A stretch of 64,000 nt of DNA from assembly GCA_030765065.1 (NCBI GenBank), contig CM060990.1, positions 411,937,198-412,001,197 on the forward strand, in the 5' to 3' direction. Of this stretch, positions 1 to 64,000 are shown piece after piece (within the stretch, counting starts at the first letter, position 1; each line of letters starts with the position of its first letter). The DNA comes from Deroplatys truncata. Its lineage: Eukaryota; Arthropoda; Insecta; Mantodea; Mantidae. The notes beneath the pieces are model-generated. The model made no database searches. It saw only the letters and a program-made list of their open reading frames with translations, and had not been told where the DNA came from. Both the position numbers and the translations under genes were made by a program.

Positions 1-1188
1 TTTATCTTGCTGGCTGAGATTAGTTGTGTTTCTGATGTGCATCTGTCGTTTGAATTTTGCAATTTTTTTGTCAATAGTTGCTTTGTTGTACCCATTATGT
101 ATTGCTGTGTCTACTATATGCTGGTATTCTAACTGGTATTCTTTTTTATTTAAGGGGGTATATACCAGTCTATGTGTTAGGCTGTTTAGTACTGCATGTT
201 TGTGTGTGGTTGGATTGAAACTCTTATTTTTTATGTAATTAGTAGAGTGTGTTGGCTTCCTGTATATGCCAAAGGTTAGGTTCTTTTGTTCTCTGATGAT
301 TTTTAGGTCTAAAAATGGTAGCATGCCTTCTTTTTCTATTTCTATGGTGAATTTTATTGATTGGTTCTGTAGGTTTAGTAAGGCTAAGGAGTCTTGTATG
401 AACCTATTAGGGACAACAGCGAAGATGTCGTCAACATTTCTGTGCCAAACTTTAAACATGTATGGAAAGGAAGTTGTTATGTGTATTTCTAAGTAGCTCA
501 TAAATAAATCTGCCAAGAAGGGTGAAAGTGGGTTGCCCATGGTTAGACCAGTTGGTTGTTGATAGAACTTCTTATTGAAACTAAAACAATTTTGTCCAAT
601 TGTTTTAGTTTCAATAAGAAGTTCTATCAACAACCAACTGGTCTAACCATGGGCAACCCACTTTCACCCTTCTTGGCAGATTTATTTATGAGCTACTTAG
701 AAATACACATAACAACTTCCTTTCCATACATGTTTAAAGTTTGGCACAGATATGTTGACGACATCTTCGCTGTTGTCCCTAATAGGTTCATACAAGACTC
801 CTTAGCCTTACTAAACCTACAGAACCAATCAATAAAATTCACCATAGAAATAGAAAAAGAAGGCATGCTACCATTTTTAGACCTAAAAATCATCAGAGAA
901 CAAAAGAACCTAACCTTTGGCATATACAGGAAGCCAACACACTCTACTAATTACATAAAAAATAAGAGTTTCAATCCAACCACACACAAACATGCAGTAC
1001 TAAACAGCCTAACACATAGACTGGTATATACCCCCTTAAATAAAAAAGAATACCAGTTAGAATACCAGCATATAGTAGACACAGCAATACATAATGGGTA
1101 CAACAAAGCAACTATTGACAAAAAAATTGCAAAATTCAAACGACAGATGCACATCAGAAACACAACTAATCTCAGCCAGCAAGATAAA
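1..1188. repeat. Near-perfect 1.19-kb palindrome
   Basis: Bases 1-591 are the reverse complement of 598-1188; paired positions sum to 1189, checked at the centre (583-591 with 598-606) and at the outer end (1-28 with 1161-1188). The unpaired centre is ttgtcc at 592-597. The only difference I noticed is at 438/751. Near-identity means the duplication is recent or kept alike by gene conversion. Both arms are Penelope reverse-transcriptase sequence. Confidence 0.92.
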
Positions 1189-1725
1189 GAACTAAAGTTC
1201 AAGAAATTCACATACCACCCAGGAACATTTCACAAATTTAAGAAGATTTTCATGAAACATAACATCAGCCAAGCTCCACAGAACAAATTTAACATAGAGA
1301 AATTACTTTGTAACAAGTTAAAAGACCCCATTCCACAAGACAAAAAAGCTGGAATCTATAAAATCAATTGTTCAGATTGCAATAAAGTATACATTGGTAA
1401 GACAAAAAGAAACTTAGAAACTAGGCTAAAGGAGCACATGAGATGTATTAAATACAAACAAATGGACAAATCTGCAGTTTCACACCATTTTTGGATCACT
1501 AATCACAACATCAAACCCAATATTACATTAGTCAAACCAGCCAAATTTGCAGCCGAATTAGATGCATGGGAGAAGATCACCATTCTAAAACACAACACAC
1601 ATCTAATGAATTTTGATTTGCCGCCACCAAATCCTCTCTGGAAGTACATTTCTCCACCACAAGATGCCACCACAGGATCCAGTCCAAAAAACGGAAACAC
1701 CAACAACACGGGCCAGTCGAGTTAA
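556..1725 (+). CDS. Penelope-like reverse transcriptase-GIY-YIG protein, 5'-truncated
   Basis: Open frame of 389 codons. Roughly the first 14 residues come from the antisense arm and are not PLE; real homology starts near residue 15. RT motif QQPTGLTMGNPLSPFLADL lies at about residues 25-43, the catalytic YVDD near residue 66, and a thumb region GMLPFLDLKI near residue 103. A GIY-YIG endonuclease follows: GIYKINCSDCNKVYIGK near residues 266-282, a conserved R in LETRLKEH, and a late E in the segment ELDAWEKITILKH. The fingers and the early RT motifs are missing, so this copy cannot make a full enzyme (family proteins are about 600-850 residues). The C-terminal half shows no internal stop, which fits a young insertion. 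Confidence 0.85.
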   Translation: MLIELLIETKTILSNCFSFNKKFYQQPTGLTMGNPLSPFLADLFMSYLEIHITTSFPYMFKVWHRYVDDIFAVVPNRFIQDSLALLNLQNQSIKFTIEIEKEGMLPFLDLKIIREQKNLTFGIYRKPTHSTNYIKNKSFNPTTHKHAVLNSLTHRLVYTPLNKKEYQLEYQHIVDTAIHNGYNKATIDKKIAKFKRQMHIRNTTNLSQQDKELKFKKFTYHPGTFHKFKKIFMKHNISQAPQNKFNIEKLLCNKLKDPIPQDKKAGIYKINCSDCNKVYIGKTKRNLETRLKEHMRCIKYKQMDKSAVSHHFWITNHNIKPNITLVKPAKFAAELDAWEKITILKHNTHLMNFDLPPPNPLWKYISPPQDATTGSSPKNGNTNNTGQSS

Positions 1726-1780
1726 CCTTCTGAGGATGGGAACAAAGGTTTCCCGAAACATGTTAAGTGAGTAAACTTAA
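1718..1780 (+). ncRNA. Hammerhead-like ribozyme motif in the PLE tail
   Basis: Right after the ORF the DNA reads ctgagga (1730-1736), a hairpin gggaa/ttccc (1738-1742 with 1750-1754), then gaaa (1755-1758) and catgtt. This is the hammerhead core order CUGANGA, stem II, GAAA, stem III, NUH. Stem III would be only two pairs closed on the palindrome acatgt, which would favour a dimer; stem I can form three pairs (1727-1729 with 1765-1767). One unpaired T at 1737 departs from the canonical core. Hammerhead motifs are known in Penelope-like elements. Activity is not established. Confidence 0.45.
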
Positions 1781-1854
1781 GTGATGTTAGTGTTACAATT
1801 TCGACTCACCTTTAAATAAATAATAACAGATATCGACACTAACTTACTAAAAGC

Positions 1855-1976
1855 AGAAGTTATTGAAACAAACATCTTGGACCATAAGGGTCAGATATTG
1901 CACATCATGAAGAGGAAAACAAAAGAGTGATAAATTTGTCTATTGCAGAATCTATGATGAATCTTGGTTTCCAGCA
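1855..1976 (+). mobile_element. Jockey-like LINE, 5' piece (left of hAT insertion)
   Basis: Translation shows NILDHKGQILHI followed, in another frame, by RVINLSIAESMMNL. This matches the end of the endonuclease domain and linker of the LINE at 55.9-58.6 kb (NGLSDHDGQLLKIN). The same element resumes at 5044 after the hAT insertion. The 5' part of the LINE is missing at the border with the Penelope element. Frame changes are present. Confidence 0.55.
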
Positions 1977-2083
1977 CTAATCACCAGGGTTAGGATTTTT
2001 AGGTGCAAATTTCAGATGAAAAAAGGAAGGGAAAAGGTGCTCAAATAAGGTGAAAAAAGGGACAATAAGGTGCTGGTTTATTT

Positions 2084-2751
2084 AAGGGGATGCACAACTG
2101 AAATTGCTATTTTCTAAACTATCCATTCAATTGGGCTGAAATTTTAACCACATGTCAGTCTTCTTTAGATATAATTGTTTCATCAATTTCAATCCAAAAT
2201 CTTAATTAGTTTTCAAGTTATTAATTTACAAAATATAAAATTATGGGTATATGCAAAATGCAACACATGATGCATTTTACAAAAAAAAAAAATTCTTAGT
2301 TTAAGAGAAAAAAAGCTTTGCAGTTTTGTATTTGCATTTTTTTTTCGTTTTTTTTTTGTATACGTTGTTATCTTAAAAAATTAGTAGCGCAAAAACTATT
2401 CATTACACAGAGAAACTATATGACAGTTTTTTATTTGGGTTTTTGAAATAAGCATAAAAAATGTCAATATGAATGGATGAAATCTACATCGTGTGGAACA
2501 TTTTGAATACGCAGAAATGCTGAAAATAAGAAATGCCTTAAAATGAAGTTTTTAAAAATATAAACAGCTAGCAACCAAATGCACAAGGGTATGTAAAAAG
2601 TCTTGTAACGATCCTGAAGCATTCGCTAGGTCAGAAATAAAACTGGATTCTAAAACTACAAGCAATGTAGAATTTTTTGGGAACATAATTATTTTTTTTT
2701 TTAGATTTATTTTTTTGAGATTTTGGGTTAATTTCAGTTGTGCATTCCCTT
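2084..2751. mobile_element. MITE nested in the hAT element
   Basis: A 21-base terminal inverted repeat with one mismatch flanks this segment (2084-2104 and 2731-2751; core gggratgcacaactgaaat). The left edge overlaps ttaa (2082-2085) and the right edge overlaps ttga (2750-2753), suggesting a degraded TTAA target duplication as in piggyBac- or Kolobok-type elements. There is no coding potential; the interior is A/T runs. Confidence 0.65.
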
Positions 2752-2825
2752 GAATAATTCAACGATTTCTCTTTCCTCTATTCTAATTTATTGAACTACA
2801 AACAAGTACATCAAATTATCACTCG

Positions 2826-4280
2826 TCAAAAGAAGGAAAACAACATGAAGCTGCTGTACTTCAAGACATTAAGCACCTCCACATTTTTAAAAGTAAGTCT
2901 ATGTCTATTAGGAGAAGAGAATGTCTTTGTAGACGCTAAAGCTTCTTTCAACATCCACAGAAACCAGTGGGGCAAACCTTGTAATCACTCGGAATGGCAA
3001 CTCAACAGATGTGGCGAATTCCTCATTGTCTGGATTCTTCTGAAGACTAGATTCAAGTTTGTCTTTGGCAAAGCCATCTAAACTGCTCCCTCACGGAAGT
3101 AAAAATATTCCATTGTTTTTCCTTTCCAGACCTTGTTCTTCCAATCATTTAATAGCTGCAGGCAGGTACTTGCAACTATGTACACAATATAGTTCTGTCT
3201 GCAAATTATGTATTTTCTCCGGTAACAGAAGTTGCTGTGTCTTGAAAATTGCACCTGCGTCTGATGGATCCAAAGAAAGCACAAACTCTTTAATTTTGTC
3301 AAAATTCTCACACAACAAAGCAGCACACTCAATCCAAGATCCCCAGCAAGTAATAACTGGGAAATTTGGAAGGGGTAGGCCAGTGATTTCCCTGTTAGTA
3401 AACAACATGGCTCAGAGCTTTCAGTAGAATCTTCTTCAAGGCAGAGATGAATTGATTTGTGATGTTGTATTCGTTTCTTATGGATTCACAAACCTTGTGA
3501 TGGGCATGAGCCAAGCATGTCACATGCTTCAAATTAGGAAATAAAGGTTTCAATTGGTTAACAGCTGAAACCATGTATGGAGCCTGGTGCGTAACCACAA
3601 GAAGTTTTTCAAACTCGATACCAGTAGGCCAGAGTTTTTGGCAGAAGCCCATAATGGATTGCATTACTGTACTGGCATTGGCTTTCTGCAACTCATACAT
3701 TTTCAACAACATGGGCTTAACTTTCTCCCCTGCTAAGGGAAAAACTAAAATGTTCAAAACATATCGTTCCATTGAGTCTATGGTTTCATCCACAATGATT
3801 CCCACATTGCGATCAGACACTTTCTCCTTGATTCTTTCTATGGTTTCTTGGTAAACAGGCTCCATGTAATTTTTTCTTAAAGTACTCTCATCGGGCATTG
3901 ACATCTTTGTGTATTTTTCAAGAAATCCCTTGAAGGCTGGATGGTTCATCTTACTGAGTGGAATTCCTGCTTGTGTAAGAGCTGCACACAAATCAATGTT
4001 TAATTCCTTTAAATTTTGGCTTTTTGAAGAACTGTTGAAACGCATTTCATAATAGAGGTTGCCGTGATTTGTTTGCTTGAAGAGTCTTGTTCATTTGATG
4101 ATTAGAGCTGGAAATGAGTTGTTTGTTGCAATCTCGCTGGTGTTTTTCATCTAACAAAATTCCTGAATCGCAAATAGTATATCGCATAACAGTTCCATCA
4201 GTGTCTATGAAATCTTGTTTGAATTCCTCAGCCAGAACAATAAATTGAGACTGGACACCTTTGGCATGGTAAAATCTAGT
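2826..4280 (-). pseudogene. hAT transposase remnant (CGGBP1-like family), copy A
   Basis: Broken transposase of the same family as the one at 17.5-19.1 kb. The N-terminal zinc-finger region starts near 4280 (MPKVSS, then FKQDFIDTDGTVMRY in another frame). The main open piece, 3395-4045, carries GIPLSKMNHPAFKGFLEKYT, the first catalytic Asp in IIVDETIDS, and LKHVTCLAHAHHKVCE. A further piece (3145-3408) has CWGSWIECAALLCENF. The C-terminal hAT dimerisation domain is open to a stop near 2826: APLVSVDVERSFSVYKDIL and RLTFKNVEVLNVLKY. The second catalytic Asp region reads LLVVTHQAPYMV, with H where copy B has D. At least three frame breaks make it non-functional. The vertebrate protein CGGBP1 is thought to derive from a related transposase. 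Confidence 0.8.
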
Positions 4281-5043
4281 ACTAGTACACTCGTTTGGAG
4301 AGCTAACACTAGTTCATTTGCTAACACAATACGACTGTCACACAACTCAATCTTGCGCCCATTCGCTGTCCACATTCTCTTATAACACTGTGACAATTAC
4401 CAGAATGTTCTCATTCATGCTGGAACTTCAGTCTCAGCGATTTCTAGTAGTTTCGAGCAGAACCCAGTCTTAATAATTCTCAGAACTGCGCGGGTGAGGT
4501 TACTGCCGTGTCTGCATGCCCAGCCTTTGCATCCACACAAACAGATGACGTCTCTCACAGTAACAAACTTGTATTCACGAAGAGCAAGCTACTGATTCTG
4601 GTGGGATAGAATCACTCATTGTCAATTGCATCACTGTGGGCTACTTTATAGCGGTAAAGCGAGAGAAAGAGGTTTTCATCGAACACACAATTATTTTCCA
4701 TTGTTGCGTGTGTGCTTTCAATTCCCGCGCAGCGTTTACTGAAAGAGGTAGGCTTACTATTCGCATGTACACAGCAAGCTGAGGAGACGTTAATTGAAAG
4801 TTAAAGAATAAATTGGAATGAAACTTAAAAGAAAAAAAAAGGGGGTTATGGGCATGGTTGGGGGAAAATGGGATGAAGGTGCCAAAAAGGGGTAAAGGTC
4901 CCAAAAAAGGGAAAAAGGTGCAAGAAAAAATGCCTCTTTTCGCAACTAGAAACAAAATTTCACACTGTGATATCTTTCTGCACAGCTTTAACTTACCCTA
5001 AGAAAAAAGGTGCGCACCTAAAAATCCTAACCCTGGTAATCAC

Positions 5044-7360
5044 ACATTTAAATAAAGAAACATGGGGGGGGGGAATACGAAATGCAGAAACAGTAGATGA
5101 TAAATGTCTAGAATTTCAAAACATTTTAAATGTTCATATTGATGTTCTTTTTCCATATAAAAAGTGTAAAATCGTTGACCATCAGTTAGATAAATTAAGT
5201 TGGATTACAAAAGGCATAGCTGTTTCCAAAAAAAAGCCTTCAAGTACTAACAGATATGGAAAGAACTTCAACTTGTCCAAATTTAAAAAATTATGATAAA
5301 AAGTACAGACAAATTTACATGGACATAGTAAAAAATGCAAAACTGTTGTATAACAATAAAGTTATTGCAAACTCCAAAAATAAGGCTAAAGCAGCTTGGA
5401 GCTTAGTTAATAAAGTAAGGGGTAATTCCACAAAATCAGTAGGCATCATGCATATAAACTCAGAGGGGAAACTATTGAGGACCCCAAAGAAATAGCTGAA
5501 TGTTTCAACCTATACTATACAAATATGATTAGTAGCTCAGTAAAAAATAAACAACAAAGAAGGCTAAGCGAATTTAGGAGTAAATTTTATAACACAAACA
5601 CACTATTTTTAAGACCTACAGAGAAAAATGAATTAGCTAAAATAATTGACTCATTAAATCCAGGTATGTCTACGGGATTGGATAATATAACAAGTAACAT
5701 TCTGAAAAAATGTAAAAATATTATACTAGAACCATTATTAGATATAGATAATTCCTCTCTGGCAGAAGGTACCTTCCCCTTTAGTTTAAAGAAGGGTAAA
5801 ATAATACCATTATATAAAAAGGATAATCCTGAAGACATAAACAATTACCACCTCATTGCCATTGCATCTGCACTATCTAAAATCTTAGAGAAAGTGTTTC
5901 TAAATACACTATTAAATTTTATTAATAAACATAAAATACTAACTGATGTACAGTGTGGTATAAGTCGACAAAGGATGCAATAACAAAAGACATTAAATAG
6001 TGTTGTTAATAAACTGAATAATAGAGAGAGGGCTGTACGACTCTTTCTTGATCTCTCTAAGGCATTCGGTTGATCAACAGTTATTACTAGGTAAGTTAGA
6101 AAGCTATGGAATTACAGGAATTGCTGGTAAATGGATAGAGTCATTTTAGATAGAGAGAAAACAAGGAAAAATCATCACTCAGTAGGGAGGGTAACATAGA
6201 ATCTCATATATCCTCTTTACAGACCACCAAGAATGGAGTACCGCAAGGTTCAATTCTTGAACCTATATTAATTTTATTGTATTGAACCTGTATTATTTTT
6301 ATTGTATATAAACGATTTAAATGTTCATCTTAAAAATACAGGGTACTGAAGTCACACTTTATGCTGATGATACCACTATTCTCGTTTCAGAGGAAACTAA
6401 GCAGCAACTTGATAATATATGTAAAGAGGTACTACTAAACCTGGAAAATTATTTTCACATCCACAATCTCAGTCCAACAGTTAGTAAGACAAACTATTTA
6501 CTATTTGGACTAAATAGAAATAATCACAGCGTGAAGGTCTAAAACTGGTTTATAATAGTCAAACTATATCCAGAGTTCAAAATACAACGTTTTTAGACAT
6601 TCATATTGACGATAATCTTTCATGTCAAAACCATATTAGTGTAATTTATTCTAAACTTAATAAGGCCATATTTCTGCTACATTAACTCATCAACGTGTTA
6701 CCTATACAAATGGTTCATACAGTGTACTTTGCATTATTTCACTCACATTTAGAATGTGGGGCAATGTTATAGGGATCTTTATCAAAAACGTACTTCATGC
6801 AGATCTTTCTACTACAGAAAAGAGCAGTAAGAGTTCTAGCCAGAATAAATAGTTATGAATCTTGTAGACCGTAGTTTAAATAGTTTAAAATTCTGCCACT
6901 ATTTTGTGTATATATATAACTTACGTTATTATGTATGCTAAAAAGTCTAGTGAAACCCCTCAACTAAACAAAGATGTACACAGACATTTTACTCAAAGTC
7001 AAATTGACTTTTTTATGAACTCATACAGGGGTATTTTTGGAAATAAAAAATATCATCCATGCAGGTTCTAAATTCTTTAACTCACTGTCAAACGGATTTA
7101 AAGAGAATATATGATATAAATCATTTTAAAAAGGCACTCAAAAAGCATTTATTAATGCACTGCTTTTATAACTCGCAAGAGTTTTTAAATCACAGCACAA
7201 ATTTTCTTCAATATGCTAACTTGGTTGCATCTATATCCTATAGCTCTTGTTATTCTTGTGTGTTAATAATTATAATTTATATAAGTAATAAGTATTCTGT
7301 ATATATAATTTATTTTTACGATTTGCATTGTACTTAGTTATGATAGCTACTATTAGCTTG

Positions 7361-7444
<84 letters not shown>

Positions 7445-7545
7445 GCTTGCTTCTGTTGTATTATTGTAATTAACACTTTGATATGATCTACAATAACACT
7501 GTTTTACTCTGTATATTGTATGATTGAAAATAAATAAAATAGAAA
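5044..7545 (+). mobile_element. Jockey-like LINE, 3' piece (RT and tail)
   Basis: Continuation of the LINE split by the hAT. Pieces in order: linker DHQLDKLSWITKGI (near 5170-5215); RT fingers LNPGMSTGLDNITSNIL and GKIIPLYKKDNPEDINNY (5525-5983); FLDLSKAF with a frame change (near 6040-6070); GVPQGSILEPIL (near 6235); the catalytic YADD box in VTLYADDTTILVSEE (near 6350-6390); and a C-terminal segment around 7059-7200. A (TAA)n run sits in the tail, and the element ends near 7545 in an A-rich stretch. Multiple stops and frameshifts make it an old, dead copy. Confidence 0.8.
7361..7441. repeat. (TAA)n microsatellite
   Basis: About 27 uninterrupted copies of the trinucleotide taa/ata in the 3' tail region of the LINE. 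It lies roughly 100 bases before the A-rich end, so it probably grew within the 3' untranslated region rather than being the tail itself. Confidence 0.95.
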
Positions 7546-7792
7546 TAAAGCATAAGAATTTCTACAGCCTTATCCAGAAGAAAATTCACAACTAAATACT
7601 GTTTTAACAAAGATAGTGGAAAAGTATTGGTTTGTCAGGCCGGCTTATTTTCTGACTCTGATTTCTCCAAATCATTCATATGCAAAATGTTGTTTAAAAG
7701 GAATAAGCACAATTTCAATAGATCAAAGAGGGTGGCACAAAGCAGCAGTAGCAAAATCAGATGCTGCAAAACAAAGAATTAGATCTCATATC

Positions 7793-8200
7793 CAGTGGCG
7801 GTTCTTGGGTGATCGCATACTCGCAAATGCACACCCACTAATTTTTCCCTATATGTGAATATGCATTTGCCTCTATAGGTATGTATACAAGAAGGGCAAA
7901 TGTCAAACTTTCTTCTGTATGAAGAGGTTATTTAAACTCCCCGCGCCTTCTTTGCCAAACGCCAGTGCATTTGGTCAACAAGCTGTAGAGACGCACAAAT
8001 GAGATTTTGCGACTGGCGAAGGAAACTTTAGGGCGAGAGGTCGCGGGGAGCGGGGCAACGCTATTATTTGAAAGTATGGCGAGTTAACGCAGTGTAATCG
8101 ACAAGCCCAAGAGATGTGATTGCTATGGCGCAAGCGCACTGCGTTCCCATACAATTTCGCTACGACCATTTCCCTCGCTGTTGTCTAGCAGAAGTTGTGA
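7793..8200 (+). mobile_element. Possible hAT 5' terminus
   Basis: Starts cagtggcggttcttgg, which has the form of hAT ends in insects, and is followed by a GC-rich stretch (7940-8180) resembling the promoter and 5' region of such elements. I found no matching right end and no transposase. 7550-7792 holds an open 80-codon frame without a recognisable domain. Confidence 0.35.
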
Positions 8201-8875
8201 TCAACCTGCTCCACACTTAGCCAACTTTACGTTTCTAAGTACAATCTAGCCATTTCACATTAGGTGAGGAAGGATTCAGAGAAATAGTATCTGTCTTTAC
8301 GAGTTAAATCTTACAAAAATGTATATGTTGAAGCATGTGAAAATCTCAGCATTACTTCTGAGAAATTATCAATTTATCAAAATATATTTAATAAGAAATT
8401 AAGCTATCTTTGCCTATGCTAAGAATGATATGTGCAATACTCGTTATGGGTTTTTTCACATGAATGCAACAGATAAATTCACCATCCAGATCAGGATGCT
8501 CATACTGAATGGAAATTTTTAACCAGGACTATGAAAGATGGAAGACACTTCTGGAAACTCATTTAGCTAAATTTGATCTGGAAGCTGTTTCCTAATGAGT
8601 AAAGATCAATGCTAAAGCATTATTTTACTGACAAGTATGTACATATGTGATGCTTCTACATGCTGTGGAGCACCTTGATATCTCTGTAACAATCATATGC
8701 TTGAGCCAGTCACACTCAAAATTCGGTGCAACTACATTCATGAATCAACAGAGAAAAGTACAAAACTGCTTGACATGTTTGATGTATCAGCATGGTTCCT
8801 ATTGTTACATGACAAATAAAAAACACTGTGTCACTGAAATTCAACAGGAGGATATACTGAATTTCTGAGATGCCA
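8201..8875. other. No recognisable feature
   Basis: AT-rich sequence. The short open frames have no motif I recognise and nothing points to a gene or repeat. Confidence 0.5.
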
Positions 8876-8879
8876 TATA

Positions 8880-9386
8880 CAGGTTGGACCATTTAAGTTG
8901 AGACTGTACTTCTCCAAAGCTAAGCATTGTAGAAAAAAATGTCTTTAATAAAATTTGCTTGATATTATGGAGCAAAGTAAATGCCATTAGTCGGGTTTTG
9001 TTTGGGGGACGTTATGATAGTGATTTTAGGGTCAATTTAATTTTTTGAATGGGAATCTACAATTAGGGTCAAATTAAATTGACTCTAAAATGACCATCAC
9101 AACATCCTCCAAATAAAACATGACTAATGGCATTTACTTTCCCCCATAATATCAAGCAGCTTTTATTCAAAACATTTCTTTCTACAATGCTTAGTTTTGG
9201 GGATACTGTACAGCAGTGGTGGCAAAAATGGGACTCACAAGGCAGTGTGACTCGCATGCACCACTCCTTTTCTAGCTGTCTATTCGTTTGTTTTCCAGAT
9301 GCTGCTGAATGGTGTAGTGCATGTTGCAAATTTGACGACTTGAGGGAAAAAGGCAGTTGTAGTCTCAACTTAGATGGTCCATCCTG
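8880..9386. mobile_element. Foldback MITE with TA-rich flanks
   Basis: Left end cagg(t)tggaccatttaagttgagact (8880-) and right end, reversed, caggatggaccatctaagttgagact (to 9386) match closely, with tata on both outer sides. The interior is also inverted: 8915-9045 pairs with 9075-9205 at high but imperfect identity, so the element could fold into one long hairpin. A smaller hAT MITE interrupts the right arm at about 9214-9350. No coding capacity. The TA flank suggests Tc1/mariner mobilisation. Confidence 0.75.
9214..9350. mobile_element. Small hAT MITE (copy 1) inside the foldback
   Basis: Starts cagtggtggcaaaaatggga and shares its body (gctgctgartgrtgyagtgc) with the 138-base element at 44176-44313. 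Its right terminus is eroded. The base order across it (ctgtacag before, gttgtag after) fits an 8-base target duplication of the foldback arm. Confidence 0.7.
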
Positions 9387-9485
9387 TATAAATAACTGAA
9401 AAGTTGAACGGTAATGGAAATATTGTGAACTGGCTCAAGAAGACTTGGTTTCAGAATCAGAAAGAGGACTATGAACATATTTATT

Positions 9486-10505
9486 TTAACCTTCGTCATA
9501 CCAAGTGGAGTGCAAATGCACCCAAAGTAAACTAATTTTGCTGTATAATTGTTGCAAGGAAAGCTGGAGGCTTGTAGCTCCATGACATTGTTTGTAAACC
9601 CTTGTAATACAACTATGGCAAACTTGTTCTTAAAATTTAAATATTTAACAGCAGCATAGAATTACAATAGCTGATGGCGTACATATGCACCCCACTTAGT
9701 GTTCTGTGCAACTATCTTGATATTATAACACAATTTTGAATTAGCCATTTGTATCTGCTATGTTTATTTATTATGTTGGTGTAACTTAATGTTAGAATTT
9801 ATCAGTATTTATATAACCCATTGTTGAGCCTATGGAAAACTAAGAATCCCCAACTCAAAGGTTTGGTGCATGGCTTAAAGAACAAAGTTTCTCTTAGAAT
9901 TAGGGCAGAAACCTTATGTTAAAGTGAGAATGATGAATGCTGTTAGATTATCATCAAATATAAGAACAGCAATGAAAGAATTGTCTGGGGAAGAAATTAG
10001 TTTGACTTAAATAACCCCAACCTAAAGGCCAACAAGTCCCCATTGGACTATGCAAGTATTGTTCCAGAAAGCAAGACAAAGTGCAGGACAAAATGTGAAA
10101 AGAGCTTGTCATTCATATGTAATGATGATTCAGTGAACAAGACTGTGAAGACTTATAGCAATTGTGCTGCCTGAACTTAAGTCTTAACTTGAGATTGATT
10201 TTTCATGAAAACAGGATTGTTCCATTCCATTTGCATCCTTGTGTTTGATTTTATTTTATGTATATGAACTGGTTTGAGTCAGTTTAGAACATCATAACCC
10301 CTTTTATTATTTTGCAATAATTACACCGATAGAAAGCACTAAAATTCAAAATTTAAAACATTTAAAATGTTCAAATTCTTTCAATTAGCAACGTCATAAA
10401 TAACTGTATGCATTCAAACAGATTTGTTTGAATGTAGTACAGTAGGAACACTGTAATGTTATGTTTTTCTTTTGGGGTGTACTTGTACCCCAGCTGGTAT
10501 TCCAT
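9486..10505. mobile_element. piggyBac-like remnant
   Basis: The left side reads ttaa (9486-9489), then ccttcgtcataccaagtgga and gtgcaaatgcaccc. At 10470-10505 an inverted match (ggggtgtacttgtacccc, ctggtatt) is present, and a further subterminal copy lies near 9670-9700. TTAA followed by CCTT and palindromic GTGCAAATGCACC blocks is the piggyBac style. A cysteine-rich frame near 10050-10150 (KTKCRTKCEKS) might be the C-terminal zinc domain, but this is weak. The outer right end is lost. Confidence 0.45.
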
Positions 10506-10892
10506 TCAGCAGCAGCAATTTATTTAGTGCTAAGTCTATTACATAATGGAGTCTATGGGAAATGGCCTGGACCACTTATGCCATTGCCATCCAGTGATTA
10601 CAGTTTATTTTACAGTTTTCTCTTCTCTGTATACTTTTCAGTTACCTCCTATTTACAGTAATGAGATTATCAAATTAAGTTTTGTCGAAGACCATTTCCA
10701 TTTCATCCATATTCCATGTATAATTCCGATTTCTAGTATGGCGAAGGCTATATACTGCAGCAGCAATGCTAAAGAATTTTAAAGATACAAAATGCCCCTA
10801 AGGCTAAAACTAAACTACAAGATTCCTTTAGACCTCAAACTTTTTATTCCTCTCCAGTTGCTATTAAGAAAGAAAAGTTTAAAGGATCTCCT

Positions 10893-11110
10893 GGATACTA
10901 ACATGGTAACTGAGGGTGTTACAACACAGACTCGTGAATGGAAAGTCTGTAGTTCAAATTCCACCATGGAACCATCCTCCCTAACCAAGTTTTTTTCTTC
11001 TTCTAGATTTTCCTCAGTCCTTATGACTGACAAATGCTGGGGAGTACCCTAACTAAACATAGGCCTGGTACATTTCCTTCCCAAATCTCTTTTCCCATTA
11101 TCATTTCATT
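10893..11110 (+). mobile_element. tRNA-derived SINE, family B, plus copy
   Basis: A tRNA-like head (10902-10968) has an acceptor-like pairing catggt/accatg and a B-box-like agttcaaattcc (10951-10962). The body reads gattttcctcagtcc, caaatgctgggg, agtaccctaa, ggcctgg and atttccttccca. This body matches the minus copy at 46270-46500 and a tail seen in many arthropod SINEs. The A box is degraded, so the copy is old. Confidence 0.65.
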
Positions 11111-12560
11111 TTATGTATCATCAGTGTAAAAAAAATTCTCCTACATCTTTCCAATATGGGGACTACATGAACAATATAGCACTTCTAAAAAGCAATTAAT
11201 TTGCAGATATAACAGCTGACTCTGGTGATAATATAGGAGCATTCATTTTCTCAACATAGGTAGGTATTTTGTACTACTGTTTCAGTGATATCTGTGCAAG
11301 TAACTGCAGTTATATTTTTCCACAGTATTAGATTTAGTTCTTGTTGTGTGAAAAGTCATATGGCATGGCTGCCATTTTAAAGGATCTTATCTGGATTTTG
11401 AGGTGCTGAATGGGGTTCACAGATTCTAGTGCATTTTTTTGCTTGCATACTTACACAGAGAGCATGAGACACATTATTGCCTGCACTTACTTGGTTGACT
11501 AACTGTACCTCCTAGAGAAAGTTGTTAGTTTCTCACATTGTAATGCAGGCAAGTATCTGTATGCATCTGCTAAGGGGCAAGATGTGCCATGGGATATACT
11601 GGGAAGCTAATGCAGTGGCTTTTACATCTTAAGTATAAAGAATTAAAGGAGACAGACCTTAAAGACGGGGCTTCCAAGAAAATTGCTATCCAATCACAAG
11701 ACTCACACTCCTCCCTCCCATGCAACACCTTGCAATGTTGTACAATTAGAATTAATACATGCCTGTAGTCGATGCGATGCAGTTACATGAATTTCTTCAT
11801 TTGCACTCAATGATTAATCCTATTTGAATATAGTAAAAATCACCATGACAAAGAGCATTATTAGTTTCCAAACATGGCTGTGAAATCCTTTGTAATTATT
11901 TCATGTATCTTCTGAATTACAAAGAAATGACTCTGAGATCCCAATGGATCAAAATCTCATCACAGAATTTGTAGAACACCGACAGAGGGACAACCAGTAG
12001 GCCATGATCATCAGGTGCACACCATCCAGTTCTATTCAGATGATGAGGAAGACATTTCTCTAAAATAGTTCGGGGTAAATCCTAATTCAGTGAAATGTGT
12101 ATATGTGCAACCATATATAATGCTTTTATGGCTGTGAAAGGCTCATATTTTTATCTCTACCTGCAGTCAAGCTAGACCAGTATGCAGTTATAAAGAGCCT
12201 TTTTCTTCTCTCCTACAAACAGCATCCCTTTTTTGTTATTAGGAAAATAAAACAGGACCTCAAACCAGCACGTAACTAAAGAACACTTTTCTTTCCTTCT
12301 CAAAACCAGTATCTGCTGTTTATCATTAGGACCATGCAGTTAAATTGGTTTCTGTAGAAATCATGTTGCTATCTCACCTGTCTACTCCTTCAGTCTTGCT
12401 AGAAGTGTGTTGTGTATGGTAACCTTACAAAATACTGTGTGGTTTTGCATAAATTTTCATTTAAAATAATGGACCTTAATCAACCCAGCATGCATGATGA
12501 GACTGACAAGTTCATGAGTGAGGCGTAGTGCAGCAAATTTAGAGATGGCCAAAGACACTT
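11111..12560. other. No recognisable feature
   Basis: AT-rich sequence with no open frame of note, no end repeats and no motif I can name. Compatible with intron or intergenic DNA. Confidence 0.5.
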
Positions 12561-12850
12561 TCATTATGAAGGTGGTCTGGGATGAAAGCAATTGTCCACC
12601 CTCCCTATAGCCCAGATCTAGTGCCATTGTTTCCTGCAGGTACAAAAATGGTTGAGACAGCATTTCCACTCCAATGTGTTTAAGGGCACTGTGCAGACCT
12701 GGCTCAAGAGACAGGAGGCAACTGTTTTTGCAAAGGGTGTTAGAAATCTCGTGCACAGGTGTGTAAATGCATGAACCTTCATGGTGATTATGTTGAAAAG
12801 CAGCTTATAGGTGTAGCTAACTTTTTCAATAAAACCATTCTGTAAGCATT
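12560..12850 (+). pseudogene. mariner transposase C-terminal fragment
   Basis: In shifting frames the plus strand gives HPPYSPDLVP (the third-Asp block YSPDLAP of mariner), then KWLRQHFHSNVFKGTVQTWL, and finally KCMNLHGDYVEK, the usual end of mariner transposases. At least two frame changes are present. The N-terminal two thirds and the end repeats are not seen. An antisense 99-codon open frame over it is a shadow. Confidence 0.7.
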
Positions 12851-13047
12851 AGTTTTCATTTCATGTCTATTGGATGATGGAAAGAAAATAGTCGTCATAT
12901 AACTGGAATTATTGTGTCCATACAGACCTCCCTGTAATATGTTAGCTTTAAGCAGCAATTTCTTAAAAGATCAGAAACTAGAAAGTTTGCTGGATCATAA
13001 ACATAACAGCCCCTACTTGGAACACAAAGGAAATGACAGTCGTTTCT

Positions 13048-13048
<1 letters not shown>

Positions 13049-13078
<30 letters not shown>
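13049..13078 (+). repeat. A30 homopolymer
   Basis: Thirty consecutive A, followed by a purine-rich stretch (gaataaagaaaaaaagg). It could be the tail of an unrecognised retroposed sequence, but I cannot identify a body upstream. Confidence 0.9.
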
Positions 13079-13079
<1 letters not shown>

Positions 13080-13080
<1 letters not shown>

Positions 13081-14900
13081 ATAAAGAAAAAAAGGTCTAA
13101 TCGAACAATAAGGAATACTCCCTCAAAGTGAATATGGTACATGCATGTTGGGAACAAAACTTCTGTAGTGAACCTGTACATGACAGTGACAATAGACTAG
13201 TAGATTATAATAGAAGAAAATAGAATGTATATTCAAATAAATTAAGTAAATTGCATGGGAAGCTTTCTCTCAAACGCCAATATGTGCAGAAACAAAAAAG
13301 CTTACCTGTATGAAAGTAAGAAAGAGAGAAAGCAAATCAGGAGGAAGAAAAATGTCATGTGATTACACATGAGCCTAAAATTAAGCAGGACTGGCAGATA
13401 TTACCAATATGGTAGATAAGAGATTTTACAACAGAACACACTTGAGCAGATATACTTCAAGTAGTGAGAGTAGCCAACAATATTAAGTAATTGAGACAGT
13501 CACACTAACCATTTGCATACCTCATGATAAATATAATGTTGTGACCTAAACGGTGGCAAGCGTAGGGCAGCTTATGGGGAATAAAACATATTTTAAACTG
13601 TTGGTGAGTGTCTTCAATTGTAGCTAGTAATAAACCCAGAATGCTCACATCCTGAGCAACCAGAAAGACTCTCTCCTGCTAGCATCAACAATGACACACC
13701 CCGACAAAAACCCAGGGCTCCACCTCCCACCTTCCTAAACCTCTGTCTGTAATCAAAAATCCATCTCTGTCACCCAAATTCTGAGGTGTTGAGCATAGTG
13801 TGCTAAACAAATACGGGCAGCCTCAGCTTCTTAACTGAGACTGATCACTAAACATTTTCTTAATCACTATGCTTCAACTACTCCTAAGCCGTTTTTCTCC
13901 TCCATTCAAAAGTTCCTCTGCATTCCATCAAAATATGGATCCCATCTTCATTATCTCCACAGACTGCACACATGTCCTGTGTAATATTACCTCAAAAACC
14001 ACTTATAAGTTTCTACACGCCTAATCTAAACTATACAATGCCCTTGCACTCTTTTTTATTTCATACGTCTAAATACTTTTCTCTATTTAATTCTGTCTTA
14101 ATAATTTTAAAAAAGCACAAAAGAACTATCATTCATTCCAAAGTATGATATATCTCTATATACTCCCTTCTGGAATGGACATATTTCCAAAATCCCCTCA
14201 CCATTCCCATGTCTTTGAAACCAAATATCACTTAAACCATTTCTCTCTAGTTGAGCCTTAAAGGAGGACTGAACTAAAAATTAACATGTCTATTTTATTT
14301 AATTTTCTGCAAGATCTTGTATTGTGCAAAATAATCGTGAAAACCAGAACAATGTACAACTTACCGTTCAGGATCTGCAGGGTATTTTCCACACTGGCAG
14401 TCAGTAGAGCAGTCAGAAGAATGTTAAGGGGGGGGGGGTTATGTATATGGATCCATTTTTTATACAATTTGTATCAGTTTAAATGATAAATATGAATTAA
14501 ACCTGAGTTGAAATCAGTAATTATTGAGTCAATTATAACACTACATCACTTACTTGTTTTTATAATGAATATATTTTTAGGGGCTAAAACCTCCAACCTC
14601 CAAAACTCCTGGCTATGCCTCTGTTGGCAGCGCACTGTGGTGCCATCATACAGCTAGCAGGTATCTCCTGCCAGAGCAGCTGATCAGTCATAGTGAAATG
14701 TGTAGTCACTGTAGTGCTTAAGAATATCCATGCTTTAAAGTTTCACTTCTTTGAACTCGTCTCATTATTTACGTGTTGTATTTCCCCCTCCCCCATTTTA
14801 ATTCAAACCTAGAGAAGTACCAGTCTTCCATTTCCTGTTTATTAAGCTTAATTCTCTGAAGAGAGCTAATATTACAATAACTCCTGATACTACATGCTTA
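13080..14900. other. Mostly featureless; possible hAT end near 14600
   Basis: No gene is seen. At 14585-14622 the text aactcctggctatgcctctg is the inverse of a common hAT-like terminus (cagaggcatagccagga), but no partner end is found. A run of 11 G lies near 14428-14438. Confidence 0.4.
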
Positions 14901-14949
14901 TATTGAAACTTGTATTCATTTAGTTCACTCACTATTTGTGATACAAGAT

Positions 14950-16796
14950 TTTGTCCCCACTCATAAGCTTTTTTTCTCATATTTCTTTTTATACACATAG
15001 TCTCCAGCCAATTTAGAATACTCCATAGAACTGCCCACTACTTTATTCCCTTGGTGAAAATTATTATCTAGAACAGCTATCATTGATCTGACATACATAA
15101 TTAGAAAGGAAAAATATGTTCATTTTGGGACATACTTCAAGCACTCATTGTGGTAAGATTCAAGGCTTCCTGATGATGAAAATGGTTGAAATGCGTAATA
15201 TCGCTTAAAAATCTTGTATTCTTTACAACACTGCACAAATCATTGTATTCTGTGGAATTCTTAAATAGTCAGTTTCTGTTTTTCACTTTTCCTTCACTCA
15301 ACATATCATAAGTACATGAATGAAATTTCTCAAAACCTATTCAATTATGAACATTAATAATGTGATTTAGAATTGAAGTGAGCTTTTCCTTTAGGAGTAC
15401 ACTGTCACTTTCATAAGTAGCAAATGCACACCACAAGCGATTATAAATAGAATGCTTTCATTCATGAAGAACCAACGATTTTGGAATCTTATTAAACATT
15501 ATCATAAGGGATTTAGCAAGATGTGACAATCAAATTCATGGTGTGTATGCTGAAATTTCTTTTTCATTAAAGCTATATCTAATACCTGTGTGTGCGTCTG
15601 TCTGTCAGGAACAATTTTATTGGCAGGTTTTTGTTCATAGAAGTCAGTATATTTTTGCAAGCAGCTTTCTCAATATCACCACTTACAGTTCCTCTCTGTA
15701 CAATTATTAAGTCCTATATTTTATTTGTTGCCAAATTCATTATAGAATATGTCACATATTTAGCAGAAAATCCTGGGGAGTTGTACTGTCCATTCCCACA
15801 AAAACATAAATTTGAATCATTCATGACAATTGCAAAATCACTTTCTTTTTCTTTTAACCAGGCTTTGTGTAGACAAGAGAACACAAATTTTTTAACAAGT
15901 CTATAAAAATATTATTCAGAAAAAAATAATAGTTTTATTGCCTTTGAGAATGCCAAGCAACAGTCAAATCTCATTCCGCAAAGATACATGCCTGAAACTA
16001 TGCACACATTACTTTCATACTTCCACTTTCACCTCCAGAGCACCACTCGTAAGTGTGCCCATTCACACAATGGCTTATAATTTGCATTAATGTCCCTCTT
16101 GTGTTAGATTTTCTTTCAGTGACAGGTCCACCACATGTGTGACAAATACTGAATAGCACAAGGAGAGCATTTACACATACAAACACAAAAGAATATTTTT
16201 TGGACATATCTAAATCATCATCTCCATCCTCAGTGAATTTCCTCAAATATTTGTTTGGGTTATAATCTTCATCATTTATAGCTGAAGATTTGCCTTCCTT
16301 ATTAGTCAAACTTGGTACACATTAGCACTATTATAGCACTAAACATTTCAGTTTCCAACTCGCACTGTATTGCAGCATCGATTTTCAATCCACATGTAAA
16401 GATTCAAAAACTAGTGTAGCTTCACTTTCTTGCTGAGAATTGCTTACTGAATTATTGACTAGGAGTAGCACTTGCTTTCTTTTAAAATAATTTTGACTTC
16501 TTTTTCTGGGAGGTTTTTCTTCCAGTCCTCCTAAAAATTTCGAAGGCACCATATTATCTTTCAGTCTAGATCTCAGTGAACTCATTAAAATCACATTCTT
16601 TGACAAGAATTCTACATACTTTAGCATTTTTGATTGGCATAAGGTTTTTGCATTTCAAAGCAGCAACCAATTTGTCGTAAAAATGTCGATTCTTAACCCC
16701 ATCAGGGAATGAGTAATAATCAATATTTCTGATTATGTCGGAACTATATGCACAACCATAAACACTGCATGCAGGCATTCCTGATCTTACTCTCAC
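14950..16796 (-). pseudogene. THAP-domain transposase remnant (Kolobok-like)
   Basis: Minus-strand gene in pieces. A THAP zinc finger opens it: MPACSVYGCAYSS, YYSFPDG, KVCRILVKECDF (16566-16796), continuing in another frame as SLRSRLKDNMVPSKFL (near 16530-16570). The CxxH half is damaged (CRIL where CxxH is expected). Next come KYSFVFVCVNALLVLF, CHTCGGPVTE and CVNGHTYEW (15998-16210). The DDE core follows: NGQYNSPGFSAKYVTYSIMN with LFLTDRH (15590-15800), where the first catalytic D may be N. The end reads AVLDNNFHQGNKV near 15010-15080. THAP plus DSPG and TDRH blocks recall Kolobok transposases; P-element relatives also carry THAP domains. There are several stops and frameshifts. Ends were not found. 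Confidence 0.65.
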
Positions 16797-16912
16797 AGAA
16801 CACTAGGAAACGAAAACCATCCTACAATCACAAAATAACAACAGAAATTAAGTGCAATGCAAGGCTAACTAATGCAAATGACAATAAGTAGCATTACATG
16901 ATCCTAGCCTCA

Positions 16913-16920
16913 TGACGTCA
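16913..16920. promoter_or_regulatory. CRE palindrome tgacgtca
   Basis: A perfect tgacgtca lies about 120 bases upstream of the THAP transposase start on the minus strand. It could be a CREB/ATF site in the old transposon promoter; a chance match is also possible. Confidence 0.3.
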
Positions 16921-16972
16921 CTGCAAGCTGAGCAGCATTAAACATAAAAGTGCTTCCAGAATGAAAGCAAGA

Positions 16973-17046
16973 GTAGTAATTTATTTGGTTGACCTTTCTC
17001 AGTTCTCATCACTCAGCTGAGAAAGATCGACCAAGTAAATTACTAC
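16973..17046. repeat. Short foldback (30-base arms)
   Basis: Arm 16973-17002 (gtagtaatttatttggttga...) pairs with 17017-17046 (...ccaagtaaattactac), about 90 percent, around a 14-base loop. It sits directly left of the hAT element at 17064. It may be a tiny MITE or the fused ends of a deleted element. Confidence 0.75.
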
Positions 17047-17063
17047 AATGAATGGGTCATCAC

Positions 17064-19365
17064 TAGGGCTAGGATTTTTATGATAGAGCATATATTTTTT
17101 GGTAGGACTGACATGCTCCTTAAATACATATAAATGCTTCTTATGAAACAGCGAAATGAATTAACCTAATTTGTTAAGTCATATTTTTGCATATATGGCC
17201 ATTTCTCTCTGATAGAGCATACTTTAGTAAGTAAATGGTCATATTCGTCATATTTTCACTCTTTCAAGAAGAAAAGAACTTTCTCATGCAATTTATTTAT
17301 TCCGTGTTACATTTCCCAGAATTCCGCACCTCATTTTGTTTCCTGGAAAATGGGAAGTATCTACCTTCCATCCCTGTTTCCTTGAATTCACAATACGGAC
17401 TTCACCCTTATGCATCATGAGTTTGGGTAAGCTATTGTTACTCTATGAGCAGGTAGCACTCTATGAACAGGTAGCTGATTAAGTCATTCTGGACCCTGGA
17501 CTGCAGACAAGTGTCTAATTCACTCATTGTGTTATTCAGTCTTATTGTAGTCATAAGCGTGTGCAGTACATTTCAGAAAAAATGCCTAAAGTGAAGCAAA
17601 ATGTTCAAGTAAGACTAAACAAGTTTGTGTCTCAATATGGTGAGAAAGTATTTTCAAGTGATGGTATAATACTCTATTGTAAACTGTGCGACGTAAGAGT
17701 AACTGCTGAGAAGTCATTTAATGTTCAGCAGTATGTGGCAACAGATAAACACAACCGTGGAGTACAATGGATTGAAAATGAAAAAACCTACAGCAAATGC
17801 TCCTAGGGGAATCCCGCCAGTCTTATTCACCATTCTGCAAAGAACTTTATACAGCTTTCCTTTGTGCTGATATTCCCTTAAGTAAACTAAACCATCCAAA
17901 ATTTCGTGAATTCTTAGAAAAATACACAGGCAAAACTCTGCCTGATTCTTCCACATTAAGAAAGAACTTTGTCAGCGGAAGCTACGAATAAACAATACAA
18001 CAAATCAGACAACAGCTCGTAAATAAAAAAATTTGGGTATCAATTGATGAAACTACAGACTCTATGGGAAGATATATTGCAAATGTCATTGTGGAAACTT
18101 TGAAAGATGGTCCAGGTGAAAAGTTTCTAATAAACTATGAACATTTAGAAAAAGTAAATTTTTCCACTATTTTTAAGTTGTTCGACAGATCTATGGGTGC
18201 CATATAGCCCGAAGGTGTTAAGCATGACAATGTACTTCTCTTCGTAACGGATGCTGCACCTTATATGGTGAAAGCTGCCGATTCTCTAAAAGCATTGTAC
18301 AGTAAAATGGTGCATGTGACTTGTTTAGCTCACGTCTTGCACCGAGTTGCAGAGGAGATTCGTAGTAAATTCAGTGACGTTGACAAATTTATTGGATGTG
18401 TCAAAAAGATATTTTTGAAAGCCCCTTCACATGTTGTAGCATTTAAGTTGTTAACTCCAGACATTCCCTTGCCACCATCTCCCATTTGACAAGATGGGGG
18501 TCCTGGGTTGATGCCTGCAACTATTACTGCCAGAACTTCAACATCGTGAAAAGCGTCATTGATTCATTCGATAGCAGTGAAGCTACTTCAATTGGACTAG
18601 CTCAAGAATTAATGTCTAATGGTGAAGTTTCAGGCAAACTTTCATACATAAAATCAAATTTTGGATTTATTCCAGCTGTCGTAACTGCTTTGGAGGAATC
18701 AGAAGTGCCACTGGTGAAGCAGATAGAACAAGTGAAAAAAGTTGTGAATAAATTAGAGGGTGTTTGTGGTAAAGTGGGAAAAGAAGTGTCAAAGAAAATG
18801 GAAAAGGTGTTCGAAAAATACGAAGGGTATCACACACTGTGTTCCATTTCAATGATTTTATTGGGTGAAAAGTTCTCTCTTAATCATTCACATATAGATT
18901 CAAATTATATTGTTCATTTTAAATATGCTCCTCTTGTGTCAGCTGAAGTAGAAAGGAGCGTTTTGAAGTACAAGGCTTTGTTGGCTGACAATAGGAAATC
19001 TTTTTCATTTGAAAATTTGCACAAGGTCTTCATTGTGAATTGCAACTCAGAGCGTATATGAAGTAGAATGAGGATGTAAAAAGCACATAGGTTAACTATG
19101 TTCCTATAATGTTAATAAAAATCATACTGGAATGTCAAATTGCAGAGTTTAACTTACTTCTCATGTGTATTTTATTCTCAAATAAATAGTTCATTATCAA
19201 AACTGACTTACTAATTTATTTTACAATAGAAATTTTCTCTCATTTTAATATTGCTAGGTCATATTTATTATGTTATTGTGCATATTTTGGCAAATGTTTG
19301 GTCATAACAGCATATTTTTTGGTGCATATTATGGTGATTTTTAGGTCATAAATATCCTAGCCCTA
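17064..19365 (+). mobile_element. hAT element (family 1, copy B) with TIRs and 8-bp TSD
   Basis: Left end tagggctaggatttttatga is mirrored at the right end (tcataaatatcctagcccta, to 19365). Flanks are gtcatcac (17056-17063) and gtcatcgc (19366-19373), a 7/8 match. Its 2.3 kb carries a single transposase gene on the plus strand. The end sequence resembles that of copy A (cagggttaggatttttaggt). Confidence 0.9.
17561..19061 (+). pseudogene. hAT transposase (CGGBP1-like family), copy B
   Basis: Nearly full-length but broken. The N-terminal BED-type finger has MPKVKQNVQVRLNKFVSQY, CKLCDV and a distal H in TDKHNRG. After a frame change: IPLSKLNHPKFREFLEKYTG and LPDSSTLRKNF. Catalytic segments: VSIDETTDSMGRYIANVIV (first D) and [19 protein letters not shown] (second D), then [17 protein letters not shown], and RWGSWVDACNYYCQNF after another frame change near 18480. 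The C-terminal dimerisation domain is intact: YAPLVSAEVERSVLKYKALL and FSFENLHKVFIVNC. In-frame stops lie at 17989-17991 and 18205-18207, plus two frame changes. A few changes separate it from a whole gene, so it is younger than copy A. Confidence 0.85.
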
Positions 19366-19379
19366 GTCATCGCTATTAC

Positions 19380-20225
19380 GAATGCTTCTTATAATTATTT
19401 ATTTATGGAAACAAGAGGACGCAGAGCAACAAGGTTTTCAACAGTTGCTTGGAATTGTTTATATTTCATTTTTAGAAGTCTTTAAAAATTTAGTTCAATC
19501 CTCCTTTAACTTTTCTCAGCCAAATGACACTGCTCAAATGTTTTTTTTTTTTTTTGGTACCTAAGGTAACATTTTAAATTATTCTCTTCTGACATTACCA
19601 ATCCTTCCTGACATTAATCCTTCCATCACCCAGCCCTTTCATAGTTCTTGCCCTTGCCTAGTTCTAATAAAGACCCAACTATAGCTGTGTATACTGAAGA
19701 ACACCTAAAATAAGCCTACAAAATGACCTTAATATAAAAATTTATAGTGAAATAAACATTCCCATTCAAATATGACATGCCTAATTCCTTTGCAGCTGCA
19801 CCAGAATGACATAACTTTTGGTGAAAAAGTATAATTTAATTCACCTTTGGTTTTACTTTCCAGTGAAGTTTCAAAATTGTAATTCTTTTTTTTTTTTTTT
19901 TTTTTTTTTTTTTGACATCTCCAGGTGAAAAATGCATCAATTTTAATGGACATATATTAATAAATAGTATTTACTACAAAAGCTTCCCAAGCATGTACTA
20001 TTTAAATATTCATAAATAAAATACAAATTTCTAGAGCCAGCAAATAATTGCATAATCTGGAATACCATGTTTCATCCATACTGTAACATCCAAAACAATG
20101 GGAATGAAAAAGTTAATCAATTGCTTGCTTTCTAATGTGTTTTGCATGAAGGTGACTTGTGAAGAATATCTTCAATTTCTGAACTTCTGAAGCTGTACGT
20201 ATTTAAACTTCATCTAAATATACGA
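19380..20225. other. Intronic-looking, with a T28 run at 19886-19913
   Basis: No gene or element is recognised. A run of 28 T at 19886-19913 may be the reversed poly(A) tail of a minus-strand retroposed sequence. Confidence 0.5.
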
Positions 20226-20227
20226 GG

Positions 20228-21240
20228 TGGAGGTGAGGTGAGGTGAGGTGAAGTCGTGGTGGCAGCTGCGGGGGTGGCAATGGCAGATGTAGTAGAAGGA
20301 CTTTTATTGCGAAAAGTTTAGTCCACACTTGTAAAATACAACAATCACATGGGCCTCATGGCTGTACAATCTTTTCTTGTCCCTAGAACCTTACAAGAGT
20401 ATAATACTAAATATATATTTTTTGTAACTATATACTAACATAATACAGGAGAAAAAAAAGAAAAGAAAGAAAAATAATAAGCACGAATTACAATTGCAAA
20501 CATAGCATCAAATATAGTGCTCTGACCCTTAAGAACTCGCTCTTTTCCCCCCCTTTTCCATTCTGCAGGGCAAATAACCTCCTTTACCGAATCTTAGATA
20601 AAAAAAGACTCCATTTTATGACACCCTGTATCCAACATTATGTCCAAGCAGGCTAACAGTCTTCTATTGGACTCCAGAAACTTTGGTGGTAAATGTTGTT
20701 TTCTTGGTATTTTTGTTTCTCTGCACTCAGCCAGAATATGATTCCATGTTTCCCCTTCACCACAGAGTGGATATATTCTCACTTCAGTGTCATCAATTAA
20801 TCTGTTGCCTTTTCAGGTACCCAATCAGCCACATTAAACCGCTTCTTTGTTCTCTTGTAGTCGCCTAAATAGGCCTCCCTCCCCCAACCTCATGCTATTT
20901 AACACTGCAAGTTAACTGAAATTTTAGCCGACTATTGTGATTGTAAATTTTGTCTGTCAATATCATGCAGTCATCTCTGAACTATCTTCCACCTGCTATG
21001 TTCCATGTAGCCAAATGTACCCCATTCCAATTCCTTTTAAGAAGCTGCGTAATTTTGTTGCCCGACTCTTCCCGTACTTGCTCCCTGAAACACACAGCAT
21101 ATAGAAGTGCCTGATCCCCCTGTACTATGCGTAACCAGTATTTAACTGCCCTTACTTTTAGATGCATGATTTCATTGTATAAGCTGAATTCTTTAATACA
21201 ATGACTGAATCTAACATTGCAGATTCACTATTGCATGAAG
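20228..21240 (-). mobile_element. LINE 3' fragment with CCHC-like C-terminus
   Basis: Minus-strand translation gives LKVRAVKYWLRIVQGDQALL and ATWNIAGGR (20982-21167) and then CGEGETWNHILAECRETK (20594-20782). The C-x2-C-x-H-x4-C spacing near the C-terminus is seen in several insect LINE clades. The rest up to about 20290 reads as a 3' untranslated region. At the end lies a (ggtga)n run (20228-20252). The 5' part, including most of the RT domain, is missing. Confidence 0.65.
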
Positions 21241-21895
21241 TTTGAGTGTCAGATTCATTCATTGTTATACTCTTCAGTATGAAAATGTTAATATACTTAA
21301 CAGAAATCACTATGGTGAGTTTAAACGAATGCCAATTAGTTTTTATTACATTAGTTTAATTATCAGGTGATGTAAAAAGTCTCTTGCAATAGAGTTTTAG
21401 TCCGATTTTCTTGATGACCTGCATAAATACTCCTAAGATGTGTATATGCAGAGTTATTCTGCATTTTAATTTCCTGGTAATACTTATTTCTCAAAAATGT
21501 CTTTTTTCTGTTTTATCAATTTGTTAAAGAGTTCCAGTCTAACCAAATGTATAAAATTTAATATGAACACAACTGTGCATAAAACCCAGGATCCCTTAAA
21601 ATCCTTAGTCTTTTACTGTATCCTTCTTGTCTGCACAAAAATTAGTACACAAGGAGCTTTTTATACAACAAATATTCAAGAATAATAAACTCAGAAAAAA
21701 CTATATTAAATTCCTTTTAATCTGTTGAACACCTCTTAAAAACCATGGGATTTTATACAATTAAAAAAAAAATTCATTAGCAGAAAAAGCTAAAACTGCT
21801 ACTATTGGTAACAATTTCTTAAATTTCAGTTATAAGTCACTTTATGTAATTAAAGTTATGAAGTAAAGAATATTTTACGAGATACAAAATTGTAC
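21241..21895. other. Intron downstream of the angiomotin-like exon
   Basis: AT-rich, without repeats I can name. It begins, in the minus direction, with the splice donor at 21895. Confidence 0.4.
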
Positions 21896-22043
21896 CTTTT
21901 GGGATTTTGCAACGTTTTGCAAACAGGTTTCAAGTTCAGCCTTCAAAGAACTGTTTTCTTGCATTAAAATTTCTACCATCTCTGCTGGAGGCCAAATTTC
22001 TCTTCCAGGAGAGTCAGTATCTTCACTTCCATGAGTTTTAGGT
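21896..22043 (-). CDS. AMOT: Internal exon of a probable angiomotin-family gene
   Basis: The minus strand reads a strong acceptor (ttatttactctttcag) ending at 22044, then 148 bases, then a donor (aaaag|gtacaa) at 21895. One leading base plus 49 open codons gives a phase-2 start and a phase-0 end. The translation starts PKTHGSEDTDSPGREIWPP and continues AEMVEILMQENSSLKAELET, then CLQNVAKSQK. The second half fits the start of the angiomotin coiled coil (vertebrate pattern MVEIL..EN..L..ELE.C...VA..QK), a heptad-rich scaffold region that binds polarity and Hippo-pathway proteins. No repeat-family motif is present. The rest of the gene is not identified here; its introns must hold the surrounding transposons. 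Another coiled-coil gene is possible. Confidence 0.68.
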
Positions 22044-22382
22044 CTGAAAGAGTAAATAAATAGATAATTACTTCATTAATTTTTATGTCATAAGTTACAA
22101 ACTATGTTACAACTAGAGCTCGGTGCAATAGGCACTAAAAAAATTATAACAGGCAGGCAAATAGGCACTATCAGTAATAATAAGCATTGAAGTGGGCACA
22201 TTTATTCATTTACGACTTAAAGACACATTCTGTTCATGACAGTATAGATATATTAAATGCACATATCCCATATATTAAATTCCTCTATTTTCTTAAAGAA
22301 ATGTAAACTGTAAATATTATTTTCTTAAATCTGAACTCTTCAGTTACTATGTATTTTGTATGGCAAGCTCTATTATCAGCTT

Positions 22383-22426
22383 TCTCTCTCTCTCTCGCAT
22401 GCATGCACGCACGCACACACACACAG
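22383..22426. repeat. Compound microsatellite (TC)n (GCAT/GCAC)n (CA)n
   Basis: Runs of tc, then gcatgcatgcacgcacgc, then acacacacac. Located in the presumed intron, 340 bases upstream of the angiomotin-like exon. Confidence 0.9.
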
Positions 22427-22439
22427 CGGTGGTTAGCAT

Positions 22440-22716
22440 GGGCCTCGTAGAAAAATCACCTACAGTGGCTGCTGCTTAAGTTGTGTGTTTTTGTGTTTTC
22501 TGAGCCGGTCAATTTCAATTTCGATGGCCGGTTTCCATTTGGGACTGAACTATAGCCCAGCTTCCTGGTTCAGCATGCCCCTCCCGGAGATGACCAGTGC
22601 CTCCTTGACCCTGCGCTCCCAGTAACTGCCACATTTGGCCACGATGGTTGTGTCGCGGAAGTTGGCTCTATGGTCCATTTCAAGCAGTGTTCTGCCAGTC
22701 CAGACTTCTAAGGCCA
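22440..22716 (-). pseudogene. Penelope-like element C-terminal fragment
   Basis: Minus-strand frame reads GRTLLEMDHRANFRDTTIVA, then KCGSYWERRVKEALVISGRG and FSPKWKPAIEIEIDRLR, with one in-frame stop. This is the region just after the GIY-YIG core in Penelope-like proteins (HR.NF..T.I......YW.R..KEA.EI). It is more GC-rich than its surroundings and belongs to a different subfamily from the element at 1-1850. Confidence 0.7.
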
Positions 22717-22975
22717 TCCATTTATTCTTAAAGTTATATATTCACCTAAAGCCTTAATTTGTGATTGGTCTTCAAAAAATTTCCTACATGCTATTTGTTT
22801 ATTAATTTTAAACCATTTCTGTACAAGTTTTCCATTGTTCTGTCCCTGCATAATCAAATAGTGATGTGCTTAACAAACTCTTCAATTCATATTTGACAAG
22901 ATCCCTTATCTAAATTCTTTTCAATGAAGTACAGAAACAAACAAAACAAATACATAAATTAATAAAATTCATGTA

Positions 22976-24213
22976 CAAGTTTATTCAAAAGTCATGTGCA
23001 AAAGTAAAGTTATTTTATTTGTCACTGGAATGACACACACAAACAAAAAAGGTGTGAAATAATAGAACATGTTTGTAAGTTTATACTGTGAACAATGTAT
23101 GAAAGGGCTGCTGACAGTAGTAGTAGTAGTTGTTTATGTGTTGACTGTTAGAATGGCATACTCAAAACAAGAGTGTGTATTTTGTGTGATGGAAATTGCA
23201 TGAACAGGGACTGGTAACAGTGAGAATATGCTTTCAAACAAGATTCAACAAGTGCCCACTACATAGGAACTGCATTTCACATTGGGTACAGAAGTTGAAG
23301 CCTGAGAGTCATACAGATCACCCATAAACATTGACGGAAGATAGTGGATGGGAACCCAAGCCACATTTCAAAGAAGTCCAGGAAGTTATAACCCATGCTA
23401 GTTGAAAACTCAAATGCCACAACCTCCTGTATAGCATATTCTCTGGCAATGTTAGTCCTTCAAACCATACCAACTGCAGCTCATTCAGGCACCGACACCA
23501 GCAGACAAGCCTAAATGCCTCACCTTCTGCATGAAATGCAAAACCTATTAGAGGAGGAATGATTCACCCACAGGCTAGTGTTAAGCCATGAGGCAATGCT
23601 CCATCTAAGCAGAAAGGTGAATCATCATTATGTTAGGATCTGGGGTACAGAAAACCTTATGTATGGGCCCTCCCTTTTTGACGAGTGTACTGTCACTGCT
23701 AAATCTGCCTGCAGTTGTTAAGAGAATGGCTTATGCCTCAAATGATGATAGATCTGGATGTAATCTTCTAACAGGATGGTGCTCCTCCCCACTGTCATCA
23801 TTATGTTTGCAGGTACCTGAATACCCCATACCAGTACATTGGATGTACTGGCCAAACTAGAGGTGAGATTTGGCAAATGCTGCTCTGGCCTCCATGATCA
23901 TCAGAGCTTTTTTATTTTTATTTTTTGATATGTGAAGGATGCTGTTTATATTCCCCATTACCATAGAACATGCATGATTTGAAGCAACGCGTCTCTGATA
24001 CAGTGGTGCGAATGATGGAAGATAATATGTTAAGACGTGTCTGGTAGGAATGAATTATCATTTAAACATCTGCTTTGTTACCCAGGGTGCTCATATTAAC
24101 ATTTGCAAACTTATAAATGTATTCTATTATTTTATACCACTTTTGTTTGTGTATGTCATTCTAGTAACAAATAAAGCTCCACTTTTGCACCATGACTTTT
24201 GAATAATCTTGTG
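22976..24213 (+). mobile_element. DUF4817/mariner-type element with ~100-bp TIRs
   Basis: Bases 22976-23080 (caagtttattcaaaagtcat...) are mirrored at 24117-24213 (...gacttttgaataatcttg), an imperfect TIR of about 100 bases. The 1.24-kb length fits mariner relatives. The plus-strand interior holds QDGAPPHCHHYVCRYLNT (second catalytic D block, near 23775-23830) and, after frame shifts, YVKDAVYIPP and RVSDTVVRMMEDNMLRRVW (near 23930-24040). These are hallmarks of the DUF4817-associated transposases common in insects. The N-terminal half is unrecognisable and the gene is dead. The end sequence resembles the MITE at 29411-29916. Confidence 0.75.
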
Positions 24214-24219
24214 TATGAA

Positions 24220-27210
24220 ATTGGTTTTCAACAGAATTCAATGTCTTCTAAATATTCTAATACAAAAAAATTAGCAGTTTAGAGGGATCTTTCACATAAG
24301 GCTTTTTGTAATAAGGTGAACATGTGTGAAAAATAACAGGAATCCATTGGTATTTCATCCTAGAATTTTTCTGAACCCTTCTTTTTTCAAAAACACAAAG
24401 GGTTTAAGGTTACTTCCAACATCACTAGCTATCTTTTTATCTTTCAATCTTTTCTATCTTACTTCTTAATTCCTTCCAGCATCTCTTATTTATGCTCTCT
24501 GAATCTCAAATTGTATGAATTAGGATGCTCATGGTATTAATATGTCATGTAAATAATCTATAATTACTTCACCCTACCAAACATTCCAGGTATTCTATCT
24601 TGGATAGGTTGTTGAATTGGTCAAGGTGGACATATGGCCTTCCTTGTCCTTTATTTATCATGTTCACCTCTGTGATCAGTTTGACACCAGCATACCTTTA
24701 AATTTAAAATTTTCATTTTACGTTCTGTTATTATGTACAGACAGGAGAAGTTACATGCAGTAGTAATTGGAGCAAATTGGTACAGAGTGGCTGAAAATGA
24801 GGAATTATAAGGAAAAGAACCAAGAAGTATTATTAAAAGGAGTGCCTCATGCATATACAGATAAGAATACAGCATCCAGTTCTGTAAAATGAACAAAGGG
24901 TGGTTGCGTAAAAGTGCAAATCTGATTTTGAGGAGTGAATCTTTTAAAAGTAGTGCAGATATTACACACAGATTACACAGTATGCTACATCATATACTTG
25001 CCACCAGCTTGACAATGCAAGTGTTTTCAGATGCAGAAATGAAGTCATGAGCTATGAAGTATGTGAATGAGGAAAACATTTTTCAGCAAATCCAACTTGT
25101 TATACCTATATTTCAAGTCAACCATTTTGGAGAAGCTGTCCACTTATAACATGATAGTTAATGCAATTGATTTAAATACAGTTTATATAAATTTATTGAT
25201 GACAATAGTTTCTTATCATTATTGTGGAAATTATATAGTAAAAAGACTAATTACCTACAATCAATTTTCAGAAGATTTTTGCATAATTTCCGATCTACCT
25301 GCATAATTTCATCATTTATTTTAAAAAGCTTATACACTTCAATTAAGGCCAGTTTCTTCTTCCCTTTAAAGTGCTTTAAAGTTTGTGACAATATCTTATA
25401 CCTAATACTTCAACTGAAATCAAACTGTTAAATTATGCAGCAGGTGTTTTAAAAATGCCCCAATCAACTCTTCACTTAGCACAGTGTATGAAATAATATG
25501 GATATATCATAACTGCTCTACACATGTCCCAAAATTCCCCATACTGGTCAAATATGATTTCAAGTTTTCCGCTTGCATTACAAACCTCTTTAGTGTTCTA
25601 TTATTTACAAGGGCACTGCTTAAAAGAAAAGAGTATACCTTCTATACTTTCAGTATATTTAAATAATCTCCTTGCCTATATAACATGCACAATGTAATAT
25701 TGAAACATACATACAAACTGCCACAATCTCACATCAGTGCTCTATCTTATGCTATCAATATGTGAGCTACTAGGCTATCAGCTACTGTGGTCACTAGCCT
25801 ATCTGAGGACATTACAGCTTTACTCCAGACAAATGGAGAGCTCCAGGTAATGTTTTAAGCACCACTTGCTTACCTGATTTATGTCACTAAAGTAACCCTA
25901 AAACTTAGCTCCTTAAAAGATCCCGAAAGGCATCATGTTCATCTCTGTGTATGCAAATGGAAGTTCTAGAGATATCAAAAGATTGATGCAATTTATATAC
26001 CTAATGATAGGCAAAATAATGGTAGATGTTGAAGATTTTGACAGCAAACTGCGTGATTCAGAGTAAAATATGTTAAGCAAAACTAAAATAAATATAAAGA
26101 TAATACTTATTATGTATTTCAATATTTAAACACTCTATACACTTTTAAGAAAACAGAATTACTTCTTCCGCCCCCCCAAGATATCTGAATGAACAATGCG
26201 AATAAATACCTGAAACTATAGTCCATAAGGAAATGAATATACCACATAAGAATAGGTTTTTTAGCTTTAACCATACAACAAATATTTATTTACTTCTTTA
26301 CAGAATATCAGCATTTAACATTCATGAAAAACAGCTTGTTAATTTAATTCTTCATGGATTGTACACTGTATTGTAGAAGCTGCATCCTCAGCTTTGGTAT
26401 TTCATGGCAATGCAATGAAATAGGATTGAATACATATTCAGTGTATTGTTTGTCCTTAATTTCAAATTGAAAATTTTAATATAAGCCTCTGAATAATGCA
26501 GAAATGATTCCTTCTGGTGGTATAAATAATGTTACCAATAAATAGCACTTCTGCCTATGTTGTCCTCCCTAAACACAACAGAATTTTTCAGAGGTATGAG
26601 CAATTTCTACACATAGGCTGCAGTTGAAGCTGCCATGGCACAGAAACAATCAAGTGCTATAATTCATATATAGTTTTAATAGCAAAATAAGCAGAGGAAA
26701 AGTAAGCCAGTACAAGTGAACCAATATTATAAGTGCATGGAGAAATACTTAACGTATAGATGAACTCTTAAATTGCACATAGTATTAAACCTGCAAGGCC
26801 TAACATACTGCACCTGTTCCATCAGACATATAAATAATCAGGAACTATAACCTAAATATAGTAAGATTAGAACAAGCATTTTGGAGCTTCTAGTCAGACA
26901 TCTATGTAAGTTGATGGAATAGTTCCATCCACGACGTGAAGGGGTAAACAGCTTAAATATTTCAGCGCTGCCTCATACTGATTAGTTCTCAAGTATTGTA
27001 TTCTCAAGTTCCCACTATTGTGTTGTTAATTAGAAACCTCAACCCCAATTAAGTTTTGGCATATAGTGCAAAAAGCAATATACTTTATTCAAACAGGAAT
27101 GTCATTTGGGATATATGACTGCCCTCTTCTGCAAACACATGGCAATAAAGCAATGGCTCACTGTTTTATGGAAACAAAATGAATATTTCTATAAAAAGTA
27201 AACAAAAAAC
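24220..27210. other. Intron-like, no recognisable feature
   Basis: Three kilobases of AT-rich sequence. Short open frames here have no recognised domains, codon structure or splice context that I trust. Confidence 0.45.
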
Positions 27211-27216
27211 ATAATA

Positions 27217-29219
27217 CTGTATTTACTCAGCTATAGAACCTCCTCTTTTCCCCTATTTTTACTTCCAAAATTGGGGGAGGGTCGTATAGGTGCCAACTTC
27301 ATAAAATCAATTAGTTTGGAGAGGAGTAATTAAAAAATAGCTATTTTTCAATGCTATTTTGAGATTTTTAATTGAAATAAACAAAATTACATATGTAAAC
27401 AACAATTCATTGCTGTAATAGTAAGTTTGTTAACATCCCACGCAGTGATAACCTCTGCAAAAATGCATAATGTGGTGGATGGGCATGGCCTGTAGAACAA
27501 GGAACACATGCAGATTGAAACTTGAATAACAGTTGGCTACATATAATATGAAAATCCTTATTTTTAATACCGGTATAGGTAATTATGTTCATGCTTCACA
27601 AAAATATTTAAGCAAGGGATGAATAGCAATACGGTACCTATTGCGTGGAATCACAGGAATCCTCATCACTGTCTTCACTGCCGTCATCATTGCTAGAGTA
27701 TGTGTCTTCATTTCCTTCACGTTCTTTCCATAGAAAATCATCTTCAAAGCCATCTAATCCACATGTTATTCCAGTCTTTTTCAAAACTCTTTTCAACAAT
27801 TTCAGCAGTGATCAGTCCCCAAGCATGCATAATCCATTCACAAATGCATTGTATTGATGGTCGCTAGATTTTCCTGGTTTTTGTTGTCTTGTGCACATTG
27901 TCCACCTGTTAGTGTAATAAGTCTCAAATGGCCCTTATAAGGCTTGTTTATGAAAAGTCTAATGGCTGCAAAATGGATGTAAGTCCTCCTTGGATAATCG
28001 CTGGATACATTTTGGTTAAATTCAATCGAGTTTTAACACCAACTAAGTGACCGCGAAAGCTGTTGAGTACAAGCATAGACTTTTTTTATTAAGGAGAGTT
28101 CCTGGACATCATTCCCACACAGTTCTTAACCAGTCCTTCATCAGATCTGCATTCATCCACCCTTTCTCCTGTATAGAGATGTGACTTTCCTTCTGAAAGT
28201 CTTCTTTAGCCAGAGTTTTCCACTTGAAAACACAGTATGGCAGGAGTTTCCTGCCATCTGCAGTCATACATAGCATCACAGTAGAGCAGTAACTTCTCAG
28301 CTCCAGTAGTTTTCACTAAAACACTTGATGCTCCTGCTGTATTTATCGATGTGCTTGTTAGCAGGTCGAAAAAAAAAAAAACTGGTTTGGTCAGCGTTTT
28401 GAATTTGCGATAAAAGAAAGTTATGTTCTTGACGGAGACTTATCACGAAACAAGAAATTCTATGACTTTCTCTGTGTAGTCGGCTGGAAGCCATTGACAT
28501 AGTGAAGTTCTTCTGCTCAAACTCAAAGTGTTGTGATGCATAAATCATACTGCCCAGCCTCAGCTCACTTTAAATTCTGAACCCGAGATCTTTTGCAATC
28601 TCATGTGCCTTAAACTGCAGCATTTCATGTGTTACAGAGTGACCATTGTTTTTTGTTTAACAACCTACTCGAATACTTTTTTATTGACTTCTTAGTACTT
28701 TCCTTTCTGTATTCCATGAAAGGATTTATGATTTCTCTTAACTAGCATTAGCTGATCTTTCTGGTTGAGCCAATATCAAATCATTTTAGATTGTACGTTG
28801 AATTCACAAGATGCCACTCTTATGACATTTTTATTTGCAAATTTGACAGCATTTAATTTAGAAGAGGCTGTAAAACTCATCCTGAAATTCTTGGAACTCA
28901 TTCTTTTAAGTTTTCACACTCACAGTAAGCATCAAAGATAAAGATTGGATACGTAAAGAAAGTGCAAACTAAGCGCCTGCACGAGTGGGTGAGAACTAGG
29001 AAGGGGTTGGTTTTATCCTTCTTTTGTGATTGGTAGTAGCCTGAAAGACTCATTGTTACGAGTTTTAGCATGCTGTTTGCTTGTCACAGAAGCTAATAAG
29101 GCAACATTGTTAGATTTAGATTGACATAAGTAAGGAATTTCCTAGAATTTTTAATTTTGCCTATCAAACATTAAGGGGGGTACTATAGGCGATGGGGTCC
29201 TATAGCCAAATAAATACAG
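27217..29219 (-). mobile_element. pogo-type element with TA target site
   Basis: Left end ctgtatttactcagctatag (27217-) and right end, reversed, ctgtatttatttggctatag (to 29219) match, with ta on both sides (27215-27216 and 29220-29221). This is the usual pogo terminus in insects (ctgtatttactc...tata). Length 2003 bases; one transposase remnant on the minus strand. Confidence 0.85.
27640..28560 (-). pseudogene. pogo (Tigger-like) transposase remnant
   Basis: The minus strand shows ASQHFEFEQKNFTMSM (near 28500) and QIQNADQT, then, across an A-rich interruption near 28370, PANKHIDKYSRSIK, KTTGAEKLLLYCDAMYD, EGKSHLYTGERVDE, KKSMLVLNSFRGHLVGVKTR (second catalytic Asp changed to N in LNSFRGH; family LDSFRGH) and QGGLTSILQPLD, ending with CICEWIMHAW and EIVEKSFEKDW near 27780-27850. 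This is the DDE domain of pogo transposases. At least five stops or frame changes; the N-terminal DNA-binding domain is only partly visible. Confidence 0.75.
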
Positions 29220-29410
29220 TACATGCATGCATATGCAAATATTGGTTGAATATGCACTAACCTTTTAAATAATATGCATATATATGCAGTATAAAATTTC
29301 TCCAGTTGATTTCTCATATCATGAAACACATTTCTCTCTACCACACATATGTTTAACTTTCAACAAAACAAACACGCAAATAATTAAGAATCCACCCCTA
29401 TTAATCACAT

Positions 29411-29916
29411 ACACAGGATTATTCAAAAAGAAGGAACAGATTTTAAATATTCATTTTTAATGAACGACAATAGATAGTAACACATATGACACATCACTGA
29501 ATAGAGGAAGGTTCAAAGTTTTAAGTCCCACCTATTAGTTCCATTTAGTGCCTACAGTGGCGCCTGGTTTGTTTACAAGGAAATGGCGATGCCACAGGAA
29601 AAGTCGTTTTGTGCTGCAATATGCAAAGAGCAAATCCATTGTTTCACTGCAGCGTGCATTTTGTTGTAAGTTCAACAACGAGCCGCCTCGTGATAAAAAA
29701 TTTACAACTGACACAATAAATTCGTAGAAGATGGTTGCATATTCAAACGGAAAAGCATTGGTCATCTTGGCATAACAAATGGTGCTTATTTTGAACACAT
29801 TAAATAAAATTTTAAACTCTTCTCTATTCAGTGATGTATCACATGTGTCGCCATCTATTGTTGTTCATTAAAATAAATATTTAAGGTCTGCTCCTTTTTT
29901 CCGAATAACCCTGTGT
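29411..29916 (+). mobile_element. MITE derived from a DUF4817 element
   Basis: The two ends form a terminal inverted repeat of about 110 bases (left acacaggattattcaaaaag; right, reversed, acacagggttattcggaaaa). The 290-base interior retains a start at 29583 and, in a shifted frame, YAKSKSIVSLQRAFCCKFNN and EPPRDKKF, the helix-turn-helix DUF4817 domain, joined directly to GITNGAYFEHI-like C-terminal codons. The catalytic core is deleted. This is a clear example of a MITE formed by internal deletion. Confidence 0.8.
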
Positions 29917-30129
29917 TACTGAACATTAGGGTTCTAATTTAATACAAACATAAAACACTTTAAGTGAGATATCACTCTAATTTAAACCAGAGGAAGCAAG
30001 TGATTAGAATTTGAACTATTTTGTCAGCAGAGTAACAAGTTGTAGCTGGCAAGGCAGAAAGAGATGTGCTATTGTTGAGAGTTTTGAGGTGCTAGTTGAT
30101 GACAATTTCCTGTAGACCTAGTTGGATTA

Positions 30130-31060
30130 ATTCAATTCAATTTACTGGTTCTGTAGATCATATACATGATATAAGACATGTCAAAAATACATATACAGCA
30201 ATGTACAATACATAGGAAAATCCTCAAAATGTTTAGAAATTATGTGTTAAAACAATATTAGTTTATATAATTGCTATTAATTAAAATGTATTAAAACCCA
30301 GGCTTACTTGTGCAATGAGATGTTAACATTAATAAATCTCTACTCATCAGATTCTTTTGAATCTGTTTCTTTTATCAAAAGTGCAAAAACTCATCAAATA
30401 AATCATAACATTTATTGCATAAATATTATGTACGTGCTTTTTCAAAATTGAAGTATATTTTATGTTTTATTTCCAAAGATAGATTATAAAACTGGATACT
30501 TCTATAATAAAAACTATTCCCATATAAATCATAATTAGTATTAAAAAGTTTTTGATATATGTTCGTATTTCTACAAAGGTTTCAAACAAATATATACATG
30601 GTAATGGTAACATAATTAAAACTCTAAAATATGCCTTACAACAGTGGTGGGTAGATTAAACAAATTCTAATGATTTTTTTACTGTAATCTAAATATTTTT
30701 ATCATTTCACTGCTATTTCCCCATAAAGATATTCCATATGATACATGTGAATAAAATTTTGCAAAATACACAGCTCTTAATGTGTACCAACACATTATAG
30801 TGATTATAATGCTGATACTGAGGGTGACACATAGATATAGTCAATAATAAAACTGAATTTTGAATGGTATTGTAATTAATTGACTCATTTCAGCCATAAA
30901 TAATGTCTCTTTTCCACTAACAATTTATGACTCTGTCTGCTTAGAGCCATATTTTTACCACAAATATATCTATCATGTTTCAATTTAGATTTTTCAAAAT
31001 GTTGTTCAATTATCTTTTCATTTGGAGGGTCTAGCAGCAGTTCTTTTATTTTACTGAATG
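30130..31060 (-). mobile_element. Jockey-like LINE 3' fragment
   Basis: Minus strand: KFYSHVSYGISLWGNSSEM followed by IKIFRLQ (near 30680-30800) matches the C-terminal RT segment MTYGITFWGNS of the LINE at 55.9-58.6 kb. The element ends near 30130 with atctacagaaccagtaaatt, a typical insect LINE 3' end. Stops are frequent; old copy. Confidence 0.65.
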
Positions 31061-31082
31061 GGAATTTTTTCTGATGAACCTA

Positions 31083-32346
31083 CAAGGGTGGTTTGATAAG
31101 TTCTCAGAACGGAATAGAAAAAAAGTACTTATATCACTAAAACTTTTTTTATTTTTCAATGTAGTCTCCTTATAGATTAATGCACTTGGTGCAACGATGT
31201 TCCAGTGCCTTTATCCCATCTCAAAAATGAGATTCCTCAACTCCGACTATCAATTCTTCATTTGAAGTGAATCTTTGTCCACCAAGAAAAATTTTCAGTT
31301 GTGGGAAGAGATGGAAGTCTTACAGAGCCATATCAGGTGAATAAGGCAGATGTGGCAACAATTCATACCTTAGTTCGTGTAATTTTGCCATGGCGACGGC
31401 ACATGTGTGGGCGCGCATTGTCTTGATGGAAGATAACTTTCTTCCTTGCTAAATCTGGCCTTTTTTCGTGTATCTTTTGTTGCAATTTGTCCAGGAGGTT
31501 AGCATAGTATTCTCCAGTAATTGTTTGCCCAGTGGGGAGATAATCTACAAACAGAAACCCCTTCACATCCCAGAATACTGATGCCATGACCTTTCCAGCC
31601 AAATGAATTGTCTTTGCTTTCTTTGGTGGCGGGGAATCAGCATGTTTCCCTGCTTTGACTGTTGTTTTGTCTCTGGAGTACAGTAGTGGACCGAAGTTTC
31701 ATTTGTGGTGACAAACCGGCGCAAAAAATCTTGTTCGTTTCTCCTAAAATGGGCCAAACATTGTTCCGATATTTCCATTCTCATGCGTTTTTGATCCAGC
31801 GTCAAGAGTCGTGGCACCCATCTCGCAGATAATTTTTTCATCTTTAATTCTTCAGTTAAAATGTGATATATCCTTTCAGATGACATCTGGCAAGCATGAA
31901 CAATTTCACGCACTTTCAATCGGTGATCCTCCATGATCATTTTTTGCACTTTTGCAATGATTTCTGGAGTAGTGACACATATTGGCCGACCACTGCGCAG
32001 ATCATCATCTAAGCTCTCCCGACCAAATTTAAATTCATTTGTCCACTTGGCAACAGTTGAATATGAAGGAGCAGAGTCCCCCAATGTATTCTGGAAGTCA
32101 GCATGAATGTCCTTTGCTTTCATACCTTTCTTTATGAAGTTCTTAATCACTGCTCGAATCTGGATTTTTTCCATCTTTGCAAATCCCTACGCGGGAACAG
32201 AGGCACGTCACCACCACAGCTTTCTTCCAAGAGCACTGATGTGGCACGTGTTTACAGGCAACAGTCCAATGAATATCACGTGAACAACTCGTTGTGCTAG
32301 TGCTGACCCATCGTGGTGATTCTGAGAACTTTTCAAACCACCCTCG
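31083..32346 (-). mobile_element. mariner element with TIRs and TA duplication
   Basis: Left end caagggtggtttgataagtt and right end, reversed, cgagggtggtttgaaaagtt match over about 27 bases with few mismatches, flanked by ta at 31081-31082 and 32347-32348. At 1264 bases it has full mariner length. Confidence 0.92.
31150..32174 (-). pseudogene. mariner transposase, broken
   Basis: The start at 32174 (MEKIQIRAVIKNFIKKGMKA) opens a 203-codon frame with the HTH domain and the linker WVPRLLTLDQKRMR. The first catalytic block reads TNETSVHY where mariners have VDETW, so the first Asp is replaced by Asn. The frame then shifts; 31363-31602 holds VFWDVKGFLFVDYLPTG and the second Asp in FHQDNARPH. A last piece in another frame has HLFPQLKIFLGGQRFTSNEE and KCINL.GDYIEK. 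Family length is about 345 residues; here there are at least two frame changes and two stops. Confidence 0.88.
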
Positions 32347-32348
32347 TA

Positions 32349-32990
32349 GTATATCAGGCATTGAAAGAGCTGTTGGCTCGGATTCCTGAACAGTTTCCTC
32401 CAGATCATGGAGTTGTTAGCTGGCTGTTCAACTTCTTTCTAAAACTCTTATTTAATTTTTTTATTATCATTACTAATAGTTGATCTATCCAAACTTTTAT
32501 AATATTTTCAAATATTCATTGGGAAATTGAGATCACAATCATTTATTTCATTAATTACATGTATAAATAAACATGAAAACTGTAAATGTTATTCTCAATA
32601 TCATTTTTTGAAATAATATGGTCAGCCTGTTGTCACATATTAGCAACCTTTGGTATTTTATTTATTTGTTTATTTATTATTGTTAACCTTGAGCAGTGAA
32701 AGGTGGTTTCAAAGTATTCCTGTTGCAGTATTGCTCCCTTTCTTATTATTACATGGCCTTATGGGTTTTGCATATCAGTTTGATAGTTTTTATCAGCCAT
32801 TATCAGTTGCAGGAACTGAAATTAGTATATACGATTGAAAGTCACTGGAATGTCCTTCGTAATGCTGGTACAAAATAGGGATTCAGGTACAGGAAACTCT
32901 GGAATAAGGGATTTTTAAAGATGCATAAATAGAAATCATTGTTTTATTTGCATTATATATGCACAAAAAGGTACTTATATATTACTCACA
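32349..32990. other. No recognisable feature
   Basis: AT-rich sequence between two mariner elements. A run of tttattta repeats lies near 32650-32680. No gene is seen. Confidence 0.45.
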
Positions 32991-32994
32991 ATTT

Positions 32995-34205
32995 AACATC
33001 CTTCAAAGTAATCCCCAAGACATCCACACATCCTTGTCAATGACAAGGAAGGTGCTGAATACCATCAGCTGTGTGTGATGCATCTCTGTGCAACACCTAA
33101 GTCGAAAAGCTGTTAAGATGACCTCCCTGTTTGTAAACTGCTGCCCACGTAGCAGCTTCTTCAATTTCGGAATCAGATCGAAGTCGCATGGACCGAGATC
33201 TGGGGAGTACAGAGGGTGTTGCAAGATCTCCCACCCTCACCGCTGCAAAAGATTGTGGACACCAGCTGCAGTGTGGCTATTGCATTATCATGGAGGATTA
33301 TGGTATTGTTGGAAGTGCTGGACATTTCCTCTGCCGTGTACGACATAGATTGTACACCAGGAATTATTCTGTGTTATGCGGCAGTGATAGTGCAGCCCTC
33401 ATAAATAGGATGACACTCTAGAATACCTTGACTAGCATATACCAAAATGATCATGACTTTTCTGGGTGATGGATTCCGTCAAAACTTGTGTCTTAGTGGC
33501 AAAGCATGATCATGCCATTTTTGAATGACTCTTTAGTTCCGGTTCATACTCTCGTGCCCAGGTTTCATCAATTGCAATTATTTGATTCAACATGTCATTT
33601 CCTTCACGGAATTGCTCCATATGGATATCGCATGTCTTGTATTGATTCCATTTTTGCAACTCATCTAACACATGTGCTACCCATTTTGCACAAACTTTGT
33701 ACATCTTCACATCCTCTTGTAAAATGCGGAACGCTGTCAGTCATAAATGCCATACGTGCGGATAAATCCACCACAGTCCAATGCCTTTCATCTGTTAAAC
33801 AGTGTTCAATAATAGCCACTTGCACCTCTGTGTGAGCAGACTCTGGATGTCTACTGCGTGGCAGGTAAACACTTGCTATGCATCCATGTTTGAAAGCCTC
33901 CACCCAACGCGCAACAGTTCAATAATGCAACCCCTAACACCCAATGCTTCTCATAGCTCATCACGACAGGGACGAGCATTTCTGCACATATGACTGCTGT
34001 TCAACTTTACTTACAGCCATCTGGAACACAGCCTCTAAGATTCTAACTTTTGCATGTGCTGTCTAATAGCCACCAATGCATTCAGATGCAATCTGGTTGT
34101 GGCATCCCATACTGAGTACATGTTTTCAAACGTATATATTGAACTGTATATTCGGTTATTCATAAAATAAAAAATAGTTGCCATGACTACTGAAATAGCC
34201 CTCGT
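32995..34205 (-). pseudogene. Second, degraded mariner-like element
   Basis: Minus strand: an end repeat tacgagggctatttcagtag begins near 34206, followed by AFKHGCIASVYLPRSRHPES and VQVAIIEHCLTDERHWTV (33661-33903), the first Asp block IAIDETWAREYEPELKSHSK (33510-33600), and the third block QHPLYSPDLGPCDFDLIPKL (33160-33224). The first and third catalytic Asp are kept, but the frame is broken several times. The far (left) end repeat is not found. It is a different subfamily from the neighbour at 31083. Confidence 0.8.
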
Positions 34206-34329
34206 ATATAATGCATGAGGTGAATTTTAAACACATTATATGTAAATGCCACAGATTTCATTTAATGATAAGCTAAAGTTACCGTTTATCAGCTTTTTAA
34301 GTATTCCTGTGCACTACAGAATAAGCACT

Positions 34330-34610
34330 CATGGATGTATTTATTTAATTTTCATTTAAAAGATTTCAACGGAGTATTTTGTTTAATTGACTTTGGCAGT
34401 TTGTTGTACAGCATAATTCTTTTATACTTAAGGTTTCTTCATATAAACTTGTACACTGAAATATAACTGACAGTTTGTGCTTATTCCAGGTGTGGTATGA
34501 GAGTATAAGAGAATTGATTTGAAATTCATGTATCTTTGTCTTAGCGTGGAGTAATACCCCATATATGTACAATGATGAAAGGGGGTAAGATATCCATTTT
34601 TTTGGAATAG
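34330..34610 (-). pseudogene. LINE C-terminal fragment
   Basis: A 68-codon minus-strand frame (34366-34572) reads INSLILSYHTWNKHKLSVIF and SLYEETLSIKELCC, with .CQSQLNKIL. The order H.TRNK..L..p...TSLY..S....KLYN.LP is the usual end of Jockey/CR1-type LINE proteins. Short and degraded. Confidence 0.55.
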
Positions 34611-34730
34611 TTACCTACAACTACTTGTTGATGATTTTTCCCCCTTAAGTCTTACAATCCCTTTCTGAATTGTAAATATTTCTTTACTGTATAATGAGTT
34701 ACTGAGAATATATTTGTGTGTGCAATCTAT

Positions 34731-34755
34731 GTGTGTGCGTGTGTGTGTGTGTGTG
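34731..34755. repeat. (GT)n microsatellite
   Basis: gtgtgtgc(gt)n within a TG-rich stretch. Confidence 0.9.
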
Positions 34756-34759
34756 GCGT

Positions 34760-36250
34760 GTGCATTAAGTTACAGTTTTGATGAAGAGCAGTTATATATA
34801 CAGTACAACCAAAAGTTTCAGCATTTTTAACAATAAATGTTTATAAAAGCAGCAGCAAAACAAAAAACAGAAACAATAACAATAATTATCACTATGGGGG
34901 AACATAATAAACTAGGGTTACACTATGTGGTTAAATTCACAACCAAACATTCAGAATTAAAAGTTTTTGTTCCATAACCATAGCCCAATAATTGAAGATA
35001 CAACTATTTTCATAAAACATTTGATTAAAATTTAAATCCCCTGAATAGTCTAGTCAGTGCTATATGTAGGCATTTTAAATGCACATCCTTAAAAGGTTAA
35101 ACTTCACAAAATTTTATTTATTATTTCTTTATTAAGAAAACTTGAAATAGCAAAGTTCCTATCACAGAACACCAAACTAGCAGAAGTGCAACCCTAGTGT
35201 TAAACATTGGCAACATGAAGAAGATCACAGTGGGCGTAGTGATCTGAGATGGAAGTATGAAAAATCATGCTCCTGAAAACCAAGGTTGCTAGTAGCTACT
35301 ACATCTGTATTTTTCATACCTGCCTAGCTGTCTGGTTCAGCTGATCAAATGTTCTAATATTGTATCACTACTGATGATGTACAAAGTTAATTACGTGAGC
35401 TTCGGTACTTGTGATGCACTTCAAGTTATTCAAATTACTTTTAAATGGATCGATTAAAGCTCATACAAAATAACTTGTAATTGTTATCTGTAGCAATACA
35501 GTATTAAAGCATAATTATGATCAATTGAACACCTGACAGCTAGGCTAGTATGAAAAACACAACTGTTTATTTCTGTATAATTATTTTTATTTAAATTGAC
35601 CAATAGTTGGTGACTAAATTGCTTTAATAGATTACTGGGTTTTACGCTGGTTGAAGCCACTAATTCTGTTAACAGTTTCTGTGCCATAATACATAATTGT
35701 GTCACATGTAATCTCAAATTTTGAGGCTGAATGAAAAGTTCAAGCACCTTGCAATAATTTTTTCTCCATGCTTCATAGGAAAATCTTTTGTACTTTAATG
35801 GTCTCCAAGTTTTGTGTGAACTCACAACCAACTAACAGTAGGATGTGGAATTTGACAGGAAAATGGGAGGAATAACACATGTTTGACACTTTTATTTTAT
35901 TTTACTGTCCAGATATTACAACAAAATTTGACATATATGTGTAACTAACATGAATAAACTTATACCGTTTCTTATAAAGAAACTTCTGCATACATTATAT
36001 GCAACATAACTTAACATTTTAATATAAAAACTGAATAATTATTAAAAATTCTCATAAAATAAGAATTAAATTTTAACATCCTTAAATAAATAACAAATTA
36101 AGATTTTGAATTTGTGTTTTTTAATGATTTTAGCAAGTTATTCTGTAATTTGATGTATATAATTAAAGGATTTATGATGTAAAAAAGGAAATAAAGAATA
36201 GTAAGAGTTTGTCCTGTCAAAATGGTAGCTATTGCTACATATGCCAATAC
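34760..36250. other. Candidate 3' region, no named repeat
   Basis: Sequence following the minus-strand candidate exon at 36251. On the minus strand it contains taaaataaaataaaag at 35887-35902, overlapping AATAAA polyadenylation signals. If the TGA in that exon is a true stop, this could be its 3' untranslated region. No recognised transposon motif is present. Confidence 0.35.
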
Positions 36251-36469
36251 CTGTTTGTTATTCATTAGATCGCTATCAGCAATGCAACAAATGTCATTAG
36301 CAACAGCTTCACCACATCATTTAACACTCTCAATGCCATTATCACTCTCCATACTCTGACTTGAAGCACCATCACTGGACACAAACAGGCACTGCTCATT
36401 TAAAGTTCTGCACCCATTATCTTCATAATCACAGGAATACTTTAAGTCCAACTTTCCATTGTGTATATC
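36251..36469 (-). CDS. Candidate host exon with one in-frame TGA
   Basis: Minus strand: acceptor tttttatttacttctag ends at 36470; a donor cag|gtattg follows at 36250. Between them lie 219 bases, exactly 73 codons in one frame. The first 50 are open: DIHNGKLDLKYSCDYEDNGC, then RTLNEQCLFVSSDGASSQSM, then ESDNGIESVK. A TGA at 36317-36319 is followed by 22 more open codons (CGEAVANDICCIADSDLMNN and KQ) up to the donor. It may be a terminal exon ending at the TGA, an internal exon with a disabling or recoded stop, or a chance open stretch. It resembles no transposon protein I know. It lies on the same strand as the angiomotin-like exon 14 kb away, but I cannot link them. Confidence 0.4.
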
Positions 36470-36680
36470 CTAGAAGTAAATAAAAATACATGTTTAAAAT
36501 ACCCATAAAAGCGGGTTTTTGAGAAGAGAAATCAATTTGCATACAAGGAAAAATTTGTGGCTACATCAAACGCCTTGTAATTATATTACCTAGACCCACT
36601 ATTGCTAGTGCACCTAGAGGAAATCTAAACATGTCAATCAGGAATGGCTAACATATAGCAGCATTAATGTGCAACTATTA

Positions 36681-38113
36681 TATGTTCCAAATCTCTTGAC
36701 GTTTGAGGCGTGTCCACTAATACAGCACTAGCAAATAGCAGCAGTGCAGCATTGCCTAATACAGACAGTACACCTCGCTGCTGGTAAAACTCTAATTGCA
36801 ATATCACATGTGTGCGTGCGTATTTCATATTTCAAAAAAGCAACAAGTAGCTAGGATAAAAGGCGATGTTTTACTGAACAAGTACAAAAAAGAATCATAT
36901 TTTTACACCCAATGCTTTGCCATTAATTTATAGTTATCTTTCGTGATGTTTAAACACAGACTTTTAGTTATAGTTATGCTTGTAATGGTAATAAATCCAT
37001 TGCTGTCATAGTTATTTTATATATTGTTATGTTATAAAAATAATTATCACTTAATAATGTGCAATTCCCCACACAGAATAATATCATTGGAAAGCCAATG
37101 ATTAAGTGCAATGCAATGGTTATTATGCTTCCTTCTGCATAATGTCGAGTCCTAGAACCAAGCACATATCTGTTACATGAGAAGAGCATGTTGTGCTTTT
37201 AACAACATTCAACACCTCATTACTTGGAATGCACTATAAAAAAAAAAAACATATAAAGAATAAGCCAACTGAGAACTTTAAGCAAAGAATCAGCAACTAT
37301 CATCACATTCTCAAGGAAGCATCAACAATGAAATTCATTACACCACTGACACAGGAGCTAAAGGTTAAAACATTGACAAAGCAAAAATATTGCTGGTGTA
37401 CTTTTTACAGCACTCTTGTTGGAAGATTAAGCGACTCAGTTGTGAATTCAACTGTGGTGTACTCAGTTCTTACAGTCATAGGCTTTGTCATAGCATTTAT
37501 AAAGTTAACTCTTTCATGAAAATGTTGCTTAGGAAGCCCAGTAGTACTAGTGGATATAGCAGTAAGGTTAGGGCTGTCTTCAGTGTGTATAATTTCTTTA
37601 AAAAGTATGCCAACGAAGAAGACTGCAAAACTTTTAACTTTACGAAATGTCAAGAACTTATGGCTGAGACGTGCTCATTAAGTACATCAACTGTTTCATG
37701 AGTGTGTAGGGAAGTGAAAAAGGTGCACACTGAGGGAGCCGCAAAATTGTTTACATCACCGAGAAAGCATATATGCTTACCTAAGAGAGTGACAAACCTG
37801 GATGATTTCAAAAAAGATGTACAGTGCACTGTCTTTAAATTTTGTGATAAACATGATATTGAAGATGGTGAGGATATGCCATTAGCTATGCCATTTGAAT
37901 AACAAAGGACGCATGGTAAGGTATGGTTTTTATTTCTCTATTTATGTATTACATTTCCATTATTGTCTCTCTTCTTATTTTACTTTAGTTTATAAGTGAA
38001 CATTGCGATGGCATTTATAACAAATGTGTAACGTTCTGATAAGCAAAGTTTGGCAACCGCAAGGGCACTCCGTATTGGTTATCACAAAAGTCAAGAGATT
38101 TGGATTGCACTAT
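36681..38113 (+). mobile_element. Tc1-like element with degraded TIRs
   Basis: The left end tatgttccaaatctcttgac and the right end, reversed, tatagtgcaatccaaatctc (then ttgac) align, with further matching inwards (ccactaatac / ccaatacgga). Length is 1.43 kb. The interior holds a helix-turn-helix protein start on the plus strand. Confidence 0.65.
37530..37902 (+). pseudogene. Tc1-like transposase N-terminal remnant
   Basis: The reading frame SSKVRAVFSVYNFFKKYANE, then NFTKCQELMAETCSLSTSTV, a stop at 37699-37701, then VCREVKKVHTEGAAKLFTSP and VTNLDDFKKDVQCTVFKF. This matches the N-terminal HTH of a widespread insect transposase type (FNVYNFF...AQELTA...S..TV..I..EGKKL...TP.K.....V...DDFN...IRRT). 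It ends in a short unrelated stretch without the DDE domain, so only a third of the protein is left. Confidence 0.65.
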
Positions 38114-38879
38114 AGTAGCCTAAGTAATGAGTGTGCTTTGGGATGAAGAGGAACTAGGCCAATATCCTGTTTACACTTAAAATATACACAATTTTAAATG
38201 GATTATAATCAACTTCAACAATTATAAAAATGATTATTATAGCAAATCATTTTCTGCTAAAAGTAGCATGTTTTCTATCTTGTCACTCTCATGACAACTT
38301 GAGCCTACTTACAGCATGTGTGAAGAACAATTAATTAACACTGATTGACCTAATAGTGGTTAACTGAAGCCTAGAACTTGAAGTACTTATGATATTATAG
38401 GTTACCATTGGGGTACAGTCAGGTGCAAAAAAGTGCCGATATGAGGAACTGCGGTTTAAGTTGGCAATCAATAATTAACACACTTCTGAAGGACCTTCCA
38501 TCCCTCATTCAGTTACAGAGGTTAATGCTTCAATGCCGAAACAATAACAGCTGGACTCATTCAGGGGCTAATATGGACAGTCTTTGGGAGGCATATTGTT
38601 TCAACCATTCAGGTAACATACACTGATTCTCCATCCCTTTCATCACCCAGCTAGGCCTGACCTTTCTCCATAGGGTAATGCTAGCGTATTCAGACTTCAG
38701 CTAAAACCAATTAGAGGATGGCTCACCTAAGACAGGCGAGCAACACAAATGATGAGATTCTGCCAACATTCAAGAATGGAAAACACTAAAAGTAACCAAA
38801 AGCATCTGCAAGCTTTTATGCACTCGACTGTACATTATCTCAAATTTGAGAATGCCTTATGGTTTACTGAAAAAAATGC

Positions 38880-39075
38880 AAGTCAATTGGGGAGTTTAAT
38901 GTCATATCAGCATGTTGCCTGGTAGCTCAGCTGTCTAGAGCATGGCATGGAAAACCGAAGATCTACATTCAAATTCTGGCCATGGTATTGAATTTTTCAG
39001 TCTAATTCTACCTTTCCAATTTTAGCCTACACACGGCATGTGTAGAAAACATTATCATTCATTGACATGTTTAAC
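38880..39075 (+). mobile_element. tRNA-derived SINE, family A, plus copy
   Basis: The tRNA-like head at 38918-38987 has an A box (tagctcagctgt, 38923-38934) and a B-box-like cattcaaattc (38967-38977). It is followed by ttgaatttttcagtctaatt, ctacctttccaa and cacggcatgtgtaga. Tail and body match the copies at 40.6 and 45.4-45.7 kb. A stray copy of the tail (cagcatgtgtgaagaacaat, taatta) lies at 38310-38340. Confidence 0.7.
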
Positions 39076-39079
39076 CTAA

Positions 39080-40575
39080 TTACTGGAGTGTCTTGTAGCG
39101 ATGGTATGAAGAATGAAAAAAATTATTTTGACTACTTACTTCATGTGCCATGCATTCAATATTGACCAATCCAATTCACAGCCCATGTCAGTTTGTGCCT
39201 AACACAATAGACTATCATTGGAGTCATCAAAATGAGACTGTCTTACCTGATTCACAACTTCTTTCGACTTTTAAGCTAAATAAACGAAGAAAACTTTCTT
39301 AAAGAGCATATGTACAAGGCTGTGCTATGTTATAATAGTGGTATGATATAATTCAAATAATATATAAAATACCTATGTTATTTTCATTTTATTAATATTG
39401 TTTATTAAACATTTCATTCAATACACACTCTTAGCAAATACCACTTGTAGGTTCCATATTAGTTAGATAAATCCCTGATTGTGATTTTCCTGCTTTAAGG
39501 TATCAATTGAAATATGCATAACTATCAACACATTTTTACTTCCTCCCTGTATAATGTTAATATGGCTATGTATGTAAATCTGGTTTGGTTCTGCAAATAC
39601 AGATAGTTGAACTCTTGAAGATATGCATGTTCAGCAATATCAAATTCTTACTTGTAAAACAGTTGTGTTGCATATTGCAATTCTGGATTTGGTGGAAGAA
39701 ATAGGTTATTATGAGCCATCATTTCTGTTATCCACTAGCAACCTGCAGCTTGTTACATCTCTTTGTGATTTTCTGATATGGTTGTGTTATTGCCATGTTT
39801 AAATTAATGTAAATTAGAAAATGTGAAGTACTGATAGCTAACAAAGCTGAAAAATTTAAAGAAAAGAGTATTATATTTATCACAAAAAGTTTTAATGTGC
39901 AAATATTGATATGAGTGAATTAACTAGGCAGCCGATTGAGTAAAACACACAACAAATACCCTGGAGTGTACACAAACTCAGGAGTTAAACGAGCAAACTG
40001 GAATCTGTGCTCATGTTTGGTTGATAAAGTGTTAAGTGAGAAGGGAATAATCTAAATGTTCAGTATTAAAATATTATAAAAACCATACACACTGCATGAA
40101 CTTTAACATCATTAAAATAGGTACCTTTACCTCTATTACTGATTAAACCAACACACTTACTATAAAATAACCACCACTTTATATTACTTCAAAGAACAAT
40201 TTTAGGCCCAACAAAAGAGGTTCAGAATCATAGGAAACTACTGATGCATGTGCAATGTTAGCTTGACTGTCTCAACAAGCCTTTAGGACCAGTTTGGAAT
40301 TGTTTGTACAAAACAGACACTGTTCCAAACTAGCAAACACATTTCTTGGGAAGGAACAAGTACTAGCAGCTCTAGACATATGCACATACGTTGTGTATGC
40401 CCTTGTGTAACTGTTACAAAATTGTAATGAAATCATTTCTGACATTCATCAGGATTAAGATGAGCAGCTGGGAATATAAATTTTATCAACAACATGAAGC
40501 TTATTATGAAAATAAACGAATGTGTAGAGAAAGAAGTGTGATGGTAACACACAATTTTTTTTTCATTTATTTCAC
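39080..40575. other. No recognisable feature
   Basis: AT-rich intron-like sequence. A 29-base stretch at 39266-39294 is flanked by splice-like signals on the minus strand but is too short to support. Confidence 0.4.
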
Positions 40576-40579
40576 AAAA

Positions 40580-40710
40580 TCTCATCACTGAGACACAATA
40601 CAGACATTTCAGTTGTGTAGAATCAAGCAAAAATTTCAATGCTTTGCCAGGGATTGAAACTACAAATCTCTGACTTACCATGCCACTGCTCTGCCATCTT
40701 AAGGCGTTCT
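40580..40710 (-). mobile_element. tRNA-derived SINE, family A, minus copy (old)
   Basis: Reverse complement reads agatggcagagcagtggcat, a diverged head, then gtagtttcaatccctggc (B-box region) and attgaaatttttgcttgatt ctac, matching the family body ttgaatttttcagtcgcctg attctac. More diverged than the copies at 45.5 kb. Confidence 0.6.
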
Positions 40711-41855
40711 TTACTCACTATAATTTATTTTTACAAGTATCTAAAAATTATTCATAAAAACTCAATTTTTCTATATACTTCATGTTTATCATAATAAATG
40801 TTGACTTAAGAGACTTCAACACATTAAAAATAATTAAGTGCCCATTCCATTACTTCCAAACCATTGGATTTTGCACAAAAACCAACACATTTTTTAAATA
40901 TGCATTTCTTATAATATCCTGCAGCTTTGATTACTACTGCACAATGTATCTTCTAAGGAAAGCTTTGCATCATCAAAATTGCTAAAAAATTTAAATGGTA
41001 GGAAATAGACATTAAAGATTGCAATCACTTTGGAATTTCAAAGCCTCAGAATACAAATTGAAGTTGCTAATTTCACTAAGAACAAGAAACAAATGCTTTT
41101 GAACACTAGTACTACCACATTACAAGGATACTATCAAAAAATCTGCCAGAATTTCTATTTTCATACACCATGCACAGTTCAGTAAAGGGCATTATGGTGG
41201 CATTTAGATAAAAATGCCAAAAAGCAAGCAACTTAATGTAGAGCATGGAATATATCTGAATCATATCAAATATCTTTCTTCCTTTTGTATTAGAAAATTT
41301 CATTGTGCATTGCCTAGGAAGAATTACTGTATTACTAACAAGCTATCATTGACAGTTAACTCTAATATGGTTCCATAAGTAGATTTTAATAAAAGTGTCA
41401 TCTTCAGGATAACCAAAAACCTTTGTATTTAACCACAACCCTCTTGGAGCTTCTAACAAATGAAGGTGGGATGTTTAAAAAAAATATCTGATGCGTTACA
41501 CTCACATGACTATCTCTACTCTTGTACAAACTATTTTTATAAATGCTTATTCTCCATCCACTTCATGTTAATCGAGATAATAGTTCTTATTGCTAATTTT
41601 CTTGTAGGTGCAAGGGGAATATAGGCAAATCTTTTAAAAGCTGGTTGCAATGTGGAGCATTCCATTCTCTTTGCATTTCCAGGACATAAAAAAGTGAATA
41701 ACAAATTCCCATTTCAGAAAAAGTATAAGTATTGGAAAATTAAAACAAATAACAAGGAATATCTCAGAAATGGTTCACTTGACAAAAAAAAGGTATATGA
41801 CAAGTTGTGTGTTTTAACGAGTTCTACATTTTTTGTGTAGTAACAGTTTGTCTAT
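40711..41855. other. No recognisable feature
   Basis: AT-rich sequence. Nothing supports a gene or a named repeat. Confidence 0.45.
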
Positions 41856-41859
41856 CTCT

Positions 41860-42300
41860 TACGGTTTACCAGTTATGCAAAAGTCTTTCAGAATGAAGAG
41901 GACTTTTGAAGAATTCCCAGAAAATTCAAGATATACATTTCATTTGCCATGAAAATATCTTAAACATATTACATTTTAATCAAAATCGTTAGCCATTTTT
42001 GAGAAAAACAAAATTTTCGAAAAATGTTCCATGTAAAGGGTAGTCTGGGGAGGGGAGATTTTCTTGAAAATGTTCGTCTTATATCCTTGAAAGATACTGA
42101 ACTTAAATACCAGGTTTGGTATTTATCCAACTTTTCATTTTTGAGTTATGCTGTTCACAGACACATACACGGACCTTTTTCTTTTTTTGGATTCAGGGCA
42201 CCTCAAAACATGTATTTCCGGTGAAATCTTGATATCAAATTTTTGGGTGGAATGCAATACTTCCCCTACATATTAGAGAAAGTAAAAATGGCCACTTCTA
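41860..42300 (+). repeat. Unnamed dispersed repeat, plus copy
   Basis: The stretch around atgttccatgtaaaggg and gattttcttgaaaatgtt (42023-42075), with upstream ttgcaaatatcttaaacata-like text, recurs in reverse at 46540-46800. The second part (cacctcaaaacatgtatttc, ggtgaaatcttgatatcaaa) resembles a tail I associate with old insect transposons. No coding region. Confidence 0.6.
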
Positions 42301-42547
42301 TAAAAGACCTAAGAAGTGCTACCATAAATCTGTAAGCAGTTGAGTTCACCTGTGATTGATAGCCTGCCAATAATCTTGTATTTTTAAACTACACATAAAT
42401 ATCATTTGTATAATCTGCATCTACAGGTAAGACTATTGACACTGCAAAATGTTATTTAATTTGCATTAAAGATTGATTTTTTTACCTTACCAATTTTTGC
42501 TGTGATTTCCCCCATCAATTATGAAATGCAAACAACAAAATTAATGG

Positions 42548-42845
42548 GATACTCCACTGTCTGGATGGCTCGCTATATCTGAAAAGTAAATCAGGGCAAT
42601 ATAAAATACTTTAACACTAAGAAGCTCTTAAAACTTATCCTTTTATCCAGTACTATCCTTTTATGTTGCTCAAAATGAATAACGTACCTTCAGATCCTTA
42701 ATCTCAATTCAGGACTCAAACCACACAGCTGGAAGGGATGTAAATTGTAGGCATATCCCACCCTGTTTGGATGGCTCAATTTGTCTGAAAATTAATTCAT
42801 TATAATACAAAATGTTGTAACACTAAAAATAGGTTATTAAAAGCG
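42548..42845 (+). repeat. Diverged direct repeat, ~206-base period
   Basis: 42548-42640 (ctggatggctcgctatatct...) recurs at 42754-42845 (ttggatggctcaatttgtct...), with aatataaaatactttaacac against aatacaaaatgttgtaacac. The offset is 206 bases. An old segmental tandem duplication or two ends of one element. Confidence 0.7.
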
Positions 42846-43214
42846 TCTTATGTCTCCTACCTCAATGCTATGAATTCCACTGAAATTAATAGAAAATACC
42901 AATATCTTGCACAAATATACACAAATAAAAATAATGCAAGTGTATGATTACCATCTCTGCTTTCTTCCTGGTGAAAATCCATCAGACGAAAAGCTTCTTG
43001 ATACCAAAATTCAAAATGATTCGTTTGTTGTTGCCAGTTTGTTACACATTTCATAACATCAAACAACCAACTGCAATATCGTCTTTCCTGCCCAAGTACA
43101 CTAGCAACATGTCATGTTCATGTGGGGAGCTAGTTCGTGTTGACAGTTTCCCAATCTAGCCTCCACCCCTATGGTTCTTATGTTATCTGTAAGCTTTAGT
43201 CATGTGAATTATTC

Positions 43215-43745
43215 TTTAGGTCCCGCAAAATGAAGATGATTGGAAAACTATAGTACAAAATTTTGAAAAGAGGTGAAACCTTCATCATTCTCTTGGCTAT
43301 CTAGATGGAAAACAGATAAAGATAATTCCTCCAGCTGAAAGTAGTTCAATTTTTATAATTACAAACAAAAACACAATAGGTCCTACTCGACATTCCAGAT
43401 GCAAAATATAGGTTTATTTTGTTTGATTTTTATATGAATGGCAGAGTATCCGATGGAGTGTTCTTCAGAATGAAGAACTTTTTAGAATTTATTACACGTT
43501 CAAAAGAAACAGAAGTCACAAATAGCTCACGAAAACTGCTGTATGTTTTTATCACAGAAAATGCTTTTCCATTGAGAACTGATATGCTAAAACCATATAC
43601 ACAAAGTGATTCCACTGCATCAAAAGAAAAATTCAAACTACCCATTATCAAGAGAATGACACATTATTGAAAATGTCTTCAGAATTTTGACAACACACTT
43701 TAGAATTTTTCAAACTGCTGTAAATTTAAATTACAGCATGCTGAT
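43215..43745 (+). pseudogene. PIF/Harbinger transposase fragment
   Basis: The plus strand reads a splice-acceptor-like tattctttag, then WKTIVQNFEKR, HHSLGYLDGKQIKIIPPAES with SSIF (first catalytic Asp in LDGK), then RVSDGVFFRMKNF and KLLYVFITENAFPLRTDMLK with PYTQ (family ADEAFPL..N..KPY), and after a stop ENVFRILTTHFRIFQTAVNL. This is the order of a DDE_4 Harbinger transposase. At least three frame changes; the N-terminal third, the Myb partner gene and end repeats are not seen. Confidence 0.75.
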
Positions 43746-44175
43746 AAAATAGTAATATATTTTATTAACAGTAATATAATTTATATAAATATAATTATTT
43801 AAGGTCAACTGTCCAGTGAAATCTATGTCTCACTATAGTCTATGGATTCTGAAAACTTGGACAATGGAACACCCTGTGTTGGTTTTACATCAGAAAATTA
43901 AAAAATGCTACTTCTTCACAGCTCTCAAAGTGCTGGAAATATAACACTGAATGCAAAACACATAAGGCAAGAATGTGTGAACTATTTTGTACATGAAGAC
44001 CAAGTTTCTTGGAAAAACAATTTTTGTACACTAAACATTTTGTATACTAGAAACCTTAAGCTGCACACTTGCCATCATAACTTAAGCTCATTTTAAAATC
44101 TAGTTGAGGAAAGTTTCCTTCAGAAGTTTCTATGCACCGGGAAGTATTTTTTTCAGGAAACATGTTTCTTTATAT

Positions 44176-44313
44176 CAGAGGTGGCAAAAACGGGACTCGT
44201 AGGCACAGTTACCTCTCTGCCACTGTCCCTTTGTTTTTCACATGCTGCTGAGTGATGCAGTGCGTGTTGCATAATTGGTGACTTGCGGAAGGAAGGCGTT
44301 TTTGCCACCCTTG
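44176..44313. mobile_element. Small hAT MITE (copy 2), perfect 8-bp TSD
   Basis: Ends cagaggtggcaaaaacg and, reversed, caagggtggcaaaaacg form a 17-base TIR with two mismatches. The duplication ctttatat flanks it exactly (44168-44175 and 44314-44321). At 138 bases it is non-coding. Same family as the eroded copy at 9214. Confidence 0.88.
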
Positions 44314-45398
44314 CTTTATATGATTTTACTATGGTGTATATGTTTTATATGATTTTCACTACCTCACAACTGCAGCAATACTCAACCTTTTCTAAAACTG
44401 ATTTTATAGTGAAACGCATAACAAATTATGACAAAACCATGAAAAACTAAATTTTGAAAATTTGAACATTTAGTGACTTTAAAACAAACTCTCCTCAATT
44501 ACTGAGTGGGGATACTTAATTACTGTTACTCTCCATTTTAAATTGTATTCTTAGACTGTAAATTAAAACAAACAGATTGTAGCCTAGAAACATGTAATGA
44601 TAAATATGAAGAAATAAAAGCATGAAATAAAACATGCCACACAATCAATTTGCTTAAAATGTTATCACAAGTGTTAGTATCTTGAAAAGACTGAAACCAG
44701 CCATAAATATACCATACCTTCCATATACAGTGCCTTCATTTTATGCTAAGGCCACAACCACCTTATATGCGTATCAGCCAAGATGGCAGTGACCTCAATA
44801 TTATGCCACTGCACAGAAGGTGTCAAGAGTATGTTTATCAGCTGTGAACTATCTCAGTCATTACTTTGTCTTCATGTTGTGAAGTGTTTTGACAATACTT
44901 ATGTTGTGTGTGATTTCCTTAGGCATGTTATTCTCTTATTAATCCATGGAAATGCCAGCCAACAAATTCACGCTTGAACAGCATATTTTTATGTATGATA
45001 CATACATGAAAACTGAATCATGTAGGCAAGTGTGTAGACCATTTCAGCAGCAATTTCCTGGTTATCCAGTTCTGGATAGGGACACTGAGATGTTTAGCCA
45101 ATAAATTTAGAACAAAGGGATTGCTAAACACTAAAACATGACTGAATAAGTGACCAGGGTCAAAATGCAGTAGACAATCAAATTTGTAAAACTCTTAGCA
45201 CAATAAACTCTTAGCACTAAAACATAAAGTTTATAGGAACAATCCCCATACTATAGACGAACTTAAGGACAATATAAAAGCAGAAATGATGAACATTACA
45301 CAAGAAGAACTTATGCGTGTGAATGGTAATTCCATCCGACGATGTCAAGAATGTCTTTGCGCAGATGCACACCACTTTCAACAACACTTATAACAAGG

Positions 45399-45658
45399 AA
45401 TTAATTGTTCTTCCACACACGCCGTGTGTTGGACAGGGTTGGAAAGATAGAATCAGGCAACTGAAAAATTCAATGCTATAGCCGGGATTTGAACAGGTTT
45501 ACCGGGAAAAATACAAATCAGCTGGAGAATTTAGTGTTGTGCTGGCATGTTGCCATGGTAGCTCAGTGGTTAGAGCAACCGGACAGAGACCGGGAGATAC
45601 GTGGTTCAAATCCCGGCTATGGCATTGAATTTTTCAGTCGCCTGATTCTACCTTTCCA
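45399..45658. mobile_element. Inverted SINE pair (family A) with 13-bp TSD
   Basis: A minus-strand SINE piece (45399-45480: ggcgtgtg tail, ggttggaaagatagaatcag, ttcaatgctatagccgggat) is joined to a plus-strand SINE (45500-45658). The whole 260-base unit is flanked by acttataacaagg on both sides (45386-45398 and 45659-45671). One duplication around both halves implies a single insertion of an already inverted dimer, or a foldback formed during insertion. Confidence 0.75.
45552..45624 (+). ncRNA. tRNA-like SINE head (not a functional tRNA)
   Basis: 73 bases with a seven-pair acceptor (gccatgg with ctatggc, one wobble), A box tagctcagtggttag and B box ggttcaaatcc. The anticodon loop acagaga lacks U33 and the T stem has two mismatches, so this is the promoter-bearing head of the SINE rather than a working tRNA gene. 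Confidence 0.7.
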
Positions 45659-45810
45659 ACTTATAACAAGGTTATACTCATTACACATATGTTACCAACA
45701 CTCATAAGTGATGCAGGAGTTACGGAACAGAAAACCCTGCAGTGTAGTAGGCTGTGTGCGGAGCATGCATTCACGTGATGCGCGGCCTTGGCATAAAATG
45801 AAGGCACTGT

Positions 45811-46265
45811 AGCAGATCTATTATTCAAAACTAAGTGTACCATTTTTTCTGACTTAAAAGTTTCATAAAGCTACTAGCTGCATCCCCCCCCCCCTCCCTG
45901 GTAGTGTGAATGCCTGTTCTCACTACACAGAGCATTAATAAAAAAGATTCTGACTCTAAGAGGGGATAAAAATAAAGCTATGGGTAACTATTCTGGTAAG
46001 GTCGAAGAGAAATGGTTAAGAATGACTACAAAGAGGATGGGGCCAAAGACAGATGAATAATGTAAGCTAGTAGACAGTGGGTCATCAATACATGGAGAAC
46101 CAGAAGTTGTGTGTATTGGGACCATAGATTAGCATAGGCAAGAAACCAACAAGTAAATGTATAGCATAAATTTATATTTTCAAATACTATTATAGTCTAA
46201 AATGTATGTAATTTAAATTATGTAACTGTGAGTATTAAGAAATAAATATTCATTCATTCATACTA
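45811..46265. other. No recognisable feature
   Basis: AT-rich sequence with a C-rich run (cccccccccctccc) near 45885. Confidence 0.45.
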
Positions 46266-46269
46266 CATA

Positions 46270-46500
46270 GAGCACCACAGGTAGTGGATACCTATGATAA
46301 TGAAATGATAACTGTGAAAGGAAATTGGGGGAGAAAACTTTCCAGGTATAAGTTTAGGGTATGTCCCCAACATTTGAAGACTGAGGGAAAACCTGGAAAA
46401 AAACTTTCAGACCGGGAGGACAGTCCTGGCAGGATTTGAACCACACACCTCTCGTTCATGAGTCTGTGCCTTAATGACCTCTGCTACCCATGTTGGAAGG
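46270..46500 (-). mobile_element. tRNA-derived SINE, family B, minus copy
   Basis: The reverse complement reads catgggtagcagaggtcatt (A-box region), gtgtggttcaaatcctgcca (B box), then ccaggttttccctcagtctt, caaatgttggggacatac and tttcctttc with a final atcatttcattatc. It matches the plus copy at 10893-11110. Confidence 0.7.
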
Positions 46501-46539
46501 CACATGGGTCTTAACCAAATCCCCATTCATGTAAACGGA

Positions 46540-46800
46540 AGCATCTTCCAAGGATGTGACATGAAGATTTTCAAGAGAATTCCCCACACCAAACTATCCT
46601 TTACATGGAAAATGTTTCATTATTTTTAATTACACAAAAATGGGCGTAAACAATTTTTATTAAAATACCATATGTTTAAGATATTTGCACAGGAAATAAA
46701 GTGTTTATCCTGAAATTTCTATGAATAACCTATGAAGTACTCTGAATGACTTTTGTACACTTCTGTATAACTGCTAAGCTATTAGAGATATCAAAAACTT
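46540..46800 (-). repeat. Unnamed dispersed repeat, minus copy
   Basis: Reverse complement of the repeat at 41860-42085; shared text includes ttttccatgtaaagg and aatatcttaaacatat. Its neighbour on one side is the SINE at 46270-46500. Confidence 0.6.
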
Positions 46801-47117
46801 CTTAGTACACAAACAAATGCGCTTCTTATTAAAACATAGTTTAGGTAACACAAAATTTGGGGGTATTCACTATTATAGATTTGAATTTCCAAATACTTTA
46901 TATTTTTCAGTGTTAAGTCAATAGTTTGTTTGTCATCATTATGCAAAGAGTGGAATTTCAATCCTAGCATACATTGATTCACATTTTAAAACTCTTGACT
47001 ATTGCCTTGTACCTATAACAAAGTATGTAATGAAACCATTTTTGTGAATGCTTATTTGATTAACATGAAACAGATAAAAAAATATGCATTTGTAATTGTA
47101 AGAATAGTTCAGTGTCC

Positions 47118-47470
47118 ACTGCCAGATCTGCAGAAAGAAACCAACAAAATGCTCCCTTTACTAGACTTGAATATTTGCAAGAAAGGAAGCAAGACTGAAA
47201 TTTGGTAAATATAAAAAAGACACTCATACTGACAATTACATTAAAGTAAACAGTTTGAACCCTTGGACACATAAAAATGCAGCAATTAATAGTTTAATAC
47301 ACAGACTGGAAAACCTACCATTAAATGATATAAAGTATGAAAAGTCTTGCACATAGTGAAGTTTTCACAGACAATCGATTCCAGAAAGAACTAGTGACAA
47401 AAAAAATTCAACAGGTTAAAAGAACCAAACAACTCAAGCAAATCACAACATTCAACCCAGGGAAAAAAAA
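47118..47470 (+). pseudogene. Penelope-like RT thumb fragment
   Basis: Frames read NKMLPLLDLNICKKGSKTEI, KKDTHTDNYIKVNSLNPWTH, KNAAINSLIHRLENLPLND and RFQKELVTKKIQQVKR. This parallels LPFLDLKI..., PTHSTNYIKNKSFNPTTHKH and AVLNSLTHRL of the element at 556-1725. Stops and a frame change are present, and the RT core and endonuclease are missing. It abuts the Gypsy fossil on its right. Confidence 0.75.
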
Positions 47471-47555
47471 AGAAAAAAGAACTAACTTTTATAAATTCAC
47501 TTTATCATCCAAAAGCTATTACTAAATTCAGTAGCTATTACAGTAACAAATTACA

Positions 47556-50352
47556 AGTTGGAAGAGCATCCCAAGTGTCGTCAATCTGGGGTAAGGGAAT
47601 ACAGTCCATTCGGGCAACAGCATTCAACTTCCTATAGTCCAAGCAGAAGCACAGCTCGCCATTCTTCTTCTGCTTCACTAAGACTACAAGGAAACACCAA
47701 GGGCTGTCAGACTCCTTCGATAATGCCCCTAGATGTTCTCCAGCATGTCTTATACCTCCTCTGCTTGCCTCCTCGCCAATCACACGTCTTGGTGGTTGCC
47801 GGATAGGCCAGGCGTCTCCGGTGTCGACATGGTGGAGTACTCAGTCGGTGCAGCCATAATTGCTGTCCCCTTGGCTTAAAGCACACTGGTATTGCCTAAG
47901 GAGGTGCTTGACCTTCTCAGTTGTGCCACGGTCAGATAGTCAGCCGCCATCTTCAACAAGTCTTCCAGCCGGGTTCCCAGATCTTGAGATGGAGCTGGTA
48001 CCTTGGGTCTGTCGCACAGTGATACACTCGCAGCTGGCTCGCATTCCTCTAACTCCGTTCTGACCTTTATGTCCTGATCAGTGTCCGATGGATTCAGCAG
48101 TCTCAATGGCACTTCCTCCTGGCAAGGCAACAATGGCCTCGTGACGCAGAATCCATGCAATGGTGGTTGCCAGTCCAAAATCAGGTTCCTTGAGCGCTGG
48201 CCTTCCAGACGCCTTCACCACCACCTCACTTTTTGCGAGCACAACCACATCGTCCGTCAGGATCAACCTGCAGATCCTCATATGTTCATCTCAGCCAAGT
48301 TCTCAGGACTCTCCTGCCAATGTCGACCATCGGCTCGTGGCTCCTGAGGACATTCAGTCCCAGTATCACATCTTCAGCCACCCCGCGACGAACACCCACA
48401 GCCATATGATGCTTCGACCTAGGGTCAACTCCAACAGGGCCTCCTCCATAGACAAGGAATCACCCGATGCCGTCACTAGTTGGTAGGGCCGATTCGGTTT
48501 CCTCGACGGCAAGCCACGTCAGGTCTGTTTATGGTCACGGCTGCACCTGTGTCGACTAGTACCCGGCACAGCTTCCCTTGTATCCAGCCGTCCGCGGCGA
48601 GGCAGTCATCCATTCTTCTGCCCAAGGCACGCAACGTCACTCGAGGGGGTAGTGAAGACGGCCCCGACGTGCCCCTCGCCACGCCGGTGCTTTTTCCCGC
48701 TTGCTCGTCGGCTTGGTGTGGACAGTCCCTTACTAGGTGTCCTGGCTGGCCACACCCCCAACACACACCGCTTGAAAATCTTCGACGACATCCTTGGGTT
48801 TATCCTCCGTCCCCGGCGTATCAAATGATTCGAGGTAGGTGCCGCCTGTTACCTTGCTACCGTTGCCGCCTCCGCCTCCGTCCGTTAGCGCCTCGTGGAT
48901 GGTGTAATCGCCGAGCATCAGTCGCTCTCGTAACTGGGCGTTACGCAACCCTTCGACAAAGCAGTAGGCAGCTACCTGGGATACGAAACTGGGCGGAAGG
49001 TCCACCAAAGCTTTGTTCACTAGCTGTTCAACTGCCAGGGCGAACTCCTGCGTCTTCCCCGGCTATTGCAGCTTTGACTTTAGTTGACTGCGATAGGTTG
49101 AGGCCAGCCAATGGTACCCGAACCGGCTTTCGAGGTCGGGCACGGTCGACGTTGGAATCGCATTCCAAATTTCTGCTGCCTCCCTGGAGGCTGGTTATTA
49201 GTTGCGTGGCTTTCTCTTCCGATGACCATTGGTTGTGGGTAGCGAAGCGGCGAATTGTCGGCGGAAAACTTCGAAAGTTGACGTTCCATCGTTTTCGGAT
49301 GGCTTGACACGCGCAGATGTTGCCGCGTCCAGGTGTCTCGACCTTCAAGTCCTTAAGTCTTCTGTTAAGCATTTCTTCCAGCATGGCGTTGAGTTCCTTG
49401 GCGCTGCCGTCGACTCTTCCTTCCAGAACGCTAAACCGTTCCCCGACGTCCTCCAGGGCGTCAACGCGTTGGCCAAGGTTTTCACCAATTCGCCGAGCTC
49501 CTCCATGGCTTTCTCTACGCCGGTCAGTCGTTCGTCAATTTTGGTCTTTGGTCCATAGCTCCGTCTTCATCTTAGACATTTCTGTCTGCAACTTCTCCAT
49601 TCTGGAATTCACTTTCTCTTCCATTATTTCTCCATTGTGAAATTCACTGTGGTTATTCCACTTCTCAGTTTGTCCATTCTGAATTACATTTTTGTCTCCA
49701 TTTTCTCTACTGCTGAGTTCACTGGCGTCAATTTCACTTCCCCATCTTGTCTATTCCAGAATTTACATTCTTCATTTTGCTCTCCATCTTCTACATTTTG
49801 GCCAATAATTTTTCTAAGATTTCTTCCATCATGCTTTTATATCCCACTTCTGACACCAATGTAACAGTGAGAACTCCAGTTACTGTGAAAACACACTTTA
49901 TTATCACTGGACACTCAACTAACACAAACGTTACACTTGAGTCACTTTGGCACACACTCGAATACAACACTACTGATCCGTCGAATCGAATCATTACTGA
50001 ACTCCGGAATTGCATGACTCACAACTGACTACTAAGTTAAACTCACATTTAAGCTGCACTGTTCACTTGCACTGTCACTTCTAACAGAACTCGAACACCT
50101 GACTCAATTCAACTCTGACTTGTCCTGCCGACGGGTCCCTTATATAACCCTTGCATACAAGGCGGAGGAACTTTAGAGAACGAGAACCTAACAGAAAGGG
50201 CCAAAAGGAATTCTCTGGAGCATGGAAGTGCCACACAATGGCTACTGCTCAAAGTGCCCATTGTTCTAGAGAGGGACCGGCCATTAGCCTAACCCGCAGC
50301 AGGTGGATGGGCTGGCAGTCTCCCGCCCTGCCAATCCATAAAAACTTGGTAC
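47556..50352 (-). mobile_element. Gypsy-type LTR retrotransposon fossil
   Basis: Minus-strand element. In order from the right: one LTR (49860-50352), a primer-binding-like site next to it (tggtgtcagaagtggga), a gag region (about 48770-49400), a zinc knuckle (CWGCGQPGHLVRDC) with the protease motif LVDTGAA (about 48500-48770), and the beginning of the reverse transcriptase (to about 47556). Integrase, RNase H and the second LTR are absent. It is broken, with several frame interruptions. GC content is clearly higher than the surroundings. The left end abuts a Penelope fragment. Confidence 0.85.
49860..50352 (-). repeat. LTR of the Gypsy fossil
   Basis: About 493 bases with tgta...taca ends. 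It contains a TATA-like ttatataa near 50140-50150 in the expected promoter position, with the primer-binding-like site directly beyond 49860. No partner LTR lies in the window, so age cannot be estimated from LTR divergence. Confidence 0.7.
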
Positions 50353-50359
50353 ACGCTAT

Positions 50360-50860
50360 CACATCATGTACACTTCTCCTTTTTTTCTCTTGCTATCCTA
50401 TTTTTACCCTTTTCAAAATGAATTACTACACTCTTAACAAAAAAAAGAAACATACTTTAGGTAAAAATGGTGAGAGGCAGCCCCAAGCACGTGGCCACAG
50501 TGAATATTCTCATTTGTCTTGACTGCAACACCAGGCGCAAGAATAGAAAATACACCCCATCTTTACTTATCTATTACTTTTAAAATGTGCTAATGGATTC
50601 ACTGTAAAGTGTGCAAAAAACTGGGCAAGTTCACTTTTGGTTCAAAATGAGTTATTGGCATCCAGCGATTCTCTGTGATGAGTTTTACATTGTGAAAAAG
50701 CAGGTAAATCCAATTCCAGTTAGTTACACAGATACTGAACTGTGGAAAAAACATGTGGAATTCAGTTTGCAATAACATTGTACGTACAGGTGGATTTTTT
50801 CATTGTGAAAAGGCAGAAATGCAGAGGAGGAGAAGGTAGTCTAGGGTGGGAGAGAACAGC
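50360..50860. other. No recognisable feature
   Basis: The motif attgtgaaaa(a/g)gcag occurs twice (near 50691 and 50796). Nothing else stands out. Confidence 0.45.
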
Positions 50861-51599
50861 TGGCAGTATTTCCCTTGCGTGAAACAAACACTCGCTCAGA
50901 ACGTATGGTGATGTCACCTTATCTCATGATGTGTATGCGCCTGCTGCTCTGTTGCTACTATCCCAACACCCCTCTCAGAAGATAAATGGAGCTACTGTGC
51001 ATACTGTGCAATCAGCCTTTAAGTCGACTGTGCTCATTTTTCAGCAACAGAATGCAGATGGGGAAAAAAGCACGCAAATCCAGTTACTCGAACATTGCCT
51101 CCTTACTTCTTCACTTTGGTTGCATGAAAAACCAGGTAAGTTGATTTACCTGGTTACTGCAGGTATTCTTCTCTATCTGTTGAATTGAGGAAAGTAGTTA
51201 AGTTGTTTAGTTCTGTTCTTCATGTCATCTTTATTGTGCCAGCATCAAGTTACTGAAAATTGTAATCATATTTTTATGATGGAAGCGCTTGTTGGCAATA
51301 TTAATCTAAGAAGTAACACTCATAAACAAATGAGTGCCAGTAATCTATACTACAATTATTAGTGTATTGATATTGTCACATTCTCTGTTTTGGCATAGAG
51401 GCGAACAGTTCGGCTTTTCTACAATAAAGCAGTGTGCTAAATCATGCAGTTAACAATGTATACTGTCCGCTAACTGATTGCAATGCCTTTTGATACTCAA
51501 TTCTTGTTAGTATCATATAGAAAGCATTAGCAAACATGTTCAGTTAGAGTCAGACAAAATATCAATTACTAGTTCAATACTACTATCAATATCTTCTAG

Positions 51600-51698
51600 T
51601 TGAGCTTGCTATGATACAAAGTAGCGGTAGTTCTGAGGAGTATGTAAACAAAATTATGCCTATATTTCCACAACAAAATGTTACTAACCATGGAACTG
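51600..51698 (+). CDS. First coding exon of the DDE-like transposase
   Basis: Acceptor atcttctag ends at 51599. The ATG at 51611 opens 29 codons plus one base (MIQSSGSSEEYVNKIMPIFP, then QQNVTNHGT) up to donor ctg|gtaagt at 51699. Splicing to the acceptor at 52346 keeps the frame and creates the acidic stretch GTDFDSDDNLKDTDYQPK. An upstream non-coding exon ending at cag|gtaagt (51135/51136) is likely. The phase match across the 648-base intron is the main support. Confidence 0.6.
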
Positions 51699-52346
51699 GT
51701 AAGTAAGCCCTTTTCATTCTTTTAATGCAATTAAGATCACATATTCATACTTTCAAAATGTGTTTGCATGAACCGTTATACAGTAATTAAACTGTTAATT
51801 GGCAGCATAAAAAAGAATTGGAGCTTCAGAGTTAAAATAGTGAATTCATTTGCAATCAAATATTAGAACTTAAAGAATTACTAGATATAAACACAGGAAC
51901 AGGGAATGTGAAAAATGCACTGTAAAATAAGACATGTGAAAACTAGAAAAATTAAGAGCTTGGCATAGTCACATGGGTGAACTACCATGGAGCTTAAAAT
52001 TCAATTTCTAGATTCCGGCTAAGGGTATACCACAATGCCATGTAGTATAAAAATCTGTTCTTTACTTCTTTCTTTTCTTTTTCTATTTTCTGAAACTTTG
52101 TATTGTATGTTTAAATCACATATAAACTTCAAACACTGTACGTTAGTATTCATGAATAGGAATAGAGAAAATTTTGGTCAGTTTTCTTCTTAAATAGGCA
52201 AAAAATATTATCTGTGGAGGTTCTTTCTTATAACCTCTGTAACCCTCTTTCCAAGTTCCTCCTCATTTTCCTTTGCAACTCAATTGCACCATGAAGACCA
52301 GCTGGATATGTATGGAGTAGATCCGAACAAAAATGCTGTTTTGTAG

Positions 52347-54268
52347 ATTTTGATTCTGATGACAATCTGAAAGATACCGACTACCAACCAAAACAAGAGA
52401 AGTTTACAAAAATATTCAAAATCCCTCAAGGCTACATTGCAACCAATGAAAGTCATGGAAAGGAAACCGTGGAAGATATCAGCATCCCGAGTAATAATGG
52501 AATTAATCAGTCTGACAATCATGAACCAAGTAGTCCTGCTCAGAAGAAAAGGAGCCATAAAGACAGAGAAGTTATCAGGGAACTCAGAAATAAAGGCAAA
52601 TCCTAGATATCAGAAAAAGCAAGCAAGAGAAATGGTCCTTCTTAAACCATGCCAAATGAAATGCTTGAAAAACTTTAAGGAGGAAGATCACAAAAAATGT
52701 TTTGAAGATTACTGGGATGTTGGTGATCATGATAACAGAGTGAGATACATATCTTCTTTAATAATGACAAGTAAACCAAAAGCTCACCATGTAGTTTGAA
52801 GACAGCACTAAACTACGGAAACTGTTTGCAAATATGAGCTTATTATTAATGGCAACAACCAGTCAATTTGTATGGAATGCTTTCGCAGAACATTTGGTGA
52901 AACAACTGGATTTACTGAATGTGTAACCAGCAAGAAGAAAAATTCATTTACTGAAGTTCTTGCATCTGATGGTAGAGGAACATCTGTTCCTGCAAATAAA
53001 ACAGTTGAGGAAAGATTACAGATGGTAAAAGCTCACATTCCCTCATTTCCTAGCTATGGGCGTCATTACTGCTGAAACACAACTTCTAAGCAGTTTCTGT
53101 TTTCGATTTTTGTCTATCAAAGATGTATGATTTGTATGAAGAATGTACAGAAAAACCTGTTTCACTGAAAATTTACTCTAGATGCTTCCATGATCTTGAC
53201 CTGGTGTTCAAGAAGCCAAAACAGGGCACTTGCCGCAAGTGTGATATACTGAGAATGCAGATAAATTCTTTGGTATGAGAGGCCAGAGATTTGGCAATTC
53301 CAGAACAAGAGGCACATCACAAAACTGCCAAGGAATCATACAGTCAAGAAACATGATAAAGAAATAACACAGAACAGTGATAAGAAGGCTATGTTTACCT
53401 TTGATCTGCAACAGTGGTTGCCAACACCCTTATTACATCTATTTCATTCTATAAAAGACAGTTGTGGCATTCAATCTAATGATCCACAATTTGGTCACCA
53501 ATGATGCTACTTGTTTTATGTGGAATGAAACAATATCTGGAAGAGGTGCTATTGAAATAGCTTCTTGTCTATATGAATTCATTCTGCAGTTGCCAGAAAC
53601 TTAGAAGAGATAATATTTTGTTCTGACGCTTGTGGGGGCAGAACAGAAACAGTGTTGTGGCTCCTAGGTTCAGCTTCTTGATTGAGAAGATGCACAACAA
53701 CTATGAAATTCATCACAAGGTTTTGGTGAGTGGGCACACCTGTATGGAATGTGATTCTCACCATGCTGTCATAGAAAGGAAGAAAAAAAGAACGGGAAAG
53801 AAAATCAACCAGCCTAATGATTGTTAACAGCTAGTGCAGTCATGTAAACACAAGAAACCATTCCAAGTTTTTGTGATGGAAGGAAAGCGTTTCCTAGACT
53901 CCAACTCCTTGACAAAAACCAGTGGGCCGTTCCTGATAAGGAAAACAGACACCAAAGGTAACAAATTCCTTTGGAGCAAAACTCACTGGCTTAATGCACC
54001 CAGAGTCCAGAAAAATATCCAAATATTCCCTTTCTTAGGAAGAACATTTTTGGGAACTTTCCATCAGAAGGCATGGAAAAGTTTATTGTTCCCATCAGTA
54101 CTGGTGATTCATGATGGTCCTGTTCCTGTAAGTGCTGAAAAGAAGAAAGACATCTTGGACCTGTTACCACTGATAGACAGAGTTTTCCATGACTACTATA
54201 AAAACTTGAGAATAGACAATTTTTGCAATATTGACCCTGATTTAAAAGAACTAAATGAAGATGTATGA
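52347..54268 (+). pseudogene. DDE-like transposase, main exon, broken
   Basis: After acceptor ttttgtag (52346): FDSDDNLKDTDYQP, then KDREVIRELRNKGKS to a stop. Later frames carry CQMKCLKNFKEEDHKKCFED and YWDVGDHDNRVRYISSLI; ECFRRTFGETTGF; NKTVEERLQMVKAHIPSFPS with HYC; KMYDLYEECTEKPVSLKIYS; KQGTCRKCDILRMQ; CSDACGGQNRNSVVAP; LVSGHTCMECDSHHAVIERK; and a 144-codon end (53834-54268) with APRVQKNIQIFPFLG and VPVSAEKKKDILDLLPLIDR. This block order is shared by many uncharacterised insect proteins; I read D in SDACGGQN and E in MECDSHHA as DDE candidates. I do not recognise the superfamily (Sola-like is one guess). At least five frame breaks. Confidence 0.65.
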
Positions 54269-54274
54269 AGTGTA

Positions 54275-55000
54275 AACTGCAACATGTAATGAAATTAATG
54301 TGGCTATTATCATGTTTTTGAAATTTTGCAAAAAAAATTGAGAAAGTTAAAAAAAGTGTTTAATCTTTTTAGTTAAAAACAGATGAATCTTATGAAACAT
54401 GTGGAATTATACATTTGCATATTCTTTTACATGCAGCTTTTCAATTCTTTTTCAGTACAAATTAGTGCATGTTCTTAAATGTGTGATTAAAACGAGTTGG
54501 CTATAATGAAATGTGTGCAATTAACTATACTGTAATACTCCATTGCTTACGGCTTTGGAAATTTTCCAAAAAGAATGAAAGTAAATGGTTAACATTTGAC
54601 TCAAGGTATATTCTTTAATATGAACATAAATAGGTAAGTCGCCAAAACAGTTGTACAACAGACGGGAAATACCGGGTAAGTTGATATAAGTAAAAAAAAA
54701 AATAGGTCATAGTGATCTGTAAACAATTCTATTTTAAAGATCTTGTTCATAAAGCTCAGAAAACTGTTTTTTGAGCATTAGTTCATGATTGTGGAAGCAG
54801 TTTGTTTCCTCTCTCTCCTGTAAAATTTGCTTTTGGTGACTTACCTGGTATTTCATGCTTTCTGCAGGCATGATAAATTCTAATGATTTCAGTGTAATAT
54901 GCTGTATTTTCACTGTTATTTGGAAATAGGAACCAATCAATTTACTGAAAATGAACAATTATTGCATATGCCGTGCTTATGCGGAGTAATACAAAAAATA
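54275..55000. other. No recognisable feature
   Basis: AT-rich flank of the transposase. Nothing supports a gene. Confidence 0.4.
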
Positions 55001-55009
55001 TGTTTCTTT

Positions 55010-55620
55010 AGAGCATATCCAGTATAGGGCTTCATAATCTTGCCAAACAGCTTAGACAGTCCTAAAACTACATGCAACCCACCGCATGGATAGGATACTC
55101 CTTATTTTTAAAAGCTGTAAATTCAGCATTGCTGCACATGACTGAGGTTGTCTTACAAACTTTGGAGATGCATGATACATAGCATATAACTTTTCCATGA
55201 AACTTTGAACCTGTTGATGCCAGAAACTTCCTTCACCATATCATGTCCTGATAGTCTTAGCCTATGGCTAGCACAATGCTGTAAGATAGCAGGGAATCTG
55301 TCTTTGAAAAGTTTGCAACTTCTCCTTGTGATCCAACCATCACTGCAGCACCATCACATGTCACTTAAACTAAATATTCATTTTAAAATAATGTCATCTC
55401 TAAACCCCAATAATAAATACATGAGATTAACTTTTAAATATACCATTTGCAGTTGCATCTTCTAACTCAATTAAGTCAACGGAAATATTCACAGATTCCT
55501 GCATATCTATTTCTTGAATGTGGGCGTGAATATATAATACTAGAACTGATTGTCTAACTGCAGAAGATTCATGAAGAATTACAGAAAATTTGCTTTTTCA
55601 ATCTATAATTTTTTTCATAA
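55010..55620 (-). pseudogene. hAT transposase fragment (ZNF862-like)
   Basis: Minus-strand frames read MQESVNISVDLIELEDATAN with GIFKS (near 55440-55500), TCDGAAVMVGSQGE (near 55330-55360), HCASHRLRLSGHDMVKEVSG with INRFKVS (near 55200-55270) and later GLSKLFGKIMKPYTGYALKK (near 55010-55060). The blocks VDLIEL...TA..I, CDGASVMLG and HC..HRLEL...DAVK.V..IN.FK are hallmarks of ZNF862/KIAA1586-type hAT transposases. Stops and frame changes are frequent. End repeats are not located. It is unrelated to hAT family 1 in this window. Confidence 0.7.
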
Positions 55621-56400
55621 AATGTGTAGAAAGAAGTTCCAAAAACAGGTTCCAGAATGCCATTCTGGCACTTACTGCCAGAAAAAAGCCCTTTTATACC
55701 ATTACTTGCACATGATTATACCACGTGATTCCAAACAATGGGGTCAAGCTTGAGGAGATGATTCCCAAATAAAATAATCTATAACAAGAAATCAGTAACA
55801 CATAACATAACATCTCAATCTGTAGACCATATAGTGAGCTAGACCAGCTTAAAGAAAGGTAGTCTACTCTAAGATGTAGATTATGTCATAAATACATAAT
55901 TACATTGTGTACTTGTATGTAAATAAATTGTAGTTCTTATGTAGAATACATTAGAGCTAAAAAATTTTAAAACAGTATTATTTATACTTAATGTGTTTAT
56001 AAAATTCAGTAACATTTTATAGCCAGTTATTTTTTTGAATGAAAGAAATCCTCCTCTGTATAGAAGGTGAGAGTGATGAGACATCTTTTCAATGCTAACT
56101 TGAATTTATTATTATTAGTTTCCAGTTCCTTAATATATGATGGAAGTGAATTAAATAATACTATACAATTGTAGTAAGCCCCTTTTTGGAATATTTGTAG
56201 GTTATTGCATGGCCTGTGTAAGTCCTGCCCATTTCTGGTTTGTTTGCTGTATATGTCTGAATTTTTTATGTACACTTCTGGGTGGTCAACTACGGTTAAA
56301 AGTACAGCTAATAAATACTCACAGGCTAATGGTAAAATTCCAAATGTTTTGAATAGTGGTTTACAATGAGTTGATTGCTTTACACCTGCCATTATTCTTA

Positions 56401-56955
56401 TTACCTTTTTTGTAAAAGAAATATTTTTTTTGCATCTACTGAATTTCCCCAAAATGTTATTCCATAAGTCATAATTGAATGAAAATGAGCATAATATACT
56501 GTTTTTAGGATGCTTTTATTTGTAAAATGAATTAATGATCTAATTGCAAAACATGCAGAACTTAGTTTCGGCAGGATGTAGTCAATATGGTCTTTCCAAT
56601 TCATATTATGATCTATAATAAGACCAAGAAATTTTATGTTACAAGTTTCAGTAATTTCATTGCCTTCATGTTCAATTCTTAAGTCTGCAATACTTTTATT
56701 TTTTGTGCGAAAATTGATGTACTTAGTTTCTTCAAAGTTTATATGGATTTTGTTACTATCGAACCAATTATTTAACACACTGAAAATACTGTGGATAACT
56801 CTGAGAGGCAACTGATGTTTGTGTTCTTTAATTATAATACTTGTATCATCTGCAAAGAGAACTGGGTGAGCATGTTCATTTATTACTCTGGGGAGGTCGT
56901 TGACATGTATTAGAAACAATAATGGACCCAAAAATCGAACCTTGTGGAACACCAT
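56401..56955 (-). pseudogene. LINE reverse transcriptase, catalytic palm and thumb
   Basis: 184 open codons: LGPLLFLIHVNDLPRVINEH, the catalytic pair in VLFADDTSIII, NWFDSNKIHINFEETKYINF, KFLGLIIDHNMNWKDHIDYI and MTYGITFWGNS. The next frame (56027-56452) continues the C-terminal domain with KKVIRIMAGVKQSTHCKPLF and FNSLPSYIKEL. Confidence 0.85.
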
Positions 56956-56968
56956 GCTTTATTTCTGA

Positions 56969-57577
56969 TCATTTAGAATATGTTTTAAAATTATCTGTAG
57001 AATTTATTATGATCTTTTGATGTCTGTTTGATAGGTAAGATGCAATCCATTGATATGTTTTATTCTTAATGCCATAATGTGATAATTTTGATAAGAGTAT
57101 GCTATGATTTACACAGTCAAATGCTTTTGATAGGTCACAGAATATTCCTAGTGTATTACATTTATTATCAAGTGATTTCAAAATTTCATTCATTAAGTTG
57201 AAAGTGGCATCATTGGATGACATGCTTTTCCTAAATCCAAACTGCTCCTTTGCTAAAATATTATTTTTAACTAGGTGATGACATATTCGTTTTAATGTAA
57301 GTTTTTCAAATACTTTGGAGAAAGCAGTTAGTAATGATACTGGTCTATAGTTCAACAGTTGTGACTTTTGCCCTTTCTTGTATAGTGGTTTAACTATAGA
57401 ATATTTTAGCCTGTCAGGAAAAGTCCCTGTTACAAAGGAGAAGTTACATATATGACTTAAAGGTTTGCCAATTTTATTGGCGCATAGTTTTAATATCTTA
57501 GTAGTTATTTCGTCATAACCCAATGAATTCTTGCTTTTGAGGGATTTTATTGTTTTATTTACTTCTGTTGTGCTCAT
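56969..57577 (-). pseudogene. LINE reverse transcriptase, fingers and palm start
   Basis: 202 open codons with the RT blocks LGYDEITTKIL, PLYKKGQKSQLLNYRPVSLL, EQFGFRKSMSSNDATF and GIFCDLSKAFDCVNHSILLS. The first catalytic Asp is in FCDLSKAF. The frame ends after TDNFKTYSK and the next block (GVPQGS) is in another frame. Confidence 0.85.
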
Positions 57578-58628
57578 GGGTAATATTTCTATACAAGTAG
57601 GTGTTCTAAGCTTGCTTTTTTGAAATATGAAATAGGTTCCTCCACATGTTGTTTGGACTGTAACAGTAAATTTTCTCCTAACTGAATATTATACTCATTA
57701 AATAATGTTGTTACTTCTTGTGGTTCTTTTGTGGTGATATGATTTACTATAATTTCTTTTATTTCATTTTTTATATGACGTTTACCAGTCTCTTTTTTTA
57801 TAATTTTCCATATTGTATTAGGCTTGTTATTTGAGGACTCTGCTTTTCATAGCAGAGTTTTTAAGTTAAATTTATAACCGTTTTTAGAATTTTACAATAT
57901 TTTTTATAGTGTTGTCTATGTTTCTCACAGTTGCTTTCTCTAATAGCCATGTAGAGTTCTCTTTTGTGTTTGCAGGATACCTTAATACCTTGTGTTAACC
58001 AGCCATTTCTAGGTGTGTTAATAATTTTCTTTACACGAGATGGAAAACTTGAGTTATGAATCCTTATGAAAGTATTTAGAAAGGAGTTAAACTTGTTATT
58101 CTTATTGTTCTTTTTGTATATTTCTTCCCAGGATTGTTCTGAAAGCTGGTGATTAAAGAGTTTTATGTTCTCACTGTTAATGACTCTGTAGTTGGATACA
58201 TGATTCATTATTTTGGAATGGGGAATGTTATAATTGATTTTAAGCAACTGTCCATCATGGTCTGAAAGCCCATTAATTAAGGGTTGGATTTCATGGTACT
58301 CATTTTTAGACATATCTATGAAAATATTATCAATAGCTGTTTTGGAATTTTTTTGAATTCTAGTTGGAAAGTTGACTGTATGCATAAGGTTGTATGTTCT
58401 TAATAATGAACAAATTTGTTCCTTTTGGTTGCTATCTTTAATGAAGTCTATATTTAAGTCACCACAAAGTATAAATTAAATCTTAGCCTTGAATAAATAT
58501 TTTAGAGCAGCATCCAGATTGTATAGGAAGTTTTCAAAATTGGCAGCTGGGGCTCTGTATACTGTTAATATAATTAGTTCACTGTCTGGCTTTTTTATAT
58601 GAACCACGCAACACTCAATTGTTTGTTC

Positions 58629-59952
58629 TAGTGATGGGCACTATTGAATTATTCGATAGTCGCATAGCTATCATTTTGTTCAATTACTGCCAAGTATTCG
58701 GTTTTTTATTTGGTTTTAGAAAGCTCCTTTGGTGCTGCCTAGGTTATGTAATGTTATCATTTTATTGGTTCCTTTGTGATCCATAGTTCCAATTATTTAT
58801 AAGTCACTTTAATTGATGAACCAATGCATGATATGCCAACCTGATTCCAGACAGTTTAAAGTAACTACTCTTCCATTTTCTTGATGTACCTAGCAGTTTT
58901 TGATAATTAGTTACACCAAAGGATGCTACCAAGCAAGCAATATATAAATATGTAATTGGTCCAGAGCATACAATTTGTTGTAAAAATGTGCATTAATAGT
59001 AATTTTCTTAAACATATATTAAAAGCAAATATTACACTGTCCAGGGCAAGCACTGTATCAGTGTTAGGGGGGGGTGAGGTAGTATTCTTTGGTGTAGTGC
59101 TTGTAACAAAGTAACCAAAGCTTTAATTCCAAACCTTAATACAACCTCTTTTTTGCAGAAGTTAAGTTGTTGCAATGTTGCTGCTTTATGTTTTCTAGCT
59201 AGTTAACAGCCACAAAAACTGTTGTAGTTCTACACTACTTGGGTATTAAAATCAAGAAGCACATGAAGCTTAGGATGTAGATAGCATGTTCGCTACACTT
59301 TATATTCCTCAATTCAATCCAAAATATCTGTTAGGTATCCAAATTTAAGACCAAGCACCATAGTTACAGAATAAGAACTAATTAATAAATCAGGGCCCTT
59401 CCATATTGTGATGGAATAAAATTTGGCTCTTAACCTGAAATCAAATAGCTGTGAACCGATAAATGCAATATAACCTAGCATAACCTATACCACATAACCT
59501 CAAACTATTAGACCATAACCATACACAACTCTGCAACAGGTGTGAATATATTTGTTATACTTTTATTTGAAAAATACATACTTTCATTACATACTTCGAT
59601 GTGCCAGTCTGATTGAGAAATGGTAAGCTTTCAGAACCTGATATTAATGGAATTAAGTTTTGCTCTAATTATTAGAGAATAATTGTATGCAATGTTTTAA
59701 GTGTTTCAGTAGTATAACATAATGGACATTAAACCCGTGTGTATATTACTCCAGGTGTAGAATGCCTATTATGATGTGCTTTAAATTCTGAATGAAACCT
59801 AGTTAGTAAGTGGTCCTTGATATTACTTCAGCATTTTGCATAACTAATCAGCTATTAAAACCGAATGAAAAAACTGACTTTTTCACTCAATAGTCATATC
59901 TCACTATCTTAATGTATTCGATTGTTATAAAATTCGATAGTGCCCGTCACTA
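58629..59952. mobile_element. Non-autonomous hAT element
   Basis: Left end tagtgatgggcactattgaa (58629-) and right end, reversed, tagtgacgggcactatcgaa (to 59952) match in 18 of 20 positions; tagtgatggg is a common insect hAT terminus. The 1.3-kb interior has no recognisable coding sequence. Flanking octamers (gtttgttc and caacatat) do not match, so the target duplication is lost or the ends recombined. It marks the 5' break of the adjacent LINE. Confidence 0.75.
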
Positions 59953-60900
59953 CAACATATGTCCACAAATGTACAGAAACACTGTAATTATACTTTAGTG
60001 GTGCACTATAAAACTAAATGTAAGTGCAGTAGTCTGCGATGAGATTCCTGCCTCCAAAGTTTGAATATTTTTAGACATTTTTAGCATGGTAAATTAAAAT
60101 TCAAAACCAGTAAGTTATCACTTAAGTTTTTTTTTTTTTGTTACTTTAATTCTCTTATAATGCTATATTTTGACAATTATAGCGTACCTAAAAGTTTAAA
60201 CTGTAATACTTTTAACATATGTAGTTTAGGAAAGTCAGGATATGAAAACCAAATTTATTCAAAATATTTCAAGGTGTTTATAGTAAAAACCGAGGACAGT
60301 GGATGTTTATCTGATAGGGGGTGCAAGCACATAAGGAAGTCAGAGCAATATTATGCACTACCTGACCATTATGTTTATTTGTGGGAAATAGGAATGTCAA
60401 CCACTCTAGACACATTTTATATTTGTAAGCACCTACAGATCCCATCTGGTTCCACTCACATTTCATAAGTATGTGTTTCATCTGCAAATGAAATCAGTTT
60501 AGCTTTATTTTGGAATAGATTGTTCCGAGTTTTTCAGTAAAAAGGTATTTACTATGTCACATTGAGGATGTGTAAACAATCCAGCCCACATTTGTTATAT
60601 GTATGGGAAATAAACGTTGCCCAAGTAGATACTTAATATTAGGCATTTTGTGAAAAAGTCATATCATGCCTATTTTGGAACCAAACTTGGAAATCAAAGT
60701 AGAGCTTAGGCACCACACAAAGTATGAAGAGCATGCACTGAAGGACTTCATCATTGGGTCAACAGCAGAAGACCGTCACTATTTTTGGAATAAGTATTGT
60801 TTGGAGAGATCCACTGAGCCATAGTTATCACTGCTATTCTTTCATGTGGTGCGAAGGGGGTAGAATTCTACATATAAAAAGAAAATCATGTGTCCAGTTG
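59953..60900. other. No recognisable feature
   Basis: Two overlapping open frames of 102 and 69 codons on opposite strands (60160-60487) have no motif I know. A T13 run lies near 60128. Confidence 0.4.
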
Positions 60901-60909
60901 TTCGACCAG

Positions 60910-61580
60910 CCATTTTACCTGTGCCCATGGGCCTGATGTACCAATCCCTGTGCGACCAGAGTAACTTGAACTTTTTTCATCTGAGACTGATGCAGAAAAG
61001 AGGGAAATTGTGACAAATGACATTGACTATCGGAATCGTCTGCTGCAGAATGTGGGTGTTTTAACCAGACTGAATTAAATGACCTACTGAGGAATCTTGT
61101 GCTCCCTAAACAGCTAGTTTTATGTTCTAGACTCCAAGAAAAAAAATCTGCTGTGCACAAAAACATCATTCTATTGGTAGGTACCGACAACACAAAATAC
61201 ATTTTAAATTATTTTTTTCCAAACATGGCTATCTTGTACATTGCAGTGATGTGAAAGAACTTATGCTAAAACTTGGACTTCCAAACTATGACCCAAGAGA
61301 ATGGAGACTATTAATTGATGCTTTCAAGTGATGTTTAATGGTTGCATGATGCTCAAATGGGCCTGAGGTCTCTAGAGCTTAGAGTTATCTGACATTCATC
61401 TTTAGGGATTTTTGAGTGAAGAGCAAGGTGAACGATTTCACAAGGATCTGCAGAAGTTTGAAAGGAGATACCAGGGATGCTAGAACATCAGTATGCTGGC
61501 TGACTATTACTGGATGTAATAGCATGAAACACTTGTACCTGAAGAAAAACATAAAAGAAGGACTTTCTTAACTAAGGAGC
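60910..61580 (+). pseudogene. Remnant of an insect repeat protein (HGERFH family)
   Basis: Pieces in order: ETDAEKREIVTNDIDYRNRL with LQNVGV; LRNLVLPKQLVLCSRLQEKK; CSDVKELMLKLGLPNYDPRE with WRLLIDAFK; then GFLSEEQGERFHKDLQKFER with RYQG, and MLADYYWM. The same block order (YRNRLL, SRLQEK, YNADEWRLFIDSSK, DEHGERFHQDI, MLADYCW) occurs in a large set of uncharacterised, repeat-like insect proteins. Compared with that set, the central part (the region with cysteine-rich FCCFLC) is missing and several breaks are present. The function and the superfamily of the parent element are unknown to me. Confidence 0.55.
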
Positions 61581-61599
61581 AACCAAAGTAGTTATGTGA

Positions 61600-62170
61600 T
61601 ATACTGTGCTAATTTATACATTCAATAATGAAGTAAATAAGACAAAACAAAGCAAAAACACTCTAGTGACATGTATGAACAAGCCATACACACAATTTCA
61701 GCTAGCTGTGCTTTGGATACTGTTTTTGCATTTGAAATAAAGTGAAACAAAAAAGTCAATAGTGAAATTCACATACCTAATTATTCAACACATAATGTGA
61801 TTTTGTAAAAAGTCCTGACTGGATAGAGGTAAACAGATTGAAAATTTGGACTCAGCACAACAACATTACATAAAATCACATTATTTACTTTAGGCAACAA
61901 TCACAAAGTGTAAATTCGCAGGCTAAGTGTTATCAGTACAGCTCAGATGTTTAGGGATTTATAACAATCAAAATAGACAGGCAAAAATGCAATAAAAAGT
62001 AAAAGGAGGCATTGTAAATTTAAACAAGGCATTATAAATTTTAAGAAGTTATAATAATATATTTAATAACAATATTTGGTTGCACATTACAAGGTACTGC
62101 TGTAAATATTGTTACACTCTGCTGGCATCAACTATTGATTTACACAAGCCCAATGAAAACTGTTACTGTC
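61600..62170. other. No recognisable feature
   Basis: AT-rich sequence. Nothing supports a gene or element. Confidence 0.4.
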
Positions 62171-62172
62171 CA

Positions 62173-62400
62173 CTAGATGTGACAATAGCTGTAGGAAGTA
62201 ACTTTCTTTTTTTTAACCACTCTTTGAAGCAAGAGCAGATTTGTGATTTGATAAAATACCTTTTTTTTTTTTTTTTTTTGTGATTGTCTTTTCACACACA
62301 ATAAAACTGCTCCATCAGTTGAAAACATGCGGGCGCCAAATTCACTAACATAACTGTGAAGTTTGTTTTTCAATAGCTGATTGAATTTAAGCATTGTAAC
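62173..62400 (-). pseudogene. hAT family-1-like transposase N-terminal fragment
   Basis: Minus-strand start at 62394: MLKFNQLLKNKLHSYVSEFG followed by ARMFSTDGAVLLCVKRQSQ. It parallels KQNVQVRLNKFVSQYGEKVF then SSDGIILYCKLCDV of the hAT at 17561. An A-rich interruption follows near 62260-62275 and the rest is lost. Third occurrence of this family in the window. Confidence 0.6.
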
Positions 62401-62589
62401 TAAATAATGTTAAGTCTGCTTTCACACAACAGTAACTCACCCACACAACTTGTCAAAATATTTTCTATTCACTACTTGCTGATGCTGCGGAACCCACTTT
62501 CAAAGATAAATGCTCAACTTTCTTTTTAAGACATAGCAAACATTACAATACAAAATATGGTCACATCCCAATGAAAAGAAGTCCAAGCA

Positions 62590-62960
62590 ATGTCAAACAT
62601 TTTTAGTTATCATGGATTCCTGCAGATGTTTTAGTGCTTCTGCTTGATTCCCAAAGATGACAAGTTTCTGCATATTTGACATAGTTAACACTACACCACA
62701 CCTCCTGACAAGGCAAACAATGGGCCCTTCTACAATCCATTTGCCAGGGATTATCATGTGAAGATATTGGTGAACTGTAATTTGGAAGTGAGCATTCGCC
62801 ACATGACTCATTGCATGCTAATAGCACATCCTCCAGCATCAGAAGCAGATTGCACTGCAGGAAATCCAGATACATCTGTCCATTGAGGTATTGTGGGAGG
62901 ACAACTGGCCGAAGTGGTTCAATAATAATGCCAGCCTAAACCATGATGTTGTAGTGAATG
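62590..62960 (-). pseudogene. DUF4817/mariner-type transposase fragment
   Basis: Minus-strand frames: AGIIIEPLRPVVLPQYLNGQ, MYLDFLQCNLLLMLEDVLLA (62820-62950) and VHQYLHMIIPGKWIVEGPIV (62700-62790). This matches the stretch GI.G.....P..L.G..Y..FL...LP.LLEDV and V...L...YPGRWIGR.GP of DUF4817-associated transposases. Only the middle of the DDE domain is left, with frame changes. Confidence 0.6.
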
Positions 62961-62964
62961 CATG

Positions 62965-63690
62965 CTATTAGAATTCACCAAAATGCAACTGTGAAATATT
63001 TCCTCCATTATAATGCTCTCTGGCAACTTTTGGTAACATTTTGCTTTTTCAGTTGACATCAATACTAGTAACTGCTCCTAAAATATATGTATGGTGAAGA
63101 TTTGGCCATAGTTGGTTTTGACTGTAGCTGTTATGTTGGCAGTACAGGCATTATCTGCAGGATATCAACTACTGAGTTTAAAGCAAATAATCCTTGGTTG
63201 GGTAGAGGTCCTTGTGTTCCACATCTGCATTTATTGAATAGTTTTAGTGCTCATGCAAGTGATCTACACTTTTTAATACTATTACAACACAATTTCCCAT
63301 GAAACACAATACAATGTGATATTTAGTGCTAGGAAGTAGTTTAATCAACTTATATTATTTCAAAATAAGATTTGACTTGCCGACTTAACTTAAAACTAGT
63401 AATCACCACTATAAGGTTGGCAGTAGCTTAGTTTAGTGTAAATTTGGCCACATTGAATTCTTGGGAACTGCCATTAACCGCTTCACCTGTTATCCTGAGA
63501 ATACTCGTAATTAAGAAATGATTGAAAATTTTCTAACCAGAGTTATCTTGTATACATTTCACTCTTAATTTTCTGCAGTTTTATCCCAAGTATTCTCATT
63601 CAGAACATTTTAATTTATTGCACACCGCTAGATGGAGTGATAGTCTTCATGTTCCGTGACATCTAGAATTAAGCATGTTGCCTTGATGCC
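62965..63690. other. No recognisable feature
   Basis: A 71-codon open frame (63087-63302) has no known motif. Around 63625-63660 the text caccgctagatggagtgata may belong to the 5' part of the following piggyBac-like element. Confidence 0.4.
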
Positions 63691-63699
63691 AGATGGGAA

Positions 63700-64000
63700 T
63701 CGAGGAAATGTAACACATTTTGTAGGCTTAATCAGAGCTTATACTGCAATTCTGTTGCAGATGCTCAGTGGCTTTTTATGTACAGTGTTCATATTGCAAT
63801 GTCAAGTGACAGCGATTCTGTTAGTGTTTTCCTTGAGGAATCTGCAGCTATACTTCAGAAGTATTACTTGGAAGTGATTCTCATTCAGATACAAGTAATT
63901 CTGTGGATCTTAATGCAGCAAGACAATGGGTGCAACTGTAAATAGGTGACAATGTAATTCCAGCTCCACCAAGATATACATTTACATCTACTTCTGGCCT
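63700..64000 (+). pseudogene. piggyBac-like transposase start, cut by window end
   Basis: The plus strand gives SDSHSDTSNSVDLNAARQWV with QL, a stop, then NVIPAPPRYTFTSTSGL at the edge. Acidic/serine-rich N-termini followed by AR.W......PP..F.F.G..G are characteristic of piggyBac transposases. The catalytic domain would lie beyond the window. At least one stop interrupts the start. Confidence 0.45.

What the first reader, a model, noticed from the sequence alone, without database searches (positions are those of the whole stretch)
21896..22043. Host exon of a probable angiomotin-family gene in a sea of transposons
A 148-base minus-strand exon with strong splice sites and 49 open codons, the second half matching the start of the AMOT coiled coil. 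Angiomotin is, as far as I recall, absent from Drosophila but retained in other arthropods, so its gene here would inform Hippo-pathway evolution. It also implies that the flanking transposon-rich DNA is intron, giving kilobases of intron on each side.
Basis: partly seen in the sequence, partly recalled or inferred. Interest (0 to 1): 0.7.

Follow-up and report, generated by a model that had tools for sequence, protein, structure and literature searches.

The report
Angiomotin exon in a large insect genome
This is a genuine exon of an insect angiomotin gene whose known pieces are spread over about 480,000 bases of transposon-rich DNA; the gene family is already known from other arthropods, so the find is real but ordinary.

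Summary
Window 21896-22043 (minus) is a 148-base exon with an AG acceptor and a GT donor. It codes for 49 open residues, and the peptide's only match in the 4.29-Gb genome at E<=10 is itself.

The interpretation also holds. Five further angiomotin (AMOT) exons lie downstream on the same strand, in the right order, 83 to 480 kb away. One carries Pfam Angiomotin_C, the only hit found in the genome. All five junctions keep phase. The six exons give 1,283 bases and 427 residues without a stop, and joined they match Angiomotin_C at E=4.4e-27. The five introns are 82.9, 124.0, 7.5, 138.8 and 126.0 kb, so the window DNA downstream of the exon is intron.

The N-terminal exons, which in vertebrates carry the YAP-binding L/PPxY motifs, were not found. 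Intron on the upstream side, and any link to Yorkie, are inferred.

The biology is not new: PMC5746249 says AMOT is present in arthropods, missing in the fruit fly, and probably lost in the dipteran lineage. It also suggests that the WW-binding motifs are conserved within vertebrates. This is a new member of a known kind; what is added is a partial gene model and the intron sizes.

The parts
21896..22043 (-). AMOT exon W (148 bases; phase 2 in, phase 0 out); codes for 20 residues of linker and the first 29 residues of the AMOT coiled coil
22044..22055 (-). splice acceptor context TTACTCTTTCAG
21885..21895 (-). splice donor context GTACAATTTTG (by eye weaker than the donors of the other five exons)
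1..21895 (-). part of the 82,861-base intron between exon W and the next AMOT exon (C16:411876231-411875970); holds transposon remains
22044..64000 (-). presumed upstream intron (inferred from the acceptor only; no upstream AMOT exon recognised here or in the next 40 kb); holds transposon remains

Best explanation
The stretch is an internal coding exon of an insect angiomotin (Motin) gene, the only such locus found in this genome and probably working. It lies on the minus strand of a 707-Mb contig; the six exons found span 480,435 bases. Most likely the product is a coiled-coil scaffold at cell junctions, and the coil that this exon begins serves dimerisation and partner binding. Whether it also restrains Yorkie (YAP) through N-terminal L/PPxY motifs is open; I put that at about one in two. 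Shown here: exon, family, order, phase, open frame and intron sizes of the model. Inferred from vertebrate Motins: function. Not shown: transcription, N-terminus, C-terminal tail. The confidence below is for the identity as an AMOT exon.
For: PF12240 gives one hit in the genome at E<=0.001, 215 kb downstream on the same strand (80.5 bits). tblastn with a recalled human AMOT finds three more exons in order downstream, the nearest continuing exon W's frame. All five junctions keep phase: 427 residues, 0 stops, against 33 and 25 stops in the two other frames. The joined exons match Angiomotin_C at E=4.4e-27, profile 1-168 of 200. GC by codon position is 0.603/0.412/0.269. Exon W scores 35.0 bits against at most 24.3 for 300 shuffled queries. 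AMOT is reported in arthropods (PMC5746249, passages).
Against: No transcript evidence. Exon W alone matches no Pfam model and scored only E=0.15 with the first recalled query. The B-to-C join gives a slightly shorter linker than the insect sequence I recall, so a microexon could be missing; two pattern scans found none. The genome search scores only its best candidates, so further diverged copies are not excluded.
Confidence: 0.96

Rival explanations
1. A chance open stretch between splice-like dinucleotides that resembles a coiled coil only by composition.
For: The 49-mer has no Pfam match on its own, and an open frame of 49 codons is not rare in AT-rich DNA.
Against: Position, strand and phase fit five further AMOT exons; 35.0 bits against at most 24.3 for 300 shuffled queries.
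Confidence: 0.01
2. An exon of a decayed AMOT gene (unprocessed pseudogene).
For: Very long introns, and no transcript data here.
Against: Six exons without a stop or frameshift and with AG/GT splice dinucleotides; no other Angiomotin_C hit found in the genome.
Confidence: 0.02
3. An AMOT exon whose main product starts at an internal methionine in it (p80-like), so that part of the upstream DNA is 5' untranslated or promoter rather than intron between coding exons.
For: Exon W holds two in-frame methionines, and no upstream exon was recognised in 81.8 kb.
Against: The frame is open back to an acceptor, which suggests an upstream exon joined in phase 2.
Confidence: 0.12

Closest known systems
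Angiomotin/Motin family (AMOT, AMOTL1, AMOTL2); Pfam PF12240 Angiomotin_C
   Same: Coiled coil followed by Angiomotin_C, in the same order; the coil start matches a recalled vertebrate sequence at 55% over 29 residues.
   Different: One locus found instead of the three vertebrate paralogues; long introns; an insertion of about 20 residues, rich in glycine, inside the Angiomotin_C exon compared with recalled human AMOT; N-terminus and C-terminal tail not recovered.
Non-vertebrate AMOT orthologues, arthropods included (PMC5746249)
   Same: Recognised there by the conserved coiled coil together with the angiomotin domain, as here.
Drosophila Expanded
   Different: A FERM-domain protein: analogous in action. 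The same paper also names AMOT among 'two proposed orthologues of Ex'; no comparison was made here.

Membership tests
Angiomotin/Motin | Angiomotin_C domain (PF12240) | tested here: met
   E=4.4e-27, 95.4 bits, cut-off 23.5, on the joined exons; one place found in the genome
Angiomotin/Motin | Central coiled coil before Angiomotin_C, in order and in phase | tested here: met
   Exons W, B, C match recalled AMOT in order and keep phase; coiled-coil propensity itself was not computed
Angiomotin/Motin | N-terminal L/PPxY motifs that bind YAP | tested here: inconclusive
   N-terminal exons not found: nothing at E<=10 for the recalled human N-terminus (the tool warns that such an empty answer shows nothing), one E=4.64 match on contig C14 for a made-up query, no convincing motif in 81.8 kb upstream. 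PMC5746249 suggests the motifs are conserved within vertebrates
Angiomotin/Motin | C-terminal PDZ-binding tail | not tested
   Exons after F were not sought by a dedicated search
Angiomotin/Motin | Junctional scaffold that restrains YAP/Yorkie | not testable with these tools
   Needs experiment

The most novel reading that the evidence does not exclude
This insect's AMOT is a p80-like Motin without Yorkie-binding motifs that works in junction polarity alone. The AMOT-YAP link would then be a later, vertebrate addition, and Diptera could lose the gene without touching Yorkie control.
Probability: 0.2. Interest if true: 0.45.

Novelty: new member of a known kind. Interest (0 to 1): 0.15.

Why it matters
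It gives a partial, phase-checked gene model of a Hippo-pathway regulator that the fruit fly lacks, in a large-genome insect. The five introns measured add up to 479,152 bases around 1,283 bases of coding exon, a layout that gene finders could easily break (inference). It also shows that the transposon-rich DNA downstream of the exon is gene body and not intergenic.

Tried and rejected
Pfam with the 49-mer alone: 0 families at E<=10. PDB by sequence: for the 49-mer, 3 rows at E<=10, the top one an engineered repeat protein (4rzp, E=0.0011 for the whole sequence, no single stretch passing), rejected as coincidence; for the joined exons, 1 row at E<=1 (6trp, E=0.15, through the glycine-rich stretch). 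Missing piece between exons B and C: a motif scan of the minus strand and a pattern for a microexon ending in codons for Q-N-K gave nothing that I accepted; other microexons are not excluded. N-terminal exons: recalled human N-terminus against the own genome, nothing at E<=10; a made-up PPxY/LPTY query, 1 match at E=4.64 on contig C14, rejected; motif scans of the window's minus strand and of the 81.8 kb upstream of exon W gave only frames that I judged transposon-like or non-coding. Rfam on the window: 1 match, a tRNA.

Papers: 7 of 10 searches used. One search (angiomotin + Yorkie + Tribolium) returned 0 papers. In one search none of the 15 papers listed, of 44, holds the word angiomotin. 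PMC7035326 was searched for angiomotin and AMOT and holds one occurrence, in its reference list. PMC5746249, PMC6768662 and PMC5415356 were seen as passages only; all other papers as listings only.

Full report
What is there. Window 21896-22043 on the minus strand reads TTACTCTTTCAG | A CCT AAA ... CAA AAG | GTACAA. In the frame set by one leading base it gives PKTHGSEDTDSPGREIWPPAEMVEILMQENSSLKAELETCLQNVAKSQK; the two other frames hold stops. A genome-wide search with this peptide has one match at E<=10, the exon itself, so there is no sign that it is part of a repeat.

Where it lies. The window is C16:411937198-412001197 of a genome of 4,289,915,091 bases in 818 contigs; C16 is 707,006,351 bases long. 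One COX1 copy read with the invertebrate mitochondrial code gives 447 residues without a stop. That it looks like an insect's is my judgement from recall; no database comparison was made.

Is it AMOT? A search of the genome with Pfam PF12240 (Angiomotin_C) has one hit at E<=0.001, C16:411743961-411744323 on the minus strand, about 215 kb downstream of the window exon (1.6e-22 as a protein). With splice sites set by eye and joined by script, the exons are: W 411959240-411959093 (148 bases), B 411876231-411875970 (262), C 411751955-411751810 (146), D 411744341-411743953 (389), E 411605159-411605025 (135), F 411479008-411478806 (203). Phases in and out are 2/0, 0/1, 1/0, 0/2, 2/2 and 2/1, so all five junctions agree. 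The result is 427 residues with 0 stops, against 33 and 25 in the other two frames, and GC of 0.603/0.412/0.269 by codon position. The joined protein matches Angiomotin_C over profile positions 1-168 of 200 with 95.4 bits, more than the exon D match alone (positions 1-101, 80.5 bits), as expected if the joins are right.

How sure is exon W itself? It is short and alone matches no Pfam model. Against a recalled vertebrate motif for the start of the coil it scores 35.0 bits, 55% identity over 29 residues; the second-best place in 323 kb scores 20.4, and the best of 300 shuffled queries 24.3. A first, poorer recalled query gave only E=0.15. Because the motif was typed after the exon had been read, the junction evidence carries more weight: exon W ends in phase 0 with AKSQK, and exon B begins in phase 0 with LEQEISKVHSAHEELVQSSERRERLERAARARL, where the coil of recalled vertebrate AMOT goes on. 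By eye the donor GTACAA is weaker than those of the other exons (GTAAGT, GTAAGG, GTTAGT, GTAAGT, GTAAAG).

Intron sizes. W-B 82,861; B-C 124,014; C-D 7,468; D-E 138,793; E-F 126,016 bases, in all 479,152; the six exons span 480,435 bases, and the open ends show that the gene goes on beyond exon F and probably before W. Window 1-21895 is therefore intron. Of the 49 reading frames of 100 or more codons in the window, ten were sent to Pfam: five match families typical of transposons (GIY-YIG with reverse transcriptase; Mos1 HTH; zinc knuckle; RVT_1; a weak, below-cut-off endonuclease match), one matches DUF659, and four match nothing at E<=0.01. The DNA upstream of exon W is probably intron too, because the exon opens with an acceptor, but no AMOT exon was recognised in the 81,760 bases looked at, nor with two genome-wide queries. 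The tool itself warns that such an empty answer shows nothing.

How it most likely works. [quoted passage not shown] LPTY/PPxY motifs in the N-terminus bind the WW domain of YAP, and the p80 form lacks them (PMC5415356, passages). The exon studied here encodes the start of the coil. I infer, and have not shown, a junctional scaffold. [quoted passage not shown]

Is it new? What is added is a partial gene model in one more insect and the size of its introns.

Noticed in passing
Own genome, for example C12:187497786-187499126, C7:191494486-191495826, C16 near 193-195, 611, 638 and 672 Mb: 99 COX1 matches were reported (96 of 991 candidates scored), scattered over the genome, some in clusters of near-equal copies on C16; the copies on C12 and C638 have the same score, and one on C7 is nearly as good. 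These look like many nuclear copies of mitochondrial DNA, some recent and locally multiplied, or assembly joins.
   Followed up: no
window 48001-50000: A GC-rich island (52% against 30-40% in the other 2-kb bins) that coincides with minus-strand retroelement frames, one with a zinc knuckle.
   Followed up: partly
window 45551-45625 (+): An isolated tRNA-Ser (anticodon AGA), or a tRNA-derived repeat, in the presumed AMOT intron.
   Followed up: no
window 3398-4090 (-): A reading frame with DUF659, which I recall as typical of hAT-like transposons.
   Followed up: no
AMOT exon D, C16:411744341-411743953: A glycine-rich insertion of about 20 residues inside the Angiomotin_C exon compared with recalled human AMOT.
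   Followed up: no
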